A stretch of DNA of 44,996 nucleotides from Thermomicrobiales bacterium (GTDB lineage Bacteria > Chloroflexota > Chloroflexia > Thermomicrobiales > UBA6265), in contig JAHBVL010000019.1 in assembly GCA_019637585.1 (NCBI GenBank), positions 1 to 44,996 on the forward strand. Reading direction: 5' to 3'. Below the pieces are notes generated by a model, which worked only from the letters and a program-made list of their open reading frames with translations, had not been told where the DNA came from and did not search any database. Of this stretch, positions 1 through 44,996 are shown in pieces. Each line of letters opens with the position of its first letter. Positions within the stretch are counted from its first letter, which is position 1. Both the position numbers and the translations under genes were made by a program.

Positions 1-4
1 CCGA

Positions 5-33
5 TTGCCTGGGAGTCACTTTCTCCTTACACT
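5..33 (+). promoter_or_regulatory. possible sigma-70-type promoter for the aquaporin gene
   Basis: A -35-like TTGCCT (5-10) and a -10-like TACACT (28-33) are separated by 17 bases. Each matches four of six consensus positions. Transcription would start near base 40, giving a leader of about 80 bases before the ATG at 121. This is a visual match only. Confidence 0.3.
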
Positions 34-120
34 GCATAGCACGGACGAATGGAACGCGGCGTCCACGGGAAGAGTCGCCTGCGAAAGCCATTCCTTGACG
101 GTTTTCGGAAAGGGAGGACG

Positions 121-924
121 ATGACTGATTTTGAGGACGCCCCGCAGAAGCTCCTCGTCGAGGCGCTGGGAACCTTCGCGCTCTGCTTTATGGGCATCGG
201 CGCGATCATCCTGACGCAGGGACAGGACATCGTGGCCATCGCGTTGGCCCACGGACTGGCGATCGGCCTGATGGTCACGGCGGCCGGGCATATCTCCGGC
301 GGGCATTTCAACCCGGCGGTCACGGTCGGAGCGCTAGTGACTGGCAAGATCGCGCCGGGACCCGCGCTGGCATACATCATCGCTCAACTCGTTGGCGCGG
401 CGGTGGGAGCGGCAGCGCTGACCCTGACCTTTCTCGATGTCGACCGCAACCGAGTCGACCTGGGGCTACCGGCGATCGGCAAATCCATTGCCGCCGATCC
501 GGTGGTTTCGCTCTCGGCGAGCAACGCCCTGGTGATGGAAGCGATTCTGACCTTTTTCCTGATGTTCGTCATTTTCGGCGTGGCCATGGACAACCGAACC
601 GGCGGACGAGCCGTTGCCGGTTTGGCTATCGGTTTGACGATCACCATGGACATTCTGGCGGGTGGTGTGGTCAGCGGTGCGGCCATGAACCCGGCCCGCT
701 GGTTTGGACCGGCGATCGTTCAGCAGGAATTCGGTGACTTCTGGATCTGGATTGTTGGTCCTGTCGCCGGCGCCGTGGTTGCGGCGCTGGTGTACAACGT
801 CTTCCTCATGGGAAATGGGACTGCGATCGGCGCTGTGTCCGACGATGATCGATCGGGTGCGGAGATCGCCGGAGAGCAGGTGGCCAAAGCGTCCGCTTCG
901 CGAAGCCGCAAGCGTCGCCGGTAA
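121..924 (+). CDS. MIP-family aquaporin / glycerol facilitator-like channel
   Basis: This is a 267-residue channel of the major intrinsic protein family, which passively conducts water or small uncharged solutes across the inner membrane. Both hallmark NPA boxes are present: HFNPAVT around residue 64 and AMNPARW around residue 190. They sit within the expected six hydrophobic segments plus two half-helices. The length is normal for the family. I chose the ATG at 121 because a GGGAGG ribosome-binding site lies just upstream; an in-frame ATG at 49 would add 24 basic residues with no membrane character. The C-terminal ~30 residues are charged and Arg/Lys-rich (cytoplasmic tail). Water versus glycerol selectivity cannot be settled by eye. 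It stands alone, followed by a hairpin and a repeat block. Confidence 0.93.
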   Translation: MTDFEDAPQKLLVEALGTFALCFMGIGAIILTQGQDIVAIALAHGLAIGLMVTAAGHISGGHFNPAVTVGALVTGKIAPGPALAYIIAQLVGAAVGAAALTLTFLDVDRNRVDLGLPAIGKSIAADPVVSLSASNALVMEAILTFFLMFVIFGVAMDNRTGGRAVAGLAIGLTITMDILAGGVVSGAAMNPARWFGPAIVQQEFGDFWIWIVGPVAGAVVAALVYNVFLMGNGTAIGAVSDDDRSGAEIAGEQVAKASASRSRKRRR

Positions 925-952
925 CACCGGACGGGAGTCCAGGTGATAGCTC

Positions 953-990
953 ATGAACCCGGGCATGCTCTTTTGCATGTCCGGGTTCAT
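953..990 (+). terminator. hairpin after the aquaporin gene, probable terminator
   Basis: Two 15-base arms (953-967 and 976-990) pair with one G-T wobble around an 8-base loop, 29 bases after the aquaporin stop. No strong T-tract follows, so it may be a weak or factor-assisted terminator or an mRNA-stabilising hairpin. Confidence 0.5.
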
Positions 991-999
991 TGTGTTGCC

Positions 1000-1107
1000 G
1001 ATTCCGTCGTTCCGACCCACCGGTTCTGTCATTCTGACTCACCGATTCCGTCATTCCGACTCACCGATTCCGTCATTCCGACTCACCGCTTCCGTCATTC
1101 CGACCGG
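1000..1107. repeat. 22-bp tandem repeat, about five units
   Basis: Five consecutive units follow the pattern GATTCCGTCATTCCGACTCA plus CC, starting at 1000, 1022, 1044, 1066 and 1088. Units three and four are identical; the others differ at one to four positions, and the last is cut short by the following hairpin element. ORFs through this array are repeat artefacts. Confidence 0.9.
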
Positions 1108-1210
1108 AGCGAAGCGGAGTGGAGGAATCTCTCGTTTGGATGAGGCTACGTAGCAGAGGAAAAGGTGGCCAGGCGCGAACGAGAGATTCCTCGGCCCTGC
1201 TCGGAATGAC
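1094..1210. repeat. 117-bp imperfect hairpin element, copy A
   Basis: The ends GTCATTCCGA and TCGGAATGAC are exact inverse complements. Inner arms GAGGAATCTCTCGTT and AACGAGAGATTCCTC also pair, so the unit can fold into one long interrupted stem. A second copy of identical length follows at 1247-1363, and a related element is at 24434. It resembles the dispersed palindromic elements often seen in intergenic DNA of environmental bacteria, with no transposase present. Confidence 0.85.
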
Positions 1211-1246
1211 GATGGTCCGATACCGTCATTCCGAGCCACCGGTTCT

Positions 1247-1363
1247 GTCATTCCGACCGGAGCGAAGCGGAGTGGAGGAATCTCTCGTTCGGGTGAGGCT
1301 ACGTAGCGGAAGAGCAGGTGGCCAGACGCGAACGAGAGATTCCTCGGCTTCGCTCGGAACGAC
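1247..1363. repeat. 117-bp imperfect hairpin element, copy B
   Basis: Same length and arm sequences as copy A, differing mainly in the centre and in the right arm (GGCTTCGCTCGGAACGAC instead of GGCCCTGCTCGGAATGAC). The 36 bases between the copies carry one more piece of the 22-bp repeat. The element ends 15 bases from the stop codon of the next minus-strand gene and could form its 3' end. Together with 925-1377 this explains the whole gene-free stretch. Confidence 0.85.
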
Positions 1364-1377
1364 AGGGGGAGGGCCCG

Positions 1378-2673
1378 CTACCCTACGGGCGATGCCTCCG
1401 GGGCGGCTGCAGGCGTAACCCACAGCGTTTCGGGAAATTCCGGCGAGAGACATGGTCCGTCGGCGAGCAGGCAGTTGACCTGCGCCGTGGCGATGGCCCG
1501 GGCTGCTGTCAGAGCTGCATCGACGTCGCTATTCCCCTGCACGTCGACCGTGAGGAGGTCCTGACCGACCAGCATGATCAAGCGGACGCTGTCCAGGGTC
1601 GATTCGCCGAAGAACTGATTCGCAAACTGGTATCCCAGGACGACGCTGGCTCCGTCGATCGCATCGACGGTCAGAACCTGAAACTGGGCCATGTTCGGCC
1701 GCAACGAGGCCATCGAGCTGAGCATGAGCAGGGCCGCTCGCTCGTCGGTGAATGTCGCGACCTCGATCGCCGCCCGGGGCATCGGGAAGCCACCCACGCT
1801 GGCTGGATCGTAGCCACCCGCCCAGAAGTAGCCGGAACTGAACGCGGATGCGATCTCCGCCGACACGTTGGGACCGTAGAGGTCGGGAAGGGTCCAGTAT
1901 CCCTCGTTGGTATTGAACCAGGCCGGTCCGAGTCGCACGTACTGCGTCGGCAGGGTGCTGTCGATTGCCGGAATTGGCTCGCCGGCCAGCACCGCCCGGA
2001 CTCGCTCTTCCAACCGCGTGGCGAGCTGCAGGGCCATCTCCCGGTCGACCGTCAGCCCTTCCTGCATGTCGATCCCGACCCCGGCCACGATCGATCCGAC
2101 GCGAAAGGTCAGGTCGATCGATGTCGGTCCGGTGGCGGGAATCTCGCTCTCGTACGCGCCGATCGTCAACTCCGCCGGTCCGTCGCCGAGATCGAGTGGT
2201 TCATCGGTGAACGCCGAATCGGGAACGAATGTCGCTTCGTTTTCGAGCAGATCGAATCCGACAATGGCGCCATCGTCCGAGGCGTACTGGGTCGCGTAGG
2301 AGCGCACTGACGTGGAGCCGGTGGGAGTGTTGTAGTTGCTCTGGTAGAACCATTGCAGCCCGGTTTCCTCCAGCGTGGCTCTCGGGATGGCTTCGCCGAT
2401 CATCAAGTTCATGACTTCGTCGAAGTCGAAATAGGTCTCGTAGCCGAGTATCAGTTCCGGCGGGATGTCCAGGCTGTCCAGCGCCATCGCGGCCAGGTCG
2501 AGTCGTGGGATGTCAACGGCGTCGGCTGTTGCCGGTGCGCCGGGGACTGGCGTGGAACTGTCGCCTCGCCCTCCCGGTCCGCGTCCCTGCGCGACTACCG
2601 ACGCCGGGATGGCGCCGAGCGCCGTCAGCAACAGCAAGGCGATCCAGATGCGTAGTGTTCGAGGCGCCACCAT
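1378..2673 (-). CDS. secreted protein of unknown function with internal duplication
   Basis: This is a 431-residue exported protein I do not recognise. The ATG at 2673 is preceded by a strong AAGGAGG at the right distance and begins a clear Sec signal peptide: basic start, then a Leu-rich core, ending near ASVVAQG at about residue 28. A Gly/Pro/Ser-rich linker follows. Two segments look like diverged copies of one fold: each has a strand-rich stretch (V-G-x-I/L, V-D-V-Q-like) followed by an Ala/Leu-rich helix, at about residues 205-245 and 365-400. The tail is Ala/Pro-rich. It lies 118 bases downstream of the malic enzyme gene on the same strand but has its own good ribosome-binding site, so it may be separately expressed. 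Confidence 0.75.
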   Translation of the reverse strand: MVAPRTLRIWIALLLLTALGAIPASVVAQGRGPGGRGDSSTPVPGAPATADAVDIPRLDLAAMALDSLDIPPELILGYETYFDFDEVMNLMIGEAIPRATLEETGLQWFYQSNYNTPTGSTSVRSYATQYASDDGAIVGFDLLENEATFVPDSAFTDEPLDLGDGPAELTIGAYESEIPATGPTSIDLTFRVGSIVAGVGIDMQEGLTVDREMALQLATRLEERVRAVLAGEPIPAIDSTLPTQYVRLGPAWFNTNEGYWTLPDLYGPNVSAEIASAFSSGYFWAGGYDPASVGGFPMPRAAIEVATFTDERAALLMLSSMASLRPNMAQFQVLTVDAIDGASVVLGYQFANQFFGESTLDSVRLIMLVGQDLLTVDVQGNSDVDAALTAARAIATAQVNCLLADGPCLSPEFPETLWVTPAAAPEASPVG

Positions 2674-2791
2674 AATCCTCCTTCGAGTGAACCGGATGTT
2701 GCTCTTGCGTACGATCGATCGCCCGCGGCAGATGTGTGGATCGTCGATCGGCGGCGTGACGGTCTCGTCCCGCCTGCCGGGCGAGCGGGGT

Positions 2792-5320
<2,529 letters not shown>

Positions 5321-5334
5321 GCGCCCTCCATTGC

Positions 5335-6411
5335 TTAACGCCCATTCATTGGTGAGTATTGCAGATCGGTGCGAACCAGCGGCGACCCTGATTGAGGTTC
5401 CAGCGTGGCGTACCGGGAGTCGTACAGATGGCACGCGGTACGGTGCCCGCTCTCCCACTCGGCGAGCGGTGGTGTGATGGTATCGCACACACCCGTCATC
5501 CGATGCGGGCACCGATTGTAGAACGGGCAACCCACCACCCGCCCATCGGCGCTGCCCGGTTCGCCGGGCACGACTGGCCGGCGCTTGAAGCGGTTGGCGG
5601 GATCGGGTTCGGGAACCGCCGCGATCAACGCCTGGGTGTAGGGATGCATCGGCGTGTCGATGACTGCTCCGGCCGGGGCCTCCTCCACGATGGTTCCCGC
5701 ATACATCACCGCGATACGATCGGCAAAATACCGGGCGGTGGCGATGTCGTGGGTGATGAAAAGAAAGGCCATGCGGCGTTCTCGCTGCAACCGGTCGAGG
5801 AGCGCCAGGATCTCGATCCGGGAAGAGGCGTCGATCATCGAGACTGGTTCGTCGGTGACGATGTAGTCGGGATCGCGGACCAGCGCCCGCGCGATACCGA
5901 CGCGCTGACGTTGTCCTCCCGACATCTGGTTGGGATACTTGGCGGCGAACCGGCTGGCGGGAAGGAGATCGACCGCTTCCAGCGCGGCATCGACGCGGCT
6001 GCGGCGTTCCTGACTGCTGCCCTCCCCATCGATGATCAGGGGTTCCTCGATCAGCTCCCGGACCGACATATAGGGGTTCAGGCTGGAAAACGGGTCCTGG
6101 AAGACGATTTGGGCGCGTTGGCGGAATGGCCGGAGTTCGGATTCTGACGCGTGGGTGATCTCTTTTCCGTCGAAGAACACCTTGCCCTGCGATGGTTCGA
6201 CGAGTCGCAGGGTCAGGCGGCCAAGCGTGGTTTTGCCGCTGCCCGATTCGCCGACCAGCGCCACAGTCTCGCCCCGGCGTATCGTCAGCTCGACGCCGTT
6301 CAGCGCATAGACCTGACCCGAGCGAAAGACCCCTTTCCGCGTGGAGAAAACGACATGCCCGCCCGTGACCTCGACCAGCACGGGGCCGTATGGCTCCTCG
6401 CGATCAGACAC
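5335..6411 (-). CDS. Dpp/Opp-type ABC transporter ATP-binding protein (DppF/OppF-like)
   Basis: This 358-residue cytoplasmic ATPase powers a peptide/nickel-type importer. Walker A GESGSGKTT is at 54-62, the signature MSGGQ at about 163-167 and Walker B YIVTDEP at 183-189. The D-loop region reads SMIDAS rather than the usual SALDVS. The C-terminus carries the oligopeptide-transporter extension, with the HPYTQ motif and Cys-spaced GCPFYNRCPH that is a likely iron-sulfur or metal site in this family. The GTG at 6411 overlaps the stop of the preceding ATPase gene by 8 bases, a translational-coupling arrangement. The ATG at 6456 is less likely because it would overlap by 53 bases. No permease or binding protein is adjacent; the importer it serves must be encoded elsewhere, possibly at 15.3-20.4 kb or 25.3-28.7 kb. 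Confidence 0.93.
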   Translation of the reverse strand: MSDREEPYGPVLVEVTGGHVVFSTRKGVFRSGQVYALNGVELTIRRGETVALVGESGSGKTTLGRLTLRLVEPSQGKVFFDGKEITHASESELRPFRQRAQIVFQDPFSSLNPYMSVRELIEEPLIIDGEGSSQERRSRVDAALEAVDLLPASRFAAKYPNQMSGGQRQRVGIARALVRDPDYIVTDEPVSMIDASSRIEILALLDRLQRERRMAFLFITHDIATARYFADRIAVMYAGTIVEEAPAGAVIDTPMHPYTQALIAAVPEPDPANRFKRRPVVPGEPGSADGRVVGCPFYNRCPHRMTGVCDTITPPLAEWESGHRTACHLYDSRYATLEPQSGSPLVRTDLQYSPMNGR

Positions 6412-7420
6412 GGGATTCGGCCCAATGCCGCAGGTGCGCCTGGAAACGATCACCACTCACCGCCGCGTCGTTCAGAAAGCAGCGGGCATGTCCGCCGTCC
6501 GCCATCGGATATTCGGGCGGCGCCTCGGAGAAGCAGACTTCGAAGGCCCAGGGGCAGCGTGGGTGAAACCGGCAACCGGCCGGAGGGCGGGTCAGATCGG
6601 GTGGTTGTCCTGGCATTGCCTGCGGCGGTTCCGTTTCGTGTAGCCGCGGCAGACTGCGAAGCAGGAGGTTGGTGTAGGGATGGTGCGGGTCGAGAAGCAC
6701 GCGTTCCGCCGAACCGAATTCGGCATGCTGCCCGGCGTAGGCCACGGCGATATGGTCGCAGAGGTCGCTGGCCAAACCGATATCGTGCGTGATGAAGATC
6801 ATGGAGATACCGGGATCTTCCTTCAAATCCTTGAGCAGATTCATGATCTGGGCTTGCACGCTGACATCGAGCGCCGAGGTGGGTTCGTCGAGGATGAGCA
6901 GATCGGGATTCATGATCAACGCGGTTGCGATCACGACCCGTTGCTTCTGGCCGCCGCTCAATTCATGGGGATAGCGCTGGGCGATGCCGGCCGGGAGTCC
7001 GACCCGCTCCAGAAGTGATTCGGCGCGTTGCAGCGCCTCCCGTTTCGAGACCTCGCCGCCGGCCAACAGCGGTTCAGCAACTTGAAACCCAATGCGCAAC
7101 ACCGGATTGAGGATGCTCATCGACCCCTGGAAGACCATGGCGATCTTCTTCCACCGGATCTGGCGGCGGAAATCGTCGTCCGAGAGGATTGTCAGCTCCT
7201 GACCGTCGAGCAGGATCGATCCGTCGAAACGGGCGACATTGCGCGGCAGCATCCGCATCAACGCCGTGGCCATGCTGGTTTTGCCGCTGCCCGACTCGCC
7301 GACGATGCCCACCGCTTCACCCTTGTTCTCGATGGTGAGCGAAACACCGTCGACCGCGTGGACGACGCGATCTCCCGACCGGTAGTGGAGGTAGAGGTCG
7401 CGGATCGCCAGGAGGGTCAT
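6404..7420 (-). CDS. Dpp/Opp-type ABC transporter ATP-binding protein (DppD/OppD-like)
   Basis: A 338-residue partner ATPase of the preceding type. Walker A GESGSGKTS lies at 41-49, the signature LSGGQ at 154-158 and Walker B LLILDEP at 174-180 with the normal SALDVS D-loop. The C-terminal oligopeptide-transporter region has HPYTN and the Cys motif CRFHPRCPW. The ATG at 7420 begins the first strand of the ABC domain (MTLLAIRDLY); the longer open frame upstream would run into the molybdopterin gene. The ribosome-binding site is weak, so translation may depend on the upstream gene, whose stop lies 16 bases away. Pairing of D- and F-type ATPases without permeases suggests an ATPase module shared by several importers. 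Confidence 0.93.
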   Translation of the reverse strand: MTLLAIRDLYLHYRSGDRVVHAVDGVSLTIENKGEAVGIVGESGSGKTSMATALMRMLPRNVARFDGSILLDGQELTILSDDDFRRQIRWKKIAMVFQGSMSILNPVLRIGFQVAEPLLAGGEVSKREALQRAESLLERVGLPAGIAQRYPHELSGGQKQRVVIATALIMNPDLLILDEPTSALDVSVQAQIMNLLKDLKEDPGISMIFITHDIGLASDLCDHIAVAYAGQHAEFGSAERVLLDPHHPYTNLLLRSLPRLHETEPPQAMPGQPPDLTRPPAGCRFHPRCPWAFEVCFSEAPPEYPMADGGHARCFLNDAAVSGDRFQAHLRHWAESRV

Positions 7421-7436
7421 TGTGAAGAATATGGTC

Positions 7437-9557
7437 CTAGTCGGCCGGAACCGCGACTGACTCGAGGAGTGTCGCGGCGATCGTTCGAACCGGGCGGACG
7501 CTGACCATTGTCGAATGGAAGGTCGATTGACCACCGAGATCGGCCAGGCGGTCGGATGTCAGCCAGTTCAGCCCCCGCTTGCCCGGCATCGACTGTCCCC
7601 ACTGTCCCTTGGGAGAAACGGCGACGCCCGGCGCCGTTTCGTCGGTGACCCGGGCGATCAGCTCGCACGATCCGCGCTGGTTGTAGACCTCGACATGCGA
7701 TCGGTCGGCGATGCCCAACCGGAGCGCGTCGGTGGGATTGATGAGAATCTGGGGCCGTCCCTCTTTGGCCTGCAACGACGGCTGATTGCCGAACGAGCTG
7801 GATACGAAGTGGTGAGCGGCGCCGGAGATGAGCACCAGATCGCCGAGCTGGTTGCGTTCGGCGCCGTACTCCAGCGGTTCCTTGTAGTCGGGAAGAGGAT
7901 CGACGCCGTGGTCGAGCATCGCATCACAACGAAGCTCGATCTTGCCGGACGCTGTCCGGAACCGGCCACCAGCAAACGGCACGTCTTCGTCCGGCTTGAC
8001 GGAATAGGCCACCGTTCCCTCGTCCTGGAGACGTTCCAGTGTGATGCCTTCCAGGAATGTGTTGCCGGTTTTGGTCGCTTCGAGAATCTCCTCGATGACC
8101 TCGGTGGTCGACTGCTTCAACCAGGGGTCGTCGTACCCCATGGCGGCGGCGAGGTCCTGCATCACCTGCCAATTGCCCCGGCATTCGCCGGGAGGCGGAA
8201 CGGCTGCATGGTTGTATTGCAGGTGCCGGTGGCCATACGCCTTGTGCAGATCGTCCCGTTCCAGTTGTGATGTCGCCGGCAGCACGATATCGGCATAGCG
8301 CGCCGTGTCGGTCATGAATTGCTCGTGGACCACGGTGAAGAGGTCCTCGCGCATCAATCCCTGCACCGTGGCGCCGGCGTTGGGAGTCGAGGTGACTGGA
8401 TTGGCGATGAAGACATAGAGACTGCGAATCGGCGGGTCGCTGACCTCGCCGGTCAGTGAGGCGCCCAGCCGGTTCATGTTGACGATGCGCGGCACTGGCG
8501 GGCATTCGGACGCTTTGCCCATCGCTTCCTCGTCCCAGACGATGTGACTGCTCTGCGAGTAGAAAATGCCTCCCCCTCGCACGCCGTACTGCCCGGTCAG
8601 GGCCGGAAGGCAGAGGAGCGCGCGGATAGTCTGGCCGCCGTTTTCGTGCCGCTGTACGCCATCGGAGAACTTGATCATCGCTGGCGACTCGGCGGCGAAC
8701 CGGCGCGCCAGCGATTCGATCGTCTCCGCGTCGATTCCGGTGATCACCGCGACCTTTTCGGGAGAGAAGTGCGCGGTGCGTTCCCGCAATTCCTGCCAGC
8801 CAATCGAGTGCGCGTCGAGCCAGTCCGGATCGTGCAGGCCATCCCGAAAGATGACGTGCATCAGACCCAGGGCCAGGGCGGCATCAGTCGCTGGTTTGAC
8901 CTGCAGGTAGAGATCGGCTGATTTCGCCGTGACGGTGCGTCGTGGGTCGATGACCACGACATAGGTGCCATTCCGCTGCGCTTCGCGCAGGAAGGGCATA
9001 AAGTGTGGATTCGTGCTGGCAGGATTGTGTCCCCAGATCAGAATCGTCTTGGTATGCGCGACGTCGCGAGGATCGGGGGCGAGCTTGCCGCCGATCGTGG
9101 CAATGGACGCGGTGGTAGCCGCGGCATCGCAGATCGAACGCTCGAGCCCGCAGGCGCCCATCCTGTTCCAGAAGCGGGTGGCCGCCACCATGTTCTCGAC
9201 CAATCCGAGGGTGCCGCTGTAGGAGTAGGGGAGGATCGCCTGCGCGCCATCCTCGGCAATGATCGCCTTCCAGCGGCCGGCGATCTCGTCGATCGCCTCA
9301 TCCCAGGTGATGCGTTCCCACCGATCAGACCCCTTGGGTCCCTTTCTGCGAAGGGGATACATCAGCCGGTCGTCGGCGTAGACCCGTTCGAGATAGGGGC
9401 GCACCTTGGCGCAGAGCCATCCCTGGGTGATGGGATGATCCGGGTCGGCGACGAAGCGGACAACCCGGCCGTTGTGCACCTCGGAGAGGGTTGCGCAGGT
9501 GTCGGGACAGTCGTGGGGGCATGCACCGCGAATCAGCCGAGGTTCGGTCAATGCCAT
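7437..9557 (-). CDS. molybdopterin (bis-MGD) oxidoreductase with N-terminal [4Fe-4S] domain
   Basis: This 706-residue protein belongs to the DMSO reductase/formate dehydrogenase superfamily. The N-terminal cluster motif is CPHDCPDTC with a fourth Cys in GWLC (C13, C17, C21, C49). It then has the family's W-D-E-A-I-D motif and a catalytic-core segment SICDAAATTA, whose C143 is a candidate metal ligand. The final ~120 residues are the molybdopterin-dinucleotide binding domain (GAAHHF, NPTDALRLGI, V-x-V-Y-N). There is no Tat signal and no accessory subunit gene, so it is probably soluble and cytoplasmic. It fits the group of uncharacterised single-subunit enzymes near formate dehydrogenase alpha; the substrate is unknown. 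The ATG at 9557 has a G-rich ribosome-binding site. It sits between an OsmC gene (39 bases upstream) and the ABC ATPases. Confidence 0.9.
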   Translation of the reverse strand: MALTEPRLIRGACPHDCPDTCATLSEVHNGRVVRFVADPDHPITQGWLCAKVRPYLERVYADDRLMYPLRRKGPKGSDRWERITWDEAIDEIAGRWKAIIAEDGAQAILPYSYSGTLGLVENMVAATRFWNRMGACGLERSICDAAATTASIATIGGKLAPDPRDVAHTKTILIWGHNPASTNPHFMPFLREAQRNGTYVVVIDPRRTVTAKSADLYLQVKPATDAALALGLMHVIFRDGLHDPDWLDAHSIGWQELRERTAHFSPEKVAVITGIDAETIESLARRFAAESPAMIKFSDGVQRHENGGQTIRALLCLPALTGQYGVRGGGIFYSQSSHIVWDEEAMGKASECPPVPRIVNMNRLGASLTGEVSDPPIRSLYVFIANPVTSTPNAGATVQGLMREDLFTVVHEQFMTDTARYADIVLPATSQLERDDLHKAYGHRHLQYNHAAVPPPGECRGNWQVMQDLAAAMGYDDPWLKQSTTEVIEEILEATKTGNTFLEGITLERLQDEGTVAYSVKPDEDVPFAGGRFRTASGKIELRCDAMLDHGVDPLPDYKEPLEYGAERNQLGDLVLISGAAHHFVSSSFGNQPSLQAKEGRPQILINPTDALRLGIADRSHVEVYNQRGSCELIARVTDETAPGVAVSPKGQWGQSMPGKRGLNWLTSDRLADLGGQSTFHSTMVSVRPVRTIAATLLESVAVPAD

Positions 9558-9596
9558 GTCATGCCCCCAGATCGTGCCTGGTTTCGTTGGGAAAGC

Positions 9597-10034
9597 CTAC
9601 GCCAGTGAAGATTCCAGACCAATGGCAACGTTGCCGCGCAGCGCGTTGGAGATCGGGCAACCAGCTTCGCCCTCGGCGGCGAGCTTCGAGAACTCGTCGG
9701 CCGAAACGCCGGGAACCGTGCCGACGACCTTCAGGTTGGAGTGCTTGACCTCCATACCGCCGCCATCTTTCGGTCCGAACCCGATGGTCGCGGTGACATC
9801 CAGCTTTTCGGCCGGTGTGCCATTGTTCTGCAGGACGTACGAAAAGGCCATCGCATAGCAGGTGGCGTGAGCCGCGGCGATGAGCTCTTCCGGACTGGTC
9901 ATTCCTTCCGGATCGGCGGTTCGCGCCGCCCAGGTCACGGCCTGGTCGGAAAGGACGCCGGTGCCCGAAGAAACCGAGCCGTTGCCCTCCGTGAGCGTTC
10001 CGGACCAGATTGCGGTAGCTGTTCTCTCGACCAT
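9597..10034 (-). CDS. OsmC/Ohr-family peroxiredoxin
   Basis: This 145-residue protein is a thiol peroxidase of the OsmC family, which reduces organic hydroperoxides in the cytoplasm. The two catalytic cysteines are at C59 (HATCYAM) and C126 (AGCPISNAL), in the expected places. The N-terminal GxG-containing strands (GTGVLSD, WAARTADPEGMTSPEEL) match the OsmC rather than the Ohr subgroup. The length is typical. The ATG at 10034 follows AGGGGGA. The gene lies 18 bases after the aldehyde dehydrogenase and 39 bases before the molybdopterin enzyme, all on one strand, suggesting a redox-detoxification context. Confidence 0.93.
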   Translation of the reverse strand: MVERTATAIWSGTLTEGNGSVSSGTGVLSDQAVTWAARTADPEGMTSPEELIAAAHATCYAMAFSYVLQNNGTPAEKLDVTATIGFGPKDGGGMEVKHSNLKVVGTVPGVSADEFSKLAAEGEAGCPISNALRGNVAIGLESSLA

Positions 10035-10052
10035 GAGAAATCCCCCTGTGAA

Positions 10053-11519
10053 CTACGCCGGTGACGGCAGATCGACATAAACGGTTTTGATCTGTGTATA
10101 GAAATCGCGCGCTGATTTGCCTTGTTCGCGAGAATAGGAGCTCGAGCTCTTGTACCCGCCAAACGGCACCTGGGGCTCAGCGCCCGGTGTTTCGGCGTTG
10201 ACGTGCACGATGCCAGCGTCAATGCCATTGATGAAGTGCATCGCTTTGCCCAGGTCGCTGGTGAAGATCGAAGCGGAGAGTCCAAACCGGACCGAATTGG
10301 CGATCTCCAGCGCTTCGTCCATGTCCTTGACGGTTGTGATGCCTAGAACCGGGCCGAAGACCTCTTCCTGCCCAAAGCGGGACTCGGGATTCATCTCGCC
10401 GAAGAGGGTTGGGGCGACGAAATTGCCTCGTTCCCGGCCATCTCCCTCCAGTTTCGACCCACCGGCCAGGAGGCGCGCTCCTTCGCTTTCGGCCGATTCG
10501 ATATCGCCGAGGATGCGGTTGACCGCTTCGTCCGAGATCACCGGCCCGACTTGCGTCGAATCGGCGAGTGGGTCGCCCGTGGCCAGGCCGCCAATTCGCT
10601 CGGTCAACCGCCGGGTCACCTCATCAGCGATCGAGGCGTCGAGCAGCGCGCGGCTGGTGGCCGTGCATTTCTGGCCACTGCTCCACATCGCGCCCGACAC
10701 GAGATGATTGACCGCGTGGTCGAGATCGGCGTCTGCGAAGACGATCGCCGGATTCTTGCCGCCGAGCTCGAGCTGGACCTTGCCGCCCCGCGCCGACACG
10801 CGTTTGGCCACACTCCGGCCGACAGGCTCCGATCCGGTGAACGAGATCGCGGTCACCCGGTCGTCGTCGATGAGCGGATCGCCCACGCCACCGGCCGACC
10901 CGGTGACCAGATTGACGACGCCCGGCGGCAGCCCCGCCTCGGCCAGCGCTTCCACAAAGCGAACAGCCAGAAGAGGGGTATAGGTCGCCGGTTTGAACAC
11001 GACCGTGTTGCCAAACGCGAGCGCCGGGGCGATCTTCCACGCCGGGATGGCGATCGGGAAATTCCAGGGGGTGATCACGCCGACCACGCCAACCGGTTCA
11101 CGCACGGTGTAAAGAAGGGTGTTCGGATTGGCGGAAGGGTAGTGCTCGCCATCCGGTTGTTGCGCTTCTCCGGCGTAGTAGCGAAGAATCTGCACCGCGC
11201 GACCGGTTTCGCCGATCCCTTCCTTGAGTGTTTTGCCCTCTTCGATCGTCAGTTCCCGGCCGACGTCATTGACCCGCGACGCCAGAATCTCGGCGGCTTT
11301 GTGCAGGATGTTCGCCCGGGCAATCGCCGAGGTTCGCCGCCATGAAGCGCGCGCTTCCGATGCGGCGGTCACCGCGGCATCGACATCCGCGGCGCCGGAC
11401 GCGGCAAAGCGGCCGAGCAGCACATCGGCGTCGGCCGGACTCCGGCTCTCGAAGGTCTCCCCCGATTTCGCGGCAACCCATTCACCGCCGATGTAGTTCT
11501 GATAGGTCGTAACACTCAT
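10053..11519 (-). CDS. NAD(P)-dependent aldehyde dehydrogenase, semialdehyde type
   Basis: A 488-residue aldehyde dehydrogenase that oxidises an aldehyde to the acid with NAD(P). The catalytic Cys is C285 in [10 protein letters not shown] and the general base is E251 in QLELGGKNP; the cofactor motif [12 protein letters not shown] and FTGSEPVG are intact. The C-terminal region, with an N-x-x-T-P-G-A-E and PFGG-x-K-x-S-S arrangement, resembles alpha-ketoglutarate semialdehyde (2,5-dioxopentanoate) dehydrogenases, the last step of several non-phosphorylating sugar-acid pathways. Glycolaldehyde or succinate semialdehyde dehydrogenase remain possible. The ATG at 11519 has a GGAGGA about 13 bases upstream. 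It is followed at 18 bases by the OsmC gene and preceded at 22 bases by a small membrane protein gene. Confidence 0.93.
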
Positions 11520-11541
11520 GCCCGGTTTCGTTCCTCCGATA

Positions 11542-11727
11542 TCACGTCACGCGCTGGGCGACGAAATAGCAGACGCCACCCAGCGTGATCAACAACACGA
11601 TCAGTGTGCAGCCGATAGCGAGCGCCGAGCCTACGCCGGCCGTCTCCTCGTCATCGAGTGGCGCGGGACGGTCGATCTCCTCGTCACCGTCGATCTCCGT
11701 TTCGTTCTCGTGCGACTCGTCGGTCAC
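11542..11727 (-). CDS. small single-span membrane protein, unknown function
   Basis: A 61-residue protein with a strongly acidic N-terminal half (Asp/Glu-rich, about residues 1-28) and one C-terminal hydrophobic segment (about 33-56) ending in a short basic tail. The shape suggests a tail-anchored or small single-pass protein. It starts with GTG at 11727, only 8 bases after the stop of the upstream secreted protein gene, and ends 22 bases before the aldehyde dehydrogenase, so it is likely translated as part of that operon. No family was recognised. Confidence 0.65.
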   Translation of the reverse strand: MTDESHENETEIDGDEEIDRPAPLDDEETAGVGSALAIGCTLIVLLITLGGVCYFVAQRVT

Positions 11728-11735
11728 GCCTCAGC

Positions 11736-12740
11736 TCATCCGTCCCAGCGCCATTCACCATCTTCCAGCACGAATGCGAAGCGCTGGAAATCCTGCTCCT
11801 GGTCGACGGTTGTGCGAACGATTGCCGAAGCGGTCGTGGGCGATTCGACTTCCACCGCACCAGCCCGCTCCCAGATGATCGGCACGGCCATTGCCGCCTG
11901 GATGGTGGTCAGGAAATCAGGATCGCTGCCGAGCAACAGCTCCCGGAACTCCATACTGAGCAACGCCATCCACAAGTCGGGATCGCCTGTCGACCAGCAG
12001 GAGGTCATCTGTCCGAGCAGTGTGTCGATCTCCGCCGCGACGGCGGCCGTATCGAGTTCCGGTTCAGCGGTTGCATCCTGGGTCGACTGCGATGAACCGG
12101 TACTGCCGCCCCGCGTGCTGCCGCCCGGATCGTCCGGTGTCAGCACTTCGGCGACGATCGCCTCCGGCGAGCCGACGGGCAGGACATCGCCGGTTTCATC
12201 TACCGCTTCGTCGGAGAGATCGATTGGATCAACGGTGCATGGCACGTATGGACCGAGAATGTGGGTCGAGAAGAGAAGTACGCGACCGCCACAACCGTCC
12301 TCCTGCGGAATCAACTGGAGATTGTCCCCATTCCGGCTCCAGGTATAGGAACCGGCAGTGATATCGGCGCCGGGGATCGTCACCGCGGTGGGGTTGGTGC
12401 AGGAAACGAGTCCCACCTCGTCGGTAATCGTGACGACATCGCCCGATGCTTCCCAGCTGCCGGAAACGAGAAGCCCGACATCCTGCCGCCGCGCCGTGTA
12501 GGTCCCATCGTCGTTGAAGTCGATGATCCACTTGCCGACATAGTTGTAGCCATCCGGCAGGTCAGTGGGGACATCGCCGCGGACGATGGCGACGGCATAC
12601 CGGCCGACGATCGAGTTGTCGTCCTGGGCCAGCGTGAGCTGCACGCCAAACGCCGCCGTCACGAACAGCACCACCGTGAGGAGGACGCCCAAAGCCCCGG
12701 CGGCTCGTCTCGCGAATCGGGAGGATTGAACCTGATGCAT
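11736..12740 (-). CDS. secreted two-domain protein, lipocalin-like and NTF2-like
   Basis: This 334-residue exported protein starts at the ATG at 12740, which has AAGGAG 10 bases upstream; the alternative ATG at 12761 would place that ribosome-binding site inside the gene. A signal peptide (basic RRAAG, hydrophobic core, cleavage near QLTLAQ) covers about residues 1-38. The following region (G-x-Y, G-x-W-x-x-x-F-x-x-D-G-T-Y, G-S-W-E-A-S-G-D) reads like a small lipid-binding/META-type beta-barrel. A Ser/Thr/Gly-rich linker precedes a C-terminal segment resembling SnoaL/NTF2-like domains (LLGQMTSCWSTGD, ending F-x-L-E-D-G-E-W-R-W). The fold assignments are by pattern only. It is the first gene of the minus-strand run. 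Confidence 0.75.
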   Translation of the reverse strand: MHQVQSSRFARRAAGALGVLLTVVLFVTAAFGVQLTLAQDDNSIVGRYAVAIVRGDVPTDLPDGYNYVGKWIIDFNDDGTYTARRQDVGLLVSGSWEASGDVVTITDEVGLVSCTNPTAVTIPGADITAGSYTWSRNGDNLQLIPQEDGCGGRVLLFSTHILGPYVPCTVDPIDLSDEAVDETGDVLPVGSPEAIVAEVLTPDDPGGSTRGGSTGSSQSTQDATAEPELDTAAVAAEIDTLLGQMTSCWSTGDPDLWMALLSMEFRELLLGSDPDFLTTIQAAMAVPIIWERAGAVEVESPTTASAIVRTTVDQEQDFQRFAFVLEDGEWRWDG

Positions 12741-12846
12741 CAGGATGGCGCTCCTTGGCATGGGTACTGATGCCGCCGGCCCGGCTCACAGCATGTGTGG
12801 CGGGTGCAGGGTCGATGCGCGCTCCACGATGGCCACCAGCTATCAT

Positions 12847-12875
12847 TTGACGCGTCATCAGGGAGAGTCTAGCAT
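12847..12875 (+). promoter_or_regulatory. possible promoter in the divergent intergenic region
   Basis: TTGACG (12847-12852), a 17-base spacer and TAGCAT (12870-12875) form a good sigma-70-like promoter directed at the sialidase-like gene, leaving a leader of roughly 170 bases. The rest of the 12741-13049 gap shows no further gene or clear structure. Confidence 0.45.
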
Positions 12876-13049
12876 CGCCGGGCAATTGCGTTGGAACGTC
12901 CCGGAAACAGGCTCGCATCTGGACGCGTAGACTAGGAGACAAGCGGTTGCACCACACCGGCGGGGTGTCGACCCGCATCGTTTCGAATCCGTGATGTCCT
13001 GGACAACTCCGGCCAGCGCCGCGCGAACCATGTGAAAGGAACCGACCGG

Positions 13050-15251
13050 ATGCACCAGGCTTTTTTCGCCCGACGACGATCCTCCGGAACCGGTCGAGCC
13101 CGCTTCGGCATGCTCGCGCTGATCATGGCATTCGCCTTTGTGCTGCCCATCATCCCCGCCAGGGCGCAGGAAGAGGAGATTCCGCGCACAGGCGCGCCCC
13201 TCAATTCGGGCGGTTTCATGAATGCGTCGCGCGAGTTTCTCTCGAACGGCGCCCTTCTCGCCCTCGATCAGGCGATTGCCTATCGACTCGCTGAGCCCGA
13301 TCCCTTCTACGTGTCGGTCGCCGGCGCGAATAGCAATGGCGGTGGGCAGGCGAGCGCGCAGCAGGTTCCTTTCCGCAACCCTGCGCCGGCGTTCAGCCGG
13401 AACCTGCTCATCTCACGCAATTTCGGGTATTCGCCCTTCCAGACCGAACCGCACATCGCCGTCGATCCGCTCGATCCCGATCACATTGTGGCGGCGATGA
13501 TCGACTACAACATGGGTTCGACGATGTCGACCTATGTCAGTTTCGATGCCGGTGAAACCTGGCAGGGGCCCTATCAGGTGCTCCGGTTCAGAGGGGACTA
13601 CCAGGGGTCGGGCGACCCGGTTCTGGCGTTCGATCGTGACGGCAATCTCTACGTCACCATGCTGTCACTCGGCATCCGCGATTTCCAGATCGGCACGATC
13701 GCCTCCGACGCGCTGATCCTGAACATGGCGGTGGCCAAATCGACCGACGGCGGCATCACCTGGTCCGACACGATCCTGGCGTCGCAGGGAACGGTCCGCA
13801 CGGTCAGTCAGGTCGACGATCAGGGCAAGGAGCGGGGAACGGTCACCTTTGCCGACCTCGACAAACCCTGGCTGACGACCGGCCCCAATCCCGACAATCC
13901 TGACGAAGACATCATCTACCTTTCCTATACCGAGTTCGAGTCGACCTATACGCTGCAGTACGCCGACGAGATTGCGTTCTTCTCCACGCCACTGCTGGCC
14001 ACGACGATCAAGGTGGTGACCTCGTCAGACGGCGGAGCGACCTGGACCGACCCGGTGCCGGTCAGTCCGCGCGTGCTGTATGGCTTCGGTGTGGCGGGAA
14101 ATGGCGACCCGTTGATGCAGGCGCAGGCGGGTGAATCAGGGTTGGCCACCCGGGTGGTCCAGGGGTCGCAGGTGGCGGTGCTGCCGGATGGCACGCTGGC
14201 CGTCTGCTACTACGATTCGACGGAAGATGGCTCGGACATCGGTCTGGCCACCGTCATGGCGTCGATTTCGAAAGATGGCGGCCGGACCTTCTCCGATCCT
14301 GTGCAAACCGGCGTCTTCCGGGAGGTTCCCTACCGGTTCAGGACTGCTGAGTTCCGGGTTGGCGCTTTGCCGGCCATGGCTGCCGGGCCGGGTGGCGAGC
14401 TCTACATCGTCACCGCGGGCCGCCCGGTCGAACGGCCGACCGACGACAGCGACATCTACCTGATGCGCTCGCTCGATGGCGGCGAAACGTGGGATGAACC
14501 GGTGCTGGTCAATCAGGATGGCACCGACGCCAGCCAGTTCTTCCCGATGATCGCCGTCTCGCCCGATGGCACGGTCCATATCATGTGGGGCGACCATCGT
14601 GACGATCCGGTGCGGCTCCGGTATCACATCTACTACACCCAATCGGTCGATCAGGGAGAGACATTCGGGTTCACCATCGCCGAGCAGAGCTTCACCGCGC
14701 CCGATACGCGGGTGACCGACTTCCCCTCCAACCCGATGAAGGGGTTCCCCGGAGGGCGGTTCATCGGCGACTACTTCGGAATTGCCGCCACTGACGAAGA
14801 TGTTTTCCTGGTGTGGGCCGACACCCGGCTCGGAGAATTCGGCGGGTTCAACCAGCAGATCGCCTTCGCTCGCAAAACGGCGATCGAGCCGCCTTCGCTC
14901 TTCCTCAGTCCTCCGTCGGGCTCGGCGGGACGGATCGTCGACATCCAGGGATTCAATTTCCAGCCGGACGTGAACGTCACCCTCTATGTCAGCGGTGTCG
15001 CGACCTCCTATCTCCGAACCGACGGGCAAGGACTCTTCCAGACCAGCATCTATATGCCATTGACCGGGGAAGGTCCGACGGCCATCACCGCCTACGACGA
15101 AACGGGGAACGTGGCGACGGCCTCCTTCTACACCGAGTTCGGGTTCGACTCGCTGCAGGAGTCGCTCGATGCCATCAATCAACAGCTGTCCATCACGCCC
15201 GAGGCTGATGCTCCGGAACCTGATGACGGAACGCCGGCGGCGGGTTCCTGA
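13050..15251 (+). CDS. secreted sialidase-like beta-propeller (BNR/Asp-box) protein
   Basis: A 733-residue exported protein. After a basic start, a hydrophobic signal segment ends near IPARAQ. Six Asp-box motifs of the S-x-D-x-G-x-T-W type recur: SFDAGETW, STDGGITW, SSDGGATW, SKDGGRTF, SLDGGETW and SVDQGETF, near residues 165, 231, 325, 406, 474 and 532. They indicate a six-bladed sialidase-type propeller. The region after about 620 (PPSGSAGRIVDIQGFNF) looks like an IPT/Ig-like domain. The Arg triad and FRIP motif of true sialidases were not identified with confidence, so glycoside hydrolysis is not proven; many Asp-box proteins only bind. The ATG at 13050 follows AAAGGA; a GTG at 13032 would add six residues. 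It precedes an ABC importer by 66 bases and may act on material taken up by it. Confidence 0.85.
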   Translation: MHQAFFARRRSSGTGRARFGMLALIMAFAFVLPIIPARAQEEEIPRTGAPLNSGGFMNASREFLSNGALLALDQAIAYRLAEPDPFYVSVAGANSNGGGQASAQQVPFRNPAPAFSRNLLISRNFGYSPFQTEPHIAVDPLDPDHIVAAMIDYNMGSTMSTYVSFDAGETWQGPYQVLRFRGDYQGSGDPVLAFDRDGNLYVTMLSLGIRDFQIGTIASDALILNMAVAKSTDGGITWSDTILASQGTVRTVSQVDDQGKERGTVTFADLDKPWLTTGPNPDNPDEDIIYLSYTEFESTYTLQYADEIAFFSTPLLATTIKVVTSSDGGATWTDPVPVSPRVLYGFGVAGNGDPLMQAQAGESGLATRVVQGSQVAVLPDGTLAVCYYDSTEDGSDIGLATVMASISKDGGRTFSDPVQTGVFREVPYRFRTAEFRVGALPAMAAGPGGELYIVTAGRPVERPTDDSDIYLMRSLDGGETWDEPVLVNQDGTDASQFFPMIAVSPDGTVHIMWGDHRDDPVRLRYHIYYTQSVDQGETFGFTIAEQSFTAPDTRVTDFPSNPMKGFPGGRFIGDYFGIAATDEDVFLVWADTRLGEFGGFNQQIAFARKTAIEPPSLFLSPPSGSAGRIVDIQGFNFQPDVNVTLYVSGVATSYLRTDGQGLFQTSIYMPLTGEGPTAITAYDETGNVATASFYTEFGFDSLQESLDAINQQLSITPEADAPEPDDGTPAAGS

Positions 15252-15317
15252 GCGACGGGCGCCGCAGCGTCACGCTCCATCGAGCGTGAACACCTGTCAC
15301 GCAAGGAGGGAATTGCG

Positions 15318-17768
15318 TTGAACGATCTGAACTCGCTACTTCAGCATCTTGCCGCGGGCCGAATCAGCCGGCGGCACTTTCTCTCGGCCGCGGCAGCGCT
15401 CGGCGCCTCATCCAGCTTCCTGGCGCGCGTTGCCGCGACGCCTGAGGGCGCCCTGGCCCAGGAGGCATCCCCGGTCGGCGCGGCGACAGACACGATCACA
15501 TTCACGGCTTTCAACGTCGATCAGGCTCCCCTCAATATCCAGAATGGAGATATGGATCTCTATCTCTTCGGGTTGAAGACGGCGGGAGCCCAGAGTCTCG
15601 ATGGTGCCGAGGGCGTTCGGTTGATCGATGCCCCGGCATCGACCCTCTCCTTGATTCTCAATCCGGCTCCGGCGCCCGAAGGGAGCTTCAATCCCTTCTC
15701 GGTGCGGGAGATTCGTTACGCCATGCAGTCGCTCATCGACCGCGACTTCATTGCCAACGATATCTACCAAGGGCGGGCGTTGCCGATGCTGACCAACATC
15801 AGCCCGCTCGACTACGACCAGCTGACGATCTTTCCCATCGTCGGCGCCGGCAATATTCGCTACGACCCCGATCTGGCCAACCAGCAGATCGGCGAAGCGA
15901 TGGAGGCGAACGGCGCGACGCTGGAAAACGGGCAATGGACCTTCAATGGCTCGCCGGTCATGATCAAGATCGTGACCCGCGTCGAGGATGAACGGCGCGA
16001 AATCGGCGACCTGGTCCGATCGGTCCTCGAATCCTCTGGATTTCAGGTGCAGCCGATCTATCAGCAGTTCGGCCCAGCGACGCTGGCCGTCTATGCCAGC
16101 GACCCGCGCACCTTCCAGTGGCACATCTACACCGAAGGGTGGGGCAGAGGGGCGCCGGTGCGCTACGACGATGCCGGGATCAACCAGTTCGCCGCGCCTT
16201 GGCTGGGGAACATGCCGGGTTGGCAGGAAGTTGGGTTCTGGCAGTACCAGAACGAAACACTCGACGAGGTGGGCAAGCGCCTCTATCGCGGCGAGTTCAC
16301 CAGCCGGGAAGATAGGGACCAGCTCTACATGCAGATGACCGCGACCGCGCTCGAGGAATCGGTGCGCGTCTGGTTGGTCACGGCCATGCAGAGCTTCCCG
16401 GTCAGCACGGCGATCGAGCATCTGACCGAAGACCTGGTCAGTGGTCCGCGAAACACCTTCGCCCTGCGGGGAGCGGAGATTCCGGGCAGCGACACCATTC
16501 GCGTCGGCAATCTGTGGGTCTGGACCGAACGGACGACGTGGAATCCGATCGGTGGATTCGGCGATGTCTACAGCTCGGACATCTACAAGAACATGGTCGA
16601 CCCGACGATCATCAATCACCCCTTTTCCGGTCTGCCGTCGCCCTTCCGTGTCGACTACACGGTGGAAACCGCCGGTCCGGATGGGACATTGCCCGTCCCG
16701 GAAAGCGCCGTGATGTGGGACGCGGCGCAGGATGTCTGGGCGCCGGTGGCGTCCGGCACGGTGGCCAAGAGCAAGGTCGTTTTCGACTACACCAAGTACC
16801 TGCAGACCACGTGGCAGCATGGACCGGCCATCACCATGGCCGACGTCATCTACCCGATCGCGCAGGGATATGAAATCGCGTTCGACGATGCCAAGGTCCA
16901 GATCGAAACGGCCATGGGCATCACGGCCCGGCCGCTCTACGAGACCTTCCAGGGCTATGTTTTCGGCGAATCGACCGTCGAGGTCTATGTCGACTACTGG
17001 CACTTCGAGGAGGGCTACATCGCCTCGTATGCGTCACCCTCCGGTGTGTCGACCCCGTGGGAAGTGCTGGCGGCAATGGATGACGTCGTTTTCGAGAAGC
17101 GGCAGGGCGCCTATTCCGACACAGCCGCCGCCCGTTTCAGCGTGCCATGGATCAGCCTGGTGACGGAGAGCGACGCCCGGTTGGTGCTTCGCTCGATTCA
17201 GCAGGCGAAGCGAGAAACACGGATACCTGCCGGTGTGTTCGACGTCGGGGGCGCGACGATCGTCACGCCAGAAGAAGCGGAAGCGCGGTATGACGCGTGC
17301 GACGAGTGGTTCGATGCCACCAACCTGCTGGTCATCGCCAATGGGCCGTATCAGCTGACTGACTACGATCCACCGGCCCAGTTCGCCCAGCTCGATGCAT
17401 TCCGGCCCGAGGGTTATCCCTTTACCGTGGAGGATTTCCGGTTTGGCACGCCGCCGGCGTTGACGATCGACGCCTCCAGCGTGCCATCGCTGGCGCTTGG
17501 CGATGCGATCTCGGTGCCGGTGACCGTTGCCGGGCCTGGTGACCTTTCGCTGCACTACTCGTTCGTCGACCCGGCCACCGGCCAGACCCTCGTCTCCGGA
17601 GCAAGTGAGGGAACCAGCAGCGACGGAACATTGTCGGCGACGATCGACGTCGACCCGGATGTCAGCGCGACCCTGTTTCCGGGTCTCTATCAGCTCTTTG
17701 TGATCGCGGCGAGTTCTGAGATCGCGCAAATCGCGCAGCAGCGCATCGATCTGGGAATCGGCGTGTAG
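15318..17768 (+). CDS. large extracytoplasmic solute-binding protein (family 5), permuted order
   Basis: This 816-residue binding protein of a Dpp/Opp-type importer starts with TTG at 15318, seven bases after a strong AAGGAGG. A Tat-like signal (SRRHFLSAAAALG, residues 17-29) precedes the mature protein. The family-5 features appear in an unusual order. The segment with VREIRYAMQSLIDRDFI (129-145) and the G-x-Q-V-Q-P stretch, normally in the second lobe, comes first. The segment with YTKYLQTTWQHGPAITMADV (491-510), which corresponds to the usual first-lobe F-x-L-x-x-x-x-x-x-D-G-x-P-x-T-A-x-D-V, comes later, followed by NGPYQLTDYD (675-684). A C-terminal ~100-residue beta-rich domain begins near TPPALTIDAS. 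Family members are usually 500-600 residues. Two permease genes follow. Confidence 0.85.
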   Translation: MNDLNSLLQHLAAGRISRRHFLSAAAALGASSSFLARVAATPEGALAQEASPVGAATDTITFTAFNVDQAPLNIQNGDMDLYLFGLKTAGAQSLDGAEGVRLIDAPASTLSLILNPAPAPEGSFNPFSVREIRYAMQSLIDRDFIANDIYQGRALPMLTNISPLDYDQLTIFPIVGAGNIRYDPDLANQQIGEAMEANGATLENGQWTFNGSPVMIKIVTRVEDERREIGDLVRSVLESSGFQVQPIYQQFGPATLAVYASDPRTFQWHIYTEGWGRGAPVRYDDAGINQFAAPWLGNMPGWQEVGFWQYQNETLDEVGKRLYRGEFTSREDRDQLYMQMTATALEESVRVWLVTAMQSFPVSTAIEHLTEDLVSGPRNTFALRGAEIPGSDTIRVGNLWVWTERTTWNPIGGFGDVYSSDIYKNMVDPTIINHPFSGLPSPFRVDYTVETAGPDGTLPVPESAVMWDAAQDVWAPVASGTVAKSKVVFDYTKYLQTTWQHGPAITMADVIYPIAQGYEIAFDDAKVQIETAMGITARPLYETFQGYVFGESTVEVYVDYWHFEEGYIASYASPSGVSTPWEVLAAMDDVVFEKRQGAYSDTAAARFSVPWISLVTESDARLVLRSIQQAKRETRIPAGVFDVGGATIVTPEEAEARYDACDEWFDATNLLVIANGPYQLTDYDPPAQFAQLDAFRPEGYPFTVEDFRFGTPPALTIDASSVPSLALGDAISVPVTVAGPGDLSLHYSFVDPATGQTLVSGASEGTSSDGTLSATIDVDPDVSATLFPGLYQLFVIAASSEIAQIAQQRIDLGIGV

Positions 17769-17787
17769 TCGAGGCGGTCACTGGGCT

Positions 17788-18849
17788 GTGGACGGACTGA
17801 TCAGCGTTGCCAAACCGCTGGCGATTCGGGCGCTGACGCTTTTCGGCGTGCTTGTCGCCGTGCTCGTGTTGCTGGTGGTGTCGCTTGGGGCCACCGGTTA
17901 CTCCGACCGCCTCCTCGAAGCCCAGGTCAACGAAGAGCTGCGCAGCTTCCGTATCTCCTCGGCGCAGACGATTCGCGATCCGGCCGCGCTGGAGCAGGCG
18001 GTGGCCGAGCGCAAAGTCGAGATCGAAGCGTTCTACGGACTCGATGAGGAGTGGTGGAGGCGCATGCCATCGCAGATCTGGCAGGTTCTGACCCTCGATC
18101 TCGGTCAGGCTCGATCGCTGCGAACGACGGACGGCAGCAGCCAGATCAGCGACATCGTGCTGGAGCGGCTCCCGAAAACGATGATCCTCCTGACTACGGC
18201 GTCGATGATTACCGCGGTCATCGGTTTGATCGTCGGCGTCCGGATGTCGACCCAGGTGGGCAGCCGGCTCGACCGGACCGTGGCCTATTTCGCCGCCATC
18301 TCATTTGCGGTGCCGGCCTGGTGGCTGGGCATCCTTTTCATCATGGTCTTCGCTTTCAAGCTGGACTGGCTTCCAGCCGGCGGCATGTACAGTTCGCCAC
18401 CACCTGAGCCGGGAATCGACCGCTGGCTCGATCTTCTTGGGCACGCCATCCTGCCGATCATGACTCTCGTGCTGGTCAGTGTCGGTCCCTATATCTACTC
18501 GGTTCGGACCATGACGGTGACCGCCGCGCAGGAGGATCACGTTCAGCTGGCCCGAGCCAAGGGGCTTTCTGAATCGACGGTGACCCGCCGCCATATCCTC
18601 CGGGTGGCGGCGCCCCCCATCGTGACGGGTCTGGTGCTCGGTCTGGCTGGTTCGCTGAGCGGTTCGATTCTGACCGAAACGGTGTTCAACTGGCGGGGCA
18701 TGGGACGTCTCTACTACGACGCGATCAGCGGCACGCCCGACGAGGGGGTCATCGTTGCCCTCACCTTTGTCTTCACCCTGCTCTACCTGATCTGCCGGTT
18801 CGTGCTCGACATCCTGTATGTCGTTCTCGATCCGCGGGTGAGGTATTAG
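17788..18849 (+). CDS. ABC transporter permease, DppB/OppB-like
   Basis: A 353-residue inner-membrane permease. The N-terminal helix (about 10-35) is followed by a long periplasmic loop (about 40-125, rich in charged residues), then five helices. The loop to the ATPase has the EAA-type motif (VQLARAKGLSESTVTRRHILRVA written with conserved A-x-A-K-G-L-S), about residues 252-274. The segment NWRGMGRLYYDAI is typical of DppB. The gene starts with GTG at 17788, 19 bases after the binding-protein stop, and ends 8 bases before the second permease. The enlarged first loop matches the enlarged loop of its partner and the enlarged binding protein, pointing to a distinct transporter subtype. Confidence 0.9.
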   Translation: MDGLISVAKPLAIRALTLFGVLVAVLVLLVVSLGATGYSDRLLEAQVNEELRSFRISSAQTIRDPAALEQAVAERKVEIEAFYGLDEEWWRRMPSQIWQVLTLDLGQARSLRTTDGSSQISDIVLERLPKTMILLTTASMITAVIGLIVGVRMSTQVGSRLDRTVAYFAAISFAVPAWWLGILFIMVFAFKLDWLPAGGMYSSPPPEPGIDRWLDLLGHAILPIMTLVLVSVGPYIYSVRTMTVTAAQEDHVQLARAKGLSESTVTRRHILRVAAPPIVTGLVLGLAGSLSGSILTETVFNWRGMGRLYYDAISGTPDEGVIVALTFVFTLLYLICRFVLDILYVVLDPRVRY

Positions 18850-18857
18850 CACCACCC

Positions 18858-20354
18858 ATGGCCGATCCTGCCGCCATCCTCGAACCCGCCGCTCTGCCTC
18901 CCGACATGGTCGACGACGATCCTCCAGTCCGCGGCAGCATGTCGCTGCGTGGAATCCTGTCGATCCTGCTGTCGAATCCGTCCGGTCGAGCGGGAGTGGC
19001 GCTCTTTCTCGTGCTTATCGGCATCTCCGCCTGGGTGTTGCTGACCTATCCAAGCGATTTCGGTCCGGATCGATGGTCGGCGCCCCTGGTCTGGGCAGAC
19101 AACCCGAAAACCGCGCCTCCGTCCTGGACCAGATTGTGGAATGACAATGCCGTCGAGCATCAGGTCGCGCATCTGACCGAACCGGCGGCCACCGAAGAGC
19201 GGGGACCGGCTGAAGTCCGCAGTTATGACGCGGTCTTCGTTCAGGAATCGGCATCGCCGCCGCAGTTCCTCTCAGCGACCATTGAGGGAGTGACCTACCA
19301 CGATCGCGCGCCGATCATCATCATCACTTTGCTCAGACCGGACGGCGGCGAGATCAGACTGGCCAACATCGCCGTCACCGCACCACGGCCCGGTGAGGAA
19401 GCGCCCTATGAACGCTTCTTCGAAACACCGGAACGCGTGCTGCTGACACAGCAGGACACGGCCAGGCAGGCGATCGCCGAGTGGTTTGCCGCCACCTATC
19501 CTGATACGCTGGTGAGCGGATCCGTTGCGCTGAATGCGGCGCTGTTCGGTGTTCCAGCGGCAGACGGCGCGCTCGAGACCCTGCCCGGCGAGTACACGAT
19601 CCGGACCCAGTTCGTCGTCGCCAATGCCGACGACACCCTCGAAGAGGTCGAAGTGATCTATGGGGGCACGGTCTATGGGTTGATGGGCACCGATTCACTC
19701 GGCCGCGATCTTTTCGAGGGCCTCCTCTTCGGATTCCCGGTGGCGCTGGTCATTGCCGCGCTGGCGTCGGTGCTGTCGACATTGATTGGTGCGTCGCTGG
19801 GCATCATCAGCGGCTATGTCGGCGGCGCGACCGACACCTTCATCCAGCGGCTGGCCGACATCGTGTCCAATGTGCCGGTGTTGCCCCTCCTGATCTTCCT
19901 GGTGTTCATCGTCGGGTCCAATCTCTATCTGATCATTCTGGTGCTGGTGGCATTCAGCTGGACCGGACTGACCATCGTGGTTCGATCGATGGTGTTGCAA
20001 CTGCGCTCTGGTCAGCTCGTGGAATCGGCGAAAGCGCTGGGTGCATCCCGGGGCCGGATCATGCTCCGGCACGTTTTTCCGCAGGTGGCGCCATTCATCG
20101 TTGCGCAGATGATCTTTTCGGCGCCGGGAGCCATTCTGGCGGAAGCGTCGCTGAGCTTCCTCGGTCTGGGCGATCCGTCAATCCCCACCTGGGGGCAGAT
20201 GCTGGAAGCTGGTTTCCGCACCGGCGCGCTCTATGTTGGCTACTGGTGGTGGGTCATTCCGCCTGGCGTGTTGATCATCGTCACCGCGATGGCGTTCATG
20301 TTGCTGGCGCTGGGGATGGAGCAGGTGGTGGATCCGCGGTTGAGGGAGCCCTAA
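18858..20354 (+). CDS. ABC transporter permease, DppC/OppC-like, with large periplasmic insert
   Basis: This 498-residue permease is about 200 residues longer than usual DppC proteins. The first helix lies at about residues 50-72. A hydrophilic insert follows (about 73-270). The typical family segment MGTDSLGRDLFEGLLFGFP begins near residue 276, and the remaining five helices and the E-S-A-K-A-L-G-A-S-R-G ATPase-coupling motif near 392 are normal. The extra domain lies on the outer face by topology, so it may contact the unusually large binding protein. No ATPase gene follows. The ATG at 18858 comes 8 bases after the first permease. Confidence 0.9.
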   Translation: MADPAAILEPAALPPDMVDDDPPVRGSMSLRGILSILLSNPSGRAGVALFLVLIGISAWVLLTYPSDFGPDRWSAPLVWADNPKTAPPSWTRLWNDNAVEHQVAHLTEPAATEERGPAEVRSYDAVFVQESASPPQFLSATIEGVTYHDRAPIIIITLLRPDGGEIRLANIAVTAPRPGEEAPYERFFETPERVLLTQQDTARQAIAEWFAATYPDTLVSGSVALNAALFGVPAADGALETLPGEYTIRTQFVVANADDTLEEVEVIYGGTVYGLMGTDSLGRDLFEGLLFGFPVALVIAALASVLSTLIGASLGIISGYVGGATDTFIQRLADIVSNVPVLPLLIFLVFIVGSNLYLIILVLVAFSWTGLTIVVRSMVLQLRSGQLVESAKALGASRGRIMLRHVFPQVAPFIVAQMIFSAPGAILAEASLSFLGLGDPSIPTWGQMLEAGFRTGALYVGYWWWVIPPGVLIIVTAMAFMLLALGMEQVVDPRLREP

Positions 20355-20484
20355 CTAGTAACTAGTGCATGGTGCAGAGAAAGTAGCTCGGAGGGGTCGA
20401 CTGGGTAGGGGGGCGGGGTTGCTGGCACGCGGCGTGCATTCAACGTTCTCGTTTGATTCTGGGTTGAGCGAGGCGGGGAATGTG

Positions 20485-20808
20485 GTGAAGAGATCGAGTG
20501 CTGTTCTGTTTGCCGCGACATTGGCGACGATCGCGGTTGTGTGCCATATGGTGTTTGGCTGGTATGCGGCGGTCGACGAGGCGGCGTCTCACGGAGAGTC
20601 CGCGCAGGTAGGAGTCTATCTCGTCCAGTGGGCGCGAGACACCTTCGAGAATCTCCAGTCGGAGTTCTGGCAGCTGGCGGTGCAGTTTGCGCTGCTGGCC
20701 GGTCTATTCAAATGGGCCGGCGTGCGGGCGTACGAAGAAGACGTGGAAGAGGTGAAAGCCGAGCTTGCCGAGATCAAGCAACTGCTGGCCCAGAGCTCCG
20801 GAAGGTGA
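20485..20808 (+). CDS. small two-span membrane protein, DUF6766-like
   Basis: A 107-residue protein with a basic start (VKRSS), a first hydrophobic segment (about 5-27), a loop with H-G-E and Y-L, then a second hydrophobic segment within ESEFWQLAVQFALLAGLF (about 55-78), and a charged, coiled-coil-like C-terminus (EEDVEEVKAELAEIKQLL). This layout and the N-x-x-S-E-F-x-Q-x-A signature resemble DUF6766 membrane proteins; function unknown. I chose GTG at 20485 (GTG at 20482 is equally possible) because of the nearby AGGCGGGGA and because the membrane helix begins immediately after. The stretch 20355-20484 holds a short TAACTAG direct repeat and no other gene. Confidence 0.6.
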   Translation: MKRSSAVLFAATLATIAVVCHMVFGWYAAVDEAASHGESAQVGVYLVQWARDTFENLQSEFWQLAVQFALLAGLFKWAGVRAYEEDVEEVKAELAEIKQLLAQSSGR

Positions 20809-20856
20809 GGGGCACGCGTGTTGCAGGTTCCTGGCCGAGTCAGCGCGTCCCCGCCG

Positions 20857-22038
20857 TCACTGGCGAGGTTCTCCTACGCCGCACTGGCGTAAACCATCCA
20901 CCAGCCGATCGATATCCGCCTCATCGTTGTACGCGTTGAATGACGCTCGCAGGTAGCTGCCACCGTTCCAGGTGACGTGGGGGAGTTCGACGCGGAAGTC
21001 GTCATAGAGACGGGTTTTGAGGGCCAGGGGATCGTCCACGCCGACGGGAAAGGTCGTCATCTGGCCAAACCAGGCGCAACTGTCGGGACAGATTTGCGGG
21101 AGATTCGTCAACTCCGCTATCTGCCGGCGGGCCAATGACGCCAAAGCATGTCCCCTCGCCTGATTCTCAGCCCAGCCGAGTTCTTGCTGAAAAGCGATTG
21201 CCGCCGGAATAGCGAGAAATGGCGCGATATCGCGCGTGCCCTGCCATTCGTTCCGCTGAACGAAGGTCGATGGAGAGAGCTCGCCGGAGGCGCCCCATCC
21301 CCAGCTGATGATGAGTGATTCGACCCAGCCCTGCTCCTCGGGCCGAACATAGAGAAACGCCGCGCCCTTCGGCGCGCAGAACCATTTGTGCAGATTGCCG
21401 GCATAGATATCGGCGCCGAGTGTGGAGAGGTCGAGCGGCAGATGTCCGGGGACGTGCGCGCCGTCGACGATCGTCAGAATGCCGTTTTCCCGCGCGCGCC
21501 GGCAGATTTCCTCGACCGGCATGATCAGCGCGGTCGGCGAGGTGATATGGCTGATGAAAATCGCCTTCGTCCGCTCGGAAACCGCCGTCCAGAGCGACTC
21601 GACGACGTCGTCGTGACTCTCGACCGGGAGGTCGATCGGGTGGCGCACCAATGTGGCTCCCGACTTGCCGAGCAACCAGTCCCAGGCCATCGTGTTGGCC
21701 CCATATTCGTGATTCGTGGTCAGAACCTCATCTCCCGGCTCGAGGTCGAGAGAGCGAATGATCAGATTGATGCCCCAGGTGGCATTCATCACCAGCGAAA
21801 GAGAATCGGCGGGCGCGCCCAGGTAGGCGCCGAGGGCCTCGCGCACGTTGGCCATCAACTCCGGAGCGCGGCGACCCAGGAATTCGACCGGTTGCCGCTC
21901 GAGCTCCAGCTGCCAGCGTTGGTAGTCGTCGAAAACGACGCGAGGGCACGCGCCGAAGGAGCCGTGGTTGAGGAATGTGACTGAGGGATCGAGAAGGAAG
22001 CGGTCGCGGACAGACGGGCTGATCAATGCGATCCTCAC
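20857..22038 (-). CDS. PLP-dependent class V aminotransferase, isopenicillin-N-epimerase-like
   Basis: This is a 393-residue fold-type I PLP enzyme of the class V group, which includes cysteine desulfurases, kynureninase and isopenicillin N epimerase. The N-terminal FLNHGSFGACPR is typical of the epimerase-like subgroup. The PLP Asp is in IVDGAHVPG and the Schiff-base Lys in NLHKWFCAPKG. C-terminal GGSYLRASFNAYN binds the substrate carboxylate in relatives. The reaction cannot be named: racemase, lyase or desulfurase activity are all possible. Start choice is uncertain between GTG at 22038 and TTG at 22026 (GAGGA lies before the latter). It is divergent from the SDR gene, with about 120 bases between. 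Confidence 0.88.
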   Translation of the reverse strand: MRIALISPSVRDRFLLDPSVTFLNHGSFGACPRVVFDDYQRWQLELERQPVEFLGRRAPELMANVREALGAYLGAPADSLSLVMNATWGINLIIRSLDLEPGDEVLTTNHEYGANTMAWDWLLGKSGATLVRHPIDLPVESHDDVVESLWTAVSERTKAIFISHITSPTALIMPVEEICRRARENGILTIVDGAHVPGHLPLDLSTLGADIYAGNLHKWFCAPKGAAFLYVRPEEQGWVESLIISWGWGASGELSPSTFVQRNEWQGTRDIAPFLAIPAAIAFQQELGWAENQARGHALASLARRQIAELTNLPQICPDSCAWFGQMTTFPVGVDDPLALKTRLYDDFRVELPHVTWNGGSYLRASFNAYNDEADIDRLVDGLRQCGVGEPRQ

Positions 22039-22157
22039 TCCCCAACGCAGCAGATGGCACCTGCCGGATAAACTCGAACAGACTGTTTCCGAACGCGGTG
22101 AAGGTAGTCCGGTCGGCAGTATATCCCCGCATCGCGAAGCGTGAAGGAGTGACTTTC

Positions 22158-22937
22158 GTGGCGCCACAACACGAACGGCCAATTGCGCTTGTCACGGGCG
22201 TCGGACGCCGGCAGGGGATCGGCGCGGCGATCTGTCGCAAGCTCGCGACTGATGGATGGGATCTTTGCTTCACGTGGTGGGGCGTGGCGGACCGGGCGAA
22301 CGCCTGGGGAGATGACGAAGCGTTCGGCAGCAGCTTTGGGACGGAGCTCGAATTGGCGGGTTGCCGCTGCCTGGGGATCGAAGCGGACTTGAGCGATGTC
22401 GCCACGCCGGCAGTGCTCGTCGCGGAGTGCCGGGCGCGTTTTGGCGAGATCAGGCTTCTCGTCAACAATGCCGCTGTCTCGGAGGAGGGAGGCATCGACG
22501 ATGTCACCGCAGAGACGATCGACCGTCACTTTGCGGTGAATGTCCGCGGCATGATGTTGCTCACGCAAGCGTTCGTTCAGCAGTTCGAGTCCGGCTCAGG
22601 AGGACGGATTGTCAACCTGACATCCGGGCAATCACTCGGTCCGATGACCGGCGAACTGGCCTATGCGGCCTCGAAAGGCGCGGTGGAGGTGCTTACGACG
22701 TCGCTGGCTCCCGAGCTCATGTCGCGCGGCATCACGATCAACGCCGTCAATCCTGGTCCAACTGACAACGGCTGGATGTCCGACGAAGTACGCGGCATGC
22801 TCCTCGACTGTGCTCCTGCCGGTCGCCTGAGCACTGCCGAGGATGCCGCCCGGCTGGTGACGTTTCTCGCTTCGCCCGAGGCGGAGTGGATTACTGGCCA
22901 GATCATCCACTCGGAAGGCGGCTTTCGCCGGGGTTGA
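22158..22937 (+). CDS. short-chain dehydrogenase/reductase (SDR), FabG-like
   Basis: A 259-residue classical SDR, an NAD(P)-dependent oxidoreductase. The cofactor motif TGVGRRQGIG lies near residues 12-21, NNAAVS near 107, and the catalytic Tyr-x3-Lys is YAASKG with the Ser in NLTSGQS upstream. The C-terminal PGPTDNGWM and ITGQIIHSEGG follow the family pattern. The substrate is unknown; sequence of this type is often annotated 3-oxoacyl-ACP reductase. GTG at 22158 is preferred because AAGGAG lies 8 bases upstream. The open frame extends upstream to 22026 but lacks a good start. It ends 5 bases from the converging UDP-glucose dehydrogenase gene. Confidence 0.9.
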   Translation: MAPQHERPIALVTGVGRRQGIGAAICRKLATDGWDLCFTWWGVADRANAWGDDEAFGSSFGTELELAGCRCLGIEADLSDVATPAVLVAECRARFGEIRLLVNNAAVSEEGGIDDVTAETIDRHFAVNVRGMMLLTQAFVQQFESGSGGRIVNLTSGQSLGPMTGELAYAASKGAVEVLTTSLAPELMSRGITINAVNPGPTDNGWMSDEVRGMLLDCAPAGRLSTAEDAARLVTFLASPEAEWITGQIIHSEGGFRRG

Positions 22938-22942
22938 ACGGG

Positions 22943-24292
22943 CTAAGCGAACCGGCCGTTTTCGCCGAGCCCGATGCCGTAGTAGGTCAGGCCCTCGGCA
23001 GATGCCCGACTGCGATCGAGGATGTTGCGTCCGTCGAAAACGACCGCGTGACTCACCCGCTCGGCGATCTGCGCGTAGTCGGGCATCTGAAACTCCCGCC
23101 ACTCGGTACAGATGGCCAGGGCGTTGGCGCCGGTCAGGGCGTCTTCCGCATCCCCGGCGAAAACCAGCTGGCCCGACGCAACCTGATCCGGATAGAGACG
23201 AGCGGTTTCCTGCATCGCCGCTGGATCGAACGCTCGCACGGTGGCGCCGGCCTCCCAAAGCGACTCCATCAGGACACGGCTCGGCGCTTCGCGCATATCG
23301 TCGGTATTCGGCTTGAACGCCAATCCCCAGATCGCGATCACTTTTCCTTCCAACTGATGGTCGAAAAACGCGTCGATCTTGGTGAAAAGCAACCCCTTCT
23401 GGCGTTCGTTGACCTCGTTGACCGCCCGAAGCAGGTCGGCTTCGTATCCGGCCCGGTGGGCTTCCCGCTCGAGCGACTGGACGTCTTTGGGAAAGCAGGA
23501 ACCGCCGAATCCGACGCCCGGATAGATGAATGAATAGCCGATCCGTGGATCGGAACCGATGCCGATACGGACGCTTTCGATATCGACGCCAATGCGTTCG
23601 GCGATGTTGGCCATTTCGTTCATGAAGCTGATCTTGGTGGCCAGCATGGCATTGGCGGCGTATTTGGTGAACTCGGACGACCGCCGGTCCATGACCATCA
23701 GCCGGTTGTGGTTGCGATTGAAGGGCGCGTAGAGCTCGCGCATCATCTCAATGGCGTTGCCGCTGTTCGTGCCGACGATGATCCGGTCCGGTTTCTGAAA
23801 GTCCTGGATCGCGGCGCCTTCCTTGAGGAACTCCGGGTTCGACACCACATCGACATCGAAGCCTTCGCCACGCTCGGCCAATGCCGTGCGGATGATCGAT
23901 TCGACCCTGTCACCAGTGCCGACCGGAACCGTTGACTTGTTGACCACGACCGCCTCGTGCGTGAGGTGCTGACCGATCGAGCGGGCCACCGCCTCGACCG
24001 CGGAGAGGTCGGACGAACCGTCCTCCCTTGGCGGCGTCCCGACGCAGATGAAGATCACCTCGGCGTGCTCCATGGCGGCCTTTGCGTCGGTGGTGAATTG
24101 CAGACGTCCGGCTCGCTGGTTGGCGTTCATCGTCTCTTTGAGGCGAGGCTCGTAGATCGGGCATTCGCCGGCCTGCAGGAGGGCAACGCGGTCGGCGTCG
24201 ATGTCAACGCAGATGACGTCGTTTCCTGCCGCCGCAAAGCAGGCGCCAGTCACCAGACCGACATACCCGGTTCCGAAAAGAGTGATCTGCAC
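22943..24292 (-). CDS. ugd: UDP-glucose 6-dehydrogenase
   Basis: A 449-residue UDP-glucose/GDP-mannose dehydrogenase family enzyme that oxidises UDP-glucose twice to UDP-glucuronate, supplying polysaccharide synthesis. The N-terminal Rossmann motif is FGTGYVGLVTG (6-16). The catalytic Cys is C266 in GFGGSCFPKD, and the family Lys lies in EFTKYAANAM (K210). The central helix and the C-terminal UDP-binding domain (IWGLAFKPNTDDMREAPS) are complete. GTG at 24292 follows AAAGGA by 8 bases and starts directly at the first strand; the open frame upstream only runs through a hairpin repeat. No other sugar-nucleotide gene is adjacent. Confidence 0.95.
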   Translation of the reverse strand: MQITLFGTGYVGLVTGACFAAAGNDVICVDIDADRVALLQAGECPIYEPRLKETMNANQRAGRLQFTTDAKAAMEHAEVIFICVGTPPREDGSSDLSAVEAVARSIGQHLTHEAVVVNKSTVPVGTGDRVESIIRTALAERGEGFDVDVVSNPEFLKEGAAIQDFQKPDRIIVGTNSGNAIEMMRELYAPFNRNHNRLMVMDRRSSEFTKYAANAMLATKISFMNEMANIAERIGVDIESVRIGIGSDPRIGYSFIYPGVGFGGSCFPKDVQSLEREAHRAGYEADLLRAVNEVNERQKGLLFTKIDAFFDHQLEGKVIAIWGLAFKPNTDDMREAPSRVLMESLWEAGATVRAFDPAAMQETARLYPDQVASGQLVFAGDAEDALTGANALAICTEWREFQMPDYAQIAERVSHAVVFDGRNILDRSRASAEGLTYYGIGLGENGRFA

Positions 24293-24433
24293 GCAATCGA
24301 TCCTTTGATTCGGGAGGTGAAACTCGGCGTCAGGCGGGAGCCGTCCTGACGGGCATGAGAGTATACGTTGGCTGTCGTCGAACGAGGGAACCCTCCGCGG
24401 GCGAGAATCCGGGATGGATTCCCCCAAGCACGA

Positions 24434-24537
24434 GTCATCCTGAACGAAGTGAAGGATCTCTCCGTCGTCTCCTGCCACGACGGTCGTCTCCCTGGAGACT
24501 GCTGCGGCAGGAGATCCTTCGCTTCGCTCAGGATGAC
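24434..24537. repeat. 104-bp imperfect hairpin element
   Basis: The arm starting GTCATCCTGAACGAAGTGAA and the arm ending CTTCGCTCAGGATGAC are inverse complements apart from a few bases, giving about 28 paired bases around a 40-base centre. The design resembles the two 117-bp elements at 1094 and 1247 but with a different core word. It lies in the 350-base gap between two minus-strand genes (24293-24643); a loose AGGATGACGG copy follows at about 24585. Nothing else is seen in the gap. Confidence 0.8.
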
Positions 24538-24643
24538 GGTGCTTTTTCATGCCGCGCCGGTGCCGGCGTCCGGCATGTTGGCGCAGGATGACGGTTTCGT
24601 TTTCATGTCGCTGGAGCCGGGTCCGACATGCGGCGGACCTCGA

Positions 24644-25288
24644 CTACTGCCAGTCCGCGATCAGCTCCTCGAGGGGGCGGCGCGGTTTGCGGACGGGATC
24701 GCGGGCCGCTTTGCCAATGGGGATCATTGCGTGCGGGATGAGGGTTGGGTCCAGGCCGAGCGACTGCCGCACGATGTCAGGGCAGAAGAGCGGGGCGCAC
24801 ATCCAGCCGGCATCGAAACCGGACGCATAGACCGACAGCAGCAGATTCTGTACGGCTGACCCGAGGCTCTGGATCGCCATCGTCACCTCTGCCTCTTGCC
24901 GGCCAGCATCAGGGTAGTCGTCGAGATCGGCGAGATAGAGACAGGCCACGACGACCACGGGTGGCTGGGTCAGCCGTTCCTTGCCCTTCTGCAACCGGAT
25001 CTGGACCGTTGCCTCGTCCTGACCGTCGAATCGGAGTTGCCTTTCCCAATCAGTCGCCATGGCGTCGGCCAGCGCCCGGCGGCGAGCGGCGGATTCGATA
25101 ACAACGAAGCGCCACGGTTGACTGTTGTGCGGCGACGGCGCCCACCCAGCGGCGAGGATCGCTCGCTCGACGACCGACCGTGGTACGGGGGCGTTCGAAA
25201 ACGCTCGGACCGAGCGCCGGCCGGTCAGGGCGGCGCTCAACGAATCGCCCCGATCGGCGGGGGGTGTCGGTTCAGGCGCCTCGATCAT
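24644..25288 (-). CDS. stand-alone nitroreductase-fold protein, FbiB C-terminal-domain-like
   Basis: This is a 214-residue FMN-binding nitroreductase-family protein. RRSVRAFSNAPVPRSVVE, SPHNSQPWRF, the R-x-x-L-A-D-A-M-x-x-D-W-E-R-Q-L-x-x-D-G segment, P-D-A-x-R-x-x-A-E and the final G-K-A are arranged as in the C-terminal domain of mycobacterial FbiB, which reduces dehydro-F420-0 using FMN. A stand-alone version fits an organism whose CofE (30386) lacks that domain. Other nitroreductase functions cannot be excluded. The ATG at 25288 overlaps the preceding binding-protein stop as ATGA, so the two are translationally coupled, and the unit lies under an FMN riboswitch. Confidence 0.85.
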   Translation of the reverse strand: MIEAPEPTPPADRGDSLSAALTGRRSVRAFSNAPVPRSVVERAILAAGWAPSPHNSQPWRFVVIESAARRRALADAMATDWERQLRFDGQDEATVQIRLQKGKERLTQPPVVVVACLYLADLDDYPDAGRQEAEVTMAIQSLGSAVQNLLLSVYASGFDAGWMCAPLFCPDIVRQSLGLDPTLIPHAMIPIGKAARDPVRKPRRPLEELIADWQ

Positions 25289-26802
25289 GGACGAAGCGTC
25301 GCGATGAGGTAGTCGTCCGGCCGGGGACTCCATTCCGGTACGCCGGCCCGCTGGCCGGTCGACGATGTCAGGCTGTAGAGGTAGATCGCGGCCGGTTCCT
25401 CGAAGAGCGCGACTCCCAGGTCGAGTCCGATCTGGGCTCGCGCGTCGGGGTCGGCTTCGGCGGCAAATGCGTCGATCAGCTCCTGCACGCGTGGATTGTC
25501 GTGCCGCGACAGGAACCCGGCGTTGGAGACGACCAGACTGAGCAGTGTGTGCGGATCGAAGAGCGGCCGCCAGGTGGCGAAGCGGAGCGGGGATGCCGCC
25601 GGATCGGTGCCCAGCCAGTAGTCGCCGGAGTTGAAGAGCGCCAATTCGAGCCGGTTCACGGTCGTCCGAATGCCCACGTCCGACAACATGGCCGCCACGG
25701 CTTCGACGATGTCGCTCCGCTCGGTGACGGTGGCATCGATAGACGTGTCGAAACCATCCGGATAGCCGGCCTCGGCCAGGAGCGCCCTGGCTCGTTCCGG
25801 ATCGAAGGAATAGGGCGCGAGGTCGGGATCGTAGCCAAGACCGCCGGGCACGAAGAAGTTGGCCAGTCGCTGGCCGTTGCCGTCGAGGAGAGCAGCGATG
25901 ATCGACTCGACGTCGACGGCATGGTTCATGGCCTCCCGCACGCGAACATCGTCGAACGGCGCGACATCGGTCGGAACGCGGACGAATGCGCTGCCCGAAA
26001 TGGGGGTCTGGAGAACGACGTCGCCATTGTTCTCGACCGCGCCGATCTGATCGATTGGCACAGCTCGAACGATGTCGGACGTGCCCGACAGAAGATCGGC
26101 CACGCGAGTCGTGGCGTCAGCGACGAACCGGTAGTCGAGTCTGTCTGCAACCGGCCGGCCCTTCGGGCTGGCTGCGAAGTAGTCGTCGTTTGCGGTCAGC
26201 GACACCCGGTCGCCCGGCACGAACGATTCGAACCGGTAGGGACCGGTGCCGATCGGGGTGGCGAAGAAGTCGGGCTCTTGAGCGGCCTGCGGAGGAAGGA
26301 GGCAGAGCCAGGCCGCGATCTGGGCAGGCAGCCAGGGAGCAGTCGATGAGAGATGGAGATCGGCGGTCAACTCGTCGATCACCTCGACCGATTCGATCAC
26401 GGCGAAGTTCGCCGCCACCTGGGATGCTGTTTCCTCCGCCAGGATGTGAGCGATCGAGGGTTCGATAGCGCTGGCGTCGAGCGGTTCGCCGTTGTGGAAG
26501 GCGATGTCCGGTCGCAGCACCACGCGGTAGGTCAGCGGGTCGAGGAGGGTGAAGGACTCGGCCAGCAGCGGTTCGATCGCGCCGTCGGGCGCGTACTGCA
26601 AGAGTGAGTCGAAAACGCTGTGAACGATCGACCAGCCGTCGGCGTCGTAGGTTCTGGCCGGATCGAGCAGGGCTGGTTCGGTGCCGAGATCGATCGTCAG
26701 TTGCTCGGCACGAGCGGTCTGCGCGACAGTCGTGAATCCTCTGCCGATGAGCGAGCCGATGCCGGCGATTCCGGTGGTGGCGAGTAAGGTTCTTCGGTTC
26801 AT
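25285..26802 (-). CDS. ABC transporter solute-binding protein, family 5 (DppA/OppA-like)
   Basis: This 505-residue extracytoplasmic binding protein has a twin-Arg-like signal (MNRRTLLATTGIAGIGSLIG). Family-5 order is normal here: YDSLLQY-type segment (SVFDSLLQYAPDG), LAESFTLLDPLTYRVVLRPDIAFHNGEPLDA near residues 80-110, GTGPYRFESFVPGD near 185, then VREAMNHAVDVE near 285 and the terminal lobe. ATG 26802 follows AGGGAGA. It is the third gene of a unit headed by an FMN riboswitch and translationally coupled to an FMN-dependent nitroreductase, so the ligand may be a flavin, a flavin precursor or a related heterocycle; this is inference, since the family mostly binds peptides, nickel chelates or sugars. 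Confidence 0.92.
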   Translation of the reverse strand: MNRRTLLATTGIAGIGSLIGRGFTTVAQTARAEQLTIDLGTEPALLDPARTYDADGWSIVHSVFDSLLQYAPDGAIEPLLAESFTLLDPLTYRVVLRPDIAFHNGEPLDASAIEPSIAHILAEETASQVAANFAVIESVEVIDELTADLHLSSTAPWLPAQIAAWLCLLPPQAAQEPDFFATPIGTGPYRFESFVPGDRVSLTANDDYFAASPKGRPVADRLDYRFVADATTRVADLLSGTSDIVRAVPIDQIGAVENNGDVVLQTPISGSAFVRVPTDVAPFDDVRVREAMNHAVDVESIIAALLDGNGQRLANFFVPGGLGYDPDLAPYSFDPERARALLAEAGYPDGFDTSIDATVTERSDIVEAVAAMLSDVGIRTTVNRLELALFNSGDYWLGTDPAASPLRFATWRPLFDPHTLLSLVVSNAGFLSRHDNPRVQELIDAFAAEADPDARAQIGLDLGVALFEEPAAIYLYSLTSSTGQRAGVPEWSPRPDDYLIATLRP

Positions 26803-26853
26803 AGGTCTCTCCCTGAAACTACTGTTGCACGGCGTCATGACGACTGCGCTCCA

Positions 26854-27768
26854 TTACGATCGGGCGGTTCGCGATCGAGGGTCGAGACGGCGACGCAGTC
26901 CGTCGCCGATCAGATTGAGTGAAAGCACGGACATGGCGATCGCGACGCCCGGCAACGCCGGTACCCACCAGGCGGCCAGCATCGCCTCCCGCCCCTGCGC
27001 AACCATGCCGCCCAGCGTGATGGTGTCAGATGGAACCCCCAGTCCAAGGTAACTGAGAGCGGCTTCGAAGAGCATCACGGCGGCGATCTGTTGCGTGGCG
27101 ATGACGATGACCGGGCCAAGAGAATTGGGCAGCAGGTGCTTGCGGGCGATCCAGACTCGCGAACCTCCCATTGACCGGCTGGCCTCGACGAATGGTGAGG
27201 CGAGGAGCGACTTCGTTGTCGCGCGTACCACGCGCTGATAGGAAACCCAGCCTGTCGCCGCCAGCACACCGATGACCACCCCCGTGCCCGGCTGGAAAAT
27301 GGCGGCCGCGGCGATGGCCAGAATGACCGCGGGAACGGCGATCTGGACATTGACCAGAAAGCCGGTCAATCGATCGACGACCGGCCCCGACGTGGCCGCC
27401 AGCAGACCCAGGAGAACGCCGGTCAGTCCGGCGATGAGCGTCACAGCCAATCCGATTGCCAGCGAAAAACGGAGACCGACTGCCATGCGGGCGAAGAGAT
27501 CGCGACCCAGTTGGTCGGTGCCGAATGGATGCTCCCAGGAGCCGCCGTCGAGGAAAGCAGGCTCGGTCAATCTGGCCGAAAGCTGCTGTGCTTCTGGATC
27601 GGCATCGACCAGCAATGGACCGATCGCTGCGAACACGAGGAGCAGGATGGCCAGCGAGAGACCGATCCACATCCCCGCCGAGAATCGCAACGACCAGGAG
27701 CGCGCTGGACGCGCGGGGCGTGCGGATTCGCCGGATGCGCGGTGGACGCCATGCAGGTGTTCGGCCAT
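26854..27768 (-). CDS. ABC transporter permease, DppC/OppC-like
   Basis: A 304-residue inner-membrane permease of normal DppC size. The first helix lies at about residues 32-55, then the hallmark HPFGTDQLGRDLFARMA and five more helices. The ATPase-coupling loop has VEASRSMGGSRVWIARKHLLP. The ATG at 27768 comes two bases after the stop of the first permease; a GTG overlapping that stop as GTGA is an alternative. The longer open frame upstream is a shadow over the first permease gene. No ATPase gene is adjacent. Confidence 0.93.
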   Translation of the reverse strand: MAEHLHGVHRASGESARPARPARSWSLRFSAGMWIGLSLAILLLVFAAIGPLLVDADPEAQQLSARLTEPAFLDGGSWEHPFGTDQLGRDLFARMAVGLRFSLAIGLAVTLIAGLTGVLLGLLAATSGPVVDRLTGFLVNVQIAVPAVILAIAAAAIFQPGTGVVIGVLAATGWVSYQRVVRATTKSLLASPFVEASRSMGGSRVWIARKHLLPNSLGPVIVIATQQIAAVMLFEAALSYLGLGVPSDTITLGGMVAQGREAMLAAWWVPALPGVAIAMSVLSLNLIGDGLRRRLDPRSRTARS

Positions 27769-27770
27769 GG

Positions 27771-28712
27771 TCACCACGACCGCATCCTCTCCGGCTCGGC
27801 GTCCCGGAGGCGCGGGTCGGCGAGAAGCGTGGCGATCTCGGCGGCCAGGTTGGCCAGCACGATGAAGACCGCCGAGCAGGTCACGAACATCAGCACCACC
27901 GGCAAGTCCCGGTTGGAGACCGACTGCAGCGCCAGCTGGCCAGCGCCCGGATAGGCGAAAACCCACTCCACGACGACCGCGCCGGCCAGAAGGAATCCAG
28001 CCAGCACGCCGGCGAAGGCGATCGGCGCGATTGCGGCGTTGCGCGCAACGTGCAGGGCCAGCACGGCCGATTCGGACAGTCCCTTGCCCCGGGCGGTCCG
28101 CACGTAGTCGTTGCGGTACGCGTCTTCCACCGACGCGCGGACCATCCGAATCAGCACGGCGGTGGGATAGGCCGCCAGCGTGAGGACGGGCAGCACCATC
28201 GAAGAGAATCCCTCGCGGCCCGATGAGGGAGCCCAGCCGAGCCGAACCGAGAAAAAGAGAATCAGCATCGTGCCGAGCCAGAAACCGGGGATCGCCTGTC
28301 CTGCCAGTGAGATGAGATGGGCGATTGTGTCGACGACTCCGCCCGGCCGGGCGCCGGCCAGCGATCCGAGCAGCGTAGCGCTGACGATCGAAAGCAGGAG
28401 GGCGAAACCGACCAGTTCGAGCGTGGCGGGCAACCGGTCGAGCACCACGCGACTGGCGGATTGGTCGAAACGCCACGACGTGCCGAAGTCGCCGCGGATG
28501 GCGTTGCTGATGAACGACAAGTATTGCCTGCCGACCGACTCATCGAGACCATACTGCTCGCGCAGCGCGGCGACATCTTCCGGGTCGCTGCCCGGAGGCA
28601 CCAGCGCGTCCGCCGGGTCGCCGGCCAGGTGCAGCATGGCAAAAACGAGCGTGACGACGGTCAGCAGAACGGCGAAGAGGGTGACGATGTGCAGACCAAT
28701 GCGACCAATCAT
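27771..28712 (-). CDS. ABC transporter permease, DppB/OppB-like, first gene of the FMN-riboswitch unit
   Basis: A 313-residue permease with the N-terminal helix (about 5-27), a periplasmic loop with LREQYGLDESVGRQYLSFI and a five-helix core. The coupling motif is DYVRTARGKGLSESAVLALH, followed by VEWVFAYPGAGQLALQSV, both typical of DppB. The ATG at 28712 lies 27 bases beyond the terminator that forms the expression platform of the upstream riboswitch, so its transcription should fall when FMN is abundant. It is followed without a gap by the second permease. Confidence 0.93.
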   Translation of the reverse strand: MIGRIGLHIVTLFAVLLTVVTLVFAMLHLAGDPADALVPPGSDPEDVAALREQYGLDESVGRQYLSFISNAIRGDFGTSWRFDQSASRVVLDRLPATLELVGFALLLSIVSATLLGSLAGARPGGVVDTIAHLISLAGQAIPGFWLGTMLILFFSVRLGWAPSSGREGFSSMVLPVLTLAAYPTAVLIRMVRASVEDAYRNDYVRTARGKGLSESAVLALHVARNAAIAPIAFAGVLAGFLLAGAVVVEWVFAYPGAGQLALQSVSNRDLPVVLMFVTCSAVFIVLANLAAEIATLLADPRLRDAEPERMRSW

Positions 28713-28738
28713 GTGAACGTGTATCTCTTCAGAACAAC

Positions 28739-28775
28739 AAAAAAACCCGAAGGCATCCTGCCCTCGGGTTTTTGG
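28739..28775 (-). terminator. rho-independent terminator, riboswitch expression platform
   Basis: Read on the minus strand, CCCGAGGGCA pairs with TGCCTTCGGG through a 3-base loop (one G-T wobble), flanked by AAAA upstream and a run of seven T. It lies between the FMN aptamer and the first permease ATG, where a transcription-attenuating riboswitch places its terminator. A second strong hairpin (9-base arms, 28799-28819) sits between it and the aptamer. Confidence 0.88.
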
Positions 28776-28826
28776 TTCTGGAATGCGAACGCACGAGTCT
28801 GGCGATCGACGATCGCCAGCTCACAC

Positions 28827-28967
28827 GCCTTCTCCCATCCGGACTTTACCGTCGGCTCCGGAATCTCACCGGATCGTGCCGCCAGAGTCATCTGGCCGCT
28901 CGCGGGCTCTCACCGCCGGTCGGGACTTGGCCATCATAGTGCGTGGCCTCACCCAAACCCCGAAGGC
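28827..28967 (-). promoter_or_regulatory. FMN riboswitch (RFN element) aptamer
   Basis: On the minus strand the aptamer begins GCCTTCGGGG and ends GGGAGAAGGC, closing P1 with GCCTTC/GAAGGC. In between are the conserved RFN blocks: TCCCGACCGGCGGT, GAGAGCCCGCGAG, GATCCGGTGAGATTCCGGAG, CCGACGGTAAAGTCCGGATG. The P2 arm is slightly extended. FMN binding to such elements normally lowers expression downstream through termination or occlusion. Here the gene controlled is a Dpp-type permease operon with an FMN-family nitroreductase. Confidence in the aptamer is high because nearly all conserved blocks are present in order. Confidence 0.96.
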
Positions 28968-28979
28968 TTATTGACCATG

Positions 28980-29008
28980 AGGGTAGCCAATACGGGCGCA
29001 GGCGTCAA
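28980..29008 (-). promoter_or_regulatory. promoter for the FMN-riboswitch transcript
   Basis: Read on the minus strand, TTGACG (29008-29003) is followed after 17 bases by TACCCT (28985-28980). The predicted start, near 28973, falls about six bases before the aptamer. The -35 is strong, the -10 is weak. Confidence 0.5.
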
Positions 29009-29065
29009 TACACAGAACAGCGCATTCGCGTTCCGCCGGCATCGTCACCGCTGTAGCTGCAACGC

Positions 29066-29289
29066 CTGCGTTGCCCCACCTTCAGGGCGGACGGGCGAGG
29101 CAGGCCTCGCCGCTACACCGAACCAGATGGTCGCGGGTGGGACTACAATGTCCGCGTTGCCGCACGTTCAGGGCCGACGGGCGAGGCAGGCCTCGCCGCT
29201 ACACCGAACCAGATGGTCGTGGGTGGGGCGGCAATGTCTGCGTTGCCGCACGTTCAGGGCCGACGGGCGAGGCGGGCCTCGCCGCTACA
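29066..29289. repeat. 86-bp direct repeat, two full copies and a third partial
   Basis: Units begin at 29066, 29152 and 29238 and are about 90 percent alike. Each contains the near-palindrome GGCGAGGCAGGCCTCGCC, with 8-base arms and a 2-base loop, followed by GCTACA. The third copy is cut after the palindrome. The block fills most of the gap between the riboswitch promoter and the F420-dependent dehydrogenase gene (29009-29328); no gene was found there. The form is like REP/palindromic-unit arrays. Confidence 0.9.
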
Positions 29290-29328
29290 GATGACCGGAT
29301 TGCCAGCGCGAGCGTTTGCTGTGCCCAG

Positions 29329-30315
29329 CTATGCCCACCTGAGCGCTGGAATGACGTGCTTGCCGTAAGCCTCGATGAAGGCTTCCTGCTCCCGGTTGAC
29401 GTTGTGGATGATCACCTCGTCGAATCCGAGATCGATGAATCGCTGCACGTAAGCCCGGTGCTGGTCCAGATCGGCGGTCATCAGCACGCGATTCTTGAAG
29501 TGCTTCGGTTCGACCAGTTTGGCCATCGCCTCGAAGTCTTCGGGATTGCGAATATCCCCCTTAGGGAAAGCCATACCGCCGTTCGGCCATTCTTTCACCG
29601 CTCGCTCGACCGCGAGCTCGTCCGTCTCGGCCAGCGAGACCTTGAGCTGGATGATCTTCGGCATCTTGGACGGATCCTTGCCGGCTTCGAGCGCGCCTTT
29701 TTCGAAGCGCTCCATCAGCATTTTGAGCTTCTCGTCCGCAGCGCCGACCGTGATCAGTCCGTCGGTCATCTTGCCGGTCCGGTACGACTGGATGGGACCA
29801 GCCGTGGCCACATAGATCGGGGGAGGCGCCTCCGGCATCGTGTAAATGCGGGCGCTCTCCACGTTGAAGTGCTGGGATCGATATTTGACGACTTTGCCGG
29901 TGAAAAGTTTCTGGATGATTTCGATCGATTCGGCCAGCCGCTCGAGCCGAACGGGCGCTTCCGGCCAGTAGTCGCCCGTGATGTGCTCGTTCAGCGCTTC
30001 CCCAGCGCCCAACCCAAGATAGAAGCGGCCCGGGAACATCGCTTCCACCGTCGCCGCGGCCTGGGCCAGCACCGCCGGATGGTAACGGTAACCAGGTGGC
30101 GTCACACCGCTACCGAAACGGAGCTTGGTTTCGACGCCGAGGGCGCCCATCCAGGTCCAGACGAACGCAGAATGACCCTGCGACGGAACCCAGGGATGAA
30201 AGTGATCGGAGGCCATGACCGACTCGAACCCGTTCGCTTCGGCCAGTTTGGCGTACGAGAGCAGATCGGTCGGATGAAACTGCTCGAAACTCGCCGCATA
30301 CCCTACGCTACCCAA
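29329..30315 (-). CDS. F420-dependent LLM-class oxidoreductase (TIGR03557-like, Fgd-type)
   Basis: This 328-residue luciferase-like TIM-barrel enzyme uses F420 as hydride carrier. SVGYAASFEQFHP at the N-terminus, ASDHFHPW around 35-42 and the G-x-G-x-x-L-N-E-H segment (LGLGAGEALNEHITGDYWP) are the pattern of the F420-dependent glucose-6-phosphate dehydrogenase family and its close relatives; substrate identity is not certain. I propose TTG at 30315, six bases after AAGGA, because the protein there begins with the first barrel strand; the longer frame lacks any relationship to the family. It lies 70 bases after cofE on the same strand, consistent with a shared F420 role. Confidence 0.9.
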   Translation of the reverse strand: MGSVGYAASFEQFHPTDLLSYAKLAEANGFESVMASDHFHPWVPSQGHSAFVWTWMGALGVETKLRFGSGVTPPGYRYHPAVLAQAAATVEAMFPGRFYLGLGAGEALNEHITGDYWPEAPVRLERLAESIEIIQKLFTGKVVKYRSQHFNVESARIYTMPEAPPPIYVATAGPIQSYRTGKMTDGLITVGAADEKLKMLMERFEKGALEAGKDPSKMPKIIQLKVSLAETDELAVERAVKEWPNGGMAFPKGDIRNPEDFEAMAKLVEPKHFKNRVLMTADLDQHRAYVQRFIDLGFDEVIIHNVNREQEAFIEAYGKHVIPALRWA

Positions 30316-30385
30316 TGCCGTTCCTTTCGTGCAGAGGCCTATCTCGTTGCGATGCAGCCTACCAGAGACCAGCCCGTCTGGGCGA

Positions 30386-31156
30386 CTAGGGGAAGAAATT
30401 GCGTTCCGGAGGCATAACCAGATCGGACCCTGTTCCCTCCGGCGAGGTAGTTGGCGGCCGGTATCCACGAATCAGCGCGACAGGCCGCTGTTCGAGTTTG
30501 TGCATGACCAATTCCGCTGCCGAAGCGAGCTCATCGGCGACAGCGATCACCGTCACGTGGAGCTCATACCCGGCTCCATCGGTCAGACCCCGGTAGTCGG
30601 CGAGCGGCGCCAGCCCTGACACGCCAATCGCCACATTGACGATCCCGTTACGCCATGGCCGGCCGAACGAGTCGGAGATGATGATGCCGGGATCGACGCC
30701 GAACCGGCGCCGAAGGTCGTCGCGAATCATCCTGGCCGACCGGTCGGGGTCGATGGGCAGCAGGCAGACGCGCTCTTCCGCGGCGTTCGACGCGTCGACA
30801 CCGGCATTCGCGCAGATGAATCCATGCCGCGTTTCGGCGATCAGGACTCCGCGGTCCATCCGCACCACGCGCGTAGCCTCCCGGAGCGCCGCTTCGACCT
30901 GGCGGGCGTCTTTGCCCCACGCTTCGGCAAATCTCGATGCCAGATCGGAGGGTTCGAACGCGTTCAGGGAGACCAGGCGGCCCTCCGCCTTGGAAACGAC
31001 TTTGTGGGTCACCACCAGAATGTCGCCATCGACCAGACCGAGCCCGGATGCGTCGATGGAGTCGCCGATTTGCCGGGCCAGATCGTCGCCCGCTCGGACC
31101 TCGGGCAGGGGAGGCAGTCCGATGACTCGCAGTTCGTTCAGGTTCGGGCTATCCAT
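30386..31156 (-). CDS. cofE: coenzyme F420-0:L-glutamate ligase
   Basis: A 256-residue GTP-dependent ligase that adds L-glutamate residues to F420-0. GDILVVTHKVVSKAEGR, the R-x-D-R-G-V-L-I-A-E-T-R-H-G-F-I-C-A-N-A-G-V-D segment split around the metal site, DDLRRRFG, SDSFGRPWRNG and the A-I-G-V-S-G-L-x-P-L-x-D-Y-R-G motif all match CofE. The protein ends after the ligase domain, so it is not the bifunctional FbiB fusion; the separate nitroreductase at 24644 may supply the missing half. ATG 31156 overlaps the cofC stop by 8 bases. Confidence 0.96.
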   Translation of the reverse strand: MDSPNLNELRVIGLPPLPEVRAGDDLARQIGDSIDASGLGLVDGDILVVTHKVVSKAEGRLVSLNAFEPSDLASRFAEAWGKDARQVEAALREATRVVRMDRGVLIAETRHGFICANAGVDASNAAEERVCLLPIDPDRSARMIRDDLRRRFGVDPGIIISDSFGRPWRNGIVNVAIGVSGLAPLADYRGLTDGAGYELHVTVIAVADELASAAELVMHKLEQRPVALIRGYRPPTTSPEGTGSDLVMPPERNFFP

Positions 31157-31805
31157 GTGCCACTGGCTCTCCGGCGGCGGGAATGCCGTTCAACTGCAAC
31201 TCCTTCAGGTCCCCCAGATCTGCCGGAGTATCGAGATCGAATGACGTACCCATGGACACGGCGATGGCCGCGTCCAGTCCCAGGCGGTGCGCCTCTTCCA
31301 GGTGTGCGTGAAAACTTCCCACCCCGAAATGGTAGCCAAACTGGCCGCCCGTGGCGTCGATGCGCTGCATCAATCCGTTCGTGCCCTGGCGATGGCGATC
31401 TGGCGCGACGACGACCGGCGCGTCGCGACGCACCAGGTTCTCCACATCCTGCGAGCGAAGCAATGGCAGGTCGGCCGGCAGGATCACGGCGGTGCGGGCT
31501 CCCTGGCCGAGAGCGAACGTCGTGGCTTGGGTGAGCGCGCCGTTCAAGCCTTCGACCTCCGGCGGTTGCCAGAGCGGCAGGAGATGAGGCTCCCCGATCT
31601 CCTCCAGGAGGGTAAGGGCGTCCTGATCGGGGGTCACGACGATGACAGTCGCCACTGGCCGGACGCCGAGCGCGGCGTGCACCACGTTGTTCAGCATCGA
31701 ACGGCTCAGGTCCATCCGGTCGACCGGATCGAGCACGGGAGCGAGGCGGGATTTGCCGTCCGAAATCGACCGAAACGGGATGATGATGGCGTCTGGCCGA
31801 TTCAT
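31149..31805 (-). CDS. cofC: 2-phospho-L-lactate / phosphoenolpyruvate guanylyltransferase
   Basis: This 218-residue nucleotidyltransferase activates the 3-carbon acid for F420 side-chain synthesis with GTP. IIPFRSISDGKSRLAPVLDP is the family N-terminal signature, followed by VIVVTPD, LNGALTQAT, ILPADLPLL, VVVAPDRHRQGTNGL and the terminal F-D-L-D-T-P-A-D-L. Whether phosphoenolpyruvate (giving dehydro-F420) or 2-phospholactate is used cannot be told from sequence by eye; the FbiB-like reductase nearby favours phosphoenolpyruvate. The ATG overlaps the cofD stop as ATGA, and its own end overlaps cofE, so all three are coupled. Confidence 0.95.
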   Translation of the reverse strand: MNRPDAIIIPFRSISDGKSRLAPVLDPVDRMDLSRSMLNNVVHAALGVRPVATVIVVTPDQDALTLLEEIGEPHLLPLWQPPEVEGLNGALTQATTFALGQGARTAVILPADLPLLRSQDVENLVRRDAPVVVAPDRHRQGTNGLMQRIDATGGQFGYHFGVGSFHAHLEEAHRLGLDAAIAVSMGTSFDLDTPADLGDLKELQLNGIPAAGEPVAHG

Positions 31806-32755
31806 CGGCGCCCGACTCCATTCGACCGGAGGTTCGCCGCGAAGTCGAGCACCTCCGCGCCCAGCCTGGCCCGGTCGTCGTTCGATTGCATCACCGACTT
31901 CGTGACCAGCGTGGCGATGCCCAGATCCTCGATCGCATCGGCGAGACCGGCGTCGGCGGTGTCGATGACCAGTCCGTCGATCAACTCAGCGTAGATTCGG
32001 GCAATACCCACGGCGGACGACTCATGCCCGAGCGAGGTGAGCATGCGGTCGGCGGGACCCTTCAACGCTTTCCCACCAACGATCGGACTGACGGCGACCC
32101 GCACCGCAGCGGTCGATTCCAACGCCTGCCGGTATCCATCGACAGCCAGAATGGGACCAATGCTGACAATGGGATTGGAGGGGTTGATGACCACGGCTTC
32201 CGCCGTTCGAATGGCGGCGATCGCGTCAGGTTGGGCGATCGCTCCCTCAGCGCCCTGGAACCGGACGCCAACGACCTCGTCTCGCTGCTGCCGGCCGACG
32301 AAATAGGCCTGGAAGTCGAGCGATCCGTCGGGTGTCTCGATGATGGTTGCCACCGGTTGGTCGGACATCGGCACGATCTTCGGCACAATGCCGAGCGCCG
32401 TGGCGAGACGTGCGGTGATCGCGGTCAGGGTCGAACCCTGCGACAAAGCCTGCGTGCGAAGGATGTGGGTGGCGAAGTCGCGATCGCCGATCATGAACCA
32501 GTCTTCGCCACCCAGGTCGCGCAGCGTATCGAGCACGATGCGCGTATCTCCGGCGATCCCCCAGCCGGTTGCCGGATTGGCGATGCCACCCAGGGTGTAG
32601 AGAACAGTGTCGATATCCGGGCAGATGCGCAGATCCAGATGGTCGAAGTCGTCGGCGGTGTTGACGATGATGGTCAGCGGGGCAGGATCGGACGCCATGG
32701 CCAGCCCGTGGGCCATTTTCGCGCCGCCGACACCTCCGGCCAATGCGACGATCAT
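31802..32755 (-). CDS. cofD: 2-phospho-L-lactate transferase
   Basis: A 318-residue enzyme that transfers the activated 3-carbon phosphate unit to Fo, forming (dehydro-)F420-0. The N-terminus MIVALAGGVGGAKMAHGL, then VNTADDFDHLDLRICPDIDT, the GIANPATGWGIAGDT segment and W-F-M-I-G-D-R-D-F-A-T-H are conserved in CofD/FbiA. The ATG at 32755 starts exactly at the family N-terminus and follows GGAGAA; the upstream frame is a Ser/Thr-rich artefact overlapping the neighbouring gene. It is the first of the coupled cofDCE set and lies 49 bases after the split-barrel protein. Confidence 0.96.
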   Translation of the reverse strand: MIVALAGGVGGAKMAHGLAMASDPAPLTIIVNTADDFDHLDLRICPDIDTVLYTLGGIANPATGWGIAGDTRIVLDTLRDLGGEDWFMIGDRDFATHILRTQALSQGSTLTAITARLATALGIVPKIVPMSDQPVATIIETPDGSLDFQAYFVGRQQRDEVVGVRFQGAEGAIAQPDAIAAIRTAEAVVINPSNPIVSIGPILAVDGYRQALESTAAVRVAVSPIVGGKALKGPADRMLTSLGHESSAVGIARIYAELIDGLVIDTADAGLADAIEDLGIATLVTKSVMQSNDDRARLGAEVLDFAANLRSNGVGRR

Positions 32756-32804
32756 GCCAGCCGGTTCTCCACTCGATTCGTCGAATTTGGGCGCGGTCGC
32801 TGCA

Positions 32805-33206
32805 TCAGAATCCGTGGGCGTCGACGGCGTCGGGGATGAGCCGGAGCTCGATCCGATGCTGGTTCGCATACTCGTCCCGAATCAGCTCAGCGGCGCGCTC
32901 GGCTCCTTCGTAGTGTTCGGTCATCACGCGCATGCTCTCGAGGCCCCGTTCGCGGTCTTCGTCGATCTCGACCCGGCCGGAGACAGTCAGATAGCGCTGG
33001 CCATCCTCGATGCAGAGCGAAGCGCGAGGGTCGCGGTCGAGATTGTTCGGTTTGACACGGCCCTTGCGGGTGTTCATCACGATATCGCCGCCAACCCGCC
33101 GGTACCACATGACGGTTTGGTGAACAGATCCATCCGGATTGATCGTGGCCAGAACGCCGAAGCGCGGCTCATCGAGAAATGCTGCGACTTCCGGCTTCCA
33201 ATCCAC
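32805..33206 (-). CDS. split beta-barrel FDOR-like protein, probable F420-dependent
   Basis: A 133-residue protein of the flavin/deazaflavin oxidoreductase (PNPOx-like) superfamily. FLDEPRFGVLATINPDGSVHQTVMWYRR begins the barrel (read as short blocks FGVLATINPDG, HQTVMWYRR), followed by TRKGRVKPNNLDRDPRASL and VSGRVEIDED. This resembles FDOR-B proteins, many of which use F420, and the gene directly precedes cofD. GTG 33206 has a good GGAGG 8 bases upstream. The cofactor is inferred from family and neighbours; FMN or heme-related roles are alternatives. Confidence 0.85.
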   Translation of the reverse strand: MDWKPEVAAFLDEPRFGVLATINPDGSVHQTVMWYRRVGGDIVMNTRKGRVKPNNLDRDPRASLCIEDGQRYLTVSGRVEIDEDRERGLESMRVMTEHYEGAERAAELIRDEYANQHRIELRLIPDAVDAHGF

Positions 33207-33283
33207 CTTCTGATCCTCCAGGCGTCACACGAATCGGGTCAACCGGAAGAGCGCCGGTCGCGTTCCTGAGACAATACCATCAC

Positions 33284-33315
33284 AGGCGGAGAGGCGGAGA
33301 GGCGGAGAGGCGGAG
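33284..33315. repeat. 8-bp tandem repeat (AGGCGGAG) x4 over a ribosome-binding site
   Basis: Four perfect AGGCGGAG units end directly before AGGGACAAC-GTG. The last unit and the AGGG supply the Shine-Dalgarno-like sequence of the FGGY kinase gene starting at 33325. The tract fills part of the 118-base divergent gap between it and the split-barrel gene. Confidence 0.95.
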
Positions 33316-33324
33316 AGGGACAAC

Positions 33325-34842
33325 GTGACGCGCGCGCTGGGAACTGAACCGGTCGTTCTGTCAGTGGATATCGGGTCGTCGTCGGTCCGGGCGATGCTGT
33401 TCGATCGGCGCGCCCGGGCGATCGATGCGATCACCACCCAGATTCCCTACGAGCTGGAGATCACGCCGGACGGCGGCGCAACGCTCGATCCGGCATTGCT
33501 TCTGTCGCTCGTCGAAGCGTGTATCGATGAGAGCGTGGAGCGGATCGGCGACCGATTCGGGGTCGCCGCGGTTGGCATCTCCAGTTTCTGGCATAGCCTC
33601 CTTGGGCTGAATGCCGAGGGTCACCCGGTCACGCCGATGCTTCATCTGGCCGACAGTCGTTCGGCGAGCATCGTCGACCGGTTGCGCGAAAGCGAGGACG
33701 AGGCGGCCTGCCGGGCGATTGCCGGCACGGTCTTCCATTCGAGTTACTGGCCCGGAAAACTCCGTTGGTTGCGGGAGGCCCAACCGGAGAGCTTCGGCCA
33801 GATCACAACGTGGAGTTCGGGCGCCGACTATCTCTTCGAGCGGCTGACCGGGGAGCGCGCGATGTCGGTCTGCATGGCCTCCGGCACCGGCATGCTGGAT
33901 GTCTCCCGGTGCGAGTGGTCGCCGGAGCTCGCGGACGTCGCCGGGATCGCCATTGAAACCCTGCCGCGACTGGTCGATCGTTCGGAACCTGCCAGGCTCA
34001 CTGCGAACTACGCCCAGCGATGGCCGGCACTTGCGGAAGCAGCCTGGTTTGCGCCGCTTGGGGATGGCGCTTGCGCCAATGTCGGCAGCAACGCCTGCGC
34101 CACCGACCGGATCGCGTTGACCCTGGGCACCACTGGCGCCATGCGGGTGCTGGTCGAAAGCCAGGCCGGAAGACCGATCGAACCGGTTCCGGGAGTCTGG
34201 ACCTATCGACTCGACCGAAGCGCGATTCTGCGGGGTGCGGCGATCACCAATGGCGGGATCTGGATCGACTTCCTCAGAGACCTGCTGGGCGATGCTGATG
34301 CCGACCTTCTCGACGAAGCGTTTGGTTTCGAGCCCGCCAGTCATGGTTTGACAGTACTGCCATTTCTCGCCGGAGAGCGTGCGCCGATCTGGAACGACCG
34401 GGCCAGAGCGGTCATCGCCGGACTACACCCCGGCACAACTCCGGCGGCTGTGGTGCGAGCCGGACTGGAATCGGTAGCGCACCGGCTGCGAGCGATTTAC
34501 GACCTGGTCGCGCCAGTCGCCGGGGCGGACCACGCCATCGTGGCCAACGGCGCCGCTCTCCTGAAATCTCCTGGATGGCAGCAGATTGTAGCCAGCGATC
34601 TGGAGCACCCGATCGTCACATTGCCCGAGGACCTGGAAGCCTCTGCACGGGGTGCGGCGATGTGCGCGCTGGTCGATGCTGGTCTGATCGGCTCGTTCGA
34701 CGACGTCGATGATCTGGCGGAGGAGTCGCCTTCAGTGGCTCCCGATCCGGTGGAGGTGGCGGCCTATGCGCAGGAACGGCTCCGCCACCATCTCCTCGAG
34801 AAGCTGCTCTATCCGGGGACCGAATCGTGGGATCAGGGCTGA
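33325..34842 (+). CDS. FGGY-family carbohydrate kinase, gluconokinase-like
   Basis: A 505-residue sugar kinase that phosphorylates a sugar or sugar acid with ATP. The first phosphate-binding motif SVDIGSSSVRAMLFD (13-27), GISSFWHSLLGL, the D-R-S-type segment, LTLGTTGAMRV (second ATP motif, near residue 268), FLAGERAPIWNDRAR and the C-terminal GAAMCAL are intact. The pattern is closest to gluconate kinases of the GntK/FGGY group; xylulose or glycerol kinase cannot be excluded. The start is GTG at 33325 with GGAGAGG just upstream, inside the octamer repeat. Sugar-acid metabolism is also suggested by the SDR gene at 39066. Confidence 0.92.
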   Translation: MTRALGTEPVVLSVDIGSSSVRAMLFDRRARAIDAITTQIPYELEITPDGGATLDPALLLSLVEACIDESVERIGDRFGVAAVGISSFWHSLLGLNAEGHPVTPMLHLADSRSASIVDRLRESEDEAACRAIAGTVFHSSYWPGKLRWLREAQPESFGQITTWSSGADYLFERLTGERAMSVCMASGTGMLDVSRCEWSPELADVAGIAIETLPRLVDRSEPARLTANYAQRWPALAEAAWFAPLGDGACANVGSNACATDRIALTLGTTGAMRVLVESQAGRPIEPVPGVWTYRLDRSAILRGAAITNGGIWIDFLRDLLGDADADLLDEAFGFEPASHGLTVLPFLAGERAPIWNDRARAVIAGLHPGTTPAAVVRAGLESVAHRLRAIYDLVAPVAGADHAIVANGAALLKSPGWQQIVASDLEHPIVTLPEDLEASARGAAMCALVDAGLIGSFDDVDDLAEESPSVAPDPVEVAAYAQERLRHHLLEKLLYPGTESWDQG

Positions 34843-34911
34843 ACCGGGAGTGCTAGACTCTCGGTCCGGTTGTCGTCGTTCGTCATAGCCCATTCAGGAA
34901 TCGATCCTCCC

Positions 34912-35730
34912 ATGAACAATCCACCAACCATTCTCTCCTTCTTCGCCCATCCCGACGATGAGACATTTCTGGCCGCCGGGACCATGGCCTATTTCCAGGA
35001 ACGCGGCTCGAAGGTCGTCGTCTGTTCCGCCACCCGCGGCGAAGAAGGGGAAATCCAGGAAGGGGTGCCGGCCGAACGGGCGACGCTCGGTGAATTCAGG
35101 GAAGAAGAGCTGCGCAACGCCATGCGGGCGGTGGGCGTCGACGATGTCCGCTTTCTGGGATACCGCGATTCGGGTATGGCCGGCAGTGAGACGAACGAAG
35201 CGCCTGGCGCGTTCGTTCAAGTGCCGGCGGAAGACGCGGGTCGCGCGGTGGCGGACTTGTTCGATGATGCGCGTCCTGACATCGTGATCGCGTTCAGCCA
35301 CGAGGGCATCTACCTGCACCCGGATCATATCGCCTCACACAATGCCGTGGTGGCGGCGATCGAGCTCGCGGCGGCTGATTCCACCCGTTTTCGCCCCTCG
35401 GCAGTCCTCTGGGCCAGTGCGCCTCGCGAATGGTTTCTCGAAGTGTGGAATGTCGAAGGCAACATGTTTTCCGAGATGCCGTTCGAAACCATCGAACAGA
35501 TGGGGCTGCCCATGGCGGAGCTGACCCACGCCGTCGATGTCAGTGGCTACCGGGAGCAGATCGATGCCGCATTTCGCGCGCATGCATCGCAATTCGGGGG
35601 TGGGGATCCCTTCGAGTGGATGCCCGAACACCTTTCCACAGAATTCGCCCGCTACAACTTCTTCCAGCAGGCGTCCCTGCCCTGGAACGGCAAGGTCGAG
35701 CTGCCGGGGGTATTCTCGCCTTTATCCTAG
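34912..35730 (+). CDS. PIG-L/LmbE-family deacetylase
   Basis: A 272-residue metal-dependent deacetylase. The zinc motif AHPDDE (near residue 11) and the second metal ligand motif GIYLHPDHIASH (near 139) are both present, together with the V-C-x-A-T-R-G-E-E-G-E segment. Members deacetylate N-acetylglucosaminyl compounds, such as in mycothiol or bacillithiol synthesis or sugar lipids; the precise substrate is unknown. The ATG at 34912 is chosen because it begins just ahead of the first strand; a longer frame exists to 34870. It follows the kinase gene by 69 bases. Confidence 0.92.
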   Translation: MNNPPTILSFFAHPDDETFLAAGTMAYFQERGSKVVVCSATRGEEGEIQEGVPAERATLGEFREEELRNAMRAVGVDDVRFLGYRDSGMAGSETNEAPGAFVQVPAEDAGRAVADLFDDARPDIVIAFSHEGIYLHPDHIASHNAVVAAIELAAADSTRFRPSAVLWASAPREWFLEVWNVEGNMFSEMPFETIEQMGLPMAELTHAVDVSGYREQIDAAFRAHASQFGGGDPFEWMPEHLSTEFARYNFFQQASLPWNGKVELPGVFSPLS

Positions 35731-35764
35731 CGGGCAGCGGGCAGCAGGCAGTAGCTTTCCCTCC

Positions 35765-35799
35765 AGTGCCCAGTGCCCAGTGCCCAGTGCCCAGTGCCC
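35765..35799. repeat. 7-bp tandem repeat (AGTGCCC) x5
   Basis: Five perfect units of AGTGCCC. Just before, at 35730-35752, a looser GCGGGCA array occurs (CGGGCAGCGGGCAGCAGGCA). Both are in the short gap between converging genes. Confidence 0.95.
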
Positions 35800-35859
35800 A
35801 TTTCCCATCTCCTATTTCCCACCATAGCCTCCGGCGCTCGTCCGGAAACTGGAAACGAA

Positions 35860-35890
35860 CAAGAAAGACCCCGGCGCGGACGCCGGGGTC
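35860..35890 (-). terminator. rho-independent terminator of the yceI-family gene
   Basis: On the minus strand GACCCCGGCG and CGCCGGGGTC form a perfect 10-base stem over CGTCCGC-type loop bases (35867-35890), followed by TTTCTTGTT. It lies 26 bases after the YceI stop. Confidence 0.85.
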
Positions 35891-35915
35891 AAGGAGAGGG
35901 AGGGGACTGGAAGAT

Positions 35916-36464
35916 CTACTGGCGAATCGCCTCGACCTCAAGATGGATTTTCACGTCGTCGCCAACCAGGATGCCGCCGGTTTCGAGCGCGACATTCCAG
36001 TTGAGCCCAAAGTCCTTGCGGTTGATCTTGGTATCGCCTTCGAAACCGGCAACCGTCGAACCCCAGGGAGTCACGCCGCTGCCCGTTTTCTCGGCTTTGA
36101 TCTCGACTTCCCGGGTGATGTTCTGGATGGTCAGATTGCCGATCAGGGTGAACTCATCTCCCTTGCCGGGAACGATGCGCGTGCTGACGAACTTGAGGAC
36201 CGGGTACTCGGCGGCGTTGAAGAAATCGGGGGATTTCAGGTGAGTGTCGCGACCCTCGTCACGCGTGGTGATCGACTCGACGTTGATGTTGACCTCTACG
36301 CTGGAGTTGGCGAAATCGTTCTCGTCGATTGTGATCTGTCCCGAGACGTCGGGGAAACTGCCCTTCACCGTCGAAATCATCATATGCTTCACCGAGAATT
36401 CGGCCAGTGAATGGGACGCATCGATTGACCAGACTGATGTGCCTGTGGCGGTGTTCGCGGACAT
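35916..36464 (-). CDS. YceI-family lipid-binding protein
   Basis: This 182-residue protein is a complete YceI domain, an elongated beta-barrel that binds polyisoprenoid-like lipids in characterised members. W-x-I-D-A-S-H-S-L-A-E-F-S-V-K-H-M at the N-terminus, the G-x-F-x-x-x-x-G repeat, DEGRDTHLKSPDFFNAAEYP and F-x-G-x-x-x-I-N-R-K-D-F-G-L-N-W are conserved. There is no signal peptide, so this version is probably cytoplasmic. ATG 36464 follows GAGGGAGA. It is divergent from an HxlR regulator gene whose likely operator lies at its transcription start, and it ends at a strong terminator. Confidence 0.95.
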   Translation of the reverse strand: MSANTATGTSVWSIDASHSLAEFSVKHMMISTVKGSFPDVSGQITIDENDFANSSVEVNINVESITTRDEGRDTHLKSPDFFNAAEYPVLKFVSTRIVPGKGDEFTLIGNLTIQNITREVEIKAEKTGSGVTPWGSTVAGFEGDTKINRKDFGLNWNVALETGGILVGDDVKIHLEVEAIRQ

Positions 36465-36535
36465 TGTTCTCTCCCTCGAATCTGCTCGTGGCCACGCGGT
36501 GCTTCGAGCAGAAAACTAATGGTTGCGTAGTGACT

Positions 36536-36550
36536 TACTCACTGTGAGTA
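36536..36550. promoter_or_regulatory. 15-bp palindrome, probable HxlR operator
   Basis: TACTCAC-T-GTGAGTA is a perfect palindrome with 7-base arms. It lies directly downstream of the predicted -10 of the yceI promoter, over its start site, and 58 bases upstream of the regulator ATG. The spacing and sequence resemble YodB/HxlR-type boxes (TACT...AGTA). Confidence 0.7.
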
Positions 36551-36601
36551 GGCTAACAAAAGGCGCTAGTGATTGTCAAGGCACTTACAAAGCATTAGAA
36601 T
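36550..36601. promoter_or_regulatory. overlapping divergent promoters of yceI-type and hxlR-type genes
   Basis: Plus strand: TTGTCA (36573-36578), 17 bases, TAGAAT (36596-36601), pointing to hxlR with a start near the ATG at 36608. Minus strand: TTGACA (36579-36574), 18 bases, TAGCCT (36555-36550), pointing to yceI. The two -35 elements overlap, so the promoters compete. Confidence 0.7.
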
Positions 36602-36607
36602 GTGCGC

Positions 36608-36994
36608 ATGAAGGATAAACTTGCCATTTCCGCGTCATTCTGTCCCCGGTATCACCACGCCATCGAACTCATTGGCCGCCGGTGGACGGGCGCCATCCTG
36701 CGGGAGATCTATGGCGGGACGCATCGTTTCTCCGATATCGCCGCGTCCGTGCCTGGATTGAGCGACCGGTTGCTTTCAGAACGACTGAAGGAACTGGAAG
36801 TGGAAGGCATCGTGACTAGAACGGTCTATCCGGACACCCCGGTGCGGATCGAGTACTGCCTGACCGAGAAGGGTCACGATCTTGGCCGTGTCATGGACGA
36901 GATCGCGACCTGGGCCAGCCGCTGGCTCGATGAGTTTCCGCCCGAAGCGTGCGATCACCTCGCCGCGGCGATCCAGTCGGAAGAGGCGCCGTAG
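36608..36994 (+). CDS. HxlR-family winged-helix transcriptional regulator
   Basis: A 128-residue MarR/HxlR-type DNA-binding protein. The conserved Cys near the N-terminus (ASFCPRYHHAIELIGRRWT, in residue blocks around C12) is the redox or electrophile sensor position of YodB-like members. I-L-R-E-I-Y-G-G-T-H-R-F-S-D-I and LSDRLLSERLKELE-type recognition helix follow, then a wing with R-x-E-Y-x-L-T-E-K-G. I prefer the ATG at 36608: the predicted promoter starts transcription at about that base, and no ribosome-binding site is visible, so the mRNA is likely leaderless. A GTG at 36602 is an alternative. It probably controls itself and the divergent YceI gene. Confidence 0.92.
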   Translation: MKDKLAISASFCPRYHHAIELIGRRWTGAILREIYGGTHRFSDIAASVPGLSDRLLSERLKELEVEGIVTRTVYPDTPVRIEYCLTEKGHDLGRVMDEIATWASRWLDEFPPEACDHLAAAIQSEEAP

Positions 36995-37000
36995 AGGCGA

Positions 37001-37019
37001 GGGCGCACGCTGTGCGCCC
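37001..37019. repeat. short palindrome between converging genes
   Basis: GGGCGCAC and GTGCGCCC pair around a 3-base loop, flanked by GGCGAG and CCTACG as in common intergenic palindromic units. It lies between hxlR and the rnj end and may serve as a bidirectional 3' structure. Confidence 0.6.
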
Positions 37020-37068
37020 CTACGCCAATCGCCATGCACCAGCGCTATCGATGGCGCGTATCGACGCG

Positions 37069-38955
37069 CTAGATCACGGTCAATGCCGGCAGAATCAGTG
37101 GTCTGGTTTTCGACTTGCGATAGAGTGAGCGTCCGACAACCTCCCGCGCTCTGCGCGCCAGGAAGCCATATTCCGCCGTCCCCTTCGGTTGCCGCTCCAG
37201 CGCCCGTTTGAGCTCGGCGGCGGCGGCATCGAGTGCCTGCCGGTCGATCTCCCGGTCGAGCTGTTTTCCGGTCAGGTCCGGACCGGCGATCAATTCGCTC
37301 GTATCGCTGCGGACGACCAGGGTGACGATGACGATGCCCTGGTCCTCGAGTGTCTCCGGGTCCCGGATGACGAATCGTCCGGCGGCCCGATCGCCAAGCC
37401 GGTCGACCAGAATCGAGCCCGACTTGACCCGACGCGGTTGCGTCACCCGGTTCTGGGTGAACTCCAGAACGCCACCGATCTCCGGGAAGAAGACGCGATC
37501 GGCGGATATTCCCGCTTTCTGTGCCAGTTCGCGATAGAGGGTCATGTGCCGGTACTCACCATGAATCGGCACGACGAAGCGGGGTTTGGTCAGGGCGATC
37601 ATCTTGCTCAGCTCGTCGCGGCCGGCGTGCCCTGACACATGGACGCCGCGATCGATCGCGCTATAAACGACGGTCGCGCCCCGGCGGAAGAGATTGTCGA
37701 TCGTGCGGGAAACGGTTTCCTCGTTGCCCGGCACCGGGGTGGCAGAGACGATGACCACATCCCCTTGGGAGACTCTGATCTTGGGGTGCTCGTTCATGGC
37801 GATCCGTGAAAGAGCGGCCGCCGGTTCACCCTGACTGCCGGTGACCACCAGCAGGCGGCGGCTGGGCGGCAGCTTCATCGCGCTTTCCAGATCGACCAGC
37901 AATCCTGGCTTGGGTTTCAGATACTCCAGCTCTTTCGCCACATTGGCGCTCTGCTCCATGCTGCGCCCGGAAACGGCAACGACCCGGCCATTCGCCTCGG
38001 CGGCATCGAGCGCCATCTTCAGGCGGCTGATGTTCGACGCAAAACTGGCCAGGATGACCTGTCCTTTGGCCGTCTTGACCACATTCAGAATCTTTTCGTA
38101 GACGACCCGCTCCGACGGCGTCGATCCTTCGCTTTCGACCCGGACCGTGTCCGACATCAGCACCAGCACGCCATCGTTGCCGATCCGCTCCAGCCGTCGT
38201 TCGTCGGTTGGCCGGCCCATCACCGGCGTGGGGTCGAACTTGAAGTCGGCGGTATCGAGCACGGTGCCGATAGGCGTGTGAATGGCGATGGCGTTGGTGT
38301 CCGGAATGGAATGGGTGACATGGACGAATTCCGCGGCAAGCTTGCCGAACTGGACACGCTGCCCGTCGGCAACCACCTTCAGGTCGACCATCTTTTCGCA
38401 GCGGTGCTCGCGAATTTTGGCGTCGATCAACCCGATCGCCAGTGGTGACCCATACACCGGGATCTTGCGTTTGGTGTTGAGCTGGTGCAGCACGAATGGC
38501 AGCCCACCGATATGGTCTTCGTGCCCGTGGGTGATGAGAATGGCCTTGAGATTGTTGATGCGTTCCCGGACATAGGAGACATCGGGGACGATCAGATCGA
38601 TGGCGTGCTGATCCTCTTCCGGGAACTTGCCGCCTGCGTCGAGCAGAACGAGCTCATTCTCGTACTCGACGACGGTGGCATTCTTGCCGACTTCGCCGAC
38701 ACCACCCATCGGGATGATGCGCACCTTGCCACGAGGTCCGTCCGACGCGGCGGGTTGCTGGCCTCGCTGACCGGTCTGACGGCGAGGCTGGTTCTTAGGA
38801 GCCGGCCGGGGTTTGCTGGTTTCTGGAGAGGGTTGTCCGCTCCCGGCTGCGGGACGCTGGGTGGTTTCCGGGGATTGTGGGGTTTCGGTTGACGGCTTGC
38901 GGCGTCTTCGATTGCGCCGCGAAGTGCGCCGGGCTTCTTCCGACGACTGATCCAT
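37069..38955 (-). CDS. rnj: ribonuclease J
   Basis: A 628-residue metallo-beta-lactamase/beta-CASP ribonuclease, combining 5'-3' exo- and endonuclease activity in RNA maturation and decay. The catalytic HGHEDHIGG motif is at 143-151. PMGGVGEVGKN starts the catalytic domain near residue 82; the beta-CASP motifs ILASFASN, SGRSM and V-x-G-x-Q-G-E-P, and the C-terminal HVSGHAGRDEL and PIHGEYRHM are complete. The first ~75 residues are a basic Pro/Gln/Arg-rich disordered extension, as seen in some actinobacterial and chloroflexal RNases. The ATG at 38955 has AAGGA at 9 bases; an ATG two codons earlier is close. The longer open frame upstream is an overlap artefact. Confidence 0.96.
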   Translation of the reverse strand: MDQSSEEARRTSRRNRRRRKPSTETPQSPETTQRPAAGSGQPSPETSKPRPAPKNQPRRQTGQRGQQPAASDGPRGKVRIIPMGGVGEVGKNATVVEYENELVLLDAGGKFPEEDQHAIDLIVPDVSYVRERINNLKAILITHGHEDHIGGLPFVLHQLNTKRKIPVYGSPLAIGLIDAKIREHRCEKMVDLKVVADGQRVQFGKLAAEFVHVTHSIPDTNAIAIHTPIGTVLDTADFKFDPTPVMGRPTDERRLERIGNDGVLVLMSDTVRVESEGSTPSERVVYEKILNVVKTAKGQVILASFASNISRLKMALDAAEANGRVVAVSGRSMEQSANVAKELEYLKPKPGLLVDLESAMKLPPSRRLLVVTGSQGEPAAALSRIAMNEHPKIRVSQGDVVIVSATPVPGNEETVSRTIDNLFRRGATVVYSAIDRGVHVSGHAGRDELSKMIALTKPRFVVPIHGEYRHMTLYRELAQKAGISADRVFFPEIGGVLEFTQNRVTQPRRVKSGSILVDRLGDRAAGRFVIRDPETLEDQGIVIVTLVVRSDTSELIAGPDLTGKQLDREIDRQALDAAAAELKRALERQPKGTAEYGFLARRAREVVGRSLYRKSKTRPLILPALTVI

Positions 38956-39065
38956 ATGCATTGTTCCTTGTGATCGTACGAGTAAACCGGGTGCACGAAC
39001 CGGTTCAGAGTTGAGGCAAGTGTACTTCGTGGCCGGTCCGGGTGAGGGGATTTCGCGTGAAACCT

Positions 39066-39935
39066 TCAGTCGGCCGTGCGGCCACCGTCGACATAGAGCG
39101 TTTGCCCTGTGACAAAGCTGGCGGCATCGGAGCAGAGGAATACGGCGGCGCCGACGAGATCTTCCGGTGTGCCGAGCCGGCCCATGGGAATCGTGGCGGT
39201 GATCTTCTGGCGCCGCTCGTCGTCGCCGAGAAATGCCCGGGTCAAACCAGTCTCGGTGTAGGCGGGACCGAGCGCGTTGACGGTGATGCCATGCGGCGCC
39301 CACTCGGTGGCGAAGGATTTGGTCATGATCGCGATGCCGCCCTTGGTTGCCGCGTAGGGGGCGTGGTAGGGGTGCCCGAGCAGGCTGGAAACCGAGCCAA
39401 TGGAGAGGATCCTGCCGTATCCGCGGGGAAGCATTTGACGTCCCGCCGCCTGTGTGGCGAAAAAGACACCGGAGAGATTCGTGTTGACTACTCTCCACCA
39501 CTCTCCCGGGGTGTACTCGATCGCCGGCTTTCTGATGTTGATGCCGGCGGCATTGACCAGGATGTCGAGCTTGTCCGCCGATTCCGCAACTTCGTCGATC
39601 ACCCCCTCGATGCTTTCCGGATCGGTGACGTCGATCTCCAGAGCCATGGCCGGGCGGCCATCCCGGTCGCACCGGTTGGCGGTGCGCTCGGCCGCTTCGA
39701 TATCGAGGTCCGCCACCATCACCTGCGCGCCGAAATCGGCCAACCCGCAGGCGATTGCGCTGCCCAACCCGCCGCCACCGCCGATCACCAGCGCCACCTT
39801 GTCCGTCAGGTCGAAGAGATTCCGAAACTGTCCGGGGAGATGAACCGGCGTCTCCTGAACGATCGAACGAGGAGTCAGACCGTCGTTGCCGCGCACGATG
39901 CGCAGTTTGGGCCGGATGTCGTCGTCGCTGGGCAT
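39066..39935 (-). CDS. short-chain dehydrogenase/reductase, gluconate 5-dehydrogenase-like
   Basis: A 289-residue SDR. After an unusual ~40-residue N-terminal extension, LTDKVALVIGGGGGLGSAIA provides the cofactor loop (five Gly in a row). NAAGINIRKPAIEYTPGEW, the catalytic Ser in SIGSVSS, YAATKGG (Tyr-x3-Lys) and NALGPAYTETGLT follow. The VNAAGI-N-x-R-K-P-A and W-x-x-V-N-x-N-L-S-G-V-F pattern resembles gluconate 5-dehydrogenase and KduD-type enzymes acting on sugar acids. The ATG at 39935 comes four bases after the cupin stop, so the two genes are coupled. Confidence 0.9.
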   Translation of the reverse strand: MPSDDDIRPKLRIVRGNDGLTPRSIVQETPVHLPGQFRNLFDLTDKVALVIGGGGGLGSAIACGLADFGAQVMVADLDIEAAERTANRCDRDGRPAMALEIDVTDPESIEGVIDEVAESADKLDILVNAAGINIRKPAIEYTPGEWWRVVNTNLSGVFFATQAAGRQMLPRGYGRILSIGSVSSLLGHPYHAPYAATKGGIAIMTKSFATEWAPHGITVNALGPAYTETGLTRAFLGDDERRQKITATIPMGRLGTPEDLVGAAVFLCSDAASFVTGQTLYVDGGRTAD

Positions 39936-39938
39936 CGG

Positions 39939-40295
39939 CTAGCTCTTCGCCGGGCCGGGAGCCACATCGCGGCGGGGGCTCATGGCGTTGAAGGTCTCGA
40001 CCCAGGCGTCTCCATCCACACTGGCGCCATGCTCGACGCCACCAGGGATGACGGCAACCTGTCCCGGACCGAGAACGACTTCCCGTCCGCCGACCGTGAA
40101 GGTGATCGTGCCGCTGATGACCAGGGTCACCTGTTCCTGGGGATGGTTATGGAGTGGAAACCGGGAGCCGGGAGCGTACCGGTATCGCACCATCGTCTGG
40201 CGCTCACCCGATACCGTTTGGCGAAAGATGCCGGGATAGACCTCTTCCTCGCTCAGGTCGTCCCAGGCATGGACAGCCGCGTTCTGCCCGCTCAA
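39939..40295 (-). CDS. small cupin-domain protein
   Basis: A 118-residue single-domain cupin. The first cupin motif is PLHNHPQEQVTLVISGTITFTVGG (read as H-N-H-x-Q-E-Q and G), and the second PGQVAVIPGGVEHGA. Metal-binding His and Glu are present. Such proteins may be sugar-acid isomerase-like, dioxygenase-like or binding proteins; the operon with an SDR of the gluconate dehydrogenase type hints at uronate/ketogluconate chemistry. The likely start is the TTG at 40295, overlapping the previous stop as TTGA; no better start exists in frame close to the domain. Confidence 0.75.
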   Translation of the reverse strand: MSGQNAAVHAWDDLSEEEVYPGIFRQTVSGERQTMVRYRYAPGSRFPLHNHPQEQVTLVISGTITFTVGGREVVLGPGQVAVIPGGVEHGASVDGDAWVETFNAMSPRRDVAPGPAKS

Positions 40296-40570
40296 AAGAC
40301 GAACCAGCCAGCGAAGAGCGCCAGTGCGAGAAGGAAGAAGAAGATGCTGGCGATACCGCCACTCGTCACCAGATAGAGGATGAGCGCCAGGGCAAGCAGA
40401 GCCACCAGGATGCCGAGATAGATCCACTGCGGGCTGGAAAAGGAGCCTTCTTCTTCATACGCGACCGTGCGGCTGGAGAAGGGCGCCTGGGTTCGCAGGT
40501 CTTCGCCTGAGATGACTTGTCGTGCCTTGTATGCCCGGGCCCGGGACTCGTCGATGGGAGATCGGCCCAT
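40292..40570 (-). CDS. small membrane protein, unknown function
   Basis: A 92-residue protein with a hydrophilic N-terminus (about 1-45) and two closely packed hydrophobic segments (about 50-68 and 72-91) that may form a hairpin. ATG 40570 follows GAGG at six bases and sits one base after the previous gene's stop. The end overlaps the cupin start. It was not recognised as any known family. Confidence 0.65.
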   Translation of the reverse strand: MGRSPIDESRARAYKARQVISGEDLRTQAPFSSRTVAYEEEGSFSSPQWIYLGILVALLALALILYLVTSGGIASIFFFLLALALFAGWFVF

Positions 40571-40571
40571 G

Positions 40572-40820
40572 TCACACCTCGTGCAATTCTCCCGCTGCGC
40601 GGGATGTGCCGGATTGATTGGATGGTCCGGCGGAGGTCGGTACAGGAATGGCGAAGAAGGTCTTCCAGATGGCGATCATGCCGATCTTCACGACACCGGC
40701 CACGATCAGGAGCATGCCGGTCAGCGTGGCGACAGCGCCAAGATCGAACAGCACGGCGAGGAGCGCTACCACGACTCCCAGCGCGGTCATTCCATAGGAA
40801 ATGGTGCTTGCCAGTTTCAC
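40572..40820 (-). CDS. small two-span membrane protein, unknown function
   Basis: An 82-residue protein with two hydrophobic segments (about 8-28 and 33-54) and a polar Ser/Gly-rich C-terminus. I chose GTG at 40820 because GAAAGG is about 10 bases upstream and the first helix begins soon after; the ATG at 40883 would add 21 polar residues. It is immediately followed by the next small membrane protein gene, suggesting the two act together. Confidence 0.6.
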   Translation of the reverse strand: MKLASTISYGMTALGVVVALLAVLFDLGAVATLTGMLLIVAGVVKIGMIAIWKTFFAIPVPTSAGPSNQSGTSRAAGELHEV

Positions 40821-40934
40821 CGGGCGGCGCCTTTCAGGGCGAGGGTTGCACGTCTCACCGGCCTGCCGGTTGTTGGAGTTCATCCTACCGGTTCACACCG
40901 TTGCGTTGCAAACCAGATGAACCAGATACCGGCG

Positions 40935-42392
40935 CTACCGACCCCCGACGCGTCGTGCTGTCGAGACCTCGGTCTGAAATCTCCGGTACTGCTCGTCATA
41001 GAAACCGCGAAGCTGAAGCGATGGTTCGACGACCTCGCTCTCAGATCGCCAGGCGGCGGTGTCGACCGGATGTCCGGTGGCGATAAATGCCGCCATCGCC
41101 GCACCTCGTCCGATGGGTTCGGCGTGCGTATCGACCAGCACGGGCCGGCCAAGAACGTCGGCCAGGAGCTGGCGGAACGCCGGTGCGCGGACGCCAGCGC
41201 CTGAAAAGTGGACCGGTTCGCCGGCCGGCGAACCACCGATATCGAGCGACCAGCGAGCCGAACAAGCCAGTCCTTCGCACATCGCCCGTGCCAGATCGGC
41301 CCGCGAGGTCCCGTCGTGGAACCCCACGAGCCGGCTGCGCGCTCGCGGATCGAGATAGTTGCCCCGCTCACCGGATGCTGACATGACCGGTACGGCCAGC
41401 GTGCCGTTCGCGCCCGGTACGGACTCGGCCACCAGCGCGTTGAGCTCCTGATAGCTGCCGCCGATCAGACCGAGTAACCAGTCCAGCGCATTCAGTCCCG
41501 ACGGCGAGGAAAGCACCCGAATCCATTGTTGCCTGTTGGCGGTTGTCAAGATCGTGCCGCCCGGTTCGGCGCCGGTGTCGGGCCGGTGGATGGTCGTCGC
41601 GCACTGCAGCACCGGACCGAGATGAATCTGGGCGAAACCGTCGATTGCGGCGTCCGAAGCAAGCATTGCTGCCGCGATACTGTGTGATCCGCAGTACAGG
41701 ATGCAGTCGGCGGACGTCAGATCGCGCATCTGTCGCCAGTCGGGACCAAACTCGAGGGGATGCGGACCTGGGTCGACCGGCGGCAGGAGATGCCTCAGAT
41801 GGCGAAGCCTGAGCAGATCGATCAGCTCTTCATCGTATGCGGCGTGGTATGGGTCGAGCACGGGAAGGAGTGAAAGGGGAGCCGGCAAACCAGCCTTCCC
41901 CGTCAAGGCGTGGGCGAGCGAGCCGAGCGGCGTTGTGGCCAGTGTGGCGCGATCGGCGATATCCGGATCAGCGTCGACCGCGGCTCTGAGCAACGCCACG
42001 GGAGAACCGGGCCAGATCGTGCTGCCCGAGGCCCGGAACGCGGCAGCGGCAATACCCTGCTCGATCCACTGCTCGACCACCGGCACCGCCCGCAAGTCGG
42101 TTTCCGCGACAAGGGGGTGAACCGTGCCGCCGTCGCTGCCAACCAAAGCCAGACCATCATTCCCGCCGGTCAGACTGAGCAGTTCGGGCGTCACGCCGCT
42201 GATCGTCACGCATTCGGCGAGCGCTGACAGCAGCGCCTCTCGCACGGCGCCGGCGTCGATTTCCGCCTGGCCAGGCGATGGATGTTGCAGGGCGACTTGA
42301 CGCACAGAGGAGGCAAGGTGCGTTCCGGCTCGGTCGAACTGGTTGAGCCGCAAAGCGGGGAGGGCGATTTCGATGGTGATCGCAGTCGTCAT
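40935..42392 (-). CDS. degenerate FGGY-family kinase homologue, possible pseudokinase
   Basis: This 485-residue protein aligns by eye with FGGY kinases along its length but has lost key motifs. The N-terminal phosphate loop, D-x-G-T/S in active members, reads TIEIALPALRLNQFD. The second ATP motif, usually L-S-x-G-T-S/T, is ILYCGSHSIA. The middle segment SLTGGNDGLALVGSDGG matches the substrate-lobe motif ISGQMHG only loosely. The C-terminal half is well preserved: SASGERGNYLDPRARSRLVG, EGLACSARW, FSGAGVRAPAFRQLLADVLG and GRGAAMAAF. It may be catalytically inactive or use a changed nucleotide site. The ATG at 42392 has no clear ribosome-binding site. It lies divergent to rpsP. Confidence 0.7.
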   Translation of the reverse strand: MTTAITIEIALPALRLNQFDRAGTHLASSVRQVALQHPSPGQAEIDAGAVREALLSALAECVTISGVTPELLSLTGGNDGLALVGSDGGTVHPLVAETDLRAVPVVEQWIEQGIAAAAFRASGSTIWPGSPVALLRAAVDADPDIADRATLATTPLGSLAHALTGKAGLPAPLSLLPVLDPYHAAYDEELIDLLRLRHLRHLLPPVDPGPHPLEFGPDWRQMRDLTSADCILYCGSHSIAAAMLASDAAIDGFAQIHLGPVLQCATTIHRPDTGAEPGGTILTTANRQQWIRVLSSPSGLNALDWLLGLIGGSYQELNALVAESVPGANGTLAVPVMSASGERGNYLDPRARSRLVGFHDGTSRADLARAMCEGLACSARWSLDIGGSPAGEPVHFSGAGVRAPAFRQLLADVLGRPVLVDTHAEPIGRGAAMAAFIATGHPVDTAAWRSESEVVEPSLQLRGFYDEQYRRFQTEVSTARRVGGR

Positions 42393-42436
42393 GAGTGCCA
42401 GAGAGATGGTTGAGTTGCCGGACGGCAACGCCCCGA

Positions 42437-42465
42437 TTGACGTGCCGTCACCCAGCGATGATACT
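42437..42465 (+). promoter_or_regulatory. possible promoter for rpsP-khpA-rimM
   Basis: TTGACG (42437-42442), 17 bases and GATACT (42460-42465), with the start about 95 bases before the rpsP GTG. Matches are moderate; a nearby TTGACA at 42473 lacks a good -10. Confidence 0.35.
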
Positions 42466-42564
42466 TTGCGGGTTGACACCGCTCGCCGGTGTCGTTCCGT
42501 GTGCGCGTCACGCGGGCATTTCTTCTGAGTATTGCATGAGTGATTATCCGTCGAGGAGCTACGC

Positions 42565-42846
42565 GTGGTTAAGCTGAGACTGAAGAGAATGGGCGCCAAG
42601 CAGCGACCGAGCTATCGCATCGTTGCGGCAGAGAGCAGCTCGCCGCGAGATGGCCGGTTTATCGAGCAGGTCGGTTTTTACGATCCGCTGACCGATCCGG
42701 CAACCGTCACGCTCAATGAGGATCGCGTTCGCCACTGGCTCAGCGTTGGCGCACAGCCGTCGGACACGGTTCGCAGCATTCTGCGCCGGCAGGGCATCAT
42801 CGAAGACACCGGTTCGCCCTATCCGGCCAAGACCGCCACAGCGTAA
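42565..42846 (+). CDS. rpsP: 30S ribosomal protein S16
   Basis: A 93-residue ribosomal protein. The N-terminus [20 protein letters not shown] and the motif [14 protein letters not shown] are diagnostic, then [20 protein letters not shown]. The GTG at 42565 has GAGGAG four to five bases upstream. Its TAA overlaps the khpA ATG by one base, so the gene is coupled to it; the trio with khpA and rimM is a conserved translation-related operon in many bacteria. Confidence 0.98.
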
Positions 42847-43106
42847 TGTCGGAAACGGTGGCACCTGCGGAGCAACTGGGCGAGCTCGTTCGCTTCATGG
42901 CGACCCAGCTCGTGGAAAATGCTGACGATATCGACATCTCCGTCGACGATCGCGGCAGTTCAGTGCACATCATGCTGCGTGTTCCTGAGGCGGAAATGGG
43001 CCGGGTCATCGGCCGGCAGGGACGTATTGCCAAGGCAATGCGCACCGTCGTGATGATCGCCGGTTCCCGGCAGAATGTTCGTGCCAGCCTCGACATCGAC
43101 GGGTAG
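42846..43106 (+). CDS. khpA: KH-domain RNA-binding protein KhpA
   Basis: This 86-residue protein is a single KH domain with the GxxG-type loop in GRVIGRQGRIAKAMRTVV (around residue 57-74). Members bind RNA and in some bacteria act with KhpB on cell-wall and small-RNA regulation. The ATG at 42846 overlaps the rpsP stop (TAATG), which is the usual arrangement. The length is typical. Confidence 0.96.
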   Translation: MSETVAPAEQLGELVRFMATQLVENADDIDISVDDRGSSVHIMLRVPEAEMGRVIGRQGRIAKAMRTVVMIAGSRQNVRASLDIDG

Positions 43107-43278
43107 CGGCCCCACGCGGCCCGCCCGTCGCCTCACGCCGGCGCCGGTTTCCCGTTCGCACCGCGAACCAGGCGAGTCCCGCTATCAAACCGGCCGGCCG
43201 GCGAAGTTCGCGCTATCTCATCATCCACAGCCACTGATCGAAACAGCCGGTCCGGCTCCTGAAACACCGCCCTCGGAC

Positions 43279-43776
43279 GTGAAACTGGTGGTCGGCGTGG
43301 TCGTCGGCGTCCATGGCGTCGACGGCGAAATGAAGATCCGGCCGCTCACGGACAACCCGGCCCAGTTCGAGATGCTGAAAGAGGGCTTCTTTGGGTCCGA
43401 GGAAAAACCCCGGCGCATTCGCGGTGTTCGTTTCCATGGCGGAAATGTGTTGGTCCGGGTGGCTGGCGTCGTCACCCGGGAGGATGCCGCCGCATTCCGG
43501 GGCTACGAGTTGCGCGTCAGAACCTCCCAGCTCGAGCCGCTGGAAGAGGGGGAATTCTTCCTCTACCAGGTGATCGGCCTGACGGCGTTCGATGAGCATG
43601 GCGCCGAAGTGGGCAAAGTCGTCGACCTGATCGAAACGGGATCGACCGACGTTTTCGCCATCGCGCCGGTCGGTGGCGGTCAGCAGATTCTCCTGGCCAA
43701 CCTGCCGGACGTGGTGCTGGCGATCGAGCCAGTCCACAACCGCATCATTGTCCGGATTCCCGCATTCTACGAGTGA
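43279..43776 (+). CDS. rimM: ribosome maturation factor RimM
   Basis: A 165-residue factor that binds S19 and helps mature the 16S rRNA 3' domain. LVVGVVVGVHGVDGEMKIRPLTD is the family N-terminus, read as V-G-x-x-x-G-x-H-G-x-x-G-E; DAAAFRGYELRV, EGEFFLYQVIGL and the PRC-barrel segment A-E-V-G-K-V-V-D-L-I-E-T-G follow. I prefer GTG at 43279 for length and domain start; the in-frame ATG at 43075 would overlap khpA and add 68 unrelated residues. No ribosome-binding site is visible at either. trmD, often next, is absent; a minus-strand gene overlaps its end by 10 bases. Confidence 0.93.
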   Translation: MKLVVGVVVGVHGVDGEMKIRPLTDNPAQFEMLKEGFFGSEEKPRRIRGVRFHGGNVLVRVAGVVTREDAAAFRGYELRVRTSQLEPLEEGEFFLYQVIGLTAFDEHGAEVGKVVDLIETGSTDVFAIAPVGGGQQILLANLPDVVLAIEPVHNRIIVRIPAFYE

Positions 43777-44582
43777 TTCCCAACCGGCTCACCCAGGTCG
43801 CGTAGCAGCCGGGACATGAGCGTGGCCGACCGCTTGCCGACTTCGTCAACCGGAAAATCGGAGAAGTCGGTGAGGTCGGATGATGCGTGCAGCTCGTTGT
43901 TCGAAATGTCCTTGATCGTGATGAAGGGCGTTCGGTTCAGACTGCAGATTTTGGCGATGGCCGCGGCTTCCATGTCTTCGCAGAGGGTGCCATGCTGCTG
44001 ATGGATGGCGTTGATCCGGTCCGCGTGCTGCGTCCAGACGTCGGCCGATCCGACAGAGCCGATTACGACCGAGACTGACCGCCCGGACGAGGGCCAGGGC
44101 GGCAGCTCCGAATGTTGAGCGGCCAGTTCGGCTCGGGCGACCAGGTCGGGATCGCTTGGCACGCCATATTGATCGTCGGCGTGGGCGATATCGGCTCCCG
44201 ATTCATACGTGAATCCGACATACCGTTCCGAGCCATCGGGCTGGATCTGAATGTTGAAATGAGGCACGCTCCGATCGCCGATCACGACGTCGCCGGCGTG
44301 AAGCCCTGATGTGTGAGCGCCGGCGCAGCCGAAGTTGCCGACGATCGCCGGGTTCCAGGTCGAAATCAGCCACTGCGTCGCGGCCGCAGACTGGACCATA
44401 CCGATACCCGAAAGCACGATTAAACTGTCGGTCGCGCCGAACCGGCAGCGCCAGACGGTGTAGGGCGATTCCCTGCAGATTTCCGTGGTTTCATCCGCCA
44501 GCTCGAGAAGGTGCCTGGCTTCTGAGTACATCGCCACGACAATGCCAGCCGCGACTGGCGTGACCCCGGCCAGCAGTTGCAT
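43767..44582 (-). CDS. nucleoside phosphorylase/nucleosidase-fold protein, MTAN-like
   Basis: A 271-residue PNP/UDP-family fold protein. GIVVAMYSEARHLLE, LSGIGMVQSAAATQWLI, NFGCAGAHTSGLHAGDVVIGD and CEDMEAAAIAKIC follow MtnN-type 5'-methylthioadenosine/S-adenosylhomocysteine nucleosidase. However, the usual ISD catalytic motif, with the purine N7-contacting Asp, reads ISN in KDISNNELHASSD. An Asn at this place is the PNP-like solution for 6-oxopurines, so inosine/guanosine-type or futalosine-type substrates should be considered. The protein is about 40 residues longer than usual MtnN. The ATG at 44582 follows GAGG; GTGs at 44588 and 44585 are alternatives. Confidence 0.85.
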   Translation of the reverse strand: MQLLAGVTPVAAGIVVAMYSEARHLLELADETTEICRESPYTVWRCRFGATDSLIVLSGIGMVQSAAATQWLISTWNPAIVGNFGCAGAHTSGLHAGDVVIGDRSVPHFNIQIQPDGSERYVGFTYESGADIAHADDQYGVPSDPDLVARAELAAQHSELPPWPSSGRSVSVVIGSVGSADVWTQHADRINAIHQQHGTLCEDMEAAAIAKICSLNRTPFITIKDISNNELHASSDLTDFSDFPVDEVGKRSATLMSRLLRDLGEPVGNHS

Positions 44583-44589
44583 CACCACC

Positions 44590-44973
44590 TCACCTGACCA
44601 GCGCGATGACGATGCTGGTCAACAGAATACCCAGCACTGCTGCCGAGGCGAGCGCAAATCGCCGCTCGCCCAGCTTGTGAAACACGAGCGCCAGACGAAG
44701 AACGGTGACCACTGGCGTGAGGATCAACAGCAGAAACGCCAAATCGAGAACCGCCATCGGCTCGCCATCCAGAAGCTCGCCGGGGAGTTGGTCGATCGGC
44801 GTGACGCGGTGGGAGAATTCTCCACCCGAGATCTCGACCGCCAGGTAGCCGGCGACGAAGAGCGCCGCAGCAATGAGGAAGCCGATGCGCAAGGTCTGCA
44901 TGGCGACCCGGTAGAGTTCGGGGGATTGCTCGTCGAGTCCGTCGAGCATGGGTTCCTGTGCGTGATCGGTCAT
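44590..44973 (-). CDS. DUF1634-like membrane protein
   Basis: A 127-residue membrane protein with three hydrophobic segments: about 27-48 (TLRIGFLIAAALFVAGYLAV), 73-92 (AVLDLAFLLLILTPVVTVL) and 104-126. The arrangement matches DUF1634 proteins, commonly adjacent to a sulfite/anion exporter of the TauE/SafE type. ATG 44973 overlaps the stop of a gene running off the window edge, so this may be an operon. Function unproven. Confidence 0.8.
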   Translation of the reverse strand: MTDHAQEPMLDGLDEQSPELYRVAMQTLRIGFLIAAALFVAGYLAVEISGGEFSHRVTPIDQLPGELLDGEPMAVLDLAFLLLILTPVVTVLRLALVFHKLGERRFALASAAVLGILLTSIVIALVR

Positions 44974-44996
44974 CAGTCCTGTCCCGGCAGCGAGAT
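44973..44996 (-). CDS. C-terminal end of a gene continuing beyond the window
   Basis: On the minus strand the last bases read ISLPGQD then TGA at 44975-44973, overlapping the next ATG as TGATG. Only seven codons are visible. From the DUF1634 neighbour a TauE/SafE-type permease is a reasonable guess; the sequence here cannot confirm it. Confidence 0.3.
   Translation of the reverse strand: MSLPGQD

Follow-up and report, generated by a model that had tools for sequence, protein, structure and literature searches.

A Dpp/Opp-type ABC importer under an FMN riboswitch as a very likely flavin transporter in riboflavin-auxotrophic Thermomicrobiales

In this work, we describe an FMN riboswitch followed by two permease genes, a family-5 substrate-binding protein gene and a nitroreductase gene, found on contig JAHBVL010000019.1 of a Thermomicrobiales genome (Table 1). 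The window is the whole stretch of 44,996 nucleotides that was analysed. We consider it very likely that the leader forms an FMN-responsive attenuator over a Dpp/Opp-family importer recruited for riboflavin or a close flavin, with the nitroreductase serving maturation of cofactor F420. Pfam matches and coordinates agree with the gene order given by a first-pass annotation made from the letters, including the ATGA overlap between the stop of the binding-protein gene and the start of the nitroreductase gene at 25288.

Table 1. Features of the riboswitch operon and of the F420 genes just upstream of it.
Feature	Coordinates	Strand	Basis
Nitroreductase, FbiB C-terminal-domain-like	24644..25288	-	PF00881 104 bits; TIGR03553 155.9 bits, below cut-off 249.55
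Substrate-binding protein, SBP family 5	25285..26802	-	PF00496 (SBP_bac_5) 244 bits
Permease 2, DppC/OppC type	26854..27768	-	PF00528 (BPD_transp_1) 80.5 bits; Opp2C 205 bits, below cut-off 300
Permease 1, DppB/OppB type	27771..28712	-	PF00528 99.5 bits; NCBIfam Opp2B 268 bits, below equivalog cut-off 350
Intrinsic terminator; 5' arm pairs with 5' P1 strand of aptamer (antiterminator)	28741..28773	-	scan and folding
FMN riboswitch aptamer, RF00050	28823..28971	-	cmscan 92.4 bits, gathering score 66.2
Weak promoter-like pair TTGACG-17-TACCCT before aptamer	28980..29008	-	8/12 consensus bases, read from sequence
F420-dependent LLM oxidoreductase (TIGR03557 family)	29329..30468	-	304.8 bits, cut-off 210.4
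cofE, F420-0:L-glutamate ligase	30386..31156	-	TIGR01916 260 bits, cut-off 180.65
cofC guanylyltransferase	31149..31805	-	TIGR03552 142.9 bits, cut-off 105
cofD transferase	31802..32869	-	TIGR01819 310 bits, cut-off 257.45
PPOX-class F420-dependent oxidoreductase, Rv1155 type	32805..33206	-	TIGR03618 103 bits, cut-off 79.05

The near-complete RFN aptamer first read at 28967-28827 on the minus strand is the same element, minus its outer P1 ends, as the RF00050 match recovered by covariance search. This match exceeds the gathering score and covers the model from end to end (positions 1-138 of 138, E 4.5e-20); it is the sole Rfam match in the window and the single FMN riboswitch in the 3.94 Mb genome. 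A chance match is ruled out by the E value, the full length and the recurrence of the element in relatives.

Between aptamer and first gene, the scan also bore out the terminator noted earlier, giving a 15-bp stem followed by T's about 28 bases upstream of the ATG at 28712. Computed folding assigns this terminator -22.9 kcal/mol and the competing duplex between P1 and the terminator arm -21.5 to -24.8 kcal/mol; none of 200 shuffles of the window leader yielded an equally good duplex. Mimicry between P1 and terminator was judged by this duplex test, as an exact-repeat test proved too strict. For a transcript ending at the terminator 5' arm the predicted fold is the antiterminator, and for the full leader it is the aptamer together with the terminator. 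Moreover, a terminator lies 45-94 nt past the aptamer in 17 of 20 family leaders, and in 15 of those the pairing of its 5' arm with P1 beats at least 192 of 200 shuffles, so that an expression platform predicted by folding to switch with P1 is conserved in relatives. These features suggest an FMN-off transcription attenuator. At low FMN, the 5' P1 strand would bind the terminator 5' arm and let the polymerase read through; plentiful FMN would lock P1, allowing the terminator to form and the importer operon to be turned off. Support for the proposal that the operon has its own promoter is weak: a promoter-like pair is suitably positioned, but it carries only two-thirds of the consensus bases and a stricter scan reported no promoter-like site.

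The substrate is very probably riboflavin, as judged from regulation and phyletic pattern. RibB and RibH, the two proteins used to call auxotrophy, are both missing from the window genome (96.6% complete) and from 25 other members of its family, a group of uncultured Chloroflexota. RibF is kept in the window genome (138 bits), and riboflavin must thus be imported. Among auxotrophs at least 90% complete, the Dpp-type operon is present in 10/10 members of the family; outside it, RibXY is found in 25/27 and the Dpp type in 0/27. The two systems are mutually exclusive (Fisher p 9e-14 among all auxotrophs, relatedness ignored), although the swap coincides with one clade and therefore amounts in essence to a single evolutionary event with repeated retention. 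RibX and RibY do not occur in the operon, and the best match to the RibY model in the window genome, on contig C1, reaches 170 bits, compared with 260-555 bits for true RibY. In a sister family (f2), the order is riboswitch, RibX, RibY and the same nitroreductase (loci L114 and L115).

Taken with the distribution of the two systems among auxotrophs, this gene order indicates that riboflavin uptake most likely passed from RibXY to this importer, a non-orthologous replacement. RibXY, the usual importer of this class under FMN riboswitches, is experimentally confirmed for riboflavin: the Chloroflexus system lets a riboflavin auxotroph grow (PMC4418817), and RibXY has also been found without an ATPase (PMC3766115). 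The RibXY system of Chloroflexus aurantiacus resembles the window importer in its FMN riboswitch class, bacterial class, dependence on a binding protein, lack of its own ATPase gene and occurrence in auxotrophs. However, RibX and RibY belong to the SsuC/NMT1 (thiamin, sulfonate) type and include a single permease, whereas the window importer combines a family-5 binding protein with two Dpp/Opp-type permeases; as systems they are not homologous. Riboflavin synthesis has been lost in this lineage, and a Dpp/Opp-family importer would have been recruited for uptake of riboflavin or a close flavin. If so, presence of the importer could indicate riboflavin auxotrophy among Thermomicrobiales, here represented by MAGs only.

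The pairing of riboswitch and operon, whose recurrence had been put forward as a check, recurs in 22 of the family's 32 genomes, counted where permease 1 comes after an FMN riboswitch within a single contig. The binding proteins of riboswitch operons form one clade (support 100/100), with orthologues scoring 360-610 bits and paralogues at most 245 bits. Across 84,980 species genomes scanned, close orthologues were confined to Thermomicrobiales/Chloroflexia MAGs, the remaining matches being distant family-5 proteins (23-34%). In the riboflavin auxotrophs that lack RibXY, which span about 20 genera, the FMN riboswitch has no target other than this operon. This recurrence and the swap for RibXY support the flavin-related importer proposed at the outset. 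The operon also persists in six members that have rib genes (G009, G019, G022, G023, G024, G029), and in five genomes it encodes two binding proteins, so a second substrate is possible.

One candidate for such a substrate is Fo. The genes cofE, cofC and cofD and two F420-dependent oxidoreductase genes lie just upstream of the riboswitch operon on the same strand (the LLM oxidoreductase probably starts at about 30315). Fo synthase (CofH/FbiC) is missing from all 32 family members and CofD is above cut-off in 22 of them, which makes Fo import in addition to riboflavin possible. We regard dual import, with CofD, CofC, CofE and the nitroreductase converting Fo to F420, as conceivable though not the favored reading. 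It would fit the F420-using enzymes adjoining the operon, the nitroreductase within it, and the recurrence of cofC/D/E upstream at L065, L072, L074, L076, L078, L080 and L097. Additionally, the riboflavin prototroph G036 has no CofH and carries ribX-ribY after cofD-cofC in an apparent single operon lacking an FMN riboswitch (L128), and among near-complete prototrophs with CofD the importer occurs in 23/26 without CofH and in 2/10 with it. However, kinship confounds this association (p 2e-4), as the importer-free CofH-positive genomes come from few genera, and no further cofD-cofC-ribXY operon was found among five genomes of the G036 family. Fo is also not the sole cargo, since the importer persists in G021 (98% complete) and RibXY in Herpetosiphon-like genomes, all of them lacking CofD; the riboswitch ligand is FMN rather than Fo, and a Fo synthase may have escaped recognition. 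Tentatively, an importer carrying both compounds may allow the family, and many cofD-bearing Chloroflexia without Fo synthase, to live on Fo from neighbours and complete F420 themselves. If true, no Fo salvage system would have been described before this operon, and RibXY-type importers would play the same part elsewhere, as the G036 arrangement hints. Whether bacteria salvage Fo, a matter on which a search of an F420 review found no discussion, can be tested directly through the association with F420 genes in organisms that lack Fo synthase.

The most likely reaction of the nitroreductase is the FMNH2-dependent reduction of dehydro-F420-0 to F420-0, and the operon would then also serve F420 maturation together with the upstream cofC/D/E genes. 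Its best PDB match is the C-terminal dehydro-F420-0 reductase domain of FbiB (4xom), and its presence tracks that of CofD (80 with both, 23 with neither, 18 discordant; Fisher p 2e-11, relatedness ignored). It shares the nitroreductase fold with FbiB and differs from it in being stand-alone or fused to a PPOX domain rather than to CofE, and in scoring below the curated cut-off. An enzyme that is BluB-like or a flavin reductase, processing the imported flavin without any tie to F420, would suit the FMN-dependent fold, the place in the operon and a match of 71.1 bits to the BluB model TIGR02476. This reading is unlikely, given that the BluB cut-off is 150 bits, that the FbiB-C model scores twice as high, that presence follows CofD, and that two of three docked FbiB pocket residues are conserved (P289 and M372), but not R337, which gives way to Lys in the window protein and to Ser in most relatives.

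The importer proteins themselves are two BPD_transp_1 permeases and an SBP_bac_5 protein, all above the Pfam cut-offs and hence members of the Dpp/Opp family. The binding protein has a twin-arginine-like leader (MNRRTLL) and an AlphaFold2 model of the family-5 fold (pLDDT 91). A fold search, which matched the family fold but no flavin-binding template, gives no information on the ligand; the nearest solved structures bind peptides, glutathione, opines and nickel. These relationships, and the membership of the permeases and binding protein in the peptide/nickel/opine families, would be expected of an ordinary peptide, nickel or opine importer whose FMN riboswitch is incidental, for example in supplying amino acids or metal at flavin shortage. 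We consider this improbable, because the operon is the only FMN-riboswitch target across the RibXY-free auxotrophs and because the dipeptide contacts of DppA are missing. In DppA, R383 and D436 hold the dipeptide termini (PMC12136057); in the window protein the Arg383 position is deleted and Asp436 is replaced by Pro, and neither residue occurs in any orthologue with that region complete. Most other family-5 binding proteins of the window genome likewise lack these residues, so that their absence does not single out flavins. No oligo_HPY ATPase pair accompanies the importer genes in the operon, either here or in the relatives; the genome has 18 oligo_HPY matches at other places, the closest pair lying at window positions 5335-7534, suggesting that the ATPase is probably borrowed from another system.

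The earlier suggestion of a ribityl or lumazine precursor, 5-amino-6-ribitylaminouracil or lumazine, would suit FMN regulation, and Fo too is built from 5-amino-6-ribitylaminouracil, but it is highly improbable, since without RibB and RibH the uracil precursor cannot proceed to riboflavin and without CofG/CofH/FbiC it cannot become Fo. Among the four substrates first proposed, riboflavin has the strongest support.

Known FMN-riboswitch importers comprise RibU, RibM, RibN, ImpX, RibZ, RibV, RfuABCD and RibXY, with no Dpp/Opp family among them (PMC4418817). A literature search found no earlier report of a Dpp-type or peptide ABC importer under an FMN riboswitch, nor is one described in the titles and abstracts of recent papers on riboflavin transporters, in line with the first-pass annotation that this is not known as a flavin transporter class. 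If the flavin reading is true, family-5 systems that carry a peptide- or nickel-uptake annotation would include a new flavin transporter class. E. coli DppABCDF shares the two permeases, family-5 binding protein, superfamily and a similar fold; the window operon differs in having an FMN riboswitch, in lacking dppD/dppF and the dipeptide-terminus residues, and in scoring under all equivalog cut-offs. Spirochete RfuABCD is an ABC-type riboflavin importer, set apart by description through its basic-membrane-protein-type binding protein, nucleoside-type permeases and own ATPase. In Spirochaeta smaragdinae, RfuABCD also stands under an FMN riboswitch (PMC4418817).

The RFN aptamer claimed in the first-pass annotation is complete and scores well above the RF00050 gathering threshold. 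According to cmscan it is the sole Rfam family in the window, and it is the single FMN riboswitch of the whole genome (3.94 Mb, 33 contigs, 96.6% complete; the window is contig C11). The claimed terminator was also found, while the promoter-like pair exists near the aptamer but is weak (8 of 12 consensus bases). The proposed gene order is borne out by domain matches: two BPD_transp_1 permeases, an SBP_bac_5 (family-5) binding protein and a coupled nitroreductase, whose start codon overlaps the stop of the preceding gene, lie 3' of the riboswitch.

Coordinates of features in the window and in stretches of related genomes (L numbers)
Feature	Location	Strand	Remarks
FMN riboswitch aptamer, complete	window 28971-28823	-	RF00050, 92.4 bits (gathering score 66.2)
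Terminator	window 28773-28741	-	terminator scan
Tandem repeat, 86 bp	window 29068-29289		2.6 copies, 93% match; between LLM gene and riboswitch
Dpp-type ATPase pair	window 5335-7534	-	
Separate 816-aa binding protein and two permeases	window 15318-20354	+	no ATPase
Single 820-aa ORF	window 2792-5254		two stretches for each of both malic-enzyme Pfam domains
cofD-cofC-ribX-ribY	L128:7793-11396		genome G036, contig C176
Nitroreductase behind TIGR03668 (Rv0121-type) PPOX	L062:3738-4823; L068 (d4); L072:12563-13669; L132:11622-12731		fusions

The first-pass annotation asked whether this riboswitch-operon pairing recurs in related genomes. A search of 121 of them with RF00050 and the binding protein, after which the surroundings of matches were fetched, located the riboswitch followed by the same permease 1 on one contig in 22 of the 32 genomes of the window's own family (f1), although in one of these (L090) the aptamer lies at a contig end, with just its 3' portion visible. 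The remaining f1 cases are mostly contig ends. Permease 1 is usually followed by permease 2, one or two binding proteins and the nitroreductase; at L081, L083, L084, L085 and L089, two tandem, diverged binding proteins lie inside the operon, possibly for two substrates. In the searches of the 121 genomes, full-length binding-protein orthologues score 360-610 bits and paralogues at most 243; the orthologues form one clade (support 100/100), and named records carrying them are Thermomicrobiales or Chloroflexia MAGs, e.g. UBA6265 and AVDCRST isolates.

By computed pairing, the 5' strand of aptamer P1, GCCTTCGGGGTTT, is complementary to the terminator 5' arm, AAAACCCGAGGGC, in a duplex of -21.5 to -24.8 kcal/mol that 0 of 200 shuffles equal. 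A transcript cut off after this arm is predicted to fold as an antiterminator, and the full-length leader as aptamer plus terminator. Such predicted folding fits the classical scheme of FMN halting transcription: at low FMN the P1 strand would pair with the terminator arm, whereas with FMN the aptamer and terminator would form and transcription would stop. A terminator lies 45-94 nt 3' of the aptamer in 17 of 20 f1 leaders examined, and in 15 of these 17 arm-P1 pairing beats at least 192 of 200 shuffles.

Auxotrophy was called from RibB and RibH only, in draft genomes where absence counts depend on MAG completeness: neither RibH (PF00885) nor RibB (PF00926) was found in the window genome or in 25 other f1 members, and both are present in 14/14 control genomes. 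RibF is present in the window genome (138 bits). Six f1 members have rib genes; in the five that possess RibH, a second riboswitch precedes a ribD-ribE-ribBA-ribH-like operon. Among auxotrophs at least 90% complete, the Dpp operon occurs in 10/10 within f1; outside f1, RibXY occurs in 25/27 and the Dpp-type importer in 0/27 (importers called at score thresholds of 360 bits, Dpp binding protein, and 250 bits, RibY, with fragments counted as importer in G016 and G024). The operon is missing from four f1 auxotrophs, whose genomes have completeness values of 67-75%. Strong RibY matches (260-555 bits, RibY profile) occur in most of the class, but within f1 in only one genome. A riboflavin auxotroph regains growth when given Chloroflexus aurantiacus RibXY (PMC4418817), and RibXY has been described without an ATPase component (PMC3766115); the window's riboswitch operon likewise contains no ATPase gene. 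In the sister family f2 (L114, L115), the riboswitch is followed by RibX, RibY and the same nitroreductase as in the f1 operon. Because of this combination of auxotrophy, importer distribution, RibXY properties and f2 gene order, non-orthologous replacement of RibXY is the best explanation for the Dpp-type importer.

Sharing of ATPases among Dpp-type importers looks normal in the window genome, since at least eight other Dpp-type clusters in the stretches read have no adjacent ATPase while 18 oligo_HPY matches lie elsewhere. Binding proteins of the many such binding protein-permease-permease clusters at L196-L205 are highly varied. The AlphaFold2 model of the operon's binding protein (pLDDT 91) has a family-5 fold, and the ligands of the structures closest to it are peptides, glutathione, opines or nickel. 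In E. coli DppA the bound dipeptide is held in place by R383 and D436 (PMC12136057); equivalents of both are absent from the window protein and all orthologues complete in that part of the alignment; the D436 position is Pro within a conserved TWRPLFDP motif, deleted in one orthologue. This argues against a DppA-like dipeptide site, but it gives no pointer to flavins because most other family-5 proteins of the genome also lack both residues.

Beside riboflavin, its probable substrate, the importer might carry Fo, the deazaflavin precursor of F420, as a second cargo, which we consider somewhat unlikely. An F420-dependent LLM oxidoreductase, cofE, cofC, cofD and a PPOX oxidoreductase lie upstream of the window riboswitch, a neighbourhood recurring in other f1 members, and no f1 genome has a CofH/FbiC (Fo synthase) match; f1 organisms would either take up Fo or use an unrecognised Fo synthase. 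In G036, an f2 riboflavin prototroph (RibB/RibH) in which CofH was not found, ribX-ribY stands directly behind cofD-cofC with no FMN riboswitch, an apparent operon that fits a candidate Fo importer. Genomes of this class often carry the F420 tail genes but no Fo synthase: of the 121, 94 have CofD, and 79 of those give no CofH/FbiC match. Among near-complete prototrophs with CofD, the importer is present in 23/26 genomes with CofH missing versus 2/10 with CofH present; however, kinship confounds this association, and some importer-bearing genomes are without CofD.

The nitroreductase is closest to the C-terminal domain of FbiB, which reduces dehydro-F420-0 with FMNH2 (PMC6450877): its best PDB match is 4xom, and of the docked-pocket residues P289 and M372 are kept, but R337 differs and TIGR03553 scores 155.9 bits, below the cut-off of 249.55. 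Across genomes it co-occurs with CofD (both 80, neither 23, discordant 18; p 2e-11 by a Fisher test treating genomes as independent, uncorrected for kinship). Several relatives, in f1 and other families, fuse it to a TIGR03668 PPOX domain. Elsewhere in the window, the malic-enzyme ORF is apparently a tandem fusion, judging by its domain layout.
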